From the NCBI GenBank assembly GCA_903945175.1, contig CAJAUM010000128.1, forward strand, positions 68,459 to 127,553: a DNA stretch of 59,095 nt. Direction: 5' to 3'. Shown piece after piece: positions 1 to 59,095 of the stretch. Under the pieces are notes generated by a model. It had not been told where the DNA came from. It saw nothing but the letters and a program-made list of their open reading frames with translations, and ran no database searches. Both the position numbers and the translations under genes were made by a program. Every line of letters starts with the position of its first letter. Within the stretch, counting starts at the first letter, position 1. The stretch comes from an uncultured Bacteroidales bacterium (GTDB lineage Bacteria; Bacteroidota; Bacteroidia; Bacteroidales; FEN-979).

Positions 1-2
1 CA

Positions 3-2339
3 TCAGTTGATGATGAGAATTTTCGTTACCACTTTTTCTGTCCCGGTGTCATTGGCTGCATATACCAAATAGACTCCGCTTTGCGCTTTTCTGCCATCGA
101 AATTTTTTCCATCCCATACCGCTTGTCCGCCTTCGGCACGGGTTGAATAGACCAGCACCCCGTTGATGTCGGTAATACGGACCTGTGCATTGCTGACAAG
201 CCCTTTCACAGCGATGTATCCTTCATAATCGGATTTAACCGGATTTGGGAAGGCATACACATTCTCGTTTGTGTCGCCGCCGGGTGTGGCCGGCGCCCTG
301 AATGAAATCACCCCTTTGTCTGTACCATAAAAGACCTCTCCGTCCTGGTTGATGGCGATACAGGTAATGCGATCCGAAAGCAGCGGGCTGTTTTCCGAAG
401 TAAAGTGATAAATCTGCTTTGTTCCATCTTCCGAAAAAAGATAAACTCCCCCGCGGTCAGTTCCGATCCATTTCTGGTTGGCTCCATCCACTGAAATTGC
501 AGTAACAGTTTCATTTTCCAGGAGATATTGAACATAGCTCCCCTGGGTGACCAGGATGCGCTGGGCATCGAAATTCTGGCCAGGCTGGAACACATTCTCC
601 GGAGAATAAAAAACAGCAACGCCTTTTTCGGTACCTATCCAGATCTCCCCCTTTTTATCTTCCGCCATGGCGAAAACAGTCGTTCCAGGGATATTGCCAT
701 TGCCGACAACAGAATTCAGAAGGATCGACTTATCATCAAGATTATTATCGGGTGTGCCGTTGTCGGTAAATACCAGGATCGAATTAGGATTCGTGTTCCC
801 ATAACGCATCTGGATCCACTTCTGCCCATTTTTATCAATGAGAATTTGCCCAAGGTCACTCTCATTCACGATGGGTATGTTAAATCCTGTCCATTTATCT
901 CCCTTTTTCATTGAAAGGCAGTTGTTGTTATGGCAGGTGACAGCCCACAAATTGCCGGCTGCATCGAAGGAGATGCCTCCCACACGAATATCGGAGGTAT
1001 CGGAGGAGGTATGATGTCCAAGGGTGCTGTTGCTTTCATTGTATCGTTTTACGACTGAATCATTGTATAATTCAAGCAATCCCCTCCCGAAAGATGCTGC
1101 AAAAACGTGTTTGCTGTCGAAGGGATCAACGGCAATATTTACCACATCGTGGGATTGGTTCATTACCGGGTTGTTATAACCGGAAATGTTGTTCCAGTTG
1201 GCATTGTCGAAATGATATATTTGCGGGGCAATCCAAATCGGAATGAAAGAAGCATCCCTTCCTCCCGGGGCAATATACAGGTCATTTCCCTTGCAGGTCA
1301 TGCTGAAGGCCAGAGATGTAGACGGACCGTCTAAATTGAGGCGGTCGACACTTCCTGATTTTTGATCAAAGTTGAGCAGCCCTGAATAGGTATCACCCAC
1401 CCAGAACAGTCCATCACGGTCTGAAATGGCATCCAGCGGATAGGGAGACCCGGGAAAATAACTGTAGATGGTCGTGAATATCTCGAGACTTGTATTAAAA
1501 ACCGTGACGAAATAGTTATAGGAGACCAGCAGGTAATTTTCATTTGACTGGAGGTGCATGACCGGATTATAATAATCGCGTTCCCATCGGCTCCAGGTTC
1601 CGTTCGAGAAGGCATAGATGGTATCGGTTGCCGAGGTTCCCTTCTTTTTGTTAACAAATACCTTTCCGGCAAAATGGGTGATGGTGTTATATTTTGCTGT
1701 GGTATCCATTTTGGGGTCCTTATGCCAGGATGCAAAATTAGCAAGGTTGGGATCTTTTGCATACGCTTTGTAGATGCCCTTTTCCGAGGCGGCAAATAGG
1801 GAATCGTTCTGATCTTTTGTCAGGGCGAGCACATTCACCTGGCTTCCATCCTTCCCGATGTAGTAGGTATCGAGGATCTCCTCCTTGCTGATGTCGAGCA
1901 CCACAATGCCGAAACCACAGGATAAATAGGCATTCTTGCCGATAAAAAAGATATCATTGATGGTCTTATTTCCCAGGATAGCCTTTCGCTTGATATCTGA
2001 AATATTGATGATGGTATTATTTTTTATCAGGTCAATGTTTGCATTGGTGTATGCGATCACCAGGGTCTGGTATTCCTTGTTGTAACGGATGGTGCCAATG
2101 CCGATATCGGAGAGCCCGTTTATCTTGGTGATGCGCACCACGCTGTTGTCCTCCTTGTCGTAATAGAACACAGCATAGGGAGTGGAGGCATAAACCCTGC
2201 TACCGGCATCGGTTACAGCGTTAACAAGGGTATAGGGTAGTTCGTCGCGCCACTGCCCGATGGGAACCTGTTGAGCAAACAGTTGGGAAATGGCTGAGAA
2301 GATCAAGAAGCAGGTGAAGGTGTATCGGAATAGATTCAT
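3..2339 (-). CDS. porZ: PorZ-like type IX secretion beta-propeller protein
   Basis: 778 residues with a signal peptide (about 1-22, ending FA|QQ). Propeller blades of the two-component-regulator type follow, seen as IWIGTEKGVAVF, WIGTDRGGVYLF and FYGTDKGVISF. From about residue 690 there is a type A T9SS sorting domain (AFPNPV, then a beta-sandwich ending KILIIN). In known systems PorZ sits on the cell surface in the attachment complex with PorU, PorV and PorQ and supplies anionic LPS for anchoring cargo. Only this component is in the window. Its stop lies three bases from the window edge, so the gene is complete. It could instead be a generic propeller protein with a sorting domain, but the N-terminal propeller and overall length fit PorZ. 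Confidence 0.8.
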   Translation of the reverse strand: MNLFRYTFTCFLIFSAISQLFAQQVPIGQWRDELPYTLVNAVTDAGSRVYASTPYAVFYYDKEDNSVVRITKINGLSDIGIGTIRYNKEYQTLVIAYTNANIDLIKNNTIINISDIKRKAILGNKTINDIFFIGKNAYLSCGFGIVVLDISKEEILDTYYIGKDGSQVNVLALTKDQNDSLFAASEKGIYKAYAKDPNLANFASWHKDPKMDTTAKYNTITHFAGKVFVNKKKGTSATDTIYAFSNGTWSRWERDYYNPVMHLQSNENYLLVSYNYFVTVFNTSLEIFTTIYSYFPGSPYPLDAISDRDGLFWVGDTYSGLLNFDQKSGSVDRLNLDGPSTSLAFSMTCKGNDLYIAPGGRDASFIPIWIAPQIYHFDNANWNNISGYNNPVMNQSHDVVNIAVDPFDSKHVFAASFGRGLLELYNDSVVKRYNESNSTLGHHTSSDTSDIRVGGISFDAAGNLWAVTCHNNNCLSMKKGDKWTGFNIPIVNESDLGQILIDKNGQKWIQMRYGNTNPNSILVFTDNGTPDNNLDDKSILLNSVVGNGNIPGTTVFAMAEDKKGEIWIGTEKGVAVFYSPENVFQPGQNFDAQRILVTQGSYVQYLLENETVTAISVDGANQKWIGTDRGGVYLFSEDGTKQIYHFTSENSPLLSDRITCIAINQDGEVFYGTDKGVISFRAPATPGGDTNENVYAFPNPVKSDYEGYIAVKGLVSNAQVRITDINGVLVYSTRAEGGQAVWDGKNFDGRKAQSGVYLVYAANDTGTEKVVTKILIIN

Positions 2340-2410
2340 GTATGCAGTATTTCTGGAATTATGATGATAACTAATTCAAAATAACTGATTTTTCAGCAAT
2401 TTATTGTAAA

Positions 2411-2423
2411 AAACCGTTGGTTT
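2411..2423 (-). terminator. short hairpin with U-tract after cysN
   Basis: On the minus strand AAACC pairs with GGTTT across a 3-base loop and runs into a T-tract. The 5' arm overlaps the last base of the cysN stop codon. The stem is only 5 bp, so it is a modest intrinsic-terminator candidate for the cysDN transcript. Confidence 0.35.
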
Positions 2424-3703
2424 CAGAGGATCATTCCAGCCGCTACCGTTTCATTGGTTGACTCATCGATAAGGATAAGGCTACCGGTAATCCGGTTTAT
2501 CTTATACGGATCGAAGAAAAGCGGTTTTGTGGTACGCAGCCGTATGCGGGCAATGTCGTTCATCTGCAGCGCCTTTTTATCCTTTATTTCATCCAATGTA
2601 CTGATGTTCAAAACATAGCTGATATCCTGAATCAGGCACCTGACATCCCGGGTTGTATGCTTCAGGGCATATTTTCCCTGGAGCTGCATGGGTCTTGGGT
2701 TCATCCAGCAAATCATGGCCTCGATATCGCAGCTCTCCTGCGGAATATCGTTTGCGCCGGCGATCATGTCTCCACGGCTGATATCAACATCATCTTTCAG
2801 GGTAAGGGTGACGGACATGGGGGGATGTGCTTCTGAAAGTGCGGTGTTGTAAGCATCGACTGATTCAATTTCACTTTCAAGCCGGGATGGAAGTACGATG
2901 ATTTTATCACCGGGATGAAAAAAGCCGCCTGCAACCCGGCCGGCATAGCCCCGGTAATCGTGGAACTCGTCTGATTCAGGACGGATCACATACTGCACCG
3001 GGAAGCGGGGATGCACCAGGTCGTGATCCTGGCTTATGGGAATGGTTTCGAGGTGATGTAGCAAAGTTCCCCCAACATACCATGGCATGTTTTCAGAGGG
3101 TTTTACCACGTTGTCACCCTTCAGTGCGCTGATGGGGATAAAGCGCATATCCTGGTCGGGAAACACATGGTTCGCAAAGTCCTGGAAATCATTGAGGATC
3201 CTGGTGTATACATCCTCCCTGTAATCCATCAGGTCCATCTTATTGATGCAGACGATGATGTGCGGGATTCCAAGAAGGGAGGCGAGAAAAGTATGGCGAT
3301 GCGTTTGTTCAATGACTCCATTCCGGGCGTCGATCAGCACAATGGCGGCATTGGCGGTGGAGGCGCCGGTGACCATGTTGCGCGTGTACTGGATGTGACC
3401 AGGGGTGTCGGCAATGATAAATTTTCGTTGGGGCGTTGCAAAATAGCGGTAGGCCACATCGATGGTGATTCCCTGTTCGCGCTCGGCACGCAGTCCATCG
3501 GTGAAGAGGGCGAGGTTCAGGTATTCGCTGCCTTTTTGCACACTGGCGCGTCTGACCGCATCGAGCTGGTCTTCAAAGATAGACTTGCTGTCGTATAGAA
3601 GGCGCCCGATCAGGGTGCTTTTACCGTCATCCACGCTCCCGGCAGTGGTAAACCGCAGCAATTCCATGCCCAGGTAGGCATTGTTTGAAAAGGTTTGTTC
3701 CAT
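2423..3703 (-). CDS. cysN: sulfate adenylyltransferase large subunit (GTPase)
   Basis: 426 residues, an EF-Tu-like GTPase that drives APS formation from ATP and sulfate together with CysD. Visible G motifs are G1 GSVDDGKST (about 22-30), G3 DTPGH and G4 NKMD, followed by two beta-barrel domains. It is somewhat shorter than the E. coli protein and carries no fused CysC kinase domain. The start ATG overlaps the cysD stop by one base (TGATG), which points to translational coupling. No APS kinase or APS reductase gene is nearby, so the downstream sulfate steps must be encoded elsewhere. Confidence 0.93.
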   Translation of the reverse strand: MEQTFSNNAYLGMELLRFTTAGSVDDGKSTLIGRLLYDSKSIFEDQLDAVRRASVQKGSEYLNLALFTDGLRAEREQGITIDVAYRYFATPQRKFIIADTPGHIQYTRNMVTGASTANAAIVLIDARNGVIEQTHRHTFLASLLGIPHIIVCINKMDLMDYREDVYTRILNDFQDFANHVFPDQDMRFIPISALKGDNVVKPSENMPWYVGGTLLHHLETIPISQDHDLVHPRFPVQYVIRPESDEFHDYRGYAGRVAGGFFHPGDKIIVLPSRLESEIESVDAYNTALSEAHPPMSVTLTLKDDVDISRGDMIAGANDIPQESCDIEAMICWMNPRPMQLQGKYALKHTTRDVRCLIQDISYVLNISTLDEIKDKKALQMNDIARIRLRTTKPLFFDPYKINRITGSLILIDESTNETVAAGMIL

Positions 3704-4608
3704 CAGAAATAGCCCTCCTTTTTCCTGTCTTCCATGGCCGCTTCGGAACGCTTATCGTCGTAGCGGCCGCCACGCTCAGTTACGCGGGTGGCTGCAATTT
3801 CCCGGATGATTTCTTCGACGGTGTCAGCGGTCGATAGCGTGAGTCCGGTACAGGAGATATCTCCGACCGTACGGCAACGAACCCTTTTGTATTCTATCTT
3901 TTCAGTCGGTTTCATCTCCATGAAAGGGGCCTCGGCGAGCCACACGCCATCGCGGTAAAACACGTTGCGTTCATGGGTGAAGTAGATACTGGGGAGCTCA
4001 ATGTTTTCGGCAAGGATGTATTGCCACACATCCATCTCTGTCCAGTTGCTGATGGGAAAAACACGGAAATGTTCTCCCATCCGTTTTTTCCCATTGAACA
4101 TATACCAGAGTTCCGGTCTTTGATTCTTAGGGTCCCATTGTCCGAACTCGTCGCGGTGGGAAAAAAAGCGCTCCTTGGCCCGGGCCTTCTCTTCGTCTCG
4201 CCGCGCCCCGCCAATGGCGGCATCGAATTTATTTTTTTCAATCGCATCGAGGAGGGTGACTGTTTGCAGCACATTGCGACTGGCATTGATCCCCTTCTCC
4301 TCCATGGCCCTTCCTGTATCGATTGAATCCTGGACAGAGCCAACCAGCAGCTGTGCACTGACCGATTTAGCCAGTCCGTCGCGAAAAACAAGTGTTTCGG
4401 AAAAATTGTGGCCGGTATCAATGTGAAGCAAAGGAAATGGGATCCTGGCAGGGTAAAATGCCTTCACCGAAAGATGAACGAGAACAATAGAATCCTTCCC
4501 GCCCGAAAAAAGCAACACAGGCCGCTCGAATTGTGCAGCCACCTCCCTCAATACATAAATTGCTTCAGACTCCAGTTCCTTCAGGTGAGTCAGTTGATAA
4601 TCGCCCAT
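3703..4608 (-). CDS. cysD: sulfate adenylyltransferase small subunit
   Basis: 301 residues, the normal CysD length. It has the PP-loop of the PAPS reductase/ATP-pyrophosphatase fold (FSGGKDSIVLVHL near residue 34), the GGARRDEEKARAKER stretch, and a C-terminal RYDDKRSEAAMEDRKKEGYF tail typical of CysD. It catalyses adenylation of sulfate to APS, powered by GTP hydrolysis in CysN. It is the first gene of a cysDN operon, 33 bases from the miaB stop, with its own promoter motif just upstream. Confidence 0.93.
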   Translation of the reverse strand: MGDYQLTHLKELESEAIYVLREVAAQFERPVLLFSGGKDSIVLVHLSVKAFYPARIPFPLLHIDTGHNFSETLVFRDGLAKSVSAQLLVGSVQDSIDTGRAMEEKGINASRNVLQTVTLLDAIEKNKFDAAIGGARRDEEKARAKERFFSHRDEFGQWDPKNQRPELWYMFNGKKRMGEHFRVFPISNWTEMDVWQYILAENIELPSIYFTHERNVFYRDGVWLAEAPFMEMKPTEKIEYKRVRCRTVGDISCTGLTLSTADTVEEIIREIAATRVTERGGRYDDKRSEAAMEDRKKEGYF

Positions 4609-4623
4609 AAGCTAAAAAGAAAG

Positions 4624-4631
4624 CAAAATTA
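4624..4631 (-). promoter_or_regulatory. Bacteroidota -7 element for cysDN
   Basis: The minus strand reads TAATTTTG, an exact TAnnTTTG match ending 15 bases before the cysD ATG. No clear -33 TTTG is seen at the usual spacing. Confidence 0.45.
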
Positions 4632-4641
4632 CATTTTTTTA

Positions 4642-5970
4642 TCAGACTACTTCACCCAACAACGTTGCGGAGGTGGCCCCTGATATTTTTACATGAACAT
4701 AGTCGCCGGGTACCGCATTGGTTTTTGTGAAAACGGCAACTTTGTTTTGCGAGCTCCGGCCAAAATACTGATCATCTGAACGTTTTGATTTTCCTTCTAT
4801 CAGGATTTCAAAGGTTTTGCCAATTTCCTTCCTGTTGTTGTCCAACGAAAGCTTTTGCTGGAGGTGAATGATCTCTGTCAAGCGCCTCTCTTTAATTTCT
4901 TCCGCAACATTGTCTTTAAGCGTATCGGCCGCCAGCGTTTGTGGCCGCTCCGAATATTTGAACATATACGCCGCATCATAACCAACCCATTCCATCAGCG
5001 ACAAGGTCTCCAGGTGATCCTCCTCGGTTTCGCTGCAAAATCCGGTGATGATGTCGGTGGATATGGCACAGCCGGGAATGATCCGGCGGATGGCCTGAAT
5101 TCTGTCCATGTAATCCTCGCGGGTATACTTCCGGTTCATCAGGCCGAGCATGTGATTGCTTCCTGATTGTACAGGTAGGTGAATCGCTTTACAGAGATTC
5201 GAATTGCGGCCAATGGCAAGCAGTAAATCATCGGAAATATCCTTTGGATGTGAAGTAGCAAACCTGATGCGCATCATTGGGCTAACCTGCGCCACCTTTT
5301 CGAGCAGGTGTGCGAAGGTGATCACTTCATCCCCGTTTTTCCAGTGATAGGAATTGACATTCTGGCCGAGCAGGGTTACTTCACGGTATCCCTTTTCATA
5401 GAGATCGCGGGTTTCACGGACGATCGATCCCGCATCGCGGCTTCTTTCCTGGCCCCGTGTGGAGGGCACCACACAGTATGAGCAATAATTTTCACAGCCG
5501 CGCATGATGGAAATAAATGCGGAAACCCCATTGGAATCAATCCGAACCGGAGTGATATCGGCATAGGTTTCGTCGATGGACAAAATGGTGTCTATGGCTT
5601 TCTGACCGCTCCCGACCTGGGCAAGAAGCTGCGGAAGGTGGCGATAGGAATCGGGTCCGGCAACGAGGTCGAGCAACTGCTCCTCCTCCATCAGGGCAGT
5701 TTTTGTGCGGTCGGCCATGCAGCCAAGCAAACCGATGATCAGCTCAGGCCTCTTCTTTCGCAGCGATTTGAAATAATGCAGCCTTTTCCTCACGCGATCC
5801 TCTGCATTTTCCCGGATGGAACAGGTATTGACCAGCACGATATCGGCCAGCGTTACTTCAGGGGTATTTTCGTACCCATTATCTGTTAAAATGGAAGCAA
5901 CAATTTCACTGTCAGAAACATTCATCTGGCAACCATATGTTTCAATATATATTTTTTTATTATTTTTCAC
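4642..5970 (-). CDS. miaB: tRNA-2-methylthio-N6-dimethylallyladenosine synthase
   Basis: 442 residues. The N-terminal methylthiotransferase domain has cluster-binding Cys14, Cys50 and Cys84. The radical-SAM domain has Cys159, Cys163 and Cys166 (CENYCSYC, followed by VVPSTRG). A C-terminal TRAM domain is present. The enzyme adds the methylthio group at position 2 of i6A37 in tRNAs reading UNN codons. The spacing VVPSTRG after the radical-SAM cysteines favours MiaB over RimO or MtaB. It is divergent from topA, and the two promoter elements lie 19 bases apart. Confidence 0.93.
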   Translation of the reverse strand: MKNNKKIYIETYGCQMNVSDSEIVASILTDNGYENTPEVTLADIVLVNTCSIRENAEDRVRKRLHYFKSLRKKRPELIIGLLGCMADRTKTALMEEEQLLDLVAGPDSYRHLPQLLAQVGSGQKAIDTILSIDETYADITPVRIDSNGVSAFISIMRGCENYCSYCVVPSTRGQERSRDAGSIVRETRDLYEKGYREVTLLGQNVNSYHWKNGDEVITFAHLLEKVAQVSPMMRIRFATSHPKDISDDLLLAIGRNSNLCKAIHLPVQSGSNHMLGLMNRKYTREDYMDRIQAIRRIIPGCAISTDIITGFCSETEEDHLETLSLMEWVGYDAAYMFKYSERPQTLAADTLKDNVAEEIKERRLTEIIHLQQKLSLDNNRKEIGKTFEILIEGKSKRSDDQYFGRSSQNKVAVFTKTNAVPGDYVHVKISGATSATLLGEVV

Positions 5971-6021
5971 GTTAGGCTATCACCTTATGGTCAAATGACC
6001 GATTAAGCAAAAAAAGAGGTG

Positions 6022-6029
6022 CAAAGGTA
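6022..6029 (-). promoter_or_regulatory. -7 element for miaB
   Basis: The minus strand reads TACCTTTG followed by CACC, an exact TAnnTTTG match about 51 bases upstream of the miaB ATG. It lies back to back with the topA element on the other strand. Confidence 0.5.
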
Positions 6030-6048
6030 AGGATTAAGTTAATTGTCT

Positions 6049-6056
6049 TACTTTTG
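6049..6056 (+). promoter_or_regulatory. -7 element for topA
   Basis: TACTTTTG followed by CACC, an exact TAnnTTTG match 33 bases before the topA ATG. It forms a divergent pair with the miaB element at 6022-6029. Confidence 0.5.
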
Positions 6057-6089
6057 CACCGGATTTCGAGTCCTAAAAACGGTATCCAT

Positions 6090-8411
6090 ATGACGAAAAA
6101 CTTAGTTATTGTTGAATCTCCTGCAAAGGCAAAAACCATTGGAGGATTTCTGGGGAAGGATTATACAGTTAAGTCGTGCATGGGGCATGTGGCAGATCTG
6201 TCGAAGAAAGATCTTGGGGTAGATATTGAAAATGGTTTCATCCCTAACTACATCATCTCCCCTGAAAAGAAGAAGCTGGTAGCTGAATTGAAAAAGCTTG
6301 CCCAGGGGGCCGAATGTGTCTGGCTGGCATCTGACGAGGACCGTGAAGGTGAAGCAATTTCATGGCACCTGATTGAAGCACTCGGGTTGGATGAAGCCAA
6401 AACCAAGCGCATAGCCTTTCATGAAATAACCAAATCGGCCATTCAGGAGGCCATTGAAAACCCAAGGGCGATTGACAAACATCTCGTTGATGCCCAGCAG
6501 GCACGCCGTGTATTGGATCGGCTTGTAGGGTTTGAACTGTCACCTTTGCTGTGGAAAAAAATCAAACCATCCCTTTCTGCCGGACGGGTACAATCGGTTG
6601 CAGTCAGGTTAATCGTTGAACGGGAAGAGGAGATAAAAAGCTTTCAAAGTATCTCTGCATTCCGGATTTCAGGCGACTTTCTGGTTAAAAGCGGCAATAA
6701 GGTCAGCGCAGTAAAAGCGGAACTGAACAAGCGTTTTACGAAAAAGGAGGAGGCCTTGGCCTTTCTTCATAAGTGCATCCCCTCCGTGTATACGGTTGAA
6801 GAGGTTGATACAAAGCCTTCGAGGAAATCACCGGCCCCGCCCTTTACCACCTCCACACTGCAACAGGAGGCTTCACGCAAACTTGGATTTTCAGTAGCCA
6901 ACACGATGCGCGTAGCACAGGAGCTATACGAATCGGGAATGATTACCTATATGCGTACCGACTCGGTGAACTTGTCGGATATGGCATTGGCCATGTCACG
7001 GACGGAAATCACGGCTGCTTTCGGATCAGAATATGTAAAAACCCGCAAATTTGCCACCAAATCCAAGGGTGCACAGGAGGCGCATGAGGCCATCCGTCCA
7101 ACCTATATGACCAACCGGACCATTGAAGGGGACAAATCACACAAGCGTCTCTATGAATTGATCTGGAAACGGACCATTGCCTCCCAGATGGCGGATGCAG
7201 AACTTGAAAAAACCAGTGTTTCCATCGGAATTTCAGGGGCTGCCGAGAAGTTCGTCGCGAAAGGGGAGGTGATCAAATTTGACGGATTCCTGAAGGTTTA
7301 CATGGAATCGACCGATGAAGAGGATCAGAACGGGGAAGAGGGGATGCTGCCGCTGATGAATGCCGGTGATAAGCTGGATCTGACCGAAATGAATGCCCAG
7401 GAAAAATTCACCCAGCAGCCCTTCCGGTACACAGAAGCCATGCTGGTGAAGAAACTGGAAGAGCTGGGTATCGGGCGCCCCTCTACCTATGCACCCACCA
7501 TCTCCACAATACAAAAAAGAGGATATGTCATAAAGGAAGACCGGCCTGGCATTTCGAGAAGCTTTACATTGGTAACGCTGAAAAAATCGGTTATTACGGA
7601 ACAGGTGAAAACTGAAAATGTCGGTTTTGAAAAGTCAAAACTCTTCCCGACCGATATCGGAACAGTGGTAAACAACTTCCTGGTCGAAAATTTTAACAAT
7701 ATCCTGGATTACAACTTCACGGCCAACGTGGAGGAGGAGTTTGACGAAATTGCCGAAGGAAAGATGGTGTGGAACCAGATGATCAAGGAATTTTACTTTC
7801 CTTTTCACAAACAGATCGAAGGCACGCTCGAAAATTCAGGAAAGGTCAGCGGAGAAAAGCTCCTCGGAAAGGAGCCCAAAACCGGTGAAAATGTCTTTGT
7901 AAAAATCGGACGGTATGGCCCCATGGTTCAGATTGGGGATGCCGACGCAGAAGAAAAACCAAAATTTGCCTCTCTGAAAAAGGGGCAGAGCATCGATAGC
8001 ATCACACTTGATGAAGCCCTGGAACTGTTCAAACTTCCCCGGTCGCTGGGCGAATTTGAAACCAAGGAGGTAACGGTGGCCATTGGACGGTTTGGCCCCT
8101 ATATCCGCCATAATTCACTCTTTTATTCCCTGCCCAAGGAGGATGATCCAATGGATGTAAGCCTTGAACGGGCCAGTGAAATCATGCAAATCAAAAGAGC
8201 GCTTGACAGTCAGAAGGTCTTGCATGAATTCACGGAGGGGAAAACGCTTATCCAGGTTTTGAATGGCCGGTATGGCGCCTATATTTCATTCAACAAGGAA
8301 AATTATAAAATTCCGAGAGGGACGGATCCCAAGGCTTTGACCCTCGAAGGATGCAAAAAGATTATTGCTGAAACACAGCCCTCAAAATCTAAATCGAAGA
8401 AGAAAAAGTAA
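6090..8411 (+). CDS. topA: DNA topoisomerase I (type IA)
   Basis: 773 residues from the ATG at 6090. An upstream TTG in frame adds 12 residues but would lie at the promoter, so I reject it. The Toprim domain begins NLVIVESPAKAKTI and has the acidic ASDEDREGEAI motif. The catalytic tyrosine is Tyr287 in TYMRTDS. Three topoisomerase C-terminal repeats (GRYGPM, GRFGPY, GRYGAY) replace the zinc fingers of E. coli TopA, and the tail is lysine-rich. It relaxes negative supercoils. The arginase-fold gene follows after 6 bases and is probably co-transcribed. Confidence 0.96.
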   Translation: MTKNLVIVESPAKAKTIGGFLGKDYTVKSCMGHVADLSKKDLGVDIENGFIPNYIISPEKKKLVAELKKLAQGAECVWLASDEDREGEAISWHLIEALGLDEAKTKRIAFHEITKSAIQEAIENPRAIDKHLVDAQQARRVLDRLVGFELSPLLWKKIKPSLSAGRVQSVAVRLIVEREEEIKSFQSISAFRISGDFLVKSGNKVSAVKAELNKRFTKKEEALAFLHKCIPSVYTVEEVDTKPSRKSPAPPFTTSTLQQEASRKLGFSVANTMRVAQELYESGMITYMRTDSVNLSDMALAMSRTEITAAFGSEYVKTRKFATKSKGAQEAHEAIRPTYMTNRTIEGDKSHKRLYELIWKRTIASQMADAELEKTSVSIGISGAAEKFVAKGEVIKFDGFLKVYMESTDEEDQNGEEGMLPLMNAGDKLDLTEMNAQEKFTQQPFRYTEAMLVKKLEELGIGRPSTYAPTISTIQKRGYVIKEDRPGISRSFTLVTLKKSVITEQVKTENVGFEKSKLFPTDIGTVVNNFLVENFNNILDYNFTANVEEEFDEIAEGKMVWNQMIKEFYFPFHKQIEGTLENSGKVSGEKLLGKEPKTGENVFVKIGRYGPMVQIGDADAEEKPKFASLKKGQSIDSITLDEALELFKLPRSLGEFETKEVTVAIGRFGPYIRHNSLFYSLPKEDDPMDVSLERASEIMQIKRALDSQKVLHEFTEGKTLIQVLNGRYGAYISFNKENYKIPRGTDPKALTLEGCKKIIAETQPSKSKSKKKK

Positions 8412-8417
8412 TGTCCC

Positions 8418-9596
8418 ATGGATATTTCTGCTTTTTTTGAACCCGTTGACCTGGGTGAATTTCCCCAGAGCAGCGAAACGGCTGGCCAGGCCCGGCTTGG
8501 AAATGTAATTGGTATGTTTACCGACGCCAATGTTTTTCCTGACTATACTGCCTTCGACATCGTCCTGATCGGCGTAAAAGATGATCGGAATGCCGTTGAA
8601 AATGAAGGATGCGGAATGGCGCCGGATCAGATTCGTAAATATCTTTACAGGCTCAATCCGGGACCGCATGCCATTAAACTGGCCGACCTTGGTAATATCA
8701 AACGGGGCTTTACGGTTTCAGATACCTATTTTGCCTTGAGTTCGGTAGTTGCTGAGATGATCAGCAACAATGTACTCCCGATAATCCTGGGCGGAAGTCA
8801 GGATCTGACCTACGCAAATTACCAGGCCTACCAGAGCCTTGGGCAAATCATCAACATTGTGGCGATTGATCCCATGTTTGATCTGGGAAAATCGGAACAG
8901 GAGATGGATTCCCAGTCATACCTGAGCAACATTATTTTACATCAGCCCAACTACCTGTTCAATTATGCCAACATAGGATTCCAGACCTATTTTATCGATC
9001 AGGATGCACTCCGGCTCATGAAAAACCTGTTTTTCGACACCTACCGGCTTGGGATCGTCCGCGAGAGTCTGGAGGAGGTTGAACCGATTGTACGCAATGC
9101 CGATATGGTAAGCTTTGATATTTCCTCCATCCGCAATTCAGATGCACCCGGAAACGGCAATGCTACACCCAATGGGTTTTACGGAGAAGAGGCCTGCCAG
9201 ATCGTGCGCTATGCCGGGTTAAGCGATAAGCTTACCTCCATCGGTTTTTACGAAGTCAATCCAAAATATGATAAAACTGGTCAAACGGCCCACCTGGTCG
9301 CCCAGATGATCTGGTATTTCCTCGATGGATATTACAATCGTGCACACGATTTTCCATTCAAGAACGAGGAGGATTATTTAAAATACAGGGTCACCATCAC
9401 CGATCACAAGGAGGAGATTGTATTTTACAAGAGCAAGAAAACCGACCGCTGGTGGATGGAGATCCCGCTGCCTGCCGAACAGCGGATCAAATATGAGCGG
9501 CACTACCTTGTGCCCTGTTCGTACAAGGATTACCAGGTTGCCTGTGAAAACGACATTCCCGACCGTTGGTGGATGGTTTATCAGAAACTGATGTAG
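8418..9596 (+). CDS. arginase/formiminoglutamase-fold protein, probably inactive
   Basis: 392 residues. The ureohydrolase fold is recognisable from [15 protein letters not shown] and [14 protein letters not shown], which align with the family motifs GGDHS, DAHxD and SxDxD. Three of the six manganese ligands are changed: His to Gln128, His to Met153 and Asp to Ser236. Asp151, Asp155 and Asp234 remain. An ordinary binuclear Mn site is therefore unlikely. Such proteins are usually named formimidoylglutamase, but there is no histidine-utilisation gene nearby. The C-terminal ~90 residues extend beyond the fold. The stop codon is the first three bases of a heptamer repeat array. Confidence 0.7.
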
Positions 9597-9752
9597 GCAA
9601 TAGGCATTAGGCAATAGGCATTAGGCAATAGGCAATAGGCAATAGGCAACAGGCAATAGGCAATAGGCAATAGGCAATAGGCAATAGGCAATAGGCAATA
9701 GGCAATAGGCAATAGCCATTAAGGATTGGTCATTGGTCATTGGTCATTGGTC
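9594..9752. repeat. heptamer tandem arrays between convergent genes
   Basis: Seventeen in-register copies of TAGGCAA run from 9594 to 9712, with two TAGGCAT variants and one CAGGCAA. A second array of four ATTGGTC units follows at 9725-9752. The first unit supplies the TAG stop of the upstream gene. The array fills most of the gap to the ruvC stop. There are no spacers, so it is not CRISPR. Confidence 0.95.
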
Positions 9753-9761
9753 ATTCATCCT

Positions 9762-10313
9762 TTATCCCAGTCTTTCGGGGTTTGCGGTCACAAAATTTTT
9801 CCAGCCAGAAAATTTCTTTCCTGTTTCCGGGATTCCTTTTTGAAAATAATGACATACTGCAGCAGCGAGGCCATCGGTGGCATCCATTGTTTCCGGAGTT
9901 TCACGTAAATCGAGCAGGCGTATGAGCATGGAGGCTACCTGCTCCTTTGATGCAGCGCCCTTTCCAGTGATGGATTGTTTTATTTTCCGGGGAGCGTATT
10001 CAAAAATCGGAATTGACCGTGACAGGGCTGCAGCGATAGCCACCCCCTGCGCCCTGCCAAGTTTAAGCATTGACTGAACATTCTTTCCAAAGAATGGCGC
10101 TTCAATGGACAACTCATCGGGATGATATTGCTCAATCAGGCTGATCACGCGCTCAAAAATAACTTTCAGCCTCAGGGCATGGTCGTCATATTTGTTTAGC
10201 TTCAGTACCCCCAGCGCAATCATCCGGATCTTATTCCCTGTAATGCTGATCAATCCATATCCCATGATGGTTGTTCCCGGGTCAATCCCTAAAATGATGC
10301 GCTCCTCAGCCAT
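9762..10313 (-). CDS. ruvC: Holliday junction resolvase RuvC
   Basis: 183 residues from the ATG at 10313. An in-frame upstream start would add 35 residues overlapping ispD, without conserved sequence. The RNase H-like fold carries the four catalytic acids Asp11 (GIDPGT), Glu71 ([10 protein letters not shown]), Asp144 and Asp147 ([12 protein letters not shown]), with the spacing of E. coli RuvC. It cleaves four-way junctions with RuvAB, which are not in the window. It is the last gene of a likely queA-ispD-ruvC run, 61 bases after ispD. Confidence 0.94.
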
Positions 10314-10374
10314 ACCTAAAGATAAAGTTCTGCCAAAAGTACGGAAAAACAGAGGAGAATGCAGGGGGTTGAGA

Positions 10375-11052
10375 TCATTGTTGCAGATGATTTGCAAAAA
10401 GGTACTCAGCCACGGCAAGATCGTATGGGTGGGTGATCTTGAGGTTTACCGGGTCCCCGGGAATCAGGTGAATGGTTTCGCCCATGCTTTCAGCTACCAT
10501 GGCATCGTCGGTAAAGTGTTTCTGATAAGGCTGGTTGTATGCTTGTTTTATAACGGCAGCATGAAATACCTGAGGGGTTTGCACCACACGGTAAGCCGTC
10601 CGATCCACTGGCTGGCTTAACGCACCGGTCAGCATTCTGAGCGATTCAGTAAGGGGAAGGACCGGGATGCAGTTTCCCAGTCCTTCGGCAGTTTGAAATG
10701 CACTGCGGATAAGGCTTTCGGAAACCAGGGGCCTAACACCGTCATGGATGGCTACAAGACCTTCGCCAGGGATTGCTGTCAATGCTTGCTGAACAGAATG
10801 AAAACGGGTATTTCCGCCTGAGACCAGCAGGTGCGGAAGATCGAAGTCGTAGGCTTTGCAAAGGGTATTCCAGGAAGAAAATTGGTCGGAGGGCAGAGCC
10901 AAAACAAGGTTAATTCCAGGGTAAGTATGGCTAAAGGCCTGCATGCTGTGCATGAGAAGAGGCTTCCCTGCAAGGATAAGAAATTGTTTGGGAATTACGG
11001 CATTCATCCTGATCCCAAGGCCTCCCGCTACGATGACTGCCGACTTTTTCAA
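10375..11052 (-). CDS. ispD: 2-C-methyl-D-erythritol 4-phosphate cytidylyltransferase
   Basis: 225 residues, the usual IspD length. It has the nucleotide-binding loop [10 protein letters not shown] followed by PKQF, then [16 protein letters not shown] and the C-terminal [11 protein letters not shown] that is characteristic of IspD. It transfers CMP from CTP to MEP in the non-mevalonate isoprenoid pathway. It lies 16 bases after queA on the same strand and is probably co-transcribed with it. Confidence 0.93.
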
Positions 11053-11068
11053 GAAGAAAGGAGTTAAA

Positions 11069-12118
11069 TTACAGGATCAGCATGGGGTTGCCATAGGTGA
11101 AGAATTTATATTTTTTCTCTACGGCTACTTCGTATGCTTTCATAAGCAGGTCATATCCGGCAAATGCAGCAACCATCATCATCATTGGCGACTGCGGCAT
11201 ATGGAGGTTCGTGATCATGGCATTGGCAATGCTGAACTCATAAGGAGGAAAGATGAATTTATTGGTCCAGCCCCGGTAGGGTTTCAGATTTCCGGCGATG
11301 GTCACCGACGATTCGATGGCCTTCATGGAGGTTGTTCCGACTGCCACCACCCTTCCTTTTCTTGCCATGCAGCGGTTTACGATTTCTGCAGCTTCCGATT
11401 CAATGATCATCTCTTCCGAATCCATCTTATGTTTTGTAAGATCTTCGACGTCGATGGTACGGAAGTTTCCTAATCCCAGGTGGAGGGTGATTTCTGCGAA
11501 AGAAACCCCTTGCAATTCAAGGCGTTTCATGATTTCACGGCTAAAATGCAGTCCGGCCGTGGGGGCAGCAACAGCCCCTTCATGTTTGGCGAAAATTGTC
11601 TGGTATCGCTCTTCGTCCTCAGAAGTTGCCTGGCGGTTATGAATTTTGGGTAATGGGGTCTCTCCCAGGCGTTGGATTGTTTTTTTAAACTCTTCGTATG
11701 GACCGTCAAACAGAAAGCGGATGGTACGGCCGCGGGAGGTGGTATTATCAATTACTTCGGCTACCAGAGAGTCGTCATCACCAAAATATAATTTGTTTCC
11801 GATCCTGATTTTGCGTGCAGGGTCAACCAACACATCCCACAGGCGCGATTCGCGGTTCAGTTCACGAAGCAGGAAAACCTCAATCTTAGCGCCAGTCTTT
11901 TCTTTTTCTCCATAAAGACGGGCAGGAAACACCTTTGTATTGTTGATAATGAATACATCATTTTCACCAAAGTAGGTCAGGATGTCCTTGAAATGTGCGT
12001 GCTCAATGGTTTGCGTTTTTCGATCAAGCACCATCATGGGCACATCATCACGCTGCTTCGCGGGATGGCTCGCAATCAGGTCGGGAGGAAGGTGGAAGCG
12101 AAACTGAGATAATTTCAT
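11069..12118 (-). CDS. queA: S-adenosylmethionine:tRNA ribosyltransferase-isomerase
   Basis: 349 residues, full length. The N-terminus [17 protein letters not shown] and the motifs [27 protein letters not shown] and [10 protein letters not shown] are standard for QueA. It moves the ribosyl group of SAM onto preQ1 at position 34 to give epoxyqueuosine in tRNAs with GUN anticodons. A promoter element with a possible -33 TTG lies just upstream, and ispD and ruvC follow. Confidence 0.95.
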
Positions 12119-12144
12119 ACTTTTATGCCGGTTAAAAAGGGGTG

Positions 12145-12152
12145 CAAAGGTA
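12145..12152 (-). promoter_or_regulatory. -7 element for queA operon
   Basis: The minus strand reads TACCTTTG followed by CACC, an exact TAnnTTTG match 26 bases before the queA ATG. A TTG about 20 bases further upstream could serve as the -33 element. Confidence 0.5.
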
Positions 12153-12209
12153 ATGCTTTTTCAGCGATAAGTCAAGCATTTTTTCATTAAAGTCTTAAGG
12201 ATGTGCTGG

Positions 12210-12908
12210 CTATCGTGTCGGCAAGAACAGATCCATGATTTGTTCCCCTGCGTCGATTTTTAAATGATGTGCGTGAATTCCCGCGGCCTGCGCAGCTTTC
12301 ACGTGCATGAGCGTATCGTCAATGAACAGGGTTTTTGCAGGGTTTAATCGGGCATGGTCGAGTACATGGGTGAATATTTCCCTGGAGGGCTTTCTGCAAC
12401 CAAGGCGAAACGAGAAGTAGGCCTTCTCGAACAGGGCATCGAAATCAGGATACCCATAATGCTGCCTGAAATTTTCAAGGTATTTTTGATAATGAATGAC
12501 GTTGCTGTTGCTCAGAAGGAATATCCTTTTGTGTTTGCGTAGCTTCTCCAGCAGCCTGATCCGGGGCTCAGGGATATCCAGAAGCAAGGCATTCCATGCA
12601 TCATCGATCTGCACATCTGTTACAGGATTCAGAAAAAAACGTCTCAGCTTATCCCTGAATTCCTGCGGGCTGATATCTCCTGTTTCGAGATCATCAAATA
12701 TGTTGGAACCAGAAACAGCATATTCAGGATCAGAAACCTGGAAACCAAGACCGATAAACCTCTGTTCCGTGCGCTTGAAATCGAGGTTGCAAATAACGCC
12801 TCCAAAGTCGAAAATGAAATTTTCAATCACATCGGGAATCAAATTTTCGGATATAGGATGGGATATTTTTAACAGATCAGCATGCATAAGAGGAAAAGGT
12901 TGTGCCAT
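12210..12908 (-). CDS. HAD superfamily phosphatase (subfamily IA, YihX-like)
   Basis: 232 residues from the ATG at 12908. HAD motif I is FDFGGVICNLD, with the second aspartate of DxD replaced by glycine as in many YihX-type members. Motif II is LLSNSN, motif III the lysine of CRKPSREIF, and motif IV FIDDTLMHVKAA. A helical cap lies between motifs I and II. The substrate is probably a small sugar phosphate or nucleotide, but this cannot be read from the sequence. The first 25 residues are not conserved in type, so the true start could be later. The start region overlaps the divergent tRNA promoter. Confidence 0.8.
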   Translation of the reverse strand: MAQPFPLMHADLLKISHPISENLIPDVIENFIFDFGGVICNLDFKRTEQRFIGLGFQVSDPEYAVSGSNIFDDLETGDISPQEFRDKLRRFFLNPVTDVQIDDAWNALLLDIPEPRIRLLEKLRKHKRIFLLSNSNVIHYQKYLENFRQHYGYPDFDALFEKAYFSFRLGCRKPSREIFTHVLDHARLNPAKTLFIDDTLMHVKAAQAAGIHAHHLKIDAGEQIMDLFLPTR

Positions 12909-12915
12909 CAATGAT

Positions 12916-12947
12916 TTTGCAAAAATCGTAAAAAATATCTACTTTTG
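12916..12947 (+). promoter_or_regulatory. -33/-7 promoter for the tRNA gene
   Basis: TTTG at 12916-12919 and TACTTTTG at 12940-12947 are separated by 20 bases, the best complete Bacteroidota -33/-7 promoter in the window. It faces the tRNA at 13006 and implies a 5' leader of about 50 bases. That leader carries two partly repeated CGTAATT words. Confidence 0.65.
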
Positions 12948-13005
12948 CAGCCCGCAATTCGTAATTGGCTCCGGTTCGCTCCGCTTCGTCAATCGTAATT
13001 CGATC

Positions 13006-13079
13006 GGGCCCATAGCTCAGACGGTTAGAGCAGCTGACTCATAATCAGCTGGCCACAGGTTCAAGTCCTGTTGGGCCCA
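13006..13079 (+). tRNA. tRNA with CAT anticodon (elongator Met or Ile2)
   Basis: 74 bases form a full cloverleaf. The acceptor GGGCCCA (13006-13012) pairs with TGGGCCC (13072-13078). The D-arm begins GCTC. The anticodon stem GCTGA/TCAGC encloses loop CTCATAA with anticodon CAT at 13040-13042. The T-arm is ACAGG TTCAAGT CCTGT, and the discriminator base is A. CCA is not encoded. A CAT anticodon could be elongator methionine or the lysidine-modified isoleucine tRNA, and I cannot decide by eye. It is not initiator, because the acceptor starts with a paired G-C. Confidence 0.93.
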
Positions 13080-13093
13080 CTGATAATCAATCA

Positions 13094-13128
13094 CTTACAG
13101 GCATTTTTGTAGGTGGTTTTTTATTTTT
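13094..13128 (+). terminator. probable intrinsic terminator after tRNA
   Basis: CTTACA (13094-13099) can pair with TGTAGG (13108-13113, one G-T pair) across an 8-base loop. It is followed by a T-rich run. The position is 15 bases after the tRNA. Confidence 0.45.
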
Positions 13129-13404
13129 ACATACATTTTACTTACGGCTAGCCGGTTTGACAAATCATTAAGTACCACCCATAAGTTTGTTCGAACGAGG
13201 CGAGAATACCAGTTTATTGGTAATTATACAACTTTTGCAGGCCTCGGCAATTCCTTGTTTTTTATCAGGATCAAAGAAATCAGGGTCGAAATGACCCCCA
13301 TGTATTCTTTTGTAATACCTTTGGCTTTCCCGATGTGACACAGGCCTAAACGATATATAATTTTGAAAAATAATGCGAACAATTTAGAATCAGCTTTGCT
13401 GAAA
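13129..13404. other. intergenic stretch between tRNA terminator and PAS kinase
   Basis: About 275 bases without a convincing gene. A minus-strand open frame crosses it but shows no recognisable family and overlaps the kinase start. The only signal I see is a -7 element at 13316-13323 and a weaker AACTTTTG at 13230-13237. Confidence 0.5.
13316..13323 (+). promoter_or_regulatory. -7 element for PAS kinase gene
   Basis: TACCTTTG is an exact TAnnTTTG match 81 bases before the preferred ATG of the kinase. No clear -33 is seen. Confidence 0.4.
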
Positions 13405-15135
13405 ATGAAATCGTCAAAGGCCAATACCGACAAGAATAAGGTTTTAAAAATCGCAGCTGGCGTTATGGTTGTTTTTTTTATGACAAACCTGAGCGCAATC
13501 GTTGAATCTTTTATAAATCCGGAAATTCCATATTTTGACAAAGAACATTTGATTGTTGGTTCCATTACAGGCTTTGTCAGCTTTGTTCTCCTGGGGTTGG
13601 TAATGGTCTATGTAAATTGGTTGCAGGATATTAATAGTAAGAACAAAACGGCCAACGAAGACTTAACGGAATCGGAAGAAAAGTACCGTGTACTCCTTAA
13701 CGGAAGTTCATATGGCGTTTTAGCCATCGACATCGAAACTTACCGGTTCCTGTTTTCCAATCCCGCCATTGGCAAACTATTCGGATATACGGATGAAGAA
13801 TTTCAGCAGATCAGTATTGAGAAACTGGTGCCAAAGGAGACGTTGGATAGGGTGATGTCAGAATTTGCCTCCCAGATGGAGGGAAAGAGATCCGTATCTT
13901 TTACCCAGGCTTGTCTGAGAAAAGATGGAACCGTTTTTTATGCCGACATTGCCGTCGCCCCCATTATCCTCCATGGTAAGAGATGCTGTGTGGGTTTTTT
14001 TATGGATGTGACCGACCGCAGGCATGCAGAAGAGGCCTTGAGGGAAAGTGAGGCAATTCACCGCAATTTAATAGAGCGGATGTTGGATGGGGTGTATAAA
14101 AGCACCCCCGATGGAAAATTTATAGATGTGAACCCGGCTCTGGTTAAGATGCTGGGGTATGACAGTAAAGAGGAGTTGCTTGCCATTGATATCAAGAAGC
14201 AATTATATTTTGAACCCGCCGATCGTGAAAGCCTGCTATTGCTTGACAAATATGGAGAGGTGACAGATTACCCCGTGAAAAAAAAGGATGGTTCAACGAT
14301 TTGGGTCGAAGATCACGGATGGTATATCATGGGTGAAAATGGAGAAGTCCTGTTTCACGAAGGAATAACGAGGGACATCACTGAACGAAAGCATGCAGAA
14401 GAGGTAATAAGGCTAAAAAACGAGCAGCTTGTTCAGGCGAATGCCGAAAAAGATAAATTCTTTTCTATCATTGCCCACGACCTGCGCAGCCCGTTTCATC
14501 CACTCCTTGGTTATACCCGTTTGCTGGTCGAAAACTTGCCCACACTGAAGCAGGACGAGATTCATAAAATGGCTGTGAATATGAGTCATTCTGCATCCAA
14601 ACTATTTAACCTGCTTGAAAACCTGCTTGAGTGGTCGCGCATGCAAAGGGGTTTGACCACCTTTGAGCCGGAGGCCTTTTTATTGATGCCCAAACTTTCT
14701 GAAAGTCTGCTGATGACTGCGGAAGCAATCGCAAGTAAGCAGATTGAACTCAGGTATGATATATCAGAAGATTTAACTATTTTTGCCGACAACAATATGT
14801 TTGAATCCATTGTTCGCAACCTCGTGTCCAATGCCATAAAATTCACCAAGCCGGGGGGAGAGATTTCAATCGCGGCAAAGCCAGCGGATGATCATTGGGT
14901 TGAAATCAAAATCAAAGACAACGGGGTCGGAATGAACCAGGAAATTCTGGAGAATATTTTCAAACTGAATGCCGATACAAACCGGAGGGGCACTGAGGGC
15001 GAACCCAGTTCAGGACTGGGATTATTCATCTGCAAGGATTTCATTGAAAAACATGGAGGCAAATTATGGGTGGAGAGCGAGGTTGACAGGGGAAGCACTT
15101 TTTCGTTCACATTGCCAGCCAGTAACCACAAGTAA
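13405..15135 (+). CDS. membrane PAS sensor histidine kinase
   Basis: 576 residues from the ATG at 13405. A TTG 42 bases earlier is possible but less likely. Two membrane helices lie near residues 14-35 and 52-75. Two PAS domains follow (about 90-215 and 225-340, the first starting YRVLLNGSSYGVLAIDIETY). The HisKA domain has phosphoacceptor His358 (SIIAHDLRSP). The ATPase domain has N-box NLVSNAIKFT, G1 DNGVGM and G2 GLGLFICKDFIEKHGG. There is no receiver domain and no adjacent response regulator. The signal is unknown. A thioredoxin-like gene follows within 21 bases. Confidence 0.88.
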   Translation: MKSSKANTDKNKVLKIAAGVMVVFFMTNLSAIVESFINPEIPYFDKEHLIVGSITGFVSFVLLGLVMVYVNWLQDINSKNKTANEDLTESEEKYRVLLNGSSYGVLAIDIETYRFLFSNPAIGKLFGYTDEEFQQISIEKLVPKETLDRVMSEFASQMEGKRSVSFTQACLRKDGTVFYADIAVAPIILHGKRCCVGFFMDVTDRRHAEEALRESEAIHRNLIERMLDGVYKSTPDGKFIDVNPALVKMLGYDSKEELLAIDIKKQLYFEPADRESLLLLDKYGEVTDYPVKKKDGSTIWVEDHGWYIMGENGEVLFHEGITRDITERKHAEEVIRLKNEQLVQANAEKDKFFSIIAHDLRSPFHPLLGYTRLLVENLPTLKQDEIHKMAVNMSHSASKLFNLLENLLEWSRMQRGLTTFEPEAFLLMPKLSESLLMTAEAIASKQIELRYDISEDLTIFADNNMFESIVRNLVSNAIKFTKPGGEISIAAKPADDHWVEIKIKDNGVGMNQEILENIFKLNADTNRRGTEGEPSSGLGLFICKDFIEKHGGKLWVESEVDRGSTFSFTLPASNHK

Positions 15136-15156
15136 ACAGTAACAAGAATTATTTTA

Positions 15157-15429
15157 ATGAAGGATAAGCCGGTACCCATAAAGATTGAAATGTTTTACAC
15201 GTTGACCTGTCCTAACTGTAAACCGTTCAAACGAATGATTACTGAAGTTTTACCGGATTTCGGAGATAAGTTTAAATTTAAAACAACGTTGGCCAATGCA
15301 CCGTTAGGTATGATACGAAGCCTGAAATTAGGTATCCATACCGTACCAACACTGTTAATCGACGATGTAATCGTATTCAGGGAGCTCCCTGCCAGACAAG
15401 AATTAATCAATAAACTTAACATGTATTAA
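15157..15429 (+). CDS. small thioredoxin-fold protein with CPNC motif
   Basis: 90 residues, a bare glutaredoxin/thioredoxin-like fold. It has a CPNC redox pair at residues 18-21 after the first strand (IEMFYTLT) and a cis-proline loop TVPTLLID. There is no signal peptide, so it is cytoplasmic. It may act as a dithiol reductase or a thiol-metal carrier. It sits between the PAS kinase and a small membrane protein with which it is almost certainly co-transcribed (2-base gap). Confidence 0.75.
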   Translation: MKDKPVPIKIEMFYTLTCPNCKPFKRMITEVLPDFGDKFKFKTTLANAPLGMIRSLKLGIHTVPTLLIDDVIVFRELPARQELINKLNMY

Positions 15430-15431
15430 CT

Positions 15432-15665
15432 ATGGAACAAAAGAAAAAACTCAGATGCCCCATGGGTATACCTGGTGGTATCATAGCCGTTTTAATAGGT
15501 TTAGTTGGAATTGTTGCCAACAGCATATGTTTTAACTGGATAGGTTTAATAACCTCCGCCGCCTTGTTTTTGCTTGGGGGACCATTCGTTCGCATTACCA
15601 TGATGATTCACGCTGCAAACGATCGGTTGGACGAACTGGAACGTAAAATGGCAGAGAAAAAATAA
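15432..15665 (+). CDS. small two-helix membrane protein, unknown function
   Basis: 77 residues. A basic N-terminus and CPMGIPGG precede two hydrophobic helices (about 14-31 and 35-53). A charged C-terminal helix ends LERKMAEKK. I do not recognise a family. Its start is 2 bases after the thioredoxin-fold gene stop, so the two probably work together, perhaps with the small protein acting on a thiol or metal near the membrane. That is inference from position only. Confidence 0.65.
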   Translation: MEQKKKLRCPMGIPGGIIAVLIGLVGIVANSICFNWIGLITSAALFLLGGPFVRITMMIHAANDRLDELERKMAEKK

Positions 15666-15674
15666 GTATCTCCT

Positions 15675-16298
15675 GTGTTGATTCGTACCAATAACTTTCC
15701 TCTTATTGTTGTCTTCCTTTTTTCCCTGGCACTATCCTATTCCATGGAGGCCCAATCATGGGACTTTATAAAGGAAAAGGATGGGATTAGAATTTTCACC
15801 CGAAAGGAGGGCGGAAATTCGCTGAAATCATTTAGAGGGGTAGCCGAAATTCATGCACCGATTGAAGATGTTTACAATTTGATCGGAAATGTAAAAAATC
15901 TTGACTGGTGGGATAAAAACCTGCGTGAGATTAAGGTGCTGCATTATGAAAAGGAAAAGCGGGCACAGTATTACCTGGTTTATGATTCACCATGGCCGGT
16001 AACTGATCGCGATCTGTGTGTGGATGCAACGATTACAACCGACCCGGTGACGGGGGTACGCACAATCCGTGCAGTGCCGTTGGAGAATGTGGTTCCTGAA
16101 AATCATGCCTACGTAAGGATTAAAGAATACAGGCAAAGCTGGATCCTTACTCCAACCGGCAAAGGCGTGGTACATGCCGTACTCGAAGGCTACGTGGATC
16201 CCGCAGGAAGAGTTCCAGACTGGATATATAACATGGTCATAACAGACACCCCACTGAAAATTATACGTGGCATCAAGCAGCGGCTGGAAAAGCATTGA
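15675..16298 (+). CDS. secreted START-domain lipid-binding-like protein
   Basis: About 207 residues. Translation probably begins at GTG 15675 or TTG 15678, because the first ATG lies inside the signal peptide cleavage region. The hydrophobic stretch LIVVFLFSLALSYS followed by MEAQS looks like a signal peptide. The rest matches a START/SRPBCC fold: WDFIKEKDGIRIFTRKEGG, then SFRGVAEIHAPIEDVYNLI, and SPWPVTDRDLCVDAT. START domains bind lipids or other hydrophobic ligands in a deep cavity. It sits directly before the inferred lipid-remodelling region, which makes a lipid ligand plausible but unproven. Confidence 0.75.
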   Translation: MLIRTNNFPLIVVFLFSLALSYSMEAQSWDFIKEKDGIRIFTRKEGGNSLKSFRGVAEIHAPIEDVYNLIGNVKNLDWWDKNLREIKVLHYEKEKRAQYYLVYDSPWPVTDRDLCVDATITTDPVTGVRTIRAVPLENVVPENHAYVRIKEYRQSWILTPTGKGVVHAVLEGYVDPAGRVPDWIYNMVITDTPLKIIRGIKQRLEKH

Positions 16299-16339
16299 CC
16301 TTTTATGGGTTATTTCGCACATTTCAGGTTTCAGAAATA

Positions 16340-16366
16340 TTAAATCTTCATTAACAAATCGTTAAG
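16340..16366 (+). promoter_or_regulatory. PHO-box-like 11-bp repeats before glycosyltransferase remnant
   Basis: TTAAA (16340), TTAAC (16351) and TTAAG (16362) lie exactly 11 bases apart. A weaker TTATT continues the register at 16373. A -7-like GATATTTG is at 16393-16400. The same arrangement recurs at three other places in this phosphate region. Confidence 0.5.
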
Positions 16367-16414
16367 GCTGAATTATTTTCAGAACAACCCTCGATATTTG
16401 CATAAAAACACTTT

Positions 16415-16598
16415 ATGCAGATCACTACTTGTCAGTTCAATGACTCCTACTTCCCCATCATGGATGGGGTAAGTATGACGGAAATCGATTTACCACCCCT
16501 GGGAGGACATTGTCGATAATGTATACAACCGGTATGTGGAATTGATACGGGAACGCCAGCCGGTGGGATCACATCAGTGGGAGGATGATATGGAATGA
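16415..16598 (+). pseudogene. remnant of a GT4 glycosyltransferase gene
   Basis: From the ATG at 16415 the translation gives a typical GT4 N-terminus (QFNDSYFPIMDGVSM) and then loses sense. In a different frame, from about 16491 to the TGA at 16598, it gives a typical GT4 C-terminal helix (YHPWEDIVDNVYNRYVELI, tail ending QWEDDME). The roughly 1 kb core between them is missing. I read this as a gene broken by an internal deletion with a frameshift. It lies behind its own PHO-box-like repeats, 12 bases from the end of the DUF47 gene. An assembly collapse is the alternative. Confidence 0.6.
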
Positions 16599-16610
16599 AA
16601 AACAATCTTA

Positions 16611-17261
16611 TCAGGCCAGCTTGATCAGGATGGTTTTGATAATGTCTGAAACGTCTTCGGCAGAATCAACAGCCTTCTCAAGTGTGCCAAAGATTTCCTT
16701 GTTCTTAATCAGCTCAATGGTATCTTTCTCATACTCAAAGAGATCAGAAATTCCGCTGTGATAAAGATCATCGGCTTTATTTTCGAGTGTATTGATGCTG
16801 ATGCATCCCTGCATGATTTTTTCCCTGTTTTTAACGGAATCCTTCAACCCGAGAAGGAGCAGTTCCAGTTCGGTGGCCGCAGCATCAATGATCTCTGCAA
16901 ACTCAACAAAGGGTGAAATGAGTACTTTGGGCTTGTAAAGGTTTATTCGCTGACTTGCTCCGTTGATATAATCCAAAACGTCATCCAGTCTGGACGCTAG
17001 CGACTGGATATCTTCACGGTCGAAGGGGGTAATAAACGATTTGTTAAGTTGAATATATATCCTGTGGGTTACGTCGTCACCCTCATGTTCGACCTCTTTG
17101 ATCTTGCGGGTCAAAACCGCTCGCTGTTCCATGGTCTCGGAGGCCATAAGCGATTTTAATAGCACGGTAGCTTTTTTAAGAATTTTTGCATCTTCCTCAA
17201 ATAACGGAAAAAAAGAGGTATCGTTTGGGACAAAAAATTTAAGAAATGAATCCAGTTTCAT
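16611..17261 (-). CDS. DUF47 family PiT-associated protein (PhoU-like)
   Basis: 216 residues, all helical, of the DUF47/PhoU-like family. Recognisable stretches are EGDDVTHRIYIQLNKSFITP and FDREDIQSLASRLDDVLDYI. Members are encoded next to low-affinity PiT phosphate transporters and are thought to control them. The gene begins 18 bases after the PiT stop on the same strand, consistent with an operon. It is cytoplasmic, with no membrane segments. Confidence 0.88.
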   Translation of the reverse strand: MKLDSFLKFFVPNDTSFFPLFEEDAKILKKATVLLKSLMASETMEQRAVLTRKIKEVEHEGDDVTHRIYIQLNKSFITPFDREDIQSLASRLDDVLDYINGASQRINLYKPKVLISPFVEFAEIIDAAATELELLLLGLKDSVKNREKIMQGCISINTLENKADDLYHSGISDLFEYEKDTIELIKNKEIFGTLEKAVDSAEDVSDIIKTILIKLA

Positions 17262-17279
17262 AAGGAGCGTTTTTATGTT

Positions 17280-18266
17280 TTAATTCACAAGTTGCAGAAA
17301 ACTGAAAACCAATGCACCGATGGCCGCTGAAACAGGGATTGTCAGGATCCATGCCCAGAAAATCTTGGTCGTTACGCCCCATTTCACGGCAGAAACCCCT
17401 TTACGGGCTCCTGCTCCGATAATTGCACCTGTAATGGTATGGGTGGTACTTACCGGAATGCCAAGTTCGGTAGCGCCAAACAAGGTAAGCGCCCCAGCGC
17501 TTTCCGCGCAAAAGCCTTCAAATGGTTTGAGTTTGGTGATCCGCTGCCCCATGGTCTTTACAATCCTCCAGCCACCAAACATGGTTCCCACCGCAATGGC
17601 TGCATGGCATGACAGGACGATCCATAATGCAATGGGATCATTTTTGGTTGCATGGCCCGTGACAATCAGGGCTACCCAGATAATACCCATCGACTTTTGG
17701 GCATCATTGCCCCCATGACCCAGGCTGAACGCAGCTGCTGAGAGCAGCTGTAATTGCCTGAAATATTTGTCAATTTTAGTAGGTGGGAAATTACGGCAAA
17801 TCCACAGGACGATGGCAGAAATGATGAATGAAATAATCATTCCCAGAACCGGAGCTATCACAATGAATGCCATGATCTTGACCAATCCTCCGACCACAAC
17901 CGAACCAAAACCAGCTTTCGCAACGGCTGCGCCTACCAATCCGCCAACCAGGGTATGAGAAGAACTGGATGGGAAACCCCACCACCAGGTTAGAAGATTC
18001 CATGTAATGGCGGCAAGAAGAGCGGCAGCAATCACGTTTAGGTTAATAACGTCAGGATTTACAACCCCTTTTCCAATGGTGGTTGCAACATTTAAACTAA
18101 AAATCAGGAAGGCAACGAAATTAAAAAAGGCTGCAAATGCAACGGCGCTAAATGGGGAAAGCACTTTTGTTGATACGACGGTCGCAATGGAATTCGCTGA
18201 ATCATGAAAACCATTGATAAAATCGAAAACCAGGGTGAGGCTTATTACAATGATCAGGAAGGTCAT
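17280..18266 (-). CDS. pitA: PiT family inorganic phosphate transporter
   Basis: 328 residues from the ATG at 18266, the first residue before the opening membrane helix. An upstream in-frame ATG adds 20 polar residues and would overlap the promoter element. Signature sequences are NGFHDSANSIATVVSTKVLS near the N-terminus, GHGGNDAQKSMGI in the middle and GIPVSTTHTITGAIIGAG in the second repeat. About ten membrane helices are visible. It moves phosphate with cations at low affinity. It pairs with DUF47 downstream. The metallophosphoesterase gene lies 113 bases upstream on the same strand. Confidence 0.92.
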   Translation of the reverse strand: MTFLIIVISLTLVFDFINGFHDSANSIATVVSTKVLSPFSAVAFAAFFNFVAFLIFSLNVATTIGKGVVNPDVINLNVIAAALLAAITWNLLTWWWGFPSSSSHTLVGGLVGAAVAKAGFGSVVVGGLVKIMAFIVIAPVLGMIISFIISAIVLWICRNFPPTKIDKYFRQLQLLSAAAFSLGHGGNDAQKSMGIIWVALIVTGHATKNDPIALWIVLSCHAAIAVGTMFGGWRIVKTMGQRITKLKPFEGFCAESAGALTLFGATELGIPVSTTHTITGAIIGAGARKGVSAVKWGVTTKIFWAWILTIPVSAAIGALVFSFLQLVN

Positions 18267-18295
18267 GTATTGAACATTAGAGGATTCAACCGCAG

Positions 18296-18303
18296 CAAAT
18301 CTA
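18296..18303 (-). promoter_or_regulatory. -7 element for PiT-DUF47 operon
   Basis: The minus strand reads TAGATTTG followed by C, an exact TAnnTTTG match 29 bases before the preferred PiT start. There are no 11-bp TTAAN repeats here, unlike the other phosphate genes. Confidence 0.4.
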
Positions 18304-18379
18304 AAACAAATTAAATTAATCTGCATGCGAAAAAGACCCGACTGTCAAAATAATTTCAATGAACCAAATGCAGATATAT

Positions 18380-19234
18380 TTACTTCAGATTAAATTCTTT
18401 GAGAAGCTCCTCGAATGTTTCTTTGTGACTTGGAGATTCAGCCTGTTTCGAAGCAACCGCATAGGCCTGGGCAAAGAGATCTTCCCTGTAATTGTAAATC
18501 CTCCATTCGCCTTCATGAAATTCAAGCGCTGAAAGATTTTCAATCCAGTCGCCTGAATTCATGTAGGTAACCGACCCCTGGGCATTGGAAATGGTCCTGA
18601 TTTCAGGCTGATGGATATGACCGCAGATCACATTGGCGTAGCCTTTTGAAATGGCAATGCCAGCAGCAGTCTCCTCGAATTTATTGATATATGAAACAGC
18701 ACGTTTTACCCCATGTTTGATTTTTCGGGAAAAGGAGATCTTCTCACGACCGATGCTTGTCAAAAGAAAATTTGTGAAACTATTAAGGAGGATTAAAAGG
18801 TCATAACCGAATGACCCAAATCTTGCCAGCCATTTGCTGTACTGCATGGTTATGTCAAATACATCGCCATGGAAGATCCATGTTTTCTGTCCGTCGAGCT
18901 CAATCAGCAATTTATTTACCATTTGAAAGGAACCAAGGTTGAATTTGACAAATTTCCGCATCAGTTCATCATGGTTTCCTGTTATGTAAATCACCTTCGT
19001 ATTTTTCGCAATCATCCCGGTCAGATGCCTGATCACCATCAGGTGCGATTTTGGAAAGTAACGTTTACGAAACTGCCAGATATCGATAATATCCCCGTTC
19101 AGGATAAGCATTTTGGGTTTAATGCTTCGCAGGTAATGCAGCAATTCCTTGGCATGACATCCAAATGCACCGAGATGAACATCGGAGATGATAACCAGGT
19201 CAACTTCACGTTTGGGTATTGGGTGTTGTTTCAT
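18380..19234 (-). CDS. PlcP/LpxH-like metallophosphoesterase
   Basis: 284 residues, calcineurin-like fold with a complete metal site: Asp18 and His20 (ISDVHLG), Asp48 (NGDIID), Asn87-His88 (TGNHDE), His122 (FHGDVFD), His206 and His208 (CGHIHQPE). It would usually be annotated as UDP-2,3-diacylglucosamine hydrolase. The SDVHLGxxGC opening, the CGHIH and NSGDWIE sequences and the length resemble PlcP, the phospholipase C that frees diacylglycerol from phospholipids under phosphate starvation in other bacteria. A divergent GT4 gene, a PHO-box-like array and a PiT gene around it support that reading. There is no signal peptide, so it probably acts on the inner leaflet. Confidence 0.65.
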   Translation of the reverse strand: MKQHPIPKREVDLVIISDVHLGAFGCHAKELLHYLRSIKPKMLILNGDIIDIWQFRKRYFPKSHLMVIRHLTGMIAKNTKVIYITGNHDELMRKFVKFNLGSFQMVNKLLIELDGQKTWIFHGDVFDITMQYSKWLARFGSFGYDLLILLNSFTNFLLTSIGREKISFSRKIKHGVKRAVSYINKFEETAAGIAISKGYANVICGHIHQPEIRTISNAQGSVTYMNSGDWIENLSALEFHEGEWRIYNYREDLFAQAYAVASKQAESPSHKETFEELLKEFNLK

Positions 19235-19244
19235 ATGAAGGCAG

Positions 19245-19252
19245 CAAAGATA
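19245..19252 (-). promoter_or_regulatory. -7 element for the metallophosphoesterase gene
   Basis: The minus strand reads TATCTTTG followed by C, an exact TAnnTTTG match only 10 bases before the ATG. The nearest unit of the 11-bp repeat array starts 22 bases upstream of it. That is almost the same spacing as at the porin promoter (21 bases). Confidence 0.55.
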
Positions 19253-19274
19253 CCTGGATGGATCAACGGCTATG

Positions 19275-19323
19275 TTAACAGCTTATTACGAAAACATTAA
19301 ATTACTGTTAAGAAATTATTAAG
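19275..19323. promoter_or_regulatory. five-unit PHO-box-like array in divergent promoter region
   Basis: TTAAC (19275), TTACG (19286), TTAAA (19297), TTAAG (19308) and TTAAG (19319) are spaced exactly 11 bases apart, the longest such array in the window. It lies between the metallophosphoesterase gene (minus) and the glycosyltransferase transcript (plus). Cyanobacterial PHO boxes are 8-bp PyTTAAPyPy(T/A) repeats with 3-bp gaps, giving the same 11-bp period. Confidence 0.6.
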
Positions 19324-19387
19324 TTTAGGAAACCTGTGAAAAGATGACCTCTTTTATCCGGAAATTTGTCGGCAAATAGATGGTATC

Positions 19388-19636
19388 ATGAAAAAAGACA
19401 AACAAAAAACAAAAGTTAAGGCCAGTATTTCAAGTAATGAATCACTTCCATTGCTTCGTGGGATGTTCATATGCCCTAAGTCTATAAAATATCTCAAAAA
19501 CGCTTCATATTCAGAATTTCTGCGCGATTTTTTTGCCCTTATCGATCCTTTTCAACCTTCATCCATGGAACATATCAATGGACAGCAAGATTCAAACTGG
19601 ACCATCACGGAAGAGGGATCTCTTATGGTTAAATAG
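19388..19636 (+). CDS. hypothetical 82-residue protein or leader ORF
   Basis: 82 residues, very basic at the N-terminus (MKKDKQKTKVKAS). I recognise no domain, signal peptide or membrane segment. It starts 64 bases after the PHO-box-like array and ends 18 bases before the glycosyltransferase ATG, so it would be on the same transcript. The coding quality is poor compared with its neighbours. It may be a genuine small protein, a leader, or decayed sequence. Confidence 0.35.
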   Translation: MKKDKQKTKVKASISSNESLPLLRGMFICPKSIKYLKNASYSEFLRDFFALIDPFQPSSMEHINGQQDSNWTITEEGSLMVK

Positions 19637-19654
19637 CCGGATAACTGTCAGGAT

Positions 19655-20818
19655 ATGAAGATGCCAGAGAATGAACCAAATCCACCCGACAGGGTATTGT
19701 GGATGACGGATACCTATGGAGACCATAACGGCGTTTCGACGGTGTTAAAATCCATTCACCAGGAGATAAAATCACGAAATCTGCCGATTGACCTGATGTT
19801 ATGCAGCAGCACGATCGAACCCGATGACCATCTCATTGTATTGAAACCTGTTTCGGAGTTTTCCTTTCCGCTTTACCGGCAGCAACCAATGCGGATCCCC
19901 AATTTCCTATCCATTCAGCGTACCTTCAGGCGGGGACATTATAACCGCATCATCTGTTCTACTGAGGGACCCATGGGATTGGCTGCCCTTTGGTTAAAAA
20001 AAGCCTTTTCAGTCGAGACGTACTTTTACCTTCATACCGACTGGCTGACCTTTGCAAAAGAGGTGTTGTCGCTCGAGGAGGCCGGACTGAAAAGGTTTCA
20101 AAAAGTGTTGCGGATTTATTATAAAAGGTTTGGGAAGATTTTTGTATTGAATACTGATCAGCAACAATGGCTTACCGGCAAAGGAATGGGTTTTGACTCT
20201 TCCCGCGTTTTCCTTACCGCACACTGGGCCGATAAGCTTTTTTCCGACACGCTGCCATTGAGCCAGACCCCGCTTCCGTTTAATCCTGAAGGGCCGGTGA
20301 TGCTTTATACCGGACGGATAAGCAAAGAGAAGGGAGTGATGGAACTTCCCGGTATTGTCGCGATGGTCAGATCAGTTTTGCCGGAGATACAAATGGTCAT
20401 TGCAGGAACAGGCCCTGCTGAAATAGAACTTAAAAGAGTCCTGCCGGAGGCTTTTTACCTGGGATGGGTTGGACACGAACATTTGCCTGCACTGTATAAA
20501 GCTTCTGATATCCTCTTGCTGCCTTCGCGTTTCGATACGTTTAGTTGTGTCGTTCTTGAAGCGCTGAGCAGCGGGTTGCCCGTTGCAGCATACAACGCCA
20601 AAGGTCCCAAGGATATTCTGGAGGATTCGGTAAGCGGTTATCTGGCCGGAAATGCCGAAGAGATGGCTGGAAAAGTAATAGGTTTTTTCCTGGACCCGCG
20701 TATTCGTAAGGAGATGAAACTGGCTGCCCGGAGCAGGGCAGAGGCTTACCAGGCTGAAGATATCATGGACAGGCTATTGCAGGATACCGGACTGATTGCA
20801 CAATCGTGTCCGGTATGA
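19655..20818 (+). CDS. GT4 glycosyltransferase, candidate glycolipid synthase
   Basis: 387 residues, GT-B fold. The N-terminal domain has TDTYGDHNGVSTVL. The C-terminal nucleotide-sugar domain has YTGRISKEKGV, LGWVGHEHLPALYKASDIL and LLPSRFDTFSCVVLEALSSG, in which Asp replaces the first Glu of the usual E-x7-E motif. There is no membrane helix, so it would be peripheral. It is divergent from the PlcP/LpxH-like gene across a shared repeat array. This matches the plcP-agt pairing, where Agt glycosylates diacylglycerol. The acceptor cannot be read from the sequence. The stop overlaps the next gene by ATGA. Confidence 0.7.
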   Translation: MKMPENEPNPPDRVLWMTDTYGDHNGVSTVLKSIHQEIKSRNLPIDLMLCSSTIEPDDHLIVLKPVSEFSFPLYRQQPMRIPNFLSIQRTFRRGHYNRIICSTEGPMGLAALWLKKAFSVETYFYLHTDWLTFAKEVLSLEEAGLKRFQKVLRIYYKRFGKIFVLNTDQQQWLTGKGMGFDSSRVFLTAHWADKLFSDTLPLSQTPLPFNPEGPVMLYTGRISKEKGVMELPGIVAMVRSVLPEIQMVIAGTGPAEIELKRVLPEAFYLGWVGHEHLPALYKASDILLLPSRFDTFSCVVLEALSSGLPVAAYNAKGPKDILEDSVSGYLAGNAEEMAGKVIGFFLDPRIRKEMKLAARSRAEAYQAEDIMDRLLQDTGLIAQSCPV

Positions 20819-22431
20819 GCAAACAGTTTGCCGAACCATGGATCTGGTGGAAACACGGGGTGATCTACCACATCTATCCACGCAGTTTTCAGGACTCCAA
20901 TGGAGACGGGGTTGGAGATATCCAGGGCATCATCCGCCGGCTGGGATATCTTAAAGAGCTGGGAATTGAAGGAATCTGGCTTTCTCCCATGTACAAGTCC
21001 CCGATGGTTGATTTCGGTTACGATGTATCAGGGTACCGTGAAATAGACCCGGATTTCGGAACCATGGATGATTTTATTGAACTGCTGGATAAAGCCCATG
21101 ATGCCGGGATTCGCATCATCCTGGATATGATCCTGAACCATACTTCCAACCAGCATCCCTGGTTCATCGAATCAGCATCATCCCCTGACAATTCCAAGCG
21201 TAACTGGTACATCTGGAAAGAGGGAATCAGGGGCGGTCCGCCCAATAACTGGAAATCGGCTGTTGGCGGCAGCGCATGGAAATTCGATGAACGAACCGGC
21301 CAATATTACCTGCATTCTTTTTTCGAGGAGCAACCCGACCTGAACTGGAGGGATGACGAACTATCTGCCGTTTTTTTCGAGGAGATGAAATTCTGGCTCG
21401 ATCTGGGTGTGGATGGTTTCCGGCTGGATGTGATCAATATGATTGCGAAGGATAAAAAATTCAGGAGTAACCCGGTTTTATTCGGAATCCCGGCGCTTCA
21501 AACGCATGTTTTTACCCGCAACAGGAAGCGATCTGTCACCATTGTAACCAGGATCAGGAAATTGCTCGACCGGTATGAGAACACCACATCCATCGGGGAG
21601 GTATACTCCCTTCCGCCGGGAAACGCAAAAACAGCAGCACGATACCTTGTCAGTGGGCATGATGGGATTCACCTTGCATTTGATTTTTCCCTGATTTTCA
21701 GCGCCTGGAATGCCCATTCTTATTTCAAATGCATTGAGGCATGGTACAACAGCATTCCTAAAAACGGCTGGCCCTGTAATGTAATGTCAAACCATGATCT
21801 TTTCCGTAGCATCGACCGCTTTCCATGGCGTATCAAACGGGAAGAGAAAGCCAAGGTTGCAGCGGCCCTGTTACTGACACTCAGGGGAACACCCTTTATC
21901 TATTATGGCGAAGAAATCGGCATGCACAATGGACGCATCCGCCGGAGTGATATCCGAGATCCGCTTGGAAAGCGATTCTGGCCATTGTTTACAGGCAGGG
22001 ATAAGGCCCGCACACCCATGCAGTGGACCCAGGATCCATCAGGCGATTTCACAACCGCTAAACCCTGGCTTCCGCTGAATAAGGACACCCGTTCACGGAA
22101 TGTTAAATACCAGGAAGGCCAGCCTTCTTCATTACTGAACCATTACAGGAACCTAATAAAGCTCCGCAGATCAAGCGATGCCTTGCAAAAAGGTTCCTGG
22201 GTTCCGGTATTCAATGGACAGCAGGGAATACTTTCCTATTTCCGGCTGACTGAAAATGAGCGAATCCTTGTGATCCTTAACTTTACAGGCCAGCACAAAA
22301 TTTGCTCACTTCCTGAGCATACCTATGGCAAAGTCCTATTTTCAACCCACAGGACGCCAGATGAATTCAACTATTTTCAGAAAATGCAGATTGGTCCTTA
22401 CGAAGCTACGATCTGCAGGGTGAGTGAATGA
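20815..22431 (+). CDS. GH13 alpha-glucosidase
   Basis: 538 residues from the ATG at 20815, which overlaps the glycosyltransferase stop (ATGA). A GTG nine bases earlier is less likely. The TIM-barrel motifs are clear: the N-terminal VIYHIYPRSFQDSNGDGVGD, DMILNHTS, nucleophile Asp in DGFRLDVIN, acid/base Glu in SIGEVYS, and SNHDLFRS. These motifs fit oligo-1,6-glucosidase/alpha-glucosidase members. No signal peptide is visible, so the enzyme is cytoplasmic. It would release glucose from maltodextrin or transfer it. Its tight coupling with a putative lipid glycosyltransferase is unusual. Confidence 0.88.
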   Translation: MSKQFAEPWIWWKHGVIYHIYPRSFQDSNGDGVGDIQGIIRRLGYLKELGIEGIWLSPMYKSPMVDFGYDVSGYREIDPDFGTMDDFIELLDKAHDAGIRIILDMILNHTSNQHPWFIESASSPDNSKRNWYIWKEGIRGGPPNNWKSAVGGSAWKFDERTGQYYLHSFFEEQPDLNWRDDELSAVFFEEMKFWLDLGVDGFRLDVINMIAKDKKFRSNPVLFGIPALQTHVFTRNRKRSVTIVTRIRKLLDRYENTTSIGEVYSLPPGNAKTAARYLVSGHDGIHLAFDFSLIFSAWNAHSYFKCIEAWYNSIPKNGWPCNVMSNHDLFRSIDRFPWRIKREEKAKVAAALLLTLRGTPFIYYGEEIGMHNGRIRRSDIRDPLGKRFWPLFTGRDKARTPMQWTQDPSGDFTTAKPWLPLNKDTRSRNVKYQEGQPSSLLNHYRNLIKLRRSSDALQKGSWVPVFNGQQGILSYFRLTENERILVILNFTGQHKICSLPEHTYGKVLFSTHRTPDEFNYFQKMQIGPYEATICRVSE

Positions 22432-22453
22432 AAGGGGCGGGGCCCCTTTCATT
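22427..22453. terminator. perfect 12-bp hairpin between convergent genes
   Basis: AATGAAAGGGGC (22427-22438) pairs perfectly with GCCCCTTTCATT (22442-22453) across a GGG loop. It overlaps the TGA of the GH13 gene and sits 8 bases from the CBM48 stop. There is no T-tract on either side, so it may act as an RNA-stability barrier as much as a terminator. Confidence 0.55.
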
Positions 22454-22460
22454 GACAATG

Positions 22461-22766
22461 CTAGAGTGCAATAACTGAATTCTCAGAACCCAGTCCGCTT
22501 GGAACGTGTTTGTCGGCCTCAGGCTCATTTTCCCAAATCGTTCCATCAATGAGGTAACGGAACTGGTACTCTTTGCCTGTTTCCAGATCCAGTGACACAG
22601 ACCATACACCGGTTTTTGCCATCTTTAATGGGGTTTCACCGAGTTGCCAGTTGTTGAAATTGCCAACAAGCAAAATGGACGATGCGGATTTATACTGATC
22701 TCCAGAGAGAGAAAATTTGACTTTACAAACAGGTTTTGCTTTTAAAAATTTCTTTTCGATGCTCAT
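22461..22766 (-). CDS. stand-alone CBM48 glycogen-binding protein
   Basis: 101 residues consisting almost only of an early-set/CBM48 module like that of the AMPK beta subunit. Visible landmarks are VKFSLSG, LVGNFNNW, GVWSVSLDLETGKEYQFRYL and a C-terminal NEPEADKHVPS. No catalytic domain and no signal peptide. It probably binds glycogen or another alpha-glucan in the cytoplasm, possibly to bring partners to it. It is convergent with the GH13 alpha-glucosidase and divergent from the TPR kinase. Confidence 0.85.
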   Translation of the reverse strand: MSIEKKFLKAKPVCKVKFSLSGDQYKSASSILLVGNFNNWQLGETPLKMAKTGVWSVSLDLETGKEYQFRYLIDGTIWENEPEADKHVPSGLGSENSVIAL

Positions 22767-22798
22767 AATTGATAGGTTTTTATTAAAAAATTCGCTAG

Positions 22799-22806
22799 CA
22801 AAAGTA
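22799..22806 (-). promoter_or_regulatory. -7 element for CBM48 gene
   Basis: The minus strand reads TACTTTTG followed by C, an exact TAnnTTTG match 32 bases before the ATG. The nearest TTAAA unit of the repeat array begins 10 bases upstream of it. Confidence 0.5.
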
Positions 22807-22816
22807 CTAATTATTT

Positions 22817-22854
22817 TTAAATTGGTTCTATCCCGATGTTAAATGAACGTTAAA
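22817..22854. promoter_or_regulatory. PHO-box-like repeats between CBM48 and TPR kinase
   Basis: TTAAA at 22817, 22839 and 22850 share one 11-bp register. The unit at 22828 is degenerate (CTATC). The array is weaker than the ones at 19275 and 25345, and its spacing to either -7 element differs from theirs. Confidence 0.4.
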
Positions 22855-22909
22855 TTTGTCATGCGAACCGTGTTTTCGTAATCAAAAATTCGATAGATTA
22901 GCCAAAGAA

Positions 22910-22917
22910 TAACTTTG
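22910..22917 (+). promoter_or_regulatory. -7 element for TPR kinase gene
   Basis: TAACTTTG is an exact TAnnTTTG match 11 bases before the ATG, implying a very short leader. Confidence 0.45.
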
Positions 22918-22928
22918 ACAATCTGTGC

Positions 22929-25298
22929 ATGAAAATGTATTTTCTGCTTCCTGCTATTTTTTTTATTTTTATTGCCAACGTGTTGTTTGCCCAGTATACA
23001 CCGCTTGACCGGTGTGTTGAAGATAGCATTTTCAAATCGATGCCCCACCCAAGCAAGGTTCAACTTGCTGAAACGTACCTGAAGCTTGCCAAAATTTGGG
23101 ATAGCAGTCCGCAAAAATCGTTTAATTATATCCTTCTGGCCATGCGGATTTCCATCAACGAAAATGACATTGAACTGAAAGCCGCGACAAGGGTTGCACT
23201 GGGAGATTACTGCAATGCAAAACGCCGCTTTTTCCAGGCGCAGGAACATTACCTGGCCGCCGTGAAACAGTATCATAGCAACCACAATACAAAGGGTGAA
23301 ATGGGGGCATTAAACAAGATAGGAGTGATATTCTGGAAATTAAAAAACAATGATGCCTCGCTGTCTTATTATGACAAATCACTGAAAATGGCGATAAAAA
23401 GCAAAGACCTTCCTATGCAGGGATACATCCGAAGCCTCATTGGGGCCACGTATCAGCAAATGGGAAATTATCCCCGGGCGATGATTTTTTATAATCAGGC
23501 CCTGGCAGATTATCGCAATGCAGGTAAAACGAACCAGGATAAGAATGTTCATGTTAACATTGGAGCTTTACTCCTGGATCAAAAACGTTACGATGAAGCA
23601 TTTGATTATTACAATTGGATTTTAAAAAACAGGGACACAACAGATGGACACATGCTGGGAACGATATATACTTGCATCGGACATGTTTATTCACAAAGAA
23701 AGGATTTTAAAAACGCGTTGAAATATGACTTAAAGGCACTTGATATAAGGCAGCAGATTCAAAGCCCGGGGTCGTTAAACAGCTCACTGATCAATGTTGC
23801 TGGTGATTTTTATTTGCTTGGACAAGCTGATTCGGGAAAGTACTATATGGATCGGGGATTGCAAATGGCCTTGCAAAATGGATGGACAAATCTTCTCGAG
23901 AATGGTTACCGGCATCTCTACCAATACTATCTTAAATGTGGTGCATATAAGGAGGCTTTGTCCTATTACCATCTTTACATGTCAGAAAGCGAAAAGATCA
24001 GCCGGGAACGAAATAAGAGCAACATCGATATTATTGAAGCAAACAAACAAATTCAAAGAATCCGGGAATCGGAAAACCTGCTGTTAAAACAATACAAAAT
24101 TCATTCGTTGAAAATAAGCAATCAGAAATACCAGTTTGTTTTTGTAAAAATTATTAACGTACTGGCCGGTATCAGCATGGTTGTATTTCTGGCGCTCTTC
24201 CTGTTGAACCGCCGTGTCAGGCGAAAAATGCAGGAGATGAACAGGTTGTTGTCTGCCGAAATCATGGACCGGAAAGCGGCTGAACGCCAAACCCGTGAAC
24301 GCGAGCGCCAGTATCGTTTTCTCACGGAAAATTCCGTGGATATGATTTCTCAAATGGATAGTCAAAAAAAACAGGTATACATATCCCCCTCATCAAACAA
24401 AATGTTTGGATATACCCAGCAGGAGCTGATGGGAAAATCGCCGTTTTTTCTTACCCATCCGGATTTCCATCCATATGCGGAGTCCATGTTTAATGAATTG
24501 CAGGTAACCCGGATGCCGCGCCAGCTCACCTACCTTGCTAAAAAAAAGAACGGAACCTTTTTTTGGGTTGAATCCATCATCAATCCACTTTTTGACCTTG
24601 AAAATGGTGATTTTAAAGGGTTGGTAACTGTCACGCGGGATATTCAGGAACGTAAAACCAAAGAATTTGAAATTATGGAAGGAACAAAACAAAAAGAAAA
24701 TCTTCTCAAGGAAATTCACCACAGGGTAAAAAACAACTTTGCCATTCTTGTTAGTCTGATCAACATGCAAATGGCCCAGAGTAAAAATCCTGAATTACTT
24801 CAATCCCTTACCAATCTTCAGCTTCGGATACGCACCATGGCCTTGGTTCATGAAATGCTATACCGGTCAAAGGATTTCGAAAGTATCTCCTTCCTCGATT
24901 ATCTGAGGTCTCTGGCATCGGTGATTGCAGGAACCTACAACAGGCATGATATTGTGCTCACCTTTGAAGCCGAAGAGACCATTGTCGATATCGAAGCTGC
25001 GATTCCGCTCGGACTGATCGTAAATGAAATTCTGAGCAACGCCTATATGCATGCCTTTCCGGATAGCAGGGCCGGAAAGATCAGGATATCACTGATCCAT
25101 GATCGTATAAAAAAAACAAACACCCTTGTTTTGCAGGATGACGGCATTGGGATGCCCGATGAGATGAAGCCGGAGCAGTTTAAAACCATGGGATTACAGA
25201 TTGTGCAGATCCTGTGTAAGCAGATCGATGGGAACCTGACGGTGGTGAATAATCCGGGAGCCTCCTTCACCATAACATTTCAGTCCTTTCAGAATTAG
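22929..25298 (+). CDS. TPR-PAS sensor kinase of the HisKA_2 family
   Basis: 789 residues: signal peptide 1-21, periplasmic TPR repeats about 35-330 (for example GALNKIGVIFWKLKNNDASL), a coiled segment, one membrane helix about 398-420, a PAS domain about 455-570, a HisKA_2 domain with His597/His598 (KEIHHRVKNNFAIL), and a C-terminal ATPase domain with DDGIGMPD. There is no receiver domain and no partner regulator in the window. It lies directly upstream of the phosphate porin-pst operon and has PHO-box-like repeats in its promoter, so a role in sensing phosphate or envelope state is possible. The sequence gives no proof of the signal. Confidence 0.88.
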   Translation: MKMYFLLPAIFFIFIANVLFAQYTPLDRCVEDSIFKSMPHPSKVQLAETYLKLAKIWDSSPQKSFNYILLAMRISINENDIELKAATRVALGDYCNAKRRFFQAQEHYLAAVKQYHSNHNTKGEMGALNKIGVIFWKLKNNDASLSYYDKSLKMAIKSKDLPMQGYIRSLIGATYQQMGNYPRAMIFYNQALADYRNAGKTNQDKNVHVNIGALLLDQKRYDEAFDYYNWILKNRDTTDGHMLGTIYTCIGHVYSQRKDFKNALKYDLKALDIRQQIQSPGSLNSSLINVAGDFYLLGQADSGKYYMDRGLQMALQNGWTNLLENGYRHLYQYYLKCGAYKEALSYYHLYMSESEKISRERNKSNIDIIEANKQIQRIRESENLLLKQYKIHSLKISNQKYQFVFVKIINVLAGISMVVFLALFLLNRRVRRKMQEMNRLLSAEIMDRKAAERQTRERERQYRFLTENSVDMISQMDSQKKQVYISPSSNKMFGYTQQELMGKSPFFLTHPDFHPYAESMFNELQVTRMPRQLTYLAKKKNGTFFWVESIINPLFDLENGDFKGLVTVTRDIQERKTKEFEIMEGTKQKENLLKEIHHRVKNNFAILVSLINMQMAQSKNPELLQSLTNLQLRIRTMALVHEMLYRSKDFESISFLDYLRSLASVIAGTYNRHDIVLTFEAEETIVDIEAAIPLGLIVNEILSNAYMHAFPDSRAGKIRISLIHDRIKKTNTLVLQDDGIGMPDEMKPEQFKTMGLQIVQILCKQIDGNLTVVNNPGASFTITFQSFQN

Positions 25299-25344
25299 GT
25301 AAGACCGGTTAAACCAGTCCCGGGCTTTCGATTTTTCCCTTTCG

Positions 25345-25382
25345 TTAACAATTATTTAACCTAAAGGTAATCATTTGTTAAC
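25345..25382 (+). promoter_or_regulatory. PHO-box-like array upstream of phosphate porin-pst operon
   Basis: TTAAC at 25345, 25356 and 25378 are in exact 11-bp register, with a degenerate GTAAT at 25367. The last unit ends 21 bases before the -7 element, where a -33 element would lie. This is the geometry expected of a PhoB-type activator that replaces the upstream promoter contact. Confidence 0.62.
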
Positions 25383-25403
25383 ATTCCCTGTGGGAGGTAG
25401 AAA

Positions 25404-25411
25404 TAACTTTG
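25404..25411 (+). promoter_or_regulatory. -7 element for phosphate porin-pst operon
   Basis: TAACTTTG followed by CC, an exact TAnnTTTG match 23 bases before the ATG at 25435. It is placed 21 bases after the final TTAAC unit. Confidence 0.55.
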
Positions 25412-25434
25412 CCGCAAAATTAAAAACCAACCAC

Positions 25435-26973
25435 ATGAAAAAAATTACACGCCTCCTTTTAACATTTGGGTTGATCATTCCGATGTTGTTTGTTTCAACC
25501 AGTTCAAAAGCACAGAAGCAAGTTGATGAGCTTAAAAAAGAACAGGACACCCTGAAAGAAAATGTAACCACCCTGCGCGATAAGATCAGCGGTGTTGAAG
25601 AAAGAATTGCCACAGCCGAAGGCGATCTCGCCAAGCTGACCAAGATTAAATTATCGGGATACATCCAGGCCCAGTATATGCATTATGAGGCCTCCAACGC
25701 ATACCCCAGCAATGTGTTCATGTTGCGCAGGGTCAGGATCAAATTTCAATATGAGCCCATCAATGGGGTTGTTTTTGTACTGCAGCCAGATTTTTTACCC
25801 GGCAACATCACCCTGAAAGATGCTTACGTGCAGTTGAATGACCGCTGGCTGAAGACCTTTTCATTGTTTGCCGGTAAATTCAACAGGCCCAACTACGAAG
25901 TGGAATATTCATCCAGCAGCCGCGAAGTGCCTGAGCGTTCCCGCGTAATCCGCGCCATCTATCCCGATGAACGTGCAACCGGCGCCAAGTTGGAAATCGC
26001 TCCACCAAAAATTCCTTTGAAAGTACAGCTGGCCCTGTTCAACGGCAATGACGGTCTCACGATTTTGGATGCTGCCGGTGTAAATATCAACCCGCTGAAC
26101 AATGATTTTGACAATCACAAAGACTTTATGGGACGCGTGACCTATACCTTCAAATTGGGTCAGATCGGTGCTCTGGGAATTGGTGCACATGGTTATTATG
26201 GAAAGATCAAAGCCAACACGCTTGACGTGCTCAATTCTGATTACACCTATAACAGGACAAACGATAACATCGGACAACTCGTTAAGAAGAACTGGGTAGG
26301 TTTTGAGGCTCAGCTCTATTTCGATTTCCTGGGTGGCCTTGCCCTGAAAGGGGAGTACATCTTTGGTGTGAACGGAACTCCGGGATACACTTCAAAATCA
26401 AGTGCAGTAAGTCCGATGACCTCCGTGATTAAGAATGATACCCTTACCCTCACCACCCTCACGACCATCACCACCAACAGCAGGCCCGCCATCGAGAAAA
26501 ATTTCCAAGGATATTATATTTATCTGATCAAGAATATTGGCAAACGTCACCAGATTGCGGCCCGTTATGATTATTATGATCCCAACTCCAAAGTATCTTC
26601 CGACCAGATTGGAATAGCGAAATGGGATGCCGCCGTAAAAACCACAACGACCGATAAATTCACCTACGCCGGAACCGATGCCGTTATTGCTACCAATGCC
26701 CAAACCAAAACGGTGGTGGTCAACACCCTGAAAAGTGGTACCAGCGATATCAAATACCAGACCATTACGCTGGCCTACACCTACTATTTTGACGACAACA
26801 TCAAAATCATGCTCGGTTATGAGATCCCATTGAATAAAAAGGTTGGGGTTAATGACAAGGGTGTTGGAAATGTTACCACGGCTTATGCTGTAAATGGTGA
26901 ACCGGGTGTTTACGATTACAGCAATACGATCAAACAAAACACGCTGACCCTTCGTTTGCAGGTAAAGTTTTAA
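25435..26973 (+). CDS. phosphate-selective porin (OprO/OprP family)
   Basis: 512 residues from the ATG at 25435. A TTG 60 bases earlier lies upstream of the promoter element and is rejected. Signal peptide about 1-27 (ending SKAQ). A short coiled coil follows (KQVDELKKEQDTLKENVTTL, then RDKISGVEERIA), as in many Bacteroidota OprP-like porins that trimerise through it. The rest is a beta-barrel with alternating aromatic strands, ending LRLQVKF. It should let phosphate or polyphosphate cross the outer membrane. It is first in line before pstSCAB with only 43 bases between. Confidence 0.85.
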   Translation: MKKITRLLLTFGLIIPMLFVSTSSKAQKQVDELKKEQDTLKENVTTLRDKISGVEERIATAEGDLAKLTKIKLSGYIQAQYMHYEASNAYPSNVFMLRRVRIKFQYEPINGVVFVLQPDFLPGNITLKDAYVQLNDRWLKTFSLFAGKFNRPNYEVEYSSSSREVPERSRVIRAIYPDERATGAKLEIAPPKIPLKVQLALFNGNDGLTILDAAGVNINPLNNDFDNHKDFMGRVTYTFKLGQIGALGIGAHGYYGKIKANTLDVLNSDYTYNRTNDNIGQLVKKNWVGFEAQLYFDFLGGLALKGEYIFGVNGTPGYTSKSSAVSPMTSVIKNDTLTLTTLTTITTNSRPAIEKNFQGYYIYLIKNIGKRHQIAARYDYYDPNSKVSSDQIGIAKWDAAVKTTTTDKFTYAGTDAVIATNAQTKTVVVNTLKSGTSDIKYQTITLAYTYYFDDNIKIMLGYEIPLNKKVGVNDKGVGNVTTAYAVNGEPGVYDYSNTIKQNTLTLRLQVKF

Positions 26974-26993
26974 TAGAATATAAAAGAAATTTC

Positions 26994-27001
26994 TAAATTT
27001 G
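26994..27001 (+). promoter_or_regulatory. possible internal promoter before pstS
   Basis: TAAATTTG is an exact TAnnTTTG match 15 bases before the pstS ATG in a 43-base AT-rich gap. No PHO-box-like repeats precede it, so pstS may mainly depend on the porin promoter. Confidence 0.35.
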
Positions 27002-27016
27002 GTAAATTGTAAAACA

Positions 27017-27856
27017 ATGAAAAAAATGAAACTAAAATTCGGAATAGCATCCATTGTAATGCTTGCGATATTGGGCTTCGCCTTTATGCCTGCTCAAAAA
27101 AAAATAACAGTAAAGGGTTCTGATACCATGGTCATCCTGGCGCAGAAGTGGGCAGAGGTTTATATGAAATCACACGCCGAAACAGTCGTGCAGGTTACAG
27201 GTGGCGGATCAGGAACGGGCATTTCCGCCCTGATCAATGGCGCGACGGATATCTGCAACTCCAGCCGCCCCATGAAACAAACGGAAATGGATAAGCTGAA
27301 AGACCGTTATGCCTCCCTGGGTGTTGAGATCCCCTGTGCAAAGGATGGAATCACCATTTTTTTACATGAATCAAACCCTGTTAAAGAGTTAAGCCTAAAA
27401 CAACTGAGTAATATTTTCTCAGGCAAGACCCGCAACTGGAAAGAGGTTGGCGGCCCCGATGAGGATATCAAATTGTACGGTCGTGAAAACAGCTCCGGAA
27501 CGTACGTGTTTTTCAAGGATCAGGTCGTAAAGGCTGATTATGCAGCCAATTGCCAAACATTGCCTGGTACTGCGGCTGTTGTGAATGCTGTTTCGAAAGA
27601 TAAATTAGGCATTGGTTATGGTGGCGCTGCCTATGCTGCCGGGGTGAAACATTGTGCTGTGAAAAAAGATGACAAGAGCCCGGCTTTTGTTGCCAATGCT
27701 GAAACAGTTAAAAAGGGACAATACCCGATTACCCGTTATCTCTATATGTATCTCAAGAATCGTCCAACAGGAGAGATGAAGGCTTATATTGACTGGATCC
27801 TCAGTCCTGAAGGACAAAGCCTGGTCACAGCAGTTGGTTATTTCCCGGTAAAATAG
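27017..27856 (+). CDS. pstS: phosphate ABC transporter substrate-binding protein
   Basis: 279 residues from the ATG at 27017. A TTG 18 bases earlier lies inside the promoter element. A signal peptide covers about 1-26, with no lipobox cysteine. Phosphate-binding loops are visible: KGSDTMVILAQKWAE, GGGSGTGISALING, CNSSRPM and GRENSSGTYVFF. It delivers phosphate to PstCA in the inner membrane. A strong hairpin separates it from pstC, which could hold PstS transcript above the permease level. Confidence 0.93.
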   Translation: MKKMKLKFGIASIVMLAILGFAFMPAQKKITVKGSDTMVILAQKWAEVYMKSHAETVVQVTGGGSGTGISALINGATDICNSSRPMKQTEMDKLKDRYASLGVEIPCAKDGITIFLHESNPVKELSLKQLSNIFSGKTRNWKEVGGPDEDIKLYGRENSSGTYVFFKDQVVKADYAANCQTLPGTAAVVNAVSKDKLGIGYGGAAYAAGVKHCAVKKDDKSPAFVANAETVKKGQYPITRYLYMYLKNRPTGEMKAYIDWILSPEGQSLVTAVGYFPVK

Positions 27857-27885
27857 TTTTGTTTGTAATAGGTTAATCGGTTGAG

Positions 27886-27906
27886 GGCAACATCCGAGAT
27901 GTTGCC
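27886..27906 (+). terminator. intercistronic hairpin between pstS and pstC
   Basis: GGCAACATC (27886-27894) pairs perfectly with GATGTTGCC (27898-27906) across a CGA loop and is followed by TTT. The T-tract is short, so partial read-through or 3'-end protection of pstS mRNA is more likely than full termination. Confidence 0.5.
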
Positions 27907-27927
27907 TTTGGCCGTTAAAAAAATACC

Positions 27928-29049
27928 ATGGAAGAACCAATTGGAATAAACAAATTTGTTTTCAGCAGGGAGTCGTTAAAGAAGAAATTCCGGTTGTCGG
28001 AGTTTCTTTCTGAAAAGATCATCACCGGCGTTGCTTTTCTGTCAATTACCATCATTGTGCTGATCTTCTTTTTCGTTTTCAAGGAGTCCATTCCCATTTT
28101 TCAATCAAAGAAGAAGGAGATTGCAAAAGTTGAAACAGTTCAGAAGCAGGAGCAATATGGAACGGATAGCAGTGTAGCGACCAATTTGTCAGGTCAGGAG
28201 CAGTACGGGGTTACCGGGACAGATTCACTGATGACCGAAAACCAGATTCTGGAGGAGGATACCGTTGTTCACGGATCGGACGAGGCAACGGCAAAAAGTC
28301 TGATGGGAAAGCAATGGTTGCCGGTTTCTGACAATCCAAGGTATGGCCTGATCCCACTTTTTGTTGGCACCCTGAAGATCACCCTCATTGCCATGTTGTT
28401 TGCTGCACCCATTGCCATCCTTGCAGCCCTGTTTTCAGCTGCCTTCGCACCCCACTGGCTGCGTGAAATCATCAAGCCTGCGATAGAATTGCTGGCAGGG
28501 TTTCCGTCGGTGGTGATCGGTTTTTTCGCGCTGATGGTGATGGCCTCCTTTTTCCAGAATTTGTTCGGATACGACGGCCGCCTGAATGCATTTGTTGGCG
28601 GTGTGGCGATGGCCCTGGCTGCCATCCCGATCATTTATACCATTACCGAAGACGCACTTACCGCCGTACCACGTACCTATACCGAAGCCAGCCTGGCGCT
28701 GGGGGCCACGCGCTGGCAAACAGCCCTGTTTGTGACCCTCCCGGCTGCCACTCCAGGCATATTTGCAGCGATCCTGCTCGGGATCGGACGTGTGTTTGGT
28801 GAAACGATGATCGCCCTGATGGCCACCGGAAATGCCGCCATGATCGGGATCAACCCGTTTGAATCGGTCCGTACGCTGGCTGCCACGATTGGCGCCGAGA
28901 TGGCTGAAGTGGTGTTTGGAGACACCCATTACAATGTGCTCTTCCTTATCGGCTCACTGCTGTTTATTTTTACATTCAGCCTCAATGCCCTTGCCGAATT
29001 TTATGTGAAGGGGAAATTGGTGAAACGTTTTCAAGGGAAACAATCATGA
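27928..29049 (+). CDS. pstC: phosphate ABC transporter permease PstC
   Basis: 373 residues. The first membrane helix is at about 33-55. It is followed by a hydrophilic insert of about 70 residues (roughly 60-130) that canonical PstC lacks at this length. The insert contains two related EQYG...TDS segments. The normal permease core then begins at GLIPLFVGTLKIT and contains the EAA loop [12 protein letters not shown]. It forms the inner-membrane channel with PstA. Its stop overlaps the pstA start by ATGA. Confidence 0.92.
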   Translation: MEEPIGINKFVFSRESLKKKFRLSEFLSEKIITGVAFLSITIIVLIFFFVFKESIPIFQSKKKEIAKVETVQKQEQYGTDSSVATNLSGQEQYGVTGTDSLMTENQILEEDTVVHGSDEATAKSLMGKQWLPVSDNPRYGLIPLFVGTLKITLIAMLFAAPIAILAALFSAAFAPHWLREIIKPAIELLAGFPSVVIGFFALMVMASFFQNLFGYDGRLNAFVGGVAMALAAIPIIYTITEDALTAVPRTYTEASLALGATRWQTALFVTLPAATPGIFAAILLGIGRVFGETMIALMATGNAAMIGINPFESVRTLAATIGAEMAEVVFGDTHYNVLFLIGSLLFIFTFSLNALAEFYVKGKLVKRFQGKQS

Positions 29050-29945
29050 GCAGGCGAAAATCAATTACCGGCGGCCTTTTTATTGGCCTTACAGCGTTTT
29101 CAGCCATCCTGATTATTGCCGTGATTATTATCCTGCTTGTGGTAATCATCATCGGTGGAAAAGATACCTTTTCCTGGGAATTCCTCACTGCTTTCCCTGA
29201 AGATGGCATGATGAAAGGGGGAATTTTCCCGGCTATCTTTGGAACGGTGTTATTGGTGCTTATCATGTCCATTGCAGCCGTTCCGTTTGGAACCATTACA
29301 GCCATTTACCTGACCGAATATGCCCATGAGAAATCCATCCTGGCACAAACCATCCGTTTCGCCGTGAGAACGCTTGCTACGGTCCCATCGATCATTTTCG
29401 GATTGTTCGGGCTTGGATTTTTTATCAAATACGTAGGTAGCGGGATGGACGATCTGTTTTTGGGTGGACAGTTGAAATGGGGTCAACCCAATATTCTGTG
29501 GGCCAGTCTTACCATGGCACTGCTTACGCTGCCGGTCGTGATTGTCTCGGTTGAAGAGGCCATCCGCACGGTGCCACGCGAAATGCGCGAAGCAAGCCTT
29601 GCACTGGGCGCCACGAAATGGGAAACCATCAAACGGATCGTTATTCCGGGTTCCCGCTCAGGGATCATGACCGGAACCATCCTGGCCGTCAGCCGCGGTG
29701 CCGGAGAGGTAGCCCCGATCCTGTTTACCGGCGCAGCCTATTACCTGGCAACACTTCCAACATCGCTCAGCGATCAGTTCATGAACCTCGGATATCATAT
29801 TTACATCATGGCAACCCAGTCGGCCAATGTGGATCAGACACTGCCTATCCAGTTTGCCACCACCATGGTGCTCTTATTACTTACTTTTATGTTAAATTTG
29901 ACAGCTGTCATCATCCGTTCACGGCTGCGCAGGAAGGCCAAATAA
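29046..29945 (+). CDS. pstA: phosphate ABC transporter permease PstA
   Basis: 299 residues with six membrane helices. The EAA coupling loop [20 protein letters not shown] and the sequence YLTEYAHEK are typical of PstA. It starts four bases inside pstC (ATGA overlap), showing translational coupling. Together with PstC, PstB and PstS it imports phosphate using ATP. Confidence 0.94.
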
Positions 29946-29964
29946 TCAACGAAGTACCAGAATA

Positions 29965-30723
29965 ATGAAAGAGATAAAGATCAAAACAAAGAATTTAAGC
30001 CTGTACTACGGAGCAAAGATGGCCTTGAACTCCATCTCCCTTGATATCCCGGAAAAGGAAGTCACCGCCTTCATTGGCCCGTCAGGGTGCGGAAAATCGA
30101 CCTTTCTTCGTACGTTGAACCGCATGAATGACCTCATCCCAAATGTGAAGATAACCGGTGAAGTACTGGTTGACGGACTAAACATTTATGATAAACAGAT
30201 CGATGTGGTTAATCTCAGAAAAAAGGTGGGGATGGTTTTTCAAAAGTCGAATCCCTTTACCAAATCCATTTATGAGAATGTTGCCTATGGCCCCAAGATC
30301 AATGGGATTAACAACAGAAAGAAACTGGAGGAAATCGTTGAAACCTCTTTGAAAAATGCTTTTATCTGGGAAGAGGTTAAAGACAGGTTGCATGATTCGG
30401 CCATGGGATTGTCCGGTGGCCAGCAGCAGCGCATGTGCATCGCCCGGGCACTGGCCGTGGAACCTGAAATCATTCTGATGGATGAACCTGCCAGCGCCCT
30501 GGATCCGATTTCAACGGCAAAGATCGAGGAGCTAATCTTCGAATTGAAAAAAAAATATACCATCGTTATTGTTACACATAACATGCAACAGGCAGCCCGT
30601 GTGAGTGATCTCACGGCCTTCTTTTACCTGGGCGAACTGATCGAATTCGGCAAGACCAGGAAAATTTTTACCACGCCGGATAAAAAGCATACGGAAGAGT
30701 ATATTACCGGAAGGTTTGGATAA
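29965..30723 (+). CDS. pstB: phosphate ABC transporter ATPase PstB
   Basis: 252 residues. Walker A is GPSGCGKST, the signature is [15 protein letters not shown], and Walker B is [13 protein letters not shown], followed by the switch histidine in [13 protein letters not shown]. The TGRFG C-terminus is normal for PstB. It is a cytoplasmic dimer that powers PstCA. It lies 19 bases after pstA. Confidence 0.96.
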
Positions 30724-30731
30724 TCACAAAC

Positions 30732-30791
30732 GTGACAGGTGACGCGTGACGCGGGAAAAAAAAATTGGTAATTGGTCATTGGTAATTAGTA
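30732..30791. repeat. short heptamer arrays between pstB and phoU
   Basis: Three GTGACNN units (30732-30752) are followed by four ATTGGTA-type units (30764-30791). Both are 7 bases long. The second unit family is the same word as ATTGGTC near 9725, and the first resembles GTGACGA near 46016. Confidence 0.8.
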
Positions 30792-30802
30792 ATTCGAAAA
30801 TT

Positions 30803-31492
30803 ATGGAGAGGCATTTTGAACAAGAACTAGAGAAGCTGAACAAGCGGATCCTCAAGATGGGGAACCTGGTGTATGAACAGGTTCACAACGCACTCGAAGC
30901 CCTGCTTACGGGTAATGTTGAATTGGCTCAGCAGGTTGTAGGTAACGACAACCAGGTTGACAGGCTCGATGTGAAAATTGACAAGTTATGCCAGCGTATT
31001 TTTGCCCTGACGCAGCCGGTAGCCACTGATCTGCGCCTGATCATGTCGGCGCTGAAAATGAACAACGACCTGGAGCGCATGGGCGACCTTGCCGTTAGCA
31101 TTTCTGAAAAAGCAGAGGGTATCAGCGAATACAAGGAAATTCTGATAGAACTCCATGTGGACGAACTGGCCAGCATGGCCGATCTGATCGTGAAGGATGT
31201 GGTCAACATCCTGCATACAAAAAATACCACCTTTGTAAAGGATATCTTCACTTCAGCCAGCGCCATCGAGGAGAAGATTCAGTCCATATCAGCCAGAATC
31301 CTGGATGAGATGATGCATAAAACTGAGGTGATCGTGGTGGCCACCAACCTGATGATCATCCTGACGCATATCGACCGTATTGCGGGCTATTCAACCAACA
31401 TAGCCGAATCGATCGTTTTTGTTGTTGAGGGCAGGATAATCAAGCATAAGGGAAAATTTCAGCAGGATGCCGTTTCCGATGTCCCCCTTTGA
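30803..31492 (+). CDS. phoU: phosphate signalling protein PhoU
   Basis: 229 residues from the ATG at 30803. An earlier in-frame GTG sits within the heptamer repeats and is rejected. Two repeats of the PhoU three-helix bundle are visible, with the metal-binding motifs ALKMNNDLERMGDLAVSI and THIDRIAGYSTNIAESIVFV. PhoU restrains the Pho response through PstB and the sensor kinase when phosphate is ample. It is in the pst operon, but no PhoR or PhoB is adjacent. Confidence 0.93.
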   Translation: MERHFEQELEKLNKRILKMGNLVYEQVHNALEALLTGNVELAQQVVGNDNQVDRLDVKIDKLCQRIFALTQPVATDLRLIMSALKMNNDLERMGDLAVSISEKAEGISEYKEILIELHVDELASMADLIVKDVVNILHTKNTTFVKDIFTSASAIEEKIQSISARILDEMMHKTEVIVVATNLMIILTHIDRIAGYSTNIAESIVFVVEGRIIKHKGKFQQDAVSDVPL

Positions 31493-31519
31493 TCAAAAAA
31501 CAAAAAACGCCCCTTGACC

Positions 31520-31819
31520 ATGCTCATAGAAATTATTCAATCGGATGACCAGCTCCTGAAAATTGCGCTTTCCGGCAAACTGGATGCCTTGGGTATATCC
31601 GGACAGGAGTTGAAATTCCATGCAATGCTGAACAGCCAGAACAGTCCGGTGATTCTTGATTTTTCAGGGGTTACCTTCGTGGCGTCAATGGGTATCAGGA
31701 TGTTGCTGACAGCAGCAAGAGACATCCTGCGGCAGGGACATACCCTTAAAATAGAAAAGGCCAAAGATGAGATCAGGAAGGTCTTTTTAACGGCAGGACT
31801 TTCGGATCTGTTACTGTAA
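31520..31819 (+). CDS. STAS-domain protein (anti-sigma factor antagonist type)
   Basis: 99 residues from the ATG at 31520, a single STAS domain. Ser56 in FVASMG lies where SpoIIAA and RsbV have the phosphorylated serine of DSSG/DSTG, so control by phosphorylation is possible. No anti-sigma kinase or PP2C phosphatase gene is in the window. It lies 27 bases after phoU on the same strand and may be the last gene of the pst operon. Such a place in a pst operon is not usual. Confidence 0.8.
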   Translation: MLIEIIQSDDQLLKIALSGKLDALGISGQELKFHAMLNSQNSPVILDFSGVTFVASMGIRMLLTAARDILRQGHTLKIEKAKDEIRKVFLTAGLSDLLL

Positions 31820-31842
31820 GATTTTCCGGGATAAAGCGGCTA

Positions 31843-34800
31843 TCATTTGTGAAGCCAGACCCTCAGCAGGGTGAGTAACTTCTCTGTCTGCACTGGTTTT
31901 GACAAATAATCGCTGGCGCCGGCCTCGATGCATTTTTCACGGTCGCCCTTCATCGCCTTGGCCGTAACTGCAATGATGGGAAGTTGCTGAAAACGCGGAT
32001 CCTTCCTGATTTCACGCATGGCGGTATATCCGTCAATCTCAGGCATCATGATGTCCATTAAAACCAGATTCGTATCTGGATTGGCTAGCAGTTTTTCGAT
32101 TCCTTCCCGGCCATTTTTCCCAACCAGGATGCTCACCTTTTTCTCTTCAAGGATTTTCGACAAAACGTAGACATTGCGCATGTCATCGTCACAGATGAGG
32201 ATCTTCTTGTTTTCAAAAACGGTATCGGGCAGAAAGCTGGAAGTGGTTTGCAATTGATCATACCTTGCGTGGCTTATTTCAGCCTTTCGGGTTCCGGCAT
32301 CGGTTGATTCAGTTCTTGCAGGGGCCATATCCCGGGCTTTTTCGGTTATCCTGGGTGCCTCGGAACGATCAGGAACGGAGGAATTTTCAGTGAATACCAG
32401 GGGAAGATACAAGGTGAAGGCCGAACCCTCCTTTTCAACACTGTGCAGGTGGATCTCGCCGCCAAGCAACCGTGACAGGCTACGTGAAATAGTAAGTCCA
32501 AGTCCGGTACCGCCAAATTTCCGGCTGATCGTGCCATCGGCCTGCTGGAAAGCCTCAAATATCACCTTGGCCTTTTCATTGGAGATGCCAATACCGGTAT
32601 CAGAAACCTCAATGGCAATTGCGTTACCGGCATTCAATCCGGATTGGGTGAATTTTGTCTTTTTTTCAGGACGGAATACACGAAGTTTTACTCCGCCCTT
32701 TTCTGTGAATTTAATCGCATTCGACATCAGGTTTTTAACGATCTGCAGCACCCGCTGCGAATCGGTCATGATGAACTCCGGAAGATCATCTGCAAAGTCT
32801 GTTCCCAGGTTTATTCCTTTGTTATCAGTAATGTGCGAGAAGGCCTGGATTACATAATCCCTGAGTTCTTCAAGATTCATCTCCGCGATATCAATTTCGT
32901 ATTTGCCGGCCTCCACTTTCGACAGGTCAAGAATGTCGTTGATCAGATCGAGCAGATCCTTGCCTGAGGAGTTGATGATGTTGGCAAATTCAATCTCCTC
33001 CTTGCTCATCCCTTCATGTTTATTGGTAGCAAGGAGTTCGGAGAGCACCATGATGCTGTTGAGCGGAGTACGCAGTTCATGTGACATGTTGGCCAGGAAT
33101 TCCGATTTGTAACGGCTGGCAATTTCGAGGGCTTCTGCTTTTTGTTTGATCTCATACTGGGCCTGCTCAAGCGCCTCATTTTTATGACGGATATCATCGC
33201 GTTGAAGCTCCAGTACCTTCGACCGTTCTTCGAGTTCTTCATTGATTACGCGAAGCTCTTCCTGCTGGTGCTGCAGGTTTTCCTCCGAAAGGCGCAATGC
33301 TTTGGTTTGCTCTTCCAGCTCCTGGTTAATCTGGTGCAGCTCCTCCTTTTGCATTACAAGCTCGTTGGCTTGTTCCTGCGTTTTTGACAGGAGCTCTTCA
33401 ACCCGTTCTCTTGATTTGGCCGTGTTGATGGCAACAGAGATATTATCAAGCGCAACCTCCAGAAAGTTTTGTTTCTGGTCATCAAATGGTTTGAATGATC
33501 CCAGTTCGATGACGCCGATCAGCTGACCTTCAAACAGGATTGGAGAGATGATAAAGTGCTGTGGTTTTACCTTTTCGGGCCCGATGTTCACCTCAGGCGT
33601 GTTGTTTTCGGAGGCAAAAAACGAGATGGATTTGCGTTCCCTGGCTACCTGGCCAACAAGACCTTCACCAAAGGCAAGGGTTTTGCTGATCACTGCTTCA
33701 TCCTGGAATGCAAAGGTCGATTCAAGGCGGAGAAGGTTTTGATCATTCTTGAGATAGAGCAACCCCATCTGGGCCTCAAGGTATCGTGACAGGAAACTGA
33801 TGATTTCGCTGGAAAGATCAGTGATACCCTTCTCCCCGCGTATCTTCATCCCAAGTTCATTGATCCCGGTCTTCAGCCAGTCCTGATTCATGATCTCAAT
33901 GGATGCTTCACGCAGTTTCATGGTCATTTCATACAAGGCAATACCCAGGGTGTCATTTTCGCTGCGGGGCATGACGTTGGTAGAGTAATCGCCACTGGCA
34001 ATAGATTTTGCCTGCTTGACAACATTTTTAAAACTCTCTACCATCTGGTTCATACTCTGGGCCATGACATCTTTGTCGCTGCGGACCTTTACCTTTTTAC
34101 TGTAGTCGCCAAGTGCAACAGATTGGCTTACATCGGCGAACGACCGGAGTGAATTCACGAGCCAGTTGAAGGTGTCCTTCATTTCGCCAACTTCGTTATT
34201 GGCAACGCGGATATCACGCAGGATTAATTCACCATGGGCTACCTGCTTGGCCCATTCCGAAATTTTCTTGATCGGAATGACAAAACGCCGGGTAACAAAT
34301 GTTGAAATGAGCAATACCATGATGGTGGTGATTAGAAGGGAGATTTTCGCAAACGAAGAAAGTTCACGTGCCACCAGGTGGGCTTCATCCTGGTCAATCT
34401 CTTCGACCAGCGCCCAGTTTACGCCAAATTTTTCCAGGATATCGACGTTACGGAAAAGTCCCATCACATAGGTTCCCTTGGAATTCTGATAGATGCTCAC
34501 CTCTTCTACAATGGGCTTTCCGTCGGGATCGAGGGTGATGTTATTTACTTTGACCCCTTGCCATATCCTGGTTTTGTCATTTGCACCCGTTTCTATCAGT
34601 ATTTTCGCTTTGTCCTCCATTTTGCTGGCCGACCTTAACTTAAGGTCAGTTCCCACCAGGTATACGTGGCCGGTGTTGCCAAAGCCAATTCCAAACTGAA
34701 GGATCTTGTCAATTTTTTCGGTCGATATCCTGATGGCAAGAATCCCGATTTTTCCCCCATTATCATTCAGCACAGGCTGGCCAAGGAAACCACAAAGTTC

Positions 34801-35418
34801 ATTGTTTGCCGAAGGATAGTATTCGAGATCAGAAAACAGCGGTTTCCCGCTTTTCATGATTTTGTAACAGGTTTTTCCAAATGATGTGGAAGCAAGCTCG
34901 CCGGTAAACAACTCTTTTCCCAGATCCGGCCCTTCATTGAGTTCAAATAAAATAACCCCATTGGAATTGATGAAATAGATATTGGTAATTCCTTCAGGCA
35001 TATATGTTTTCTGAAGATTGGCCCGCAACTCCTCCGAAAGGGTCTTCCATTTTTCTGAAGAGGGGAGCAATTTGATATTTTTTAAATTTTGCGAACGAAT
35101 CTCCTGCAAGCCTTCAAAATTTGAGATGGTTGTATGGTTGATGGCCACATCTTCCAAATAATCTTTCATATCCAGAAAATAGTTGTTCAGGTAATTCGTC
35201 CTAAGCTGAGAAGTGGTGAAAAGCGATTTTTTCGCCATGATATTCAACCCCTTATAGTAATAAAGGAAATTAATATAACTCAGGGTGGCCAGCGGGATGA
35301 GGGAGATCACCAGAAACCAGAGCAGCATTGACTTCCCGATTCCCATGTTCTTCAAGGTACGGTAGTCGAATTCGGTTAACCTCCTTTTAAGTTTGGTCCA
35401 TGCGTTTATGATAAACAT
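31843..35418 (-). CDS. large membrane hybrid histidine kinase (Cache-HAMP-GAF-HisKA-REC)
   Basis: 1191 residues. Helix at about 28-50, extracytoplasmic Cache-type sensor 50-340, second helix about 350-375, HAMP and two further HAMP-like units to about 510 (GDYSKKVKVR, GDYSTNVMPR), GAF about 525-680, and a long coiled coil 690-790. HisKA has His780 (NMSHELRTPL). The ATPase domain follows, and the C-terminal receiver has Asp1122 (VLMDIMMPE). It resembles large Bacteroidota sensor hybrids without a DNA-binding output. The second hybrid kinase lies 15 bases upstream on the same strand, so the two are probably one operon. The ligand is unknown. Confidence 0.9.
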   Translation of the reverse strand: MFIINAWTKLKRRLTEFDYRTLKNMGIGKSMLLWFLVISLIPLATLSYINFLYYYKGLNIMAKKSLFTTSQLRTNYLNNYFLDMKDYLEDVAINHTTISNFEGLQEIRSQNLKNIKLLPSSEKWKTLSEELRANLQKTYMPEGITNIYFINSNGVILFELNEGPDLGKELFTGELASTSFGKTCYKIMKSGKPLFSDLEYYPSANNELCGFLGQPVLNDNGGKIGILAIRISTEKIDKILQFGIGFGNTGHVYLVGTDLKLRSASKMEDKAKILIETGANDKTRIWQGVKVNNITLDPDGKPIVEEVSIYQNSKGTYVMGLFRNVDILEKFGVNWALVEEIDQDEAHLVARELSSFAKISLLITTIMVLLISTFVTRRFVIPIKKISEWAKQVAHGELILRDIRVANNEVGEMKDTFNWLVNSLRSFADVSQSVALGDYSKKVKVRSDKDVMAQSMNQMVESFKNVVKQAKSIASGDYSTNVMPRSENDTLGIALYEMTMKLREASIEIMNQDWLKTGINELGMKIRGEKGITDLSSEIISFLSRYLEAQMGLLYLKNDQNLLRLESTFAFQDEAVISKTLAFGEGLVGQVARERKSISFFASENNTPEVNIGPEKVKPQHFIISPILFEGQLIGVIELGSFKPFDDQKQNFLEVALDNISVAINTAKSRERVEELLSKTQEQANELVMQKEELHQINQELEEQTKALRLSEENLQHQQEELRVINEELEERSKVLELQRDDIRHKNEALEQAQYEIKQKAEALEIASRYKSEFLANMSHELRTPLNSIMVLSELLATNKHEGMSKEEIEFANIINSSGKDLLDLINDILDLSKVEAGKYEIDIAEMNLEELRDYVIQAFSHITDNKGINLGTDFADDLPEFIMTDSQRVLQIVKNLMSNAIKFTEKGGVKLRVFRPEKKTKFTQSGLNAGNAIAIEVSDTGIGISNEKAKVIFEAFQQADGTISRKFGGTGLGLTISRSLSRLLGGEIHLHSVEKEGSAFTLYLPLVFTENSSVPDRSEAPRITEKARDMAPARTESTDAGTRKAEISHARYDQLQTTSSFLPDTVFENKKILICDDDMRNVYVLSKILEEKKVSILVGKNGREGIEKLLANPDTNLVLMDIMMPEIDGYTAMREIRKDPRFQQLPIIAVTAKAMKGDREKCIEAGASDYLSKPVQTEKLLTLLRVWLHK

Positions 35419-35433
35419 AGGCTATCTGGCATA

Positions 35434-37470
35434 TTATTTATAACAATATTTTTCGACGGTCTGAAATACATCTTCGGGGTGGAGCGGTTTCGAAATATAG
35501 TCATCCATTCCCGCCTCCATGCATTTTTCACGGTCCCCCTTCATGGCATTTGCTGTAAGTGCGACGATGGGGGTAAGCGTGTTTTTACCCTGTTTGTCGC
35601 TCCGGATCGCGCGTGTGGCTTCATAACCGTCCATGAGAGGCATCATGACATCCATCAGAATAAGGTCATAAGCAATGTCATGGGCCCGTTGCACTGCTTC
35701 AACGCCGTTCACTGCCGTGGTAGAGGTCCACCCCTTTTTTGCCAGGAGCTGGACTACAATTTTCTGATTGATCAGCTGATCTTCTGCAAGAAGGATATTA
35801 AGTTTTCGTGCCGGGCGCTCTTTGATTTCATGGGCGAAACCAAACTGGCTGGATGAGGGTAGGTCAAAATCTTTATGAAAAATACGCTGGATGGTTTTTC
35901 GTAAATCCAGTTGCAATACAGGTTTAAACATGTAAAAGTTGAGCCCCGAAGTCTGGATCTCATGCATTGAGTGGATCGATTTATCTTCGGTCAAAAGCAC
36001 CAGTTCGGGGGAGGAGTCCTTCGGAAATCCACTCCTGATTTTACCGATGAGGAATTGCCCCTCCTGTGATTGAAGTAATTGATCAACTAAGATAATCCGG
36101 ATTTTTTTTCCATCAGGGGAGCCGATAATGAACAGGGCTTCACTGGTTGTATGTGCAACTGTTGTGTGTATGCCCCATGCTTCAAGGAAGGTTTTCATCT
36201 GGCCGGCATGCTCCTTGTGCCCATCAATGATTAACACCCGGAGTGAATGAAGGGTTTCGGGCAAAACAAGGTCAAAGGTTGATTCAGATGAAGAGACAAG
36301 CTTCAATGGCAGGGTAAAATAAAACGTACTGCCTTTTCCGAAATGGCTTTCAGCCCCAATCTTTCCTCCCATCATCTCGACAAGCCGTTTTGAAATGGTT
36401 AGTCCCAAACCAGTCCCGCCATAATTTCGCGATGTGGAACTGTCGGCCTGTTGGTATGATTCAAATAGCACCTCAATTTTATCGGAAGGGATCCCGATGC
36501 CTGTATCTTTTACAATGAATTTCAAGAAAATGTGATCGGCGCGCGATTCCAATACTTCGATCGTTAGGGTGATGGCCCCTTCGTTCGTGAATTTTATGGC
36601 ATTTCCGAGCAGGTTGATCAGTACCTGGCGCAGGCGGGTGGGGTCCCCGATTACCCGGTCGGGCATATTGGCAGGATGCAGGCAGAGGAATTTAAGTTTA
36701 CTCTGGAAGGTTTTCACTGAAAGCAGGCGGATCACCTTTTCAATCACACCACGCAGGCTGAATTCAATGGTTTCAATTTCCAGTTTGTCGGCTTCAATTT
36801 TCGAAATATCGAGAATCTCATTGATGATTTCCAGCAACGATTCACTGCTCTGTTTGATATCGGTCAAATGCTCAACATACTGATCAGGAATATTGTTGTC
36901 CATCAGTATCAGATCGGTCATCCCGATAATGCCATTTAACGGAGTCCGGATCTCATGGCTCATGCTGGCCAGGAATGAACTTTTGGCCAAGTTGGCCTCT
37001 TCGGCTGCACGCTGGGCTTTGGCGACCTCCTCGATGGTTTTCTGCAATTGCTTGGTAGTAACCTGCAGCGTATGCTTTTGTTTAAAAAAATCGATATAGG
37101 CCCTGATTTTATTCTGAAGGATTTTACGATCAAGGGGTTTATAAAGGTAGTCGACAGCCCCGGTTTCATAACCCCGGAAAATTTGCTTGGGCTGACTGTT
37201 GGTGGCCGTGATAAAAATAATGGGAATACTTTTGGTCCGTTCGCTCCCGCGCATCAGTTCGGCTGTTTCAAACCCATCCATCCCCGGCATATTCACATCA
37301 AGGAGCACCAGTGAAATGTCATGTTCAAGCATCACGGCCAGCGCTTCGTTCCCCGACATGGCCTTGATGATGTTCAATTCATCATTCAGGATGATACTTT
37401 CAAGGGTAACCAGGTTGTCGGTACGGTCATCAACAATCAGGATATTGAATTTCTCAAACTGGGAATCCAT
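35434..37470 (-). CDS. cytoplasmic REC-HisKA-REC-REC hybrid kinase
   Basis: 678 residues without membrane helices. N-terminal receiver with Asp58 (VLLDVNMPG), a coiled linker, HisKA with His172 ([10 protein letters not shown]), an ATPase domain, then two receivers. The first of these is degenerate: LIIDGHKEH opens it and the phospho-acceptor region reads IILVDQLLQ. The last has Asp607 ([10 protein letters not shown]). The arrangement suggests it receives phosphate at the N-terminus and passes it along. It precedes the membrane hybrid kinase in the same operon. Confidence 0.9.
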
Positions 37471-37580
37471 AAATAGATAATTTTTGACGCAAATAATCTT
37501 GGTGAATGTTATGTAACGGCTTGTTCAAACATCTTATGCACAAATATATTATAAATTAAGTTCTCACAGAAAAATTACTT

Positions 37581-37588
37581 TATTTTTG
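37581..37588 (+). promoter_or_regulatory. -7 element for FucP-type transporter gene
   Basis: TATTTTTG followed by CC, an exact TAnnTTTG match 19 bases before the ATG at 37608. Confidence 0.5.
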
Positions 37589-37607
37589 CCGCACCAATTC
37601 CCCCACG

Positions 37608-38954
37608 ATGACACACCCATCAGGTCTGCCGCTGAACGCTGCCAGCAAAAGAGATTACATTTTGTCGATCACGATTATTGGCATCTTTTTTTTCATTTTC
37701 GGGTTTGTAACCTGGCTTAATTCGGTATTGATCCCTTTCCTGAAAATTGCCTGCGAAAAAAACAATTTTGAATCCTATTTTGTCGCATTTGCCTTTTACA
37801 TCTCCTATTTCGTCATGGCCATTCCCTCCTCCTGGGTACTTCATAAAACCGGGTTTAAAAACGGGATGTCGCTTGGGCTGATTTTAATGGCCATCGGGGC
37901 CCTGATATTCATTCCTGCAGCTTATTCAAGGATGTACGGACTCTTTCTCACCGGACTTTTTGTCCAGGGAACCGGCCTGGCTGTGCTGCAGACCGCCTCA
38001 AACCCCTATGTGACCATCCTGGGGCCGCTCGAAAGCGCTGCCAAACGGATCAGCATCATGGGGATATGCAACAAAATTGCAGGGGTGATCAGTCCGATTA
38101 TCCTGGGGGCCATCGTTTTAAAAGGGATGGACCGGTTTGATAAAAACCTGCTTGGGGCGATGGATGATTTGCAAAGATCAATGGCGCTCAACGAACTGGC
38201 AGGCCGGATCATCCTTCCCTATATTGTAATGGCTGTCGTTTTGGTCATCCTTGCCTTTTTACTGCGGTTTTCCACATTGCCTGATATCGACACAGACCAG
38301 GAGGATGAAACCACCCTCTCGGCCAACAGCAGTAAGACCAGCATTTTTCAGTTTCCCCAGCTGATGCTGGGTGTGCTGGCTATTTTCGTCTATGTCGGGG
38401 TGGAGGTGATTGCCGTTGATACCATCATCAACTATGGGAAATCGGTGGGATTTTCATTTGAGCTCTCCAAGTATTTCGCCTCCTATACGCTGACAGCCAT
38501 GGTGCTGGGTTATATCATCGGGATTATCGCCATTCCAAAACAGATGAAACAGGAAACGGCACTGATGATATCGGCGGTGTCGGGGGTGGTATTCAGTGTT
38601 CTTGCCATCCTTTCGCAAGGCGTGTATCAGACATCCATCCCTGTGGAGCTGCTTGGATTTTCCATGATCCTGCCCTTTGATCTTTCCGTGTTTTTTATTG
38701 CCTTGCTGGGTCTGGCGAATGCCATCATGTGGCCGGCCATCTGGCCCCTGGCCATCGACGGACTTGGCCGGTTTACCAAAATCGGATCATCGCTGCTCAT
38801 CATGGGAATTGCCGGAGGCGCCTTGCTGCCCCTGCTTTACGGAAGGTTCGTTGACCTGTTCAATCCTACCCAGGCCTATTGGATCCTGGTTCCCTGTTAT
38901 CTCGTAATTTTTTATTATGCATTTTCAGGACATAAAATCCGTTCCTGGAAGTAA
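37608..38954 (+). CDS. FucP/GluP-family sugar:proton symporter (MFS)
   Basis: 448 residues with 12 membrane helices. The N-terminus GIFFFIFGFVTWLNSVLIPF and the stretches GTGLAVLQTASNPYV and NAIMWPAIWPLAI match the FucP/GluP group of the major facilitator superfamily. Members import fucose, glucose, galactose or N-acetyl sugars with protons. The substrate cannot be told from sequence alone. A nucleotidyltransferase gene follows after 14 bases, which hints at a sugar that is phosphorylated and then activated. Confidence 0.88.
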   Translation: MTHPSGLPLNAASKRDYILSITIIGIFFFIFGFVTWLNSVLIPFLKIACEKNNFESYFVAFAFYISYFVMAIPSSWVLHKTGFKNGMSLGLILMAIGALIFIPAAYSRMYGLFLTGLFVQGTGLAVLQTASNPYVTILGPLESAAKRISIMGICNKIAGVISPIILGAIVLKGMDRFDKNLLGAMDDLQRSMALNELAGRIILPYIVMAVVLVILAFLLRFSTLPDIDTDQEDETTLSANSSKTSIFQFPQLMLGVLAIFVYVGVEVIAVDTIINYGKSVGFSFELSKYFASYTLTAMVLGYIIGIIAIPKQMKQETALMISAVSGVVFSVLAILSQGVYQTSIPVELLGFSMILPFDLSVFFIALLGLANAIMWPAIWPLAIDGLGRFTKIGSSLLIMGIAGGALLPLLYGRFVDLFNPTQAYWILVPCYLVIFYYAFSGHKIRSWK

Positions 38955-38968
38955 TACCAACCCCTGAA

Positions 38969-39877
38969 ATGAAACCAACCCTATTGATCCTTGCTGCCGG
39001 CATGGGCAGCCGCTACGGAGGACTGAAGCAGCTTGACAAGATTGGCCCCTCGGGCGAAACGATCATCGACTATTCGATTTATGATGCCATTCAGGCAGGT
39101 TTTGGCAAGGTGATGTTCATCATCAAGGAGTCGATCGAGGAAGACTTCAAGGAGATCTTTGTCGAACGGCTTCAGGATAAGATCGCCATCGATTATGTTT
39201 TCCAGGAAACCTGGATGGTGCCTGAAGGCATTGAAATTCCCGATAATCGCAGCAAACCCTGGGGAACAGGCCATGCCGTGATGATGGCCGCCGGCAAAAT
39301 TGACGGGCCGTTTGCTGTGATCAATGCCGACGATTTTTATGGCAGGGGAGCATTTATCTCCCTGGCCAACTATTACAAAGACTGGACCCCGATGAAGGCA
39401 AACGACTATTGCATGGTGGCCTACCAGGTGGCCAACACGCTGTCGGAATTTGGGGCCGTGTCGCGCGGAGTATGCCGGCCCGATGCCAATTCTTTCCTCG
39501 TCGATGTGGTGGAACGGACGCATATTGAGCGCCGCGAAACAGCCATTGCCTATAAAAACGAACTGGATGAGCTCGTGACAATCCCCGACAAAAGCCTTGT
39601 TTCGATGAATTTCTGGGGCTTTACTCCCTCCTTTTTTAGCTATCTTGACAAAGGATTCGCCACATTTATCAAAGAAAATGCAGAAAACCTGAAGGCTGAA
39701 TTCTACATTCCCACCATGGTCAATGAGCTGATCAGGTCACAGCAGGCCACCGTCAGGATTCTTGATTGTGACGAGCATTGGTTTGGAATGACTTACAAGG
39801 AGGACCGTTTGGTGGTGGTAAAAAGCATCCGTGAATTGGTGCAGAAGGGAATCTACCCGGAAAACTTGTGGGGCTGA
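38969..39877 (+). CDS. sugar-phosphate nucleotidyltransferase family protein
   Basis: 302 residues. GT-A-like nucleotidyltransferase fold with ILAAGMGSRYGGLKQL and INADDFYGRGAF, the latter holding the metal-binding acidic pair. The second half (TPSFFSYLDKGFATFIKE) is typical of Bacteroidota members that have no firm function. It likely makes an NDP-sugar from a sugar 1-phosphate. No kinase for the sugar is next to it. It is probably co-transcribed with the FucP-type transporter. Confidence 0.8.
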   Translation: MKPTLLILAAGMGSRYGGLKQLDKIGPSGETIIDYSIYDAIQAGFGKVMFIIKESIEEDFKEIFVERLQDKIAIDYVFQETWMVPEGIEIPDNRSKPWGTGHAVMMAAGKIDGPFAVINADDFYGRGAFISLANYYKDWTPMKANDYCMVAYQVANTLSEFGAVSRGVCRPDANSFLVDVVERTHIERRETAIAYKNELDELVTIPDKSLVSMNFWGFTPSFFSYLDKGFATFIKENAENLKAEFYIPTMVNELIRSQQATVRILDCDEHWFGMTYKEDRLVVVKSIRELVQKGIYPENLWG

Positions 39878-39933
39878 TCCAATTTTTTGGATGGACACGC
39901 GTTATCTAAACCCGGGAAATCAAATAAATTGCC

Positions 39934-39941
39934 TACTTTTG
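39934..39941 (+). promoter_or_regulatory. -7 element for outer-membrane barrel gene
   Basis: TACTTTTG followed by CCC, an exact TAnnTTTG match 20 bases before the ATG at 39962. Confidence 0.5.
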
Positions 39942-39961
39942 CCCATGGTAAAATATCACTT

Positions 39962-40657
39962 ATGAAAATTCTGAAACATTCACTGATCAGCCTTGCCGCT
40001 GCCGCATTGTGTATATTGATCATTGTTCCCCATACCGGCCGTGCACAGGTCGTCAATGAATCGACCAAAAAGCGCATCAGCATTGGTGTCGGGGCCTTTA
40101 CCGATTTCTGGTTAAAGACACCCGACGGAATGAAAACCCGTACCATCAACCAGGGAATCAATGTTTTTGGCACCTACAACCTCCCTTTGGGAAAGAGCAA
40201 TTTCAGCTTTGCCATCGGGCTGAGCATCAGTATCCACAATCTTTATTGGAATTACAGGTTTCAAGCGGACAGCCTGAATTTTCAATTTGTTAAAATTGAA
40301 GATGATCTGGGATATAACCGGAGTAAGTTGACCTTGCCCTACGTGGAGATCCCGATTGAATTCCGCTTGAAAACCAAAAGTAAATTTTCGATGGGAGTCG
40401 GCTTCAAGGTAGGTTATATGGTTTACGCCCACGCAAAATGGGTAGGCGATGATTATCTCTTCAATTCAAACAATACCCTTAAAGCCTCTTTCAAGGATAT
40501 CAAAAATCTTGAAAAATTTGCCTACGGACCCACCCTTCGCTTTGGATACAGGTGGTTTCACGTCACTGGCTACTATTCACTTTCATCTGTTTTTCAAAAG
40601 GGAACGAAGGTCGATATGTACCCGATTTCAGTCGGTTTTGTGCTGATGCCCTTCTGA
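39962..40657 (+). CDS. small outer-membrane beta-barrel protein
   Basis: 231 residues from the ATG at 39962. An earlier in-frame start would place coding sequence upstream of the promoter. A signal peptide covers about 1-27 (ending GRAQ). The rest has alternating amphipathic strands (FSFAIGLSISIHNLYWNY, YGPTLRFGYRWFHVTGYY) and ends FVLMPF with a C-terminal aromatic, as for a barrel of the PorT/OMP_b-brl_2 type. The function is unknown. Its stop abuts the stop of the convergent gene (TGATCA). Confidence 0.75.
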   Translation: MKILKHSLISLAAAALCILIIVPHTGRAQVVNESTKKRISIGVGAFTDFWLKTPDGMKTRTINQGINVFGTYNLPLGKSNFSFAIGLSISIHNLYWNYRFQADSLNFQFVKIEDDLGYNRSKLTLPYVEIPIEFRLKTKSKFSMGVGFKVGYMVYAHAKWVGDDYLFNSNNTLKASFKDIKNLEKFAYGPTLRFGYRWFHVTGYYSLSSVFQKGTKVDMYPISVGFVLMPF

Positions 40658-41269
40658 TCAGAGCAGAATAATTAACAACGTCATTACGATTGCCCCCACC
40701 GCAAATCCCGAATAAATTTCGGCTGGTTTATGCATGCCCGATTTCAGCCGTGCATATCCTACGATTCCTGCCACGACAATGGTTGCGCATATTTCTGCGT
40801 TTAAATTTACCCCGAAATTCAAAGAAAGTCCGAGTAAAAGACCTGTAAAACTTCCGGTGGCGACCATGTGCAGACTGATTTTACCGTAGAAGTTTATCAC
40901 CAGCGAGAGGAGGGCCAGCAACGTGGCCCCCAGCATATAATAGCTGAAGATGGTTGAAAGATGAATTCCCTTCAGCAGGTAATAGGTTGCATAATAAAAA
41001 ATCGAAATGGCAAGGATCGGATAGATCCGTTCTTCTCTCCTGATCAGGAGAAGGGAGGAGATCATCTCAAGCCGGTAAAGAAGCCAGGTGAAAAAAAGCG
41101 GGAAGACAAAGGTCGTCAGGAATACCATCCCTGTCAGGGCCAGCCTGTATGTAATGGGAACGGAGTGTGAGACAAACACATTCAGGTTCAGGAGCACCAA
41201 AAGGACATAGGTAGGGATCAGCAATGGGTGAATGAGAAAGGTGATACCCCGGGCAACTTTGGTTTCCAT
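40658..41269 (-). CDS. PAP2-like membrane phosphatase family protein
   Basis: 203 residues with about six membrane helices. Two short sequences resemble phosphatidic-acid phosphatase motifs: SLHMVATG and RLKSGMHKPAEIYSGFAVG, the latter with a histidine at the expected place. The first motif SGH is weakened (SLH), so activity is uncertain. It begins 14 bases after rpoN ends on the same strand and is probably co-transcribed. It may act on a lipid phosphate, but this is inference from weak motifs. Confidence 0.65.
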   Translation of the reverse strand: METKVARGITFLIHPLLIPTYVLLVLLNLNVFVSHSVPITYRLALTGMVFLTTFVFPLFFTWLLYRLEMISSLLLIRREERIYPILAISIFYYATYYLLKGIHLSTIFSYYMLGATLLALLSLVINFYGKISLHMVATGSFTGLLLGLSLNFGVNLNAEICATIVVAGIVGYARLKSGMHKPAEIYSGFAVGAIVMTLLIILL

Positions 41270-41283
41270 CAGGCAGGTCTGAT

Positions 41284-42768
41284 TTAAAGTTCTTTTCTTA
41301 GCCGGGCCACAGGGATGTTCAGTTGTTTGCGGTACTTGGCAATGGTACGGCGGGCGATGTTGTATCCCTTTTCCTTCAGCAGGTCAACGAGCTCATCGTC
41401 GGTAAGGGGTTTCGATTTATTTTCGATACCGATGATATCGGAGAGGATCCGCTTGATTTCCCGGGTCGAAATCTCTTCTCCTTCGGTATTCAGCATCGAT
41501 TCGCTGAAAAAGCTTTTCAGCAGCAGGGTGCCGAATGGTGTTTGCACATATTTGCTGTTGGCTACGCGCGAGATGGTCGAAATATCCAGGGATACAATGT
41601 TTGCAATGTCTTTCAGGATCATAGGCCTGAGCTTGGTGTCATCGCCGGTAAGGAAATATTCACGCTGATATTCCATGATGGCATGCATGGTGGTGTAGAG
41701 TGTTTCCTGGCGCTGCTTGATGGCGTCAATAAATCCACGTGCTGCATCGAGTTTCTGCCGGATGAATACCAGGGCATCTTTTTCGGCAGTTTTTCGTTTC
41801 GATCCGCCATATTCATGCAGCATGCTGATGTAATCGCGGTTCAGCGACAATTCAGGCGTGTTCCGTGAATTCAGCGTGAGTTCAAGGGTCCCCTCCGTAT
41901 TGGTGATGATGAAGTCGGGAATGATGTAATGACTGTCGCGCGAAACCTCCGCAATGGTGTTGCCGGGTTTCGGATTCAGGTTTTGGATCTCTGCAATCGC
42001 CTCCCTGAGCTCCTCCTCCGAAATATTTCCCTTTTGCAGGATCTTATCGTAATGTTTTTTACTGAATTCGTCAAAATAAAACTTGATGATGATGGCGGCC
42101 AATTCTGTCGCATAGGTCCGGTCGGCCTTATGTTCGAGCTGGATAAGCAGACACTCCTGCAGGTTTCGTGCAGCAATACCGGGGGGATCAAAGGTTTGCA
42201 CAGCCTTAAGTACCTCGAGAATTTCGGCTTCGGTGGCTTCAATGGCCTGGTTGAAGGCCAGGTCGTCAGACAGGGCCGGGATCTCGCGGCACAGGTATCC
42301 CGACTCATCGAGATTCCCGATGATGGTGGCGGCTATGATATATTGCTTGTCGTTGAACATGTGCATCCCGATCTGGCTGATCAGGTATTCCTGGAAGCTG
42401 ACGCCTGAAATAATGGGAAATTCGCGGGTCTCCTCATCCGGGCTTTTATTATCGGCAACAAGCCTGTATAAGGGGATTTCGTCTTCGTCAATGTAATCCT
42501 CGAAGGTAAATTCATCATCGGGAGAGGAGACATCCTGTTCCTGAAATTCATCTTCCTCTGAATCAATGGAATCCAACGTGGAATCTTCGGTATTGTCATC
42601 AAGCTCGTTCTCCTCATTGCTGCTCTCTTCCAGGGCCGGATTCTCTTCGATCTCCTGCTTGATCCGCTGATCGAGCGATAACAGCGGTTCCTGCAATAAA
42701 CGCATCACCAGCACCTGCTGCGGGGATAGTTTCTGGATTAACCGTTGCTGTAATTTTTGGTGTAACAT
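41284..42768 (-). CDS. rpoN: RNA polymerase sigma-54 factor
   Basis: 494 residues from the ATG at 42768. A TTG 18 bases earlier lies within the promoter element. Region I is glutamine/leucine-rich (LHQKLQQRLIQKLSPQQ). An acidic region II follows (NEENELDDNTEDSTLDS), then the core-binding domain with FDPPGIAARNLQECLL. The helix-turn-helix and RpoN box (ARRTIAKYRKQL) are near the C-terminus. It needs AAA+ activators, and none is encoded in the window. The leader seems almost absent. Confidence 0.95.
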   Translation of the reverse strand: MLHQKLQQRLIQKLSPQQVLVMRLLQEPLLSLDQRIKQEIEENPALEESSNEENELDDNTEDSTLDSIDSEEDEFQEQDVSSPDDEFTFEDYIDEDEIPLYRLVADNKSPDEETREFPIISGVSFQEYLISQIGMHMFNDKQYIIAATIIGNLDESGYLCREIPALSDDLAFNQAIEATEAEILEVLKAVQTFDPPGIAARNLQECLLIQLEHKADRTYATELAAIIIKFYFDEFSKKHYDKILQKGNISEEELREAIAEIQNLNPKPGNTIAEVSRDSHYIIPDFIITNTEGTLELTLNSRNTPELSLNRDYISMLHEYGGSKRKTAEKDALVFIRQKLDAARGFIDAIKQRQETLYTTMHAIMEYQREYFLTGDDTKLRPMILKDIANIVSLDISTISRVANSKYVQTPFGTLLLKSFFSESMLNTEGEEISTREIKRILSDIIGIENKSKPLTDDELVDLLKEKGYNIARRTIAKYRKQLNIPVARLRKEL

Positions 42769-42774
42769 CGGGGG

Positions 42775-42782
42775 CAAATATA
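42775..42782 (-). promoter_or_regulatory. -7 element at the start of rpoN
   Basis: The minus strand reads TATATTTG followed by CCCCC, an exact TAnnTTTG match ending 6 bases before the ATG. If it is used, transcription would start within a few bases of the start codon. Confidence 0.45.
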
Positions 42783-42910
42783 GCAATTAATCAATCCAAC
42801 AGTTGGCCTCTATCGGTGAAAATATGTTACCGATCGTTAAAAACCTGAAGACGGTCTATTTTGTATTCATGGTGATCGGGAAATGAATAAATTCGCAAAA
42901 AAGTCAAACC

Positions 42911-43939
42911 ATGAAGGCGATTTACGAATTGCGCCCCAAGCCCTATACCGTTTTAATACACATCCTTGTTTGGGTTGCGTTCCTGCTGGTACCCCTTCTT
43001 TTTATTGAATCGGCCGAAGGCAGGGAGCGGTTCATGACCATGGGGTGGTTCATGCAACTGCTCATGGCTGCCTATTTTTATTACAACTACCTGTTTCTGA
43101 TCCCCCGTTTTTTGTTACGAAAAAGGATAGCGCCCTATTTTTTCATGTTGCTGTTTGGATTGGTTGCTATCAGCGCGCTCAACATCCTCTTTGCACTGGC
43201 CACAGCAAATTTTATCGCGCATCACCATCCCTTCAGCTTCTGGCGAACCGCTTTTTTCCCTTTTTATCCGGCCGTGATGGCCTTTGCCTTAAGCAGCTCG
43301 GTGAGGATCACCATGGAATGGTTTAAAAATGAACGTCAGAAAAAGGAGATGGAGGCAGAAAAATTAGCTTCTGAACTGGCATTCCTCAAGTCGCAGGTCA
43401 ACCCGCATTTCCTTTTCAACATCCTGAATAACATCTGCTCCCTGGCCCGGAAAAAATCGGATGAAACCGAAAATGCCATCATCAAGCTGTCACAGATCAT
43501 GCGGTATATGCTGCAGGATTCAAGGGATGAAAAGGTGAGCCTTGAAAAGGAGGTGGAGTATCTGCAAAGCTACATTGAACTGCAGCGCCTTCGCCTGCCC
43601 GACAACATGAACATCGATTTTATCATCGGGGGCCGGCCTGAATTGTTGTCAATCGAACCGCTGCTGTTAATCCCTTTTGTCGAAAATGCCTTCAAGCATG
43701 GCATCAGCTACCAGGGCGGCTCCGACATCCGGATCCGCCTCAATGCGGCAGATCATTTGCTTACCTTTACAGTTGAAAACCACATTGCACCGCATCAGGA
43801 TAATTCAGTGGAACAGGGGTCTGGCATCGGTTTGAAAAATGTGAAACGCAGGCTTGAACTGCTTTATCCGGGGAAACATGAACTAAAGATCCATGACAAC
43901 GGAGAGCAGTATAACATAAATCTCGAAATCCGGTTTTAG
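42911..43939 (+). CDS. LytS/YehU-type sensor histidine kinase
   Basis: 342 residues. Four membrane helices span about 15-140. A cytoplasmic His_kinase domain has His166 in the classic SQVNPHFLFNILNN sequence, followed by LSQIMRYMLQDS and an ATPase region with GSGIGLKNVKRRLELLYPG. It is the first gene of a six-gene efflux operon and lies flush with its LytTR partner (no gap), so it very probably phosphorylates that regulator. The stimulus is unknown. Confidence 0.92.
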   Translation: MKAIYELRPKPYTVLIHILVWVAFLLVPLLFIESAEGRERFMTMGWFMQLLMAAYFYYNYLFLIPRFLLRKRIAPYFFMLLFGLVAISALNILFALATANFIAHHHPFSFWRTAFFPFYPAVMAFALSSSVRITMEWFKNERQKKEMEAEKLASELAFLKSQVNPHFLFNILNNICSLARKKSDETENAIIKLSQIMRYMLQDSRDEKVSLEKEVEYLQSYIELQRLRLPDNMNIDFIIGGRPELLSIEPLLLIPFVENAFKHGISYQGGSDIRIRLNAADHLLTFTVENHIAPHQDNSVEQGSGIGLKNVKRRLELLYPGKHELKIHDNGEQYNINLEIRF

Positions 43940-44671
43940 ATGATGATACGCTGCCTGGCCATTGATGATGAACGCCTTGCCCTCGAACTGATTGAGGACA
44001 ACATCAGAAAAGTTCCATTCCTTGAATTGGTCCAAACCTGCCGCTCTGCTACGGAGGCCATGGAGGTGTTGCGCAACCGGCCTGTCGATCTCCTTTTCCT
44101 CGATATCCAGATGCCCGACATTTCGGGAATTCAGTTGTTAAAGAGCCTTCTTCACAAACCGTTGGTCATTTTCACCACTGCGTTTTCAAATTATGCCACC
44201 GAGGGATTTGATCTCGATGTGATCGATTATCTGCTGAAACCTTATCCCTTTGAGCGTTTCCTGAAAGCGGTGAACAAGGCGCATGAATACATGGATTTGC
44301 GCGAACGTGCTGCGAACCCTTCCAATGCCAAAGAAACGGGCCCCGCGCCCGCGTTTTTATTCGTCAAGGCCGATTACAAACTCTATAAAATTAACCTGAA
44401 AGATATCCTCTACATCGAAGGGTTAAAGGATTATATAAAGATCTATTGCAGTGATAAACCCATCGTCACCCAGATGAGCATGAAGTCAATGGAGGAGAAG
44501 CTGCCCCCGCAGGATTTTATCCGCGTTCATCGTTCTTTCATTGTTGCCTTCGACAAGATCGATTTTATCCAGAAACACATGCTGACCATCGGTAAAAAGG
44601 AAATTCCGGTCAGCGAGCACTATCGCGATCAGCTTTTTAAAATTATTCATCAGGAAAAAACATCAGAATAA
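43940..44671 (+). CDS. LytTR-family response regulator
   Basis: 243 residues. A receiver domain with Asp55 (LLFLDIQMPD) and lysine in YLLKPYPFERF is followed by a C-terminal LytTR DNA-binding domain (LYIEGLKDYIKI, QDFIRVHRSFIVAFDKI). It directly follows the LytS kinase and ends 1 base before the TolC gene, so it probably controls the efflux operon itself. Confidence 0.93.
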   Translation: MMIRCLAIDDERLALELIEDNIRKVPFLELVQTCRSATEAMEVLRNRPVDLLFLDIQMPDISGIQLLKSLLHKPLVIFTTAFSNYATEGFDLDVIDYLLKPYPFERFLKAVNKAHEYMDLRERAANPSNAKETGPAPAFLFVKADYKLYKINLKDILYIEGLKDYIKIYCSDKPIVTQMSMKSMEEKLPPQDFIRVHRSFIVAFDKIDFIQKHMLTIGKKEIPVSEHYRDQLFKIIHQEKTSE

Positions 44672-44672
44672 C

Positions 44673-46016
44673 ATGAAACGAACCACCTGGCTTTTTATCC
44701 TACTGTTTCTTGCAGCCGGGCCGGCCGGAGCCCAAACACAACCGTGGACATTCCAGCAATGCCTTGATACGGCCCTGCAGCGGAATATCTCGGTCAATCA
44801 GAGCCGCATGAGCAACGAACTCAACAAGGTCACCCTCGAACAGGTAAAATCCAATCGCATTCCAAGTGTCAGCGCCAGTTTAGGCGAGGCTTTGAATGTG
44901 GGAAAAAATATCGACCCAACCACCAACACCTTCGTTACGGAGGCCTACCATTCCACCAACATGGGCATCAGCAGCAGCTATAATCTTTTCAATGGCCTGC
45001 AAAATTCCAACACGATCCGGCAAAACCGGCTGAATGTGCAGGCAGGGGAATCGGACATTGAAAAAGCAAAAAATGATGTGATCCTCAACATCACCACCGG
45101 CTATCTGCAGGTGCTGTTTGCGCGTGAAATCCTGGCCGCCGCAAAAAGCCAGGAGGTGGCCACCATTGCGCAGGTTGACCGGACCGAAAAGATGGTCAAT
45201 GCCGGCAAATCGCCCGAGAGCGACCTGCTGCAGATTAAAGCACAGATGGCCACCGACAATCTCGCGGTCATCACGGCACAAAACCAGCTTGACATGGCCA
45301 GGGTCACCCTGATGCAGCTCATGGATATTCCCATCACTGATAATTTTGAGGTGGCAGTCCCATTGATGGATGAAACAGCTCCCTCGACCTTGCTCACCAA
45401 TGAGGAGATCTACCAGAAATCACTGACTGTTTTGCCTCAAATTACCAGCGCCTCGCTGAGAACAAGTGCTTCGATGATGGCACTTAAAGTTTCACAGGGG
45501 GCACACTGGCCACGCGTAAGCCTGGGCGCCAACATGAACACCAACTATGCCTCGAGCAGGACAAAGGGGGGGGCGGTGAACCCTGAAGGATATCCGTTTT
45601 ATGAGCAGGTATGGGACAACATCGGACAATCCTTTTCCATGGGAATTGCGATTCCGATATACAGCAACAGGCAAATCAAGAGCAACATCGACCGAGCCAA
45701 GATCAACCTTATCACCACGCGGCTCAATGAACAGAATGTGAAAAATGTGCTGCGCAAGAGTGTCGAGCAAACCTACACCGACATGCGCGCCTCCGTAAAA
45801 AAGTATGAAGCCACCAAGCAGCAGGTCGCCTCGGTGGAATCGGTATATAAGAATGCGGAAAAGAAATTCACGGTTGGGGTGATGAGCGCCACCGATTTTC
45901 TGATCCAGAAAAATAATTATACCCAGTCGCAATCGAACCTCATCCAGGCGAAATATGATTTTATTTTCAAACGGAAGATACTCGATTTCTATCAGGGGAA
46001 GGCGATACAATTTTAG
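44673..46016 (+). CDS. TolC-family outer-membrane efflux protein
   Basis: 447 residues with a signal peptide (1-20, ending GAQTQ). Two repeated long-helix pairs with short beta-strands make the TolC channel: WTFQQCLDTALQRNISVNQS near the N-terminus and AVANPEG-type loops later. It joins the adaptor and the MacB-type ABC transporter to export a substrate across both membranes. The TAG stop is also the start of three GTGACGA repeat units. Confidence 0.92.
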   Translation: MKRTTWLFILLFLAAGPAGAQTQPWTFQQCLDTALQRNISVNQSRMSNELNKVTLEQVKSNRIPSVSASLGEALNVGKNIDPTTNTFVTEAYHSTNMGISSSYNLFNGLQNSNTIRQNRLNVQAGESDIEKAKNDVILNITTGYLQVLFAREILAAAKSQEVATIAQVDRTEKMVNAGKSPESDLLQIKAQMATDNLAVITAQNQLDMARVTLMQLMDIPITDNFEVAVPLMDETAPSTLLTNEEIYQKSLTVLPQITSASLRTSASMMALKVSQGAHWPRVSLGANMNTNYASSRTKGGAVNPEGYPFYEQVWDNIGQSFSMGIAIPIYSNRQIKSNIDRAKINLITTRLNEQNVKNVLRKSVEQTYTDMRASVKKYEATKQQVASVESVYKNAEKKFTVGVMSATDFLIQKNNYTQSQSNLIQAKYDFIFKRKILDFYQGKAIQF

Positions 46017-46036
46017 TGACGAGTGACGAGTGACGA
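46016..46036. repeat. three GTGACGA heptamers after the TolC stop
   Basis: Units at 46016-46022, 46023-46029 and 46030-46036. The first begins with the G of the TAG stop. They fill part of the 48-base gap before the adaptor gene. Confidence 0.8.
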
Positions 46037-46064
46037 ATTATTTAAAAATTTCAAGGTTAAGGAT

Positions 46065-47468
46065 ATGAAAAAGAGTTATTGGTTTATTTTGGCGGTTGTG
46101 ATCGTTGCGATGGCGGTTGCAGTGTACTTTATTTTCGGGAAGAAGAAGAGTACGGTCATTGAATGGCGGACTGCCAAAGTTGAAAAGGGAGATATCCAGG
46201 TGACCGTCAGGGCCAGCGGGACACTTCAGGCGGTGACAACGGTGCAGGTGGGAACCCAGGTGTCGGGGATCATCAAAAAGATTTACGTTGATTTTAATTC
46301 GGTGGTCAGGGAGGGCGAGGTCATCGCCGTTCTTGATACCACCTTGCTGGCGCAGGCTGTTGATGATGCGAAAGCCAACCTGAAAAAATCAGAGATCCAG
46401 GTAAACCAGACCAAACGCGACTACGACCGCACCAAGGTGTTGTTCGAGCAAAAGGTGATGGCGCAGGCCGATTACGATCTGTCGCTTACAGCCTATGAAA
46501 CGGCCGTGGCCAATGCGATTTCGTCGCAATCGGCGTTGAGCCGTGCCAAAATCAACCTCCGTTATGCAACCATCATTGCCCCTATTTCGGGCGTGGTGGT
46601 ATCGCGGGCTGTGGATGTCGGACAAACCGTGGCTGCCAGCTTCAGCACACCGACGATGTTCACCATTGCCAACGACCTAACCAAGATGCAGGTAGAGGCA
46701 AACATCGACGAGGGCGATATAGGGAAAATCAAGGTAGACCAGGCTGTTAAATTTACCGTGGATGCCTACCCGGATATGACCTTTGACGGCACCGTGCGCC
46801 AGGTTCGCCTGCTGCCTGTTGTCACCCAGAATGTGGTGAACTATACCGTAATCATCGATGTTCCAAATCCTGAACTGAAGTTGTTGCCCGGCATGACCGC
46901 CAACATCACCGTGCTGGTGCAGGAGGAGAAGGATATTCTGAAGGTTCCCTCAACCGCATTGAGATTTAGTCCTCCCCAGGAATACATCGATGCCATGGAG
47001 AAAAACCTGCCGGATTCTATCAAGAAAAAACGTGCCATGTGGGGTAAAGGCGGCGGCCGCCATACCGGGGCTGGCAATGGCACCGGCGGCGGCACCGGTG
47101 GAGGCACAGGTGGAGGAACAGGCAGAGGTGCCGGAGGCGGTGGCGGCAGAGGTGCCGGAATGGGTGCCGGAATGGGTGCCGGAATGGGTGCCGGAATGGG
47201 TGCCGGAATGGGTGCTGGCGGCGATCAGCAGCATCGCGGAACCTTTGGCATGATCTGGATCAAATCGGGCGATTCTATAAAGCCACGCCGGGTGCGCACA
47301 GGTATTTCTGATGGATTGAATACTGAAATCCGCGGAAAAATTGAGGAAGGAGAGGAGGTGGTTCTCAGCATGACTACGGCGCAGGGGACCCAGACCAGTC
47401 AGCAGCAGCAAAATCCGTTTGCACCGACGATGCAAAGAGGTGGAAGCAGTGGCAGGGGAGGACATTGA
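46065..47468 (+). CDS. MacA-type periplasmic adaptor with glycine-rich insert
   Basis: 467 residues from the ATG at 46065. An in-frame GTG earlier lies in the heptamer repeats. N-terminal membrane anchor about 4-24, a lipoyl/barrel-sandwich domain (GTLQAVTTVQVGTQVSGIIK), a helical hairpin about 95-160, then beta-barrel domains (DEGDIGKIKVDQAVKF). From about residue 330 to 386 a glycine-rich stretch interrupts the membrane-proximal domain, including five GAGM copies. The last part returns to a normal fold. It bridges MacB and TolC. It is followed after 1 base by the ATPase gene. Confidence 0.9.
   Translation: MKKSYWFILAVVIVAMAVAVYFIFGKKKSTVIEWRTAKVEKGDIQVTVRASGTLQAVTTVQVGTQVSGIIKKIYVDFNSVVREGEVIAVLDTTLLAQAVDDAKANLKKSEIQVNQTKRDYDRTKVLFEQKVMAQADYDLSLTAYETAVANAISSQSALSRAKINLRYATIIAPISGVVVSRAVDVGQTVAASFSTPTMFTIANDLTKMQVEANIDEGDIGKIKVDQAVKFTVDAYPDMTFDGTVRQVRLLPVVTQNVVNYTVIIDVPNPELKLLPGMTANITVLVQEEKDILKVPSTALRFSPPQEYIDAMEKNLPDSIKKKRAMWGKGGGRHTGAGNGTGGGTGGGTGGGTGRGAGGGGGRGAGMGAGMGAGMGAGMGAGMGAGGDQQHRGTFGMIWIKSGDSIKPRRVRTGISDGLNTEIRGKIEEGEEVVLSMTTAQGTQTSQQQQNPFAPTMQRGGSSGRGGH
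47151..47210 (+). repeat. 12-bp coding minisatellite (GAGM)5
   Basis: Five perfect copies of ggtgccggaatg, in frame, encode (GAGM)5 at residues 363-382 of the adaptor. A sixth, changed copy (GGTGCTGGCGGC) follows. Flanking sequence is also GGC-rich, encoding GTGGGTGGG-type glycine repeats. Confidence 0.95.
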
Positions 47469-47469
47469 T

Positions 47470-48225
47470 ATGAATAAGGCAATTATTTCCGTTAAGGCCC
47501 TCGTGAAGATTTATAAAATGGGCGACGTGGAGGTACACGCACTCAGAGGGGTCAATACCGACATCATGAAGGATGATTTCGTGGCCATCATGGGGAAAAG
47601 CGGCTCCGGTAAATCGACCTTCATGAACATCATCGGATGTTTGGATGTACCTACAAGAGGGCAATATCTGCTCGATGGAGTCGATGTAAGCAGCCTCACC
47701 AAGGATCAGCTGGCCAACCTGAGAAACCATAAGATCGGGTTCGTTTTTCAATCATTTAACCTGCTGTCGCGGACTTCAGCGCTGGAAAATGTTGAACTGC
47801 CGTTGATGTACAATAAGAAGATCACCTCCCGTGAAATGCGCGAACGATCACTCAATGCACTCGAGGCGGTGGGACTGGCCGACCGCGCCCACCATTTCCC
47901 GAACCAGCTTTCTGGCGGGGAGCAGCAGCGGGTGGCCATTGCACGTTCCCTGGTAAATAACCCGGTGGTGATCCTGGCCGATGAGCCTACCGGAAACCTG
48001 GATACCCGGACCAGTCTGGAGGTGATGGGCATTTTTCAGAAGCTGAATCAGCAGGGGATTACCATTGTGATTGTCACCCATGAAGCCGATATCGCAGCCT
48101 ATACGAAACGAAACATCTCATTCCGCGATGGCAGGATCATTAAGGCGATTGAAGTGGATAAACCGAGGAATGCCGCGGAGGAATTGGCACTCATGCCCGT
48201 TATTGTGGAGGAGGATGACCTATGA
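47470..48225 (+). CDS. MacB-type ABC transporter ATPase subunit
   Basis: 251 residues from the ATG at 47470, one base after the adaptor stop. An in-frame TTG start within the adaptor gene is rejected. Walker A is GKSGSGKST, the signature is [13 protein letters not shown], and Walker B is [12 protein letters not shown], all as in the LolD/MacB family. In this operon the ATPase is separate from the permease, while E. coli MacB fuses them. The stop overlaps the permease start by ATGA. Confidence 0.95.
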
Positions 48226-49442
48226 AAATGAAAAATCTTTTAATTGCGACTGTACGGTCCTTATCTAAAAACAAGATGCGGACCTTCCTCACGATGCTGG
48301 GTATCATCATCGGCGTGGCATCGGTTATTGCCATGCTTGCCATCGGCCAGGGGTCGAAGCAGAGCATCCAGGCTCAGATATCCACCCTTGGTACGAATGT
48401 ATTGATGATCTGGCCACAAGCCAGCAGCACAGGTGGTGTACGCATGGAGGCAGGCTCCTCGCAAAAAATGACGCTGGAAGATGTGACGGCCATCTCCGAC
48501 CGCTGTCCGGCTGTGGCTTACGTAACACCCCAGGTGCGCACCAGCGGACAACTGGTCAATGGCAACATGAACTGGCGGACCTCAGTTTTTGGCGTTTATC
48601 CGAATTACTTTGAAATCAGGAATCTGAGACTCTCGAGTGGCAGCCTTTTTTCAATGAACGATGACAGAAGCGCCACCAAGGTATGCGTTATTGGACAAAC
48701 CGTTGTGACGAATCTGTTTGGCGTGAATGCCGATCCCATTGGCAGCTTTATCCGCATCAACAAAATTCCCTTTAAAATCATTGGTATCACAGAGAAAAAG
48801 GGGCAAAACGCCTTCGGGCAGGACCAGGACGACATGGTAATCGCCCCCTTTTCCACCGTTCAGAAACGCATGATGGCCATTACACACATTCAAAGTATGC
48901 TGGCCTCTGCCAAAACGGAATCCCTTATCCCAACTGCTTCTCAGGAGATCACCGAGGTGCTGAAGGCCAAACGCAACCTGGGCCCATCTGAAGATCCCGA
49001 TTTTACCATCCGCACCCAGACCGATATTGCCAACACGGCAACCGCAACTTCAGGCATCCTGACCATTTTACTGGCCACCATTGCCAGCATTTCACTGCTC
49101 GTTGGCGGCATCGGCATCATGAATATCATGCTGGTATCGGTCACCGAACGTACGCGGGAGATCGGCATTCGCATGAGTGTGGGCGCAAGGGGGCGCGATG
49201 TGCTGCTTCAGTTTCTTTTCGAAGCGCTGCTGATCTCCCTGTTGGGCGGTTTCATCGGAGTGACACTCGGGGTGCTTGTTTCACAGCTTATTGCCAATAT
49301 CCTAAGCTGGCCTGTGACCATCACGATTCAATCGATCCTCATGTCGTTTATATTCTCCTCGGCCATCGGCATCTTTTTTGGATGGTATCCGGCACGAAAA
49401 GCGGCAAGCCTCAATCCGATTGATGCGTTGAGATATGAGTAG
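48222..49442 (+). CDS. MacB-type ABC permease (FtsX-like)
   Basis: 406 residues. First helix about 20-40 (MRTFLTMLGIIIGVASVIAM), then a periplasmic MacB core domain, then three membrane helices with GIGIMNIMLVSVTERTREIG, ending NPIDALRYE as is typical of this family. It dimerises and couples to the separate ATPase. Its 3' end overlaps the convergent tmk gene by 32 bases. Confidence 0.94.
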   Translation: MKMKNLLIATVRSLSKNKMRTFLTMLGIIIGVASVIAMLAIGQGSKQSIQAQISTLGTNVLMIWPQASSTGGVRMEAGSSQKMTLEDVTAISDRCPAVAYVTPQVRTSGQLVNGNMNWRTSVFGVYPNYFEIRNLRLSSGSLFSMNDDRSATKVCVIGQTVVTNLFGVNADPIGSFIRINKIPFKIIGITEKKGQNAFGQDQDDMVIAPFSTVQKRMMAITHIQSMLASAKTESLIPTASQEITEVLKAKRNLGPSEDPDFTIRTQTDIANTATATSGILTILLATIASISLLVGGIGIMNIMLVSVTERTREIGIRMSVGARGRDVLLQFLFEALLISLLGGFIGVTLGVLVSQLIANILSWPVTITIQSILMSFIFSSAIGIFFGWYPARKAASLNPIDALRYE

Positions 49443-50070
49443 CGAGGCTTAATTGCGAAATTTTGTTCCGGATGTCGGCGGCAATTAATTCAGGGGTGCG
49501 GTTTCCGTCCGTGATAAATACCTTCTCCTGCAGTTTGAGTTTCGCAAAGGCTTCATAGTACATCTCCCGTACTTTGATCAGATTTTCAAGGGTCTCAAAC
49601 AGTTCGAGTGAACCTCTTCCGCTTGTAATCCGCTGCATACTTATCTCGGGGGTTATTTCAATGAAAATATTGAGGTCGGGGCGAAGCAGGCCGGCGCTCA
49701 ATGCATTTGCTTCGATCACCCAATCCATGGACAGGTGGGCTCCATGATACGCATACGAAGAAAAATAATAGCGGTCGGTGATGACGGTATAGCCATCCTC
49801 CAGTTTTTTCAGAATGCCATTGGTCTTGTTTAACAAATGGTCTAACCTGTCGGCTACAAAAAGACCGGCAATCGTTCGGTGATCCGCCTCCATCTTGTGG
49901 GTGAAGATATTCCTGATGATCGAACCAATCGGACTGTCAGTCGGCTCAAAAGTGAAATAGACCTGATGGCCCTCCCTTATCAGATGCTCGGACAGCAACT
50001 TTGCCTGGGTGCTTTTCCCGCTTCCATCAATACCTTCGAAGGCGATAAACAGATTTTTTTTCTTTGTCAT
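49411..50070 (-). CDS. tmk: thymidylate kinase
   Basis: 219 residues from the ATG at 50070. A GTG six bases earlier is also possible. P-loop FEGIDGSGKST, the DR motif ITDRYYFSS and a lid-like SGRGSLELFE are visible. It phosphorylates dTMP to dTDP in the cytoplasm. Its last 10 codons overlap the end of the convergent ABC permease gene on the other strand. It lies between the efflux operon and the giant surface protein, with no obvious partner. Confidence 0.93.
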   Translation of the reverse strand: MTKKKNLFIAFEGIDGSGKSTQAKLLSEHLIREGHQVYFTFEPTDSPIGSIIRNIFTHKMEADHRTIAGLFVADRLDHLLNKTNGILKKLEDGYTVITDRYYFSSYAYHGAHLSMDWVIEANALSAGLLRPDLNIFIEITPEISMQRITSGRGSLELFETLENLIKVREMYYEAFAKLKLQEKVFITDGNRTPELIAADIRNKISQLSLATHISTHQSD

Positions 50071-50121
50071 GATCACAATGTAGTAGCCGGGTAAAGATAA
50101 AGAAATTAAACAATCGATCGA

Positions 50122-53100
50122 TTAATCTTTAATGCACCTCACAGAGAAGGCATTGGCACGGCTTGCGGTATATCGTGAGACGCTCGGATTAATGATGTTC
50201 ATTCCCCTGGCCATGGCGCGGTCGGTCCCGCTCGGGGTGCTGGTCCAGTAAAGTGCCCCGGTAAAGCTTCCGGTGGTATACGCCCAGGTGTTGTTGAAAT
50301 ATAAAAGACCGCCCAGCAAAGTATGGAAACCATTGTCAAGGTAGGTATCCTTCATGAAACTTCCGGCAATTCCATCCGGGGGAACAATCCGGGATTCAAC
50401 GGCAAGCAAAAGCAATTGCCATTCCGTTTCCGATGGAATATGCCATTCGGGGGGACAGATACCCTGGTTTGCCGAGGTGCTGCCATAGCGCATCAGCTCA
50501 TCCCACTGGTATAGTCCGCCGTTCGTGGTGCATCCCGCATCAGCCGGCGGACAGTATTTTTCGTTGATGCAATTATCTGTTGATGGTTGATTGGCAGTAA
50601 GGACATTGCCGAAGGTAAGATTCCCGGCCATCCAGCATTTTCCGCCGATGAGCGAAGTGTTGTATTTTTTCCCGTCGCGGACATCGGTCAGGTAACCACC
50701 GCAGGTAAAGGCATTGTTCACCACCGCAATTTCAACCACAGGCGGACTGGCCGGACAGCCATAGGTATTGGTATAGGTGAAGGTGACCGGGTAGGCTCCC
50801 GGGGTCGCGCCATCGGGATCGAACTCATACAGACCTGATGTAACATTCATGCTGACCCGGTTACCCGAAAAAACACTCTGCCCGGCGATAAAGGGAGAAG
50901 CACCGCGAAGGGTGAACTTTTTCGCATGGGGAGTGGTGACCAGGTCGAAACAGGGAACGAACACAGGATGGGAGATGGGGTAAACGGTGGTTGTGAAATC
51001 TGAAGAGGTTGTACAACCCGAACTGTTATTGGTCCCGGTTACGTGAATGACGGCATTCCCGTGGGAGAGCCAGTCGATGATCACTGCATTCGACCCCTGG
51101 CCCAATGAAATTGTTCCGAGGCCCAGCGGGCTTATGGTCCAGGTAAAGGTACAGCCCGGATCAGCCGGCGTCTGAAAGGGATGCCGGATGGATTCGCATT
51201 CGGGACCTGCTGGTGCAGTGATCTCTGTTACCGGCAGGTAATTTACCGGCACATCGAAGCGGGTCGGCGCAGGGTCGCTGCACCCGTAGGCATTGGTGAA
51301 ATTCAGGCTAACCCATTGCGGCCCCACTGTATTCCAAAGGATTGTAACGATGTTGGAATTGGACGATGAACTGAAACTTCCACCCGAAGACACGGTCCAC
51401 TGGTACCCGGTCATCCCTGGCTGGGCCGTGTAGGTTGCAGAGGATAACACACAAACCTGGCCGGCAGGACTTTGTTCAATAACGGGCGTGGTAGATTGAT
51501 TTACCGTCACCTCAAGATCTTTCGGTGCAGGGGCGGTGCAGCCTGTCCCCATCGTATAATTCACACTCACATGTTGCATGACGGGGATATTCCAGGTTAC
51601 GGCTACCGTGTTGTCAGAAGCAGTGCCCCCGCCATTGATTGTTCCTCCGGGGGAGACGGTCCAGAGATAGTTTTGCATGCCCGCATCGGTGGTGTAGGTG
51701 GTCTGGATTCCGGAGCAGATCGTATTTGCTCCTGTCAGGGTTGGATCAGGAAGCGTATTTACGAGAACCGGTTTTTGACTTGGTGTTTCCGCGTTGCATC
51801 CGTTGAGACCAGTATAGGTCACCAGGAGGGTGTGTGTGCCCAGGGTGTTCCATACAACATTGATCAGGTCGGGAGTGGGACCCGGAGTCACTGTTCCGCC
51901 AGGGACGGTCCACAGGTACCCCGACATCCCGGCTTCGGTAAAATATTGAGGTCCCGGGGAGTTTAGACAGGCAGCAGCCGGTCCGGAAATGGTGGGAACC
52001 GGCAGCGGTTTTACTGTAACGGGATAGGGCACAGGTGCCACCGCTGCACAAAGCGTGGCGGGGTCGGTAAAGGAGATGCTGACCGATTGTGATCCGGCGC
52101 TGTTCCAGGTAACCGTGGCTGAATTGCTCGTTGAAGTACCACCTGCCGTGATGGTGCCACCTGCAACGGACCAGGCATAGTTTAACTGCCCTGATTGGGT
52201 GGTATAGATCTTCCCGGTGGAACCATTGCAAACCGAATTTTCACCGGAGAGGATGGTTGGTGAGGGAGGAGGATTTACGGTGACATTAAAAACGGTGGGG
52301 GCGGCGGCGGTGCATTGTGTGGCAGGGTTGGTATAACTTACGGCGACGGATTGGGCCCCGGCGGCATTCCAGGTTACGGTGGCCGAATTATCAGAAGCAC
52401 CTCCCCCGGCCGTGATCACGCCTCCGGTGATGGACCATACATAGCTGCTCATGGCAGGCTGTGTGACATATACTTTTCCGGGGATGTTGAGACACACAGA
52501 ATTTTCCCCGGAGATGAATGAGGGGACCGGCAGGGCTTTGACAGTTACATTATAAAATGACGGAGCGGCTGCACTGCAACCGGACGAAGGGTCGGTGTAG
52601 TTGATGCTGACGGAACGGGCTCCGACCGTATTCCAGGTGACCGTGACAGAATTACTGGTCGCACTTCCGCCGGCTGTTATCGTTCCCCCCGAAACCACCC
52701 ACACATAATTCAGCATTCCGGCTTGTGTGGTATAGATGTTCCCGGGGACTCCCTGGCATACCGAATTATTCCCGCTAACGACCGAAGGGGTTGGCAGCGG
52801 TTTGACGGTAACATTGAGAACCGTTGGGTTCGGCGCTGTGCAGGATGAAGCCGGATAGGTATAATTCACGCTGACCGTTTGTGCCCCGGTGGCGGTCCAG
52901 GTTATGGTGGCAGAATTGCTGGTGGATGTTCCTCCCGAAGTGATGGTGCCGCCGGTAACTGCCCAGATGTAATTGGTCATCCCCGGCTGCGTGGCATAGA
53001 CATTCCCGGGAACTCCCTTGCATACCGATATTAAACCTGAAGTAAATGTCGGTGAAGGAAGGGTACTTACGGTAATGTTCAGGATGAAAGGCGCAAGGGC

Positions 53101-55272
53101 CTGGCAGAGGGTCACAGGATCGGTATAACTTACCGAAACAGTCTGGGCCCCCACCGTATTCCAGGTGACTGTAGCGGTATTGCTGGTTGAGGTTCCGCCG
53201 GAGGTGATGGTGCCGCCCGACGAAATGGTCCACACATAGTTTGATTTATTCGGGTCCGAGGTGTAAACAATCCCGCTTGAACCCACACAAACGAGGTTGC
53301 TGCCATTCAGCGTGGGAAGGGGATGGGGGTTGACCGTAACCGCAAGGATGAATGGATTTGCCGAGGGACAGAGTGTTACAGGATCGGTAAAGCCGACGGA
53401 GATAGATTGGGCGCCAACCGTATTCCATGTGACCGTAGCGGTATTGCTGGTCGAAGATCCGCCGGAGGTGATCGTGCCGCCTGATGAGATGGTCCAAACG
53501 TAATTTGTTTTGCCCGCGTCAGCAGTGTAAACGATCCCGCCTGTGCCGGCACAAACCTGGCTAATCCCGGTCAGGGTTGGAACCGGCCCGGGATTGATGG
53601 AGATCGCCAGCGAGGAGGTGGGTCCTGTTGCTGCACAATTTGAATTGGTCCCCAAAACCTGCAGCACGCCTGAGGATGCACCCGCACCAAAACTCAGGGT
53701 AATTCCGGCACTGCCGGGTGTAGCCTGGTTTATGGTAACTCCGGCTGCAGGGGTGTAGGTCCAGTGATACTCCTCGGTATTGACATCAGGGGTCACTGAA
53801 AAAACATGACTCCCGGTGTTTGCGCAAAATTCCTGGGGAGGCTGCTGCAAAAAGACCAGGGTGGCAGGTACCCTGTATTCCTCGATGGGGACCGGGTTTG
53901 TTGTAGTGGATACATTATACCACCAGGTATTCATGGTGTTCAGATCACCGGAGGGTGAACCGGACCAGGGATGACATCCGGGGGGACTGACACAACCCGG
54001 TGGGTTTGCATGGTTTGTTCCCGATGGGATATTGGTGTCATCCCAGTACACGGCTGGTGTGGTCCCGGCCGGACTCACCAGGGCGATGGTAAATCCGCTT
54101 GAATTTTGCTCCACATCGTACAGCGGCAGGTTCGTCAGCCCGTTGATGTATTTGACCGTAAACTGGATGGTTGTGTTATTTGGTATCGCAAGGGCTGTGG
54201 GGGTGGTTCCGTCCAGACCGTCCCAGTCAAACAGGTTATCGCCCGCCACAACAGCCTGGTTCAGGGTGCGGGGCTGGTATGGCGACGGGAAAGTGAGGCC
54301 AATCTCTGAATTCCCCGGTTTATCAACGGTAACGTGAAATACAATGTGCCCGGTCAGGCAATTCTGCACGCCGTAAGGAAGCGGGGCAATGAGCTGTCCC
54401 AGGGTGGTGGCCGGAGGAAACACAACCGGATCCGGAGAGTTCAGGAAAATTTTATATTGCGGGAAGAGCGCCTGCTGGTGATAGAGCGATTTCCGGTTGG
54501 TGATCCAGGCCGCAGAGCTGTTCCCGCAACCCGTTTGATTGCAGTACTGGATCCAGTGGCCGCCCGACATGCCTGAAAATTGTGCGGAGGTCACAATTCC
54601 GTCATCTGAAAAAAAGTAATTTTTACCGGTAAAGTTTGAGGTTTCATAAAACTGCCAGCATTTGGAATACAACCGCCCTGGTTTTTCCTCGTGCGTGGCC
54701 GCATTTCCAACCGTGATGTCAAACAGGGTGAGATTAAAATCCCCGGTATAAAAAGCATTGGTTCCATTATTCCTGGCCGAGAACTCAATGTAATAGGTTC
54801 CCGGGGTGAGGGGAATGAATTCGATGGCGTTGTATCCGTTGGTAATGGGAGGTTGCGGCAGTTGATTCGGCCCGTTCACCGCCTGGCTGAAGTTGGATAT
54901 ATAACCGGTCCCCGAGGTGGGAAGGTTTTGTTCTGCAAGAACAACAGTCCCAGCCAGGTTTTTAATACGAAATACGATGTGGTTTCCGCCGGAAATGGCG
55001 CCCTGAAATCCAAGGTATACATGCTCATCTGTCAATGTGGCAAAATACAGCCGCTCGGCATCGGTAGCGCTCTGTGTGTTGTTATAGGCTGCAAATTGTG
55101 ACCGTATCCCTGCTCCAGAACTGCAATGCCCTGCAAAATCATTGCAGATATACAATACGGTACTCTGAACATTGTTGGTGTTGAGCTGAGGTGTCCCTTC
55201 TGCAAAGGCTGATGGAATGGCCAGGATGGACAAAAAAACGATAAAAAAAACGGGTTTCAGGAAATCCTTCAT
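50122..55272 (-). CDS. giant PKD-repeat surface protein with FISUMP domain
   Basis: 1716 residues. Signal peptide about 1-24 (ending AFAEG). Residues 25-540 hold an N-terminal region I do not recognise, with a hint of a lectin-like sandwich. Residues about 555-1345 form about nine PKD-like repeats of roughly 88 residues, each with a cysteine near the start (VCAG, VCVG, VCKG, VCQG) and YVWTISSGGTITSGG-type strands. Residues about 1520-1716 form a Fibrobacter-type major paralogous (FISUMP) domain (GYLTDVRDGKKYNTS, CPPEWHIPSETEW), ending SVRCIKD. No T9SS sorting domain is visible. Function is probably surface binding or adhesion. Confidence 0.85.
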   Translation of the reverse strand: MKDFLKPVFFIVFLSILAIPSAFAEGTPQLNTNNVQSTVLYICNDFAGHCSSGAGIRSQFAAYNNTQSATDAERLYFATLTDEHVYLGFQGAISGGNHIVFRIKNLAGTVVLAEQNLPTSGTGYISNFSQAVNGPNQLPQPPITNGYNAIEFIPLTPGTYYIEFSARNNGTNAFYTGDFNLTLFDITVGNAATHEEKPGRLYSKCWQFYETSNFTGKNYFFSDDGIVTSAQFSGMSGGHWIQYCNQTGCGNSSAAWITNRKSLYHQQALFPQYKIFLNSPDPVVFPPATTLGQLIAPLPYGVQNCLTGHIVFHVTVDKPGNSEIGLTFPSPYQPRTLNQAVVAGDNLFDWDGLDGTTPTALAIPNNTTIQFTVKYINGLTNLPLYDVEQNSSGFTIALVSPAGTTPAVYWDDTNIPSGTNHANPPGCVSPPGCHPWSGSPSGDLNTMNTWWYNVSTTTNPVPIEEYRVPATLVFLQQPPQEFCANTGSHVFSVTPDVNTEEYHWTYTPAAGVTINQATPGSAGITLSFGAGASSGVLQVLGTNSNCAATGPTSSLAISINPGPVPTLTGISQVCAGTGGIVYTADAGKTNYVWTISSGGTITSGGSSTSNTATVTWNTVGAQSISVGFTDPVTLCPSANPFILAVTVNPHPLPTLNGSNLVCVGSSGIVYTSDPNKSNYVWTISSGGTITSGGTSTSNTATVTWNTVGAQTVSVSYTDPVTLCQALAPFILNITVSTLPSPTFTSGLISVCKGVPGNVYATQPGMTNYIWAVTGGTITSGGTSTSNSATITWTATGAQTVSVNYTYPASSCTAPNPTVLNVTVKPLPTPSVVSGNNSVCQGVPGNIYTTQAGMLNYVWVVSGGTITAGGSATSNSVTVTWNTVGARSVSINYTDPSSGCSAAAPSFYNVTVKALPVPSFISGENSVCLNIPGKVYVTQPAMSSYVWSITGGVITAGGGASDNSATVTWNAAGAQSVAVSYTNPATQCTAAAPTVFNVTVNPPPSPTILSGENSVCNGSTGKIYTTQSGQLNYAWSVAGGTITAGGTSTSNSATVTWNSAGSQSVSISFTDPATLCAAVAPVPYPVTVKPLPVPTISGPAAACLNSPGPQYFTEAGMSGYLWTVPGGTVTPGPTPDLINVVWNTLGTHTLLVTYTGLNGCNAETPSQKPVLVNTLPDPTLTGANTICSGIQTTYTTDAGMQNYLWTVSPGGTINGGGTASDNTVAVTWNIPVMQHVSVNYTMGTGCTAPAPKDLEVTVNQSTTPVIEQSPAGQVCVLSSATYTAQPGMTGYQWTVSSGGSFSSSSNSNIVTILWNTVGPQWVSLNFTNAYGCSDPAPTRFDVPVNYLPVTEITAPAGPECESIRHPFQTPADPGCTFTWTISPLGLGTISLGQGSNAVIIDWLSHGNAVIHVTGTNNSSGCTTSSDFTTTVYPISHPVFVPCFDLVTTPHAKKFTLRGASPFIAGQSVFSGNRVSMNVTSGLYEFDPDGATPGAYPVTFTYTNTYGCPASPPVVEIAVVNNAFTCGGYLTDVRDGKKYNTSLIGGKCWMAGNLTFGNVLTANQPSTDNCINEKYCPPADAGCTTNGGLYQWDELMRYGSTSANQGICPPEWHIPSETEWQLLLLAVESRIVPPDGIAGSFMKDTYLDNGFHTLLGGLLYFNNTWAYTTGSFTGALYWTSTPSGTDRAMARGMNIINPSVSRYTASRANAFSVRCIKD

Positions 55273-55340
55273 CTTTATACTATAAAGGTAGTTGTTTTCG
55301 GGCCCGCATTAACACGCCCCTGTTTATAATTTCTGCAAGT

Positions 55341-55376
55341 TTTGTCTGTATGGCGTGACCAAATGGCTTTACTTTG
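55341..55376 (+). promoter_or_regulatory. possible promoter for hyf-like operon
   Basis: TTTG at 55341-55344 and TTACTTTG at 55369-55376 (one mismatch to TAnnTTTG) are 24 bases apart, slightly more than the usual 20. The ATG follows 9 bases later. Confidence 0.35.
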
Positions 55377-55385
55377 CACACTCCA

Positions 55386-57368
55386 ATGGAAAACATAGCC
55401 ATTCTTACACCGGTTATCCTCTCCTTTTTTATCCTGGTTATACCTTCAGGGATACGTTACGGTTATACGCTGTTGGTCACCCTCTTCATCATCCTGCTTA
55501 CCTCTGTTCCGGCGGCGAACACCCTGTTTCACCCGTCCCAGGCGGCATTGCTCTACCTGGCCGGCGGTCCCATGGGTTCGATCACCTTCACCCTCGACAG
55601 CCTCAGTGCCTTTTTTATCCTGGTTACCAACTTCACCGTTCTCACCGGGCTTCTCTATTCAAACGGGTACCTGAACTCCTACAGGGAAAACAAAACACCG
55701 GCCCGCTTTGCCCTGCACTACTTCAGCTATGTGTGGCTGCACATCTCCATGCTGTGCGTGCTGATGCTCCGCGAAGGGACCGCCTTTTTAATTGCCTGGG
55801 AACTCATGGCTGTTGCATCATTCATGCTGATCCTTTTTGAAGCGGAAAAGCGGTCAACACTCAAAACGGCCGTCAACTACCTGATCCAGATGCATGTGGG
55901 ACTCGTCTTGCTGATCATTGCCTTCCTGCTGGCTGAATCGGCCACAGGGAAATTCGGGTTTGACGCCCTTCCCGTCTATTTTTCAGCCCATCCCAACGTC
56001 CCGCTCTTCTTCCTGTTCTTCGCGGGCTTCGCCATCAAGGCAGGATTTATTCCCTTTCACACCTGGCTCCCCGAAGCGCATCCCGCTGCCCCGTCGCATG
56101 TGTCGGGGGTGATGTCGGGGGTGATGATCAAAATGGGGATCTTTGGCATCGTTCGCGTGCTCACCTATGTTCAGTCCGACCTGTATACCATCGGCATCCT
56201 CATCATGGTCATCGCCGTGTTTACCGGTCTTTACGGGATTGTCATGTCCATCGTTCAAACCGACCTGAAAAAGTTGCTGGCCTATTCGACCATCGAGAAT
56301 GTCGGGATCATCGGCACCGGGATCGGACTGGGAGCCATCGGGCTGGGACTGAACCAGCCTGCGCTCACCATCCTTGGCTTTGGCGGCGGGTTGTTCCATC
56401 TCCTCAACCATTCGCTCTTCAAATCGTTGCTCTTTTACAGTGCAGGATCGGTTTACAAAGCCACCCATACCAGGAATATCGAATCGCTGGGCGGACTGGT
56501 CCACACGATGCCACGCACAGCCGCCCTGTTCCTGTTCGGTTCGGTGGCCATCTGCGCCCTGCCTCCGCTCAACGGGTTTATATCGGAGATCCTCATCTAT
56601 TACGGCCTGTTTGCGGGATTGCAGGCGAGCTCGGTTTTTCAGACCATGTCGATGCTGATGACCATCCTGGCGCTGGCCATGATCGGCGGACTGGCCCTCT
56701 TTGGATTCTCGAAGGCCTTCGGACTCACCTTCCTCGGCACGAACCGTTCCGGCCTGCACGTGGAGGAAAATGCCGTCACCCCTGGAATGCTGTTCCCGAA
56801 GTTGCTTATTGCCGCTGTCATCCTGCTGATCGGACTGGCTCCCATGCTGTTCTTATCTCCCCTGATGGGCATGATCGGGGTGCAGTTTCATGTCAACCCG
56901 GAGCCGCTGGTTGGGCCGCTGGTTTTCGCCTTATCGAAAATAAGCATGATGGGCATCATCCTGATCCTGTTTGTTGTGGGTTTTCTCTACCTGCGGATGC
57001 GGGTGCTCAAGCCGGCCAAGGTGGCATACGGAGCTACCTGGGGATGCGGGTACACGGCCGGAACAGCCCGCCAGCAGTACACCGCCACCTCCTATGCAGC
57101 CAACTTTGCCGAACTGGCCAACCCGGCGTTGAATGAAAGGACCGATTACTGCGAGATCCCGGAGGAGGAGATCTTCCCCAAAAAGCGTTCATTCTCACTC
57201 CGGCCGACGGATATTTTCCAGTCGGTGTTCGATAAGATCACCGATTATTCCATGCTGGCCCTGAAAAAAATCGCCCGGCTGCAAACCGGCAATATCCAGC
57301 ATTACATCCTCTATGCCTTCATCTTCATGCTCATCATTTTTGTTTTACTTTACCTGAATATCATATGA
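55386..57368 (+). CDS. hyfB: Hyf/Hyc-like proton-pumping membrane subunit B
   Basis: 660 residues from the ATG at 55386, with at least 14 membrane helices. It belongs to the NuoL/MrpA antiporter-like family. Conserved stretches are VSGVMSGVMIKMGIFGIVRV with the functional lysine, LLAYSTIENVGIIG and LLNHSLFKSLLFYSAGSVYK. The C-terminal half (GCGYTAGTARQQYTATSY) is typical of HyfB/HycC rather than NuoL. It should translocate ions in a group 4 [NiFe] hydrogenase or an Ehr-type complex. The large and small subunits are outside the window. It overlaps hyfC by ATGA. Confidence 0.88.
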   Translation: MENIAILTPVILSFFILVIPSGIRYGYTLLVTLFIILLTSVPAANTLFHPSQAALLYLAGGPMGSITFTLDSLSAFFILVTNFTVLTGLLYSNGYLNSYRENKTPARFALHYFSYVWLHISMLCVLMLREGTAFLIAWELMAVASFMLILFEAEKRSTLKTAVNYLIQMHVGLVLLIIAFLLAESATGKFGFDALPVYFSAHPNVPLFFLFFAGFAIKAGFIPFHTWLPEAHPAAPSHVSGVMSGVMIKMGIFGIVRVLTYVQSDLYTIGILIMVIAVFTGLYGIVMSIVQTDLKKLLAYSTIENVGIIGTGIGLGAIGLGLNQPALTILGFGGGLFHLLNHSLFKSLLFYSAGSVYKATHTRNIESLGGLVHTMPRTAALFLFGSVAICALPPLNGFISEILIYYGLFAGLQASSVFQTMSMLMTILALAMIGGLALFGFSKAFGLTFLGTNRSGLHVEENAVTPGMLFPKLLIAAVILLIGLAPMLFLSPLMGMIGVQFHVNPEPLVGPLVFALSKISMMGIILILFVVGFLYLRMRVLKPAKVAYGATWGCGYTAGTARQQYTATSYAANFAELANPALNERTDYCEIPEEEIFPKKRSFSLRPTDIFQSVFDKITDYSMLALKKIARLQTGNIQHYILYAFIFMLIIFVLLYLNII

Positions 57369-58354
57369 TGGGATTCCTGCTCGCCCTCGTCACCGCACTC
57401 TTTTTTCCCGGCATCATCCTCCGGGTGAAAAGCATGGCCAGTGGCCGAAAAGGACCAGGGATTCTGCAACCCTGGAAGAATATTTGGGTGCTGCTGCACA
57501 AAGGCAGTGTGTTCAGCACCACCACGAGTTTTATTTTCCGCATGGCTCCGGTCATCTACCTTTCGACCATCCTGTGCGCCATGCTCCTGCTGCCCTTTCC
57601 CGGGATTCCCTCGGTATTTGGTTTTCAGGGTGATTTTCTTCTCTTTGCCTACATGCTTGCCCTGGGGAAATTCATCTTCATCCTGGGGGCACTCGACACC
57701 GGCAGCAGCTTCGAAGGGATGGGCGCCAACCGCGAAGCCCTTTACTCCATGCTGGCCGAGCCCGCCTTCTTCATCCTTTTTGGCACACTGGCGCTGCTGA
57801 CCGGCCACACCTCGATGCAGCAGATCTTTGAGTCGTTCCAGTTCGTCGGGCACAATTCGTTCATCATCGGGTTTATCGCGGTATACCTGCTGATCCAGAT
57901 CGCCATGATCGAAAACAGCCGCATGCCGGTGGATGATCCGAAAACCCACCTCGAGCTGACCATGGTCCACGAGGTGATGATCCTCGACCACAGCGGGTTC
58001 GACCTGGCCCTGATGCATATCGGCACAGCCCTGAAATTTGCCATGTACGGTCTGCTTATCGCCAATTTCCTGGTACCGGTGGATGCCGGGATCATGATGG
58101 AACATAGTCCGCAATGGCTGGTACAGCCTGATAAGGGACTGGCCGCCACCCTTGGAAAGGGAGGACTGGTGGTGGTCCAGGTTGTAGTTTATTTTTTGAT
58201 CCAGGTGATTTTTGCAGCACTGATCGGCATGATGGAATCGTTCAGGGCACGCAAAAAAATGGCAAAAAATCCACAATTCATCGTCACGCTGAGTTCAATT
58301 GCCCTGGTGGCCTTTATCCTGGTGCTGTTGATCACCTTTAAAATGATCAGTTAA
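57365..58354 (+). CDS. hyfC: Hyf/Hyc-like membrane subunit C (NuoH family)
   Basis: 329 residues with about eight membrane helices. The NuoH/HycD family motifs SFEGMGANREALYSMLAEPA and ENSRMPVDDPKTHLELTMVH are present. This subunit links the electron-transfer module to the ion-pumping module. The ATG overlaps the hyfB stop (ATGA) and the next gene begins immediately after the stop, so all three are translationally coupled. Confidence 0.92.
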   Translation: MMGFLLALVTALFFPGIILRVKSMASGRKGPGILQPWKNIWVLLHKGSVFSTTTSFIFRMAPVIYLSTILCAMLLLPFPGIPSVFGFQGDFLLFAYMLALGKFIFILGALDTGSSFEGMGANREALYSMLAEPAFFILFGTLALLTGHTSMQQIFESFQFVGHNSFIIGFIAVYLLIQIAMIENSRMPVDDPKTHLELTMVHEVMILDHSGFDLALMHIGTALKFAMYGLLIANFLVPVDAGIMMEHSPQWLVQPDKGLAATLGKGGLVVVQVVVYFLIQVIFAALIGMMESFRARKKMAKNPQFIVTLSSIALVAFILVLLITFKMIS

Positions 58355-58972
58355 ATGAATGTCCTGCTCATCATCGTCTTTGCCATAACACTGATTTACC
58401 TCTGCATGACCGAGCGGTTCCCGGTCTATGCCGGACTGATCGGGTTCCAGGGAGTGTTGCTGTTTGCCTTGTCATTCCTGGAACTCCAAACCATCACACT
58501 CTCTACACTGCTCTTCGTGGCCCTTGAAACCCTGGTGTTCAAGGTGATCGTGGTCCCCTATTTCTTGTTCCGCATCATCAGTAAAACAGGCGAGGCAAGG
58601 GTGCACGACAAAGCGCTTCCGGGATTTTATTCCCTGCTCTTTATCACCCTTGGATTGTTGCTGAGCATCGTGATATCCTTCTCGATGAATACCTCGCCCA
58701 ACAACATGATATACTTCATCGTGGCATTTTTCGCGGTGTACACCGGGATGTTCATGATCATCTCGCACAAAAAGATCTTTTCACACCTCGTTGGATTCCT
58801 GGTGATCGAAAACGCGGTGCTGCTCTTGTCCCTGGCCATCGGCAGCGAGATGCCCATGCTGATCAACATCGGCATCCTGCTCGACATTTTTGTCAGCGTG
58901 CTTATCCTTGGGATATTTGTAATGAAGCTTAAACAAACGGCGCATGAGCTGACTATGTTGAAGGACGACTAG
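58355..58972 (+). CDS. hyfE: Hyf-like membrane subunit E (NuoK family)
   Basis: 205 residues with about six membrane helices, longer than NuoK as usual for HyfE. ENAVLLLSLAIGSEMPMLINIG is the NuoK-like region with its conserved glutamate. It starts directly at the base after the hyfC stop. In Hyf operons hyfF and the hydrogenase subunits follow. Here the gene is followed by an octamer repeat array and the window end. Confidence 0.85.
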   Translation: MNVLLIIVFAITLIYLCMTERFPVYAGLIGFQGVLLFALSFLELQTITLSTLLFVALETLVFKVIVVPYFLFRIISKTGEARVHDKALPGFYSLLFITLGLLLSIVISFSMNTSPNNMIYFIVAFFAVYTGMFMIISHKKIFSHLVGFLVIENAVLLLSLAIGSEMPMLINIGILLDIFVSVLILGIFVMKLKQTAHELTMLKDD

Positions 58973-58977
58973 AGAAG

Positions 58978-59095
58978 TAACAGGGTGACAGGGTAACAGG
59001 GTGACAGGGTAACAGGGTAACAGGGTGACAAGGTAACAGGGTGACAGGGTAACAAGGTAACAGGGTAACAGGGTGACAGGGTAACAGGGTGACAA
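58978..59095. repeat. octamer tandem array running off the window
   Basis: Fourteen in-register copies of T(A/G)ACA(G/A)GG from 58978 to 59089, then a partial unit to the window end. It starts 6 bases after the hyfE stop. The mix of TAACAGGG, TGACAGGG, TAACAAGG and TGACAAGG variants shows local duplication of sub-blocks. Confidence 0.95.

Follow-up and report, generated by a model that had tools for sequence, protein, structure and literature searches.

A candidate phosphate-starvation lipid-renovation module combining a PlcP-type phosphoesterase with a GT4 glycosyltransferase and a GH13 protein in an uncultured Bacteroidales bacterium

Known PlcP systems and the layout of the locus

Proteobacterial PlcP-Agt systems (P. 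aeruginosa PA3219-PA3218 and PA0842; SAR11; Agrobacterium; Sinorhizobium; Phaeobacter) consist of a PlcP-family phosphoesterase gene adjoining a GT4 glycosyltransferase gene in an operon with a Pho-box-type promoter. PlcP of Bacteroidota has also been published (PMC4796936, PMC8115612). According to the literature, low phosphate induces PlcP in Dokdonia (strain MED134) and F. johnsoniae (Fjoh_4577), and Dokdonia gains aminolipids, not glycolipids. Fjoh_4577 is an orphan, while other Bacteroidota PlcP genes are mostly coupled to a PF13528 transferase, which comes next in 56/80 named Bacteroidota PlcP loci (the best 80 of 592 candidates). A GH13 match was found in none of these best 80 of 592; 12 of the 80 had a weak, distant GT4 match on the opposite strand (21–29% identity) that was not counted as orthologous.

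We analyzed a 59,095-nucleotide stretch of DNA (the window) from an uncultured Bacteroidales bacterium. A first-pass annotation had described a metallophosphoesterase divergent from a GT4 glycosyltransferase, with PiT, porin, and pst genes close by, and had likened the pair to PlcP-Agt. The described gene arrangement is indeed present (Table 1). The annotation had left out the published Bacteroidota PlcP, its usual PF13528 neighbor, and the PHP-fused GT4 proteins considered below. The GH13 gene and the 82-aa open reading frame (ORF) are likewise additions to it. The names of the porin, pst, and phoU genes come from reading the sequence by eye, without a family search.

The locus has in common with the Proteobacterial systems a PlcP-family phosphoesterase adjoining a GT4 and a Pho-box-type promoter. 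However, the window pair is divergent rather than operonic, its GT4 lies outside the Agt clade, and a GH13 gene is attached. With PlcP of Dokdonia and F. johnsoniae, the window phosphoesterase shares family and phylum; in contrast to those orphan or PF13528-coupled genes, it is divergent from a GT4-GH13 pair.

Table 1. Features of the locus and its phosphate-transport neighborhood, in window positions.
Feature	Position	Strand	Basis or remark
DUF47 / PhoU-like partner of PiT	16611-17261	-	PF01865 match
PiT phosphate transporter	17280-18326	-	PF01384 match
PlcP-type metallophosphoesterase, 284 aa	18380-19234	-	Metallophos family match, tree, reference identity
Three proximal units, 21-nt gap, and TATCTTTG	19245-19300	-	-7-type element at 19245-19252
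Five KTAAY units in 11-bp steps, facing the phosphoesterase	19274-19322	-	0 mismatches
82-aa ORF	19388-19636	+	ORF list; family search without match
GT4 glycosyltransferase, Agt-like, 387 aa	19655-20818	+	Family match, trees; PHP-GT4 fusions have its homolog at their C-terminal end
GH13 alpha-glucosidase-like protein	20806-22431	+	Family match; 13-nt overlap with GT4
Second site with this array and -7 spacing, ahead of the porin-pst operon	25356-25411	+	0 mismatches
Porin, OprP/O-like	25375-26973	+	Own reading of the sequence
pstS, pstC, pstA, pstB, phoU	26999-31492	+	Own reading of ORFs

The phosphoesterase and its promoter

Judged by its sequence, the window phosphoesterase is of the PlcP type and is not LpxH. 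A P. aeruginosa PlcP reference, picked out through its neighbor genes, shares 40% identity with it across 248 aa, and a Sinorhizobium PlcP shares 32%. The metal-ligand motifs SDxHLG, GDxxD, GNHDE, HGD, and CGHIH are all present; the SDVHLGxxGC and CGHIH sequences pointed out at first pass read SDVHLGAFGC and CGHIH. In a phosphoesterase tree that included 24, selected by us, of the 80 named Bacteroidota PlcP loci (the best 80 of 592 candidates), the protein is separate from LpxH. With the LpxH model it scores 38.7 bits, compared to 80.6 bits for another gene of the same genome (C52:67762-68451); the equivalog cutoff of 190.35 is missed by both, the latter being the likely true LpxH. Since the tree separates the two and a better LpxH candidate lies elsewhere, the window phosphoesterase neither clusters with LpxH nor is the sole LpxH of its genome. 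The first-pass annotation had asked for this phylogeny and for a second LpxH, and the PlcP half of its reading is supported by both as well as by the reference identity.

The distribution of the two genes was compared in 61 sample genomes. The phosphoesterase is carried by 24 of them; G040 was dropped from 25 listed carriers because its match is its LpxH-type gene, at the same place. A separate LpxH-type gene is found in 22 of the 24 carriers, with the window's own genome counted. In G035 and G053, the LpxH model matched nothing besides the phosphoesterase, and its match in G009 is a fragment; therefore, separate LpxH-type genes were found in at most 57/61 genomes. Within the genus, the phosphoesterase is patchy, whereas LpxH-type genes are near-universal. 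This patchiness, the tree, and the low model score all argue against the phosphoesterase being a second LpxH of the lipid A pathway next to which the array and the GT4 are incidental. The nearest solved fold to the protein is that of LpxH, with which it has its fold in common, and databases label such proteins UDP-2,3-diacylglucosamine diphosphatase; given the model score, the better gene in the genome, and the tree, we nevertheless reject its identity as LpxH and regard this reading as highly improbable.

The five-unit KTAAY array that had been noticed between the phosphoesterase and GT4 genes is exact, and no such array occurred in 100 dinucleotide shuffles, even when up to 2 mismatches were allowed. 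The distance from its end to TAnnTTTG is 21 nt, the same as at the window's porin-pst operon. The pattern of three units, 21 nt, and TAnnTTTG has two sites in the window at ≤3 mismatches (0.04 expected), both with 0 mismatches, and these are the only 0-mismatch sites in the entire genome. At ≤3 mismatches, the genome yielded 17 sites compared to 10 for the reversed pattern, so genome-wide sites with 3 mismatches are mostly noise.

Phosphoesterase promoters of relatives contain the pattern at 0 to 1 mismatch in 14/21 cases and at 0 to 3 mismatches in 20/21, while the reversed pattern never has fewer than 4 mismatches there. In 11 same-genus promoters, the window's among them, motif columns are 96% identical and spacers 58%. 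A 0-mismatch site is also found in 5/10 porin promoters, with the window's own 0-mismatch site left out; the window porin scored 6 mismatches in this count because the ORF start used falls inside the site, and its true start is probably the ATG near 25435. Random stretches contained the pattern within 2 mismatches in 8/600 cases, a control drawn from the same loci that may hold true sites. For named Bacteroidota PlcP promoters (76 of the best 80 of 592), sites within 2 mismatches numbered 10 compared to 2 for the reversed pattern; this was too weak for a phylum-wide Pho-box claim, which was dropped. Overall, the geometry shared with the porin-pst operon and the conservation in relatives support a promoter of the Pho-box type at the phosphoesterase. 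The window GT4 has no Pho box facing it, the best match carrying at least 5 mismatches. Among 18 GT4-side regions, a box within 2 mismatches was likewise absent.

The GT4 and its two kinds of partner

The window GT4 is near Agt enzymes in sequence comparison, and among its near relatives on plasmids are an Agt2 reference and glycosyltransferases encoded beside PlcP. In a quick tree with long branches, built with 15 of the 42 GT4s grouped in an earlier GT4 tree, the window-type clade (99*) is outside the clade of characterized Agt enzymes (94). By these comparisons the protein is Agt-like but belongs to a clade of its own. The PlcP-Agt logic proposed at first pass thus keeps its PlcP and its Pho-type promoter, while the Agt identity holds in part only: the GT4 is Agt-like, but lies outside the Agt clade and has no Pho box facing it. 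A single-sequence structure model of the GT4 (mean pLDDT 36.9) was discarded.

What is new here is that this GT4 is paired with a phosphoesterase in two ways, through an adjoining PlcP gene or a fused PHP-like domain. Standalone window-type GT4 genes adjoin a PlcP gene in 20/21 cases, and the remaining case is at a contig end. In 25 genomes a homolog of the window GT4 makes up the C-terminal part of a fusion with a PHP-like domain, and a PlcP match was found in 0/25. Open frames of 884 to 945 aa had at first suggested that the GT4 was fused to GH13, which was rejected, the extra part being N-terminal and PHP-like. Across the order sample, PlcP-type genes occur in 0/22 PHP genomes and in 67/393 others, the 67 including a distant clade at ~40% identity (one-sided p = 0.014, uncorrected for kinship); a claim of mutual exclusivity based on this sample by itself was dropped. 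On the GT4 tree, the exchange between PHP and PlcP amounts to one event, which means that the genomes counted do not represent independent cases.

In the fused domain, the DLHCHD, TNHNN, EF, AHPLY, and GSDSHMG columns are invariant in 10/10 proteins and make up a complete set of PHP metal motifs; the first two to three of them are also in register with E. coli PHP. PF02811 did not reach significance (E of 0.16, in 1/3 proteins), a PDB profile search had no PHP chain among its matches, and hhalign comparison with PHP gave E values of 0.014 and 0.022 at probabilities of 2 to 3%. Under strict limits, the PHP part and the GT4 had no match in plasmid records. Of 25 fetched stretches with PHP-GT4 loci, 8 contain genes for pst, porin, PiT, or PhoU; Pho-like sites within 3 mismatches were found in 8/23 loci, compared to 0/23 for the reversed pattern. 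Like the window, PHP-GT4-GH13 loci of the same order have homologous GT4 and GH13; they differ in that the GT4 is PHP-fused and a PlcP match is absent.

The GH13 gene is immediately downstream of the GT4 gene in 18/20 relatives' loci with a standalone GT4. Relatives of the GH13 protein hydrolyze small alpha-glucosides, and several same-genus genomes have a glycogen-binding-type CBM gene beside it. Stretches similar to the 82-aa ORF (31–53% identity) are found in 9/18 relatives' loci with the metallophosphoesterase and GT4, plus one fused locus. An origin of this ORF as a PHP-domain remnant was rejected: PHP motifs are absent, and L169 has both the fusion and, separate from it, a stretch resembling the ORF.

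A proposed hybrid module and its alternatives

We favor, with moderate confidence, the reading of the locus as a phosphate-starvation lipid-renovation module of hybrid origin that runs from the PlcP-type phosphoesterase through the GT4 to the GH13 protein. Under phosphate scarcity, a PhoB-type regulator would bind the 11-bp array and turn on the phosphoesterase and the porin-pst operon. The phosphoesterase would strip the phosphate headgroup from membrane phospholipids, and the GT4, presumably co-regulated, would put a sugar on the resulting diacylglycerol to give a phosphate-free glycolipid. The GH13 protein probably acts on the alpha-linked sugar, by trimming, remodeling, or extending it, and this is the weakest step of the scheme. 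The GT4-GH13 half is of the type spread across the order as PHP-GT4 followed by GH13, and PlcP, usually followed by a PF13528 glycosyltransferase, would now occupy the place of the fused domain. The module thus looks like a hybrid with PlcP in place of a fused PHP domain, if the exchange ran in this direction. In relatives of the GT4, the PHP-like domain, unrelated to PlcP, may perform the same first step. It is possible, rather than probable, that PHP-GT4 is a single-chain lipid-renovation enzyme whose PHP-like domain, as a phospholipase C or phosphatidate phosphatase of a new class, hands diacylglycerol to the GT4, and that the window lost this domain, PlcP took over, and GT4 and GH13 were kept.

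Several observations count against the module: the lack of a Pho box facing the GT4, the position of the GT4 outside the Agt clade, the aminolipids of Dokdonia, the single exchange event, the vague role of GH13, and G231, a standalone-GT4 case in which the phosphoesterase match covers the first 160 residues only. Another is a second candidate diacylglycerol glycosyltransferase of the same genome, GT4b, located on contig C41 beside a PhoB-like regulator. It scores 87.9 bits over nearly the full length of the alpha-monoglucosyl-diacylglycerol synthase model, compared to 33.4 for the window GT4 (cutoff of 400), and the neighboring regulator is preceded by a Pho-like site whose 3 mismatches place it in the range where most sites are noise. 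PlcP-type turnover could then be real, with diacylglycerol glycosylated by GT4b or an aminolipid as the product, while the window GT4-GH13 pair serves another alpha-glucoside; the lack of a Pho box facing the window GT4 and the aminolipids of Dokdonia fit this as well. However, the window-type GT4 and the phosphoesterase go together from genome to genome, the GT4 otherwise bearing the PHP-like domain, and the phosphate genes and Pho-like sites at PHP-GT4 loci also speak against this scenario, which we consider unlikely.

GT4 enzymes include sugar-phosphate synthases, and synthase-phosphatase fusions are known. The window GT4 might likewise make a phosphorylated alpha-glucoside, with the metallophosphoesterase or PHP domain as its phosphatase and GH13 degrading the product, as in trehalose and sucrose pathways. 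The activity of GH13 relatives on small alpha-glucosides and the adjoining CBM gene are consistent with this, but the phosphoesterase groups with PlcP, which is elsewhere beside Agt-type or PF13528 transferases, and has a Pho-type promoter, making such a pathway quite improbable.

If the lipid-renovation reading is true, phosphate-saving lipid exchange in Bacteroidota would consist of exchangeable parts in three layouts: PlcP with a PF13528 transferase after it, PHP-GT4 with GH13 after it, and PlcP divergent from GT4-GH13. Lipid-swap kits are known; what sets this case apart is the fusion of GT4 relatives to an unrelated domain of a phosphate-removing type. Among the papers that our literature searches listed, none ties this phosphoesterase-like domain to lipid turnover. 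Since this domain and the glycosyltransferase are in one polypeptide, substrate hand-over would be directly testable. The Pho-box geometry of the lineage (11-bp units, 21 nt, TAnnTTTG) could be used to chart the phosphate regulons of uncultured relatives.

Identity of the phosphoesterase and its neighbors

Inspection of the ORFs and the sequence agreed with the first-pass annotation, which had described two divergent genes, for a metallophosphoesterase and a GT4 glycosyltransferase, with a spacer between them. The phosphoesterase had been called PlcP-like, and it is 40% identical over 248 amino acids to a Pseudomonas aeruginosa protein identified as PlcP (PA3219) from the genes downstream of it, first one for a glycosyltransferase and then cyaB (the gene numbers of these neighbors are assumed). 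A published study describes the PA3219-PA3218 operon and its lipids (PMC8528852). In the phylogeny with PlcP and LpxH references proposed as a check, the protein fell on the PlcP side; 3 LpxH rows split from 70 PlcP-like rows with a support of 100, in a tree built by a quick method and with a long LpxH branch. Another proposed check, for a second LpxH, returned another gene of the genome (80.6 bits on the LpxH model). A Sinorhizobium protein with 32% identity to the window phosphoesterase is encoded near genes for a LuxR-type regulator and an acyl-homoserine-lactone synthase, which we take to be the place of the studied PlcP. On the sequence evidence, the window phosphoesterase is of the PlcP type and not LpxH.

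On the LpxH model, the window phosphoesterase itself scored 38.7 bits (cutoff, 190.35). LpxH is the closest solved fold to its predicted structure (15 to 18% identity; mean pLDDT, 81.4) and was the sole match, a weak one, in a sequence search of solved structures. The closest solved relatives of the GH13 are alpha-glucosidases such as 3wy1. Stretches similar to the 82-amino acid ORF, which had no match in a family search, were seen in 10 of the 20 relatives' loci with a standalone GT4 and once near a PHP-GT4 locus (L169).

Features of the locus and of related loci
Feature	Position	Strand	Description
Array-like match	16328-16376	-	2 mismatches
Phosphoesterase	18380-19234	-	284 aa, calcineurin-like; PF12850 E 3.4e-11, PF00149 E 9.1e-9
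-7-type element	19235-19252 region	-	
Five-unit array	19274-19322	-	KTAAY x5, 0 mismatches
82-aa ORF	19388-19636	+	before GT4
GT4	19655-20818	+	387 aa; PF00534 E 2.1e-24
GH13	20806-22431	+	start 13 nt before GT4 end; PF00128 E 1.9e-129
CBM protein	22461-22766	-	small, glycogen-binding type, after GH13; adjoins GH13 in several same-genus loci
Porin-pst arrangement	25356-25411		array and -7 element
L049 (contig C41, own genome)	7217-18195		second phosphate-regulon-looking cluster
ORF within L049	14764-15948		transposase-like
L173 (genome G019)	5417-8203		PHP-GT4-GH13, adjoining porin-pst; apparently broken

The Pho-box-like array

The five-unit array claimed for the spacer is present, with units at exact 11-bp steps, and did not occur at ≤2 mismatches in any of 100 shuffles. 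The five-unit pattern has two further places in the window at 2 mismatches, one being the porin site. The last array unit is separated by 21 nt from TATCTTTG, a TAnnTTTG element that is presumably of the Bacteroidota −7 type. The same arrangement, at the same distance, precedes the porin-pst operon; array plus −7 element has two matches in the window versus 0.04 expected, and the phosphoesterase and porin-pst sites are the only 0-mismatch matches in the genome.

Across 21 phosphoesterase promoters (window included), there were 0 mismatches in 11, 1 in 3, 2 in 4, 3 in 2, and 5 in 1, while the best match of the reversed-pattern control had 4; in 18 of these promoters, the match began 64 to 66 nt upstream of the start adopted for the gene. 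Among 11 same-genus promoters, mean identity was 96% in motif columns versus 58% in spacers, and two outer units left out of the search pattern fit in all 11. Upstream of ten porin genes, there were 0 mismatches in five, 1 in one, and 2 in three, a count that omits the window's own site, which falls outside the stretch scanned. No GT4-facing Pho box was found in the window, nor did any of 18 scanned GT4-side regions contain one at ≤2 mismatches. We take the array to be the phosphate-regulon operator of the lineage, at which, we infer, a regulator binds.

The −7-type element ends ~10 nt before the phosphoesterase ATG, implying a very short leader or none. The third array-like match, between a plus-strand ORF ending at 16298 and a DUF47-PiT pair, has no evident gene to drive. 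The L049 cluster encodes an EEP-type phosphatase, a TonB-dependent receptor, a BACON-domain protein, an OmpR-type response regulator, and a second GT4 (GT4b); its array-like sites lie at C41:8713 (1 mismatch) and at 8239 and 8302 (2 each), with others at 3.

Exchange of partners

PlcP in a Bacteroidota is not new, since two papers report it: flavobacterial homologs induced by phosphorus starvation, with phospholipids down about a third in Dokdonia and aminolipids as its distinctive lipids (PMC4796936), and, in F. johnsoniae, Fjoh_4577, tabulated as PlcP, and Fjoh_0541, a glycosyltransferase in the phoBR operon, both changing strongly at low phosphate (PMC8115612). Among the best 80 of 592 named Bacteroidota loci, a PF13528-type glycosyltransferase directly followed the phosphoesterase in 56, was nearby in 2 more, and was absent in 22; a GH13 match was sought and found in none of these 80. 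The PF13528 type was also present in 11 of 13 further order loci and in 23 of 393 order genomes, and a search of the window's own genome found none. Unlike most of those best 80 of 592 loci, the window's lineage has GT4-GH13 as the PlcP neighbor; GH13 comes directly after GT4 in 18 of the 20 loci examined in relatives, and the remaining 2 are cut off. In the tree, phosphoesterases of this lineage nest among those paired with PF13528 enzymes; its early-branching members L064 and L281 have no GT4 adjoining. A second, distant PlcP-like clade (L066 to L068 and L081; ~40% identity) occurs in the order and in Parabacteroides, where a PF13528 glycosyltransferase gene is next.

In other genomes, the window-type GT4 makes up the C-terminal portion of a larger protein (~860 to 945 amino acids). 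DLHCHD, TNHNN, EF, AHPLY, and GSDSHMG, presumably PHP ligands, are invariant in its N-terminal 500 residues in 10 of 10 aligned proteins, and we read this domain as a putative PHP-type phosphoesterase. Its first motifs were in register with E. coli YcdX and RNase AM at low probabilities, and no significant match was obtained in Pfam or among solved structures. The domain occurs in 22 of 393 order genomes, 21 of which have a GT4 match in the same search series (in the last, a contig end cuts the GT4). A PlcP-type match was found in 0 of these 22 versus 67 of the 393 overall, counts that rest on a single event in the tree. In the relatives sample, 19 of 20 standalone GT4s have a phosphoesterase adjoining, the exception (G004) being at a contig edge; so does the order sample's one further standalone GT4 (G231), with only the first 160 residues matching. 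The relatives sample contains fused forms in G030, G036, and G059 and a broken one in G019, and none of the four has the PlcP-type phosphoesterase. Genus g3 includes a standalone GT4 with PlcP (G027) and fused forms (G030 and G036), and genus g2 a standalone GT4 with PlcP (G026) and the broken fused copy, in which the GT4 and GH13 matches are each split in two pieces. PlcP-adjacent GT4s form a single clade (support, 99) beside the fused ones, which amounts to one change; since the root is unsure, that PHP was lost and PlcP gained, rather than the reverse, is judged from how widely the fused form occurs. In literature searches for a PHP-glycosyltransferase link, none of the papers listed was judged relevant, and one passage concerned another system.

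Kinship of the GT4 and the proposed pathway

Among the window GT4 matches listed (40 of 462 plasmid records) were PlcP-adjacent glycosyltransferases from Sphingomonas (H36), Roseomonas gilardii (H50), and P. aeruginosa (H51), Rhizobium and Roseomonas mucosa genes without PlcP context, an Acinetobacter gene adjoining a PAP2 phosphatase, and H37, a P. aeruginosa glycosyltransferase after plcR. We identified H37 as Agt2 (PA0842), assuming the gene numbers of its neighbors; it was also the first match to a PHP-fused GT4 (6e-24, 98% covered). Activity of Agt2 has been reported (PMC8528852). The earlier comparison with Agt thus stood as to near kinship but not membership: Agt is among the near relatives, yet the GT4s lie apart from the Agt clade in the tree, and the GT4 therefore probably works like Agt without belonging to it. 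GT4b, which a PhoB-like regulator adjoins, is a rival transferase to the window GT4. That the GT4 and the phosphoesterase would instead be a synthase-phosphatase pair seems improbable.

With PlcP and an Agt-like GT4, low phosphate would lead to PhoB-type activation, PlcP would then take headgroups off, the GT4 would glycosylate diacylglycerol, and the GH13 would adjust the sugar on the glycolipid. GT4 enzymes keep the donor configuration, usually alpha, and alpha-glucosides are GH13 substrates. The pairing of a retaining GT4 with an alpha-glucoside-acting GH13 thus suggests that the product may be an alpha-glucolipid.
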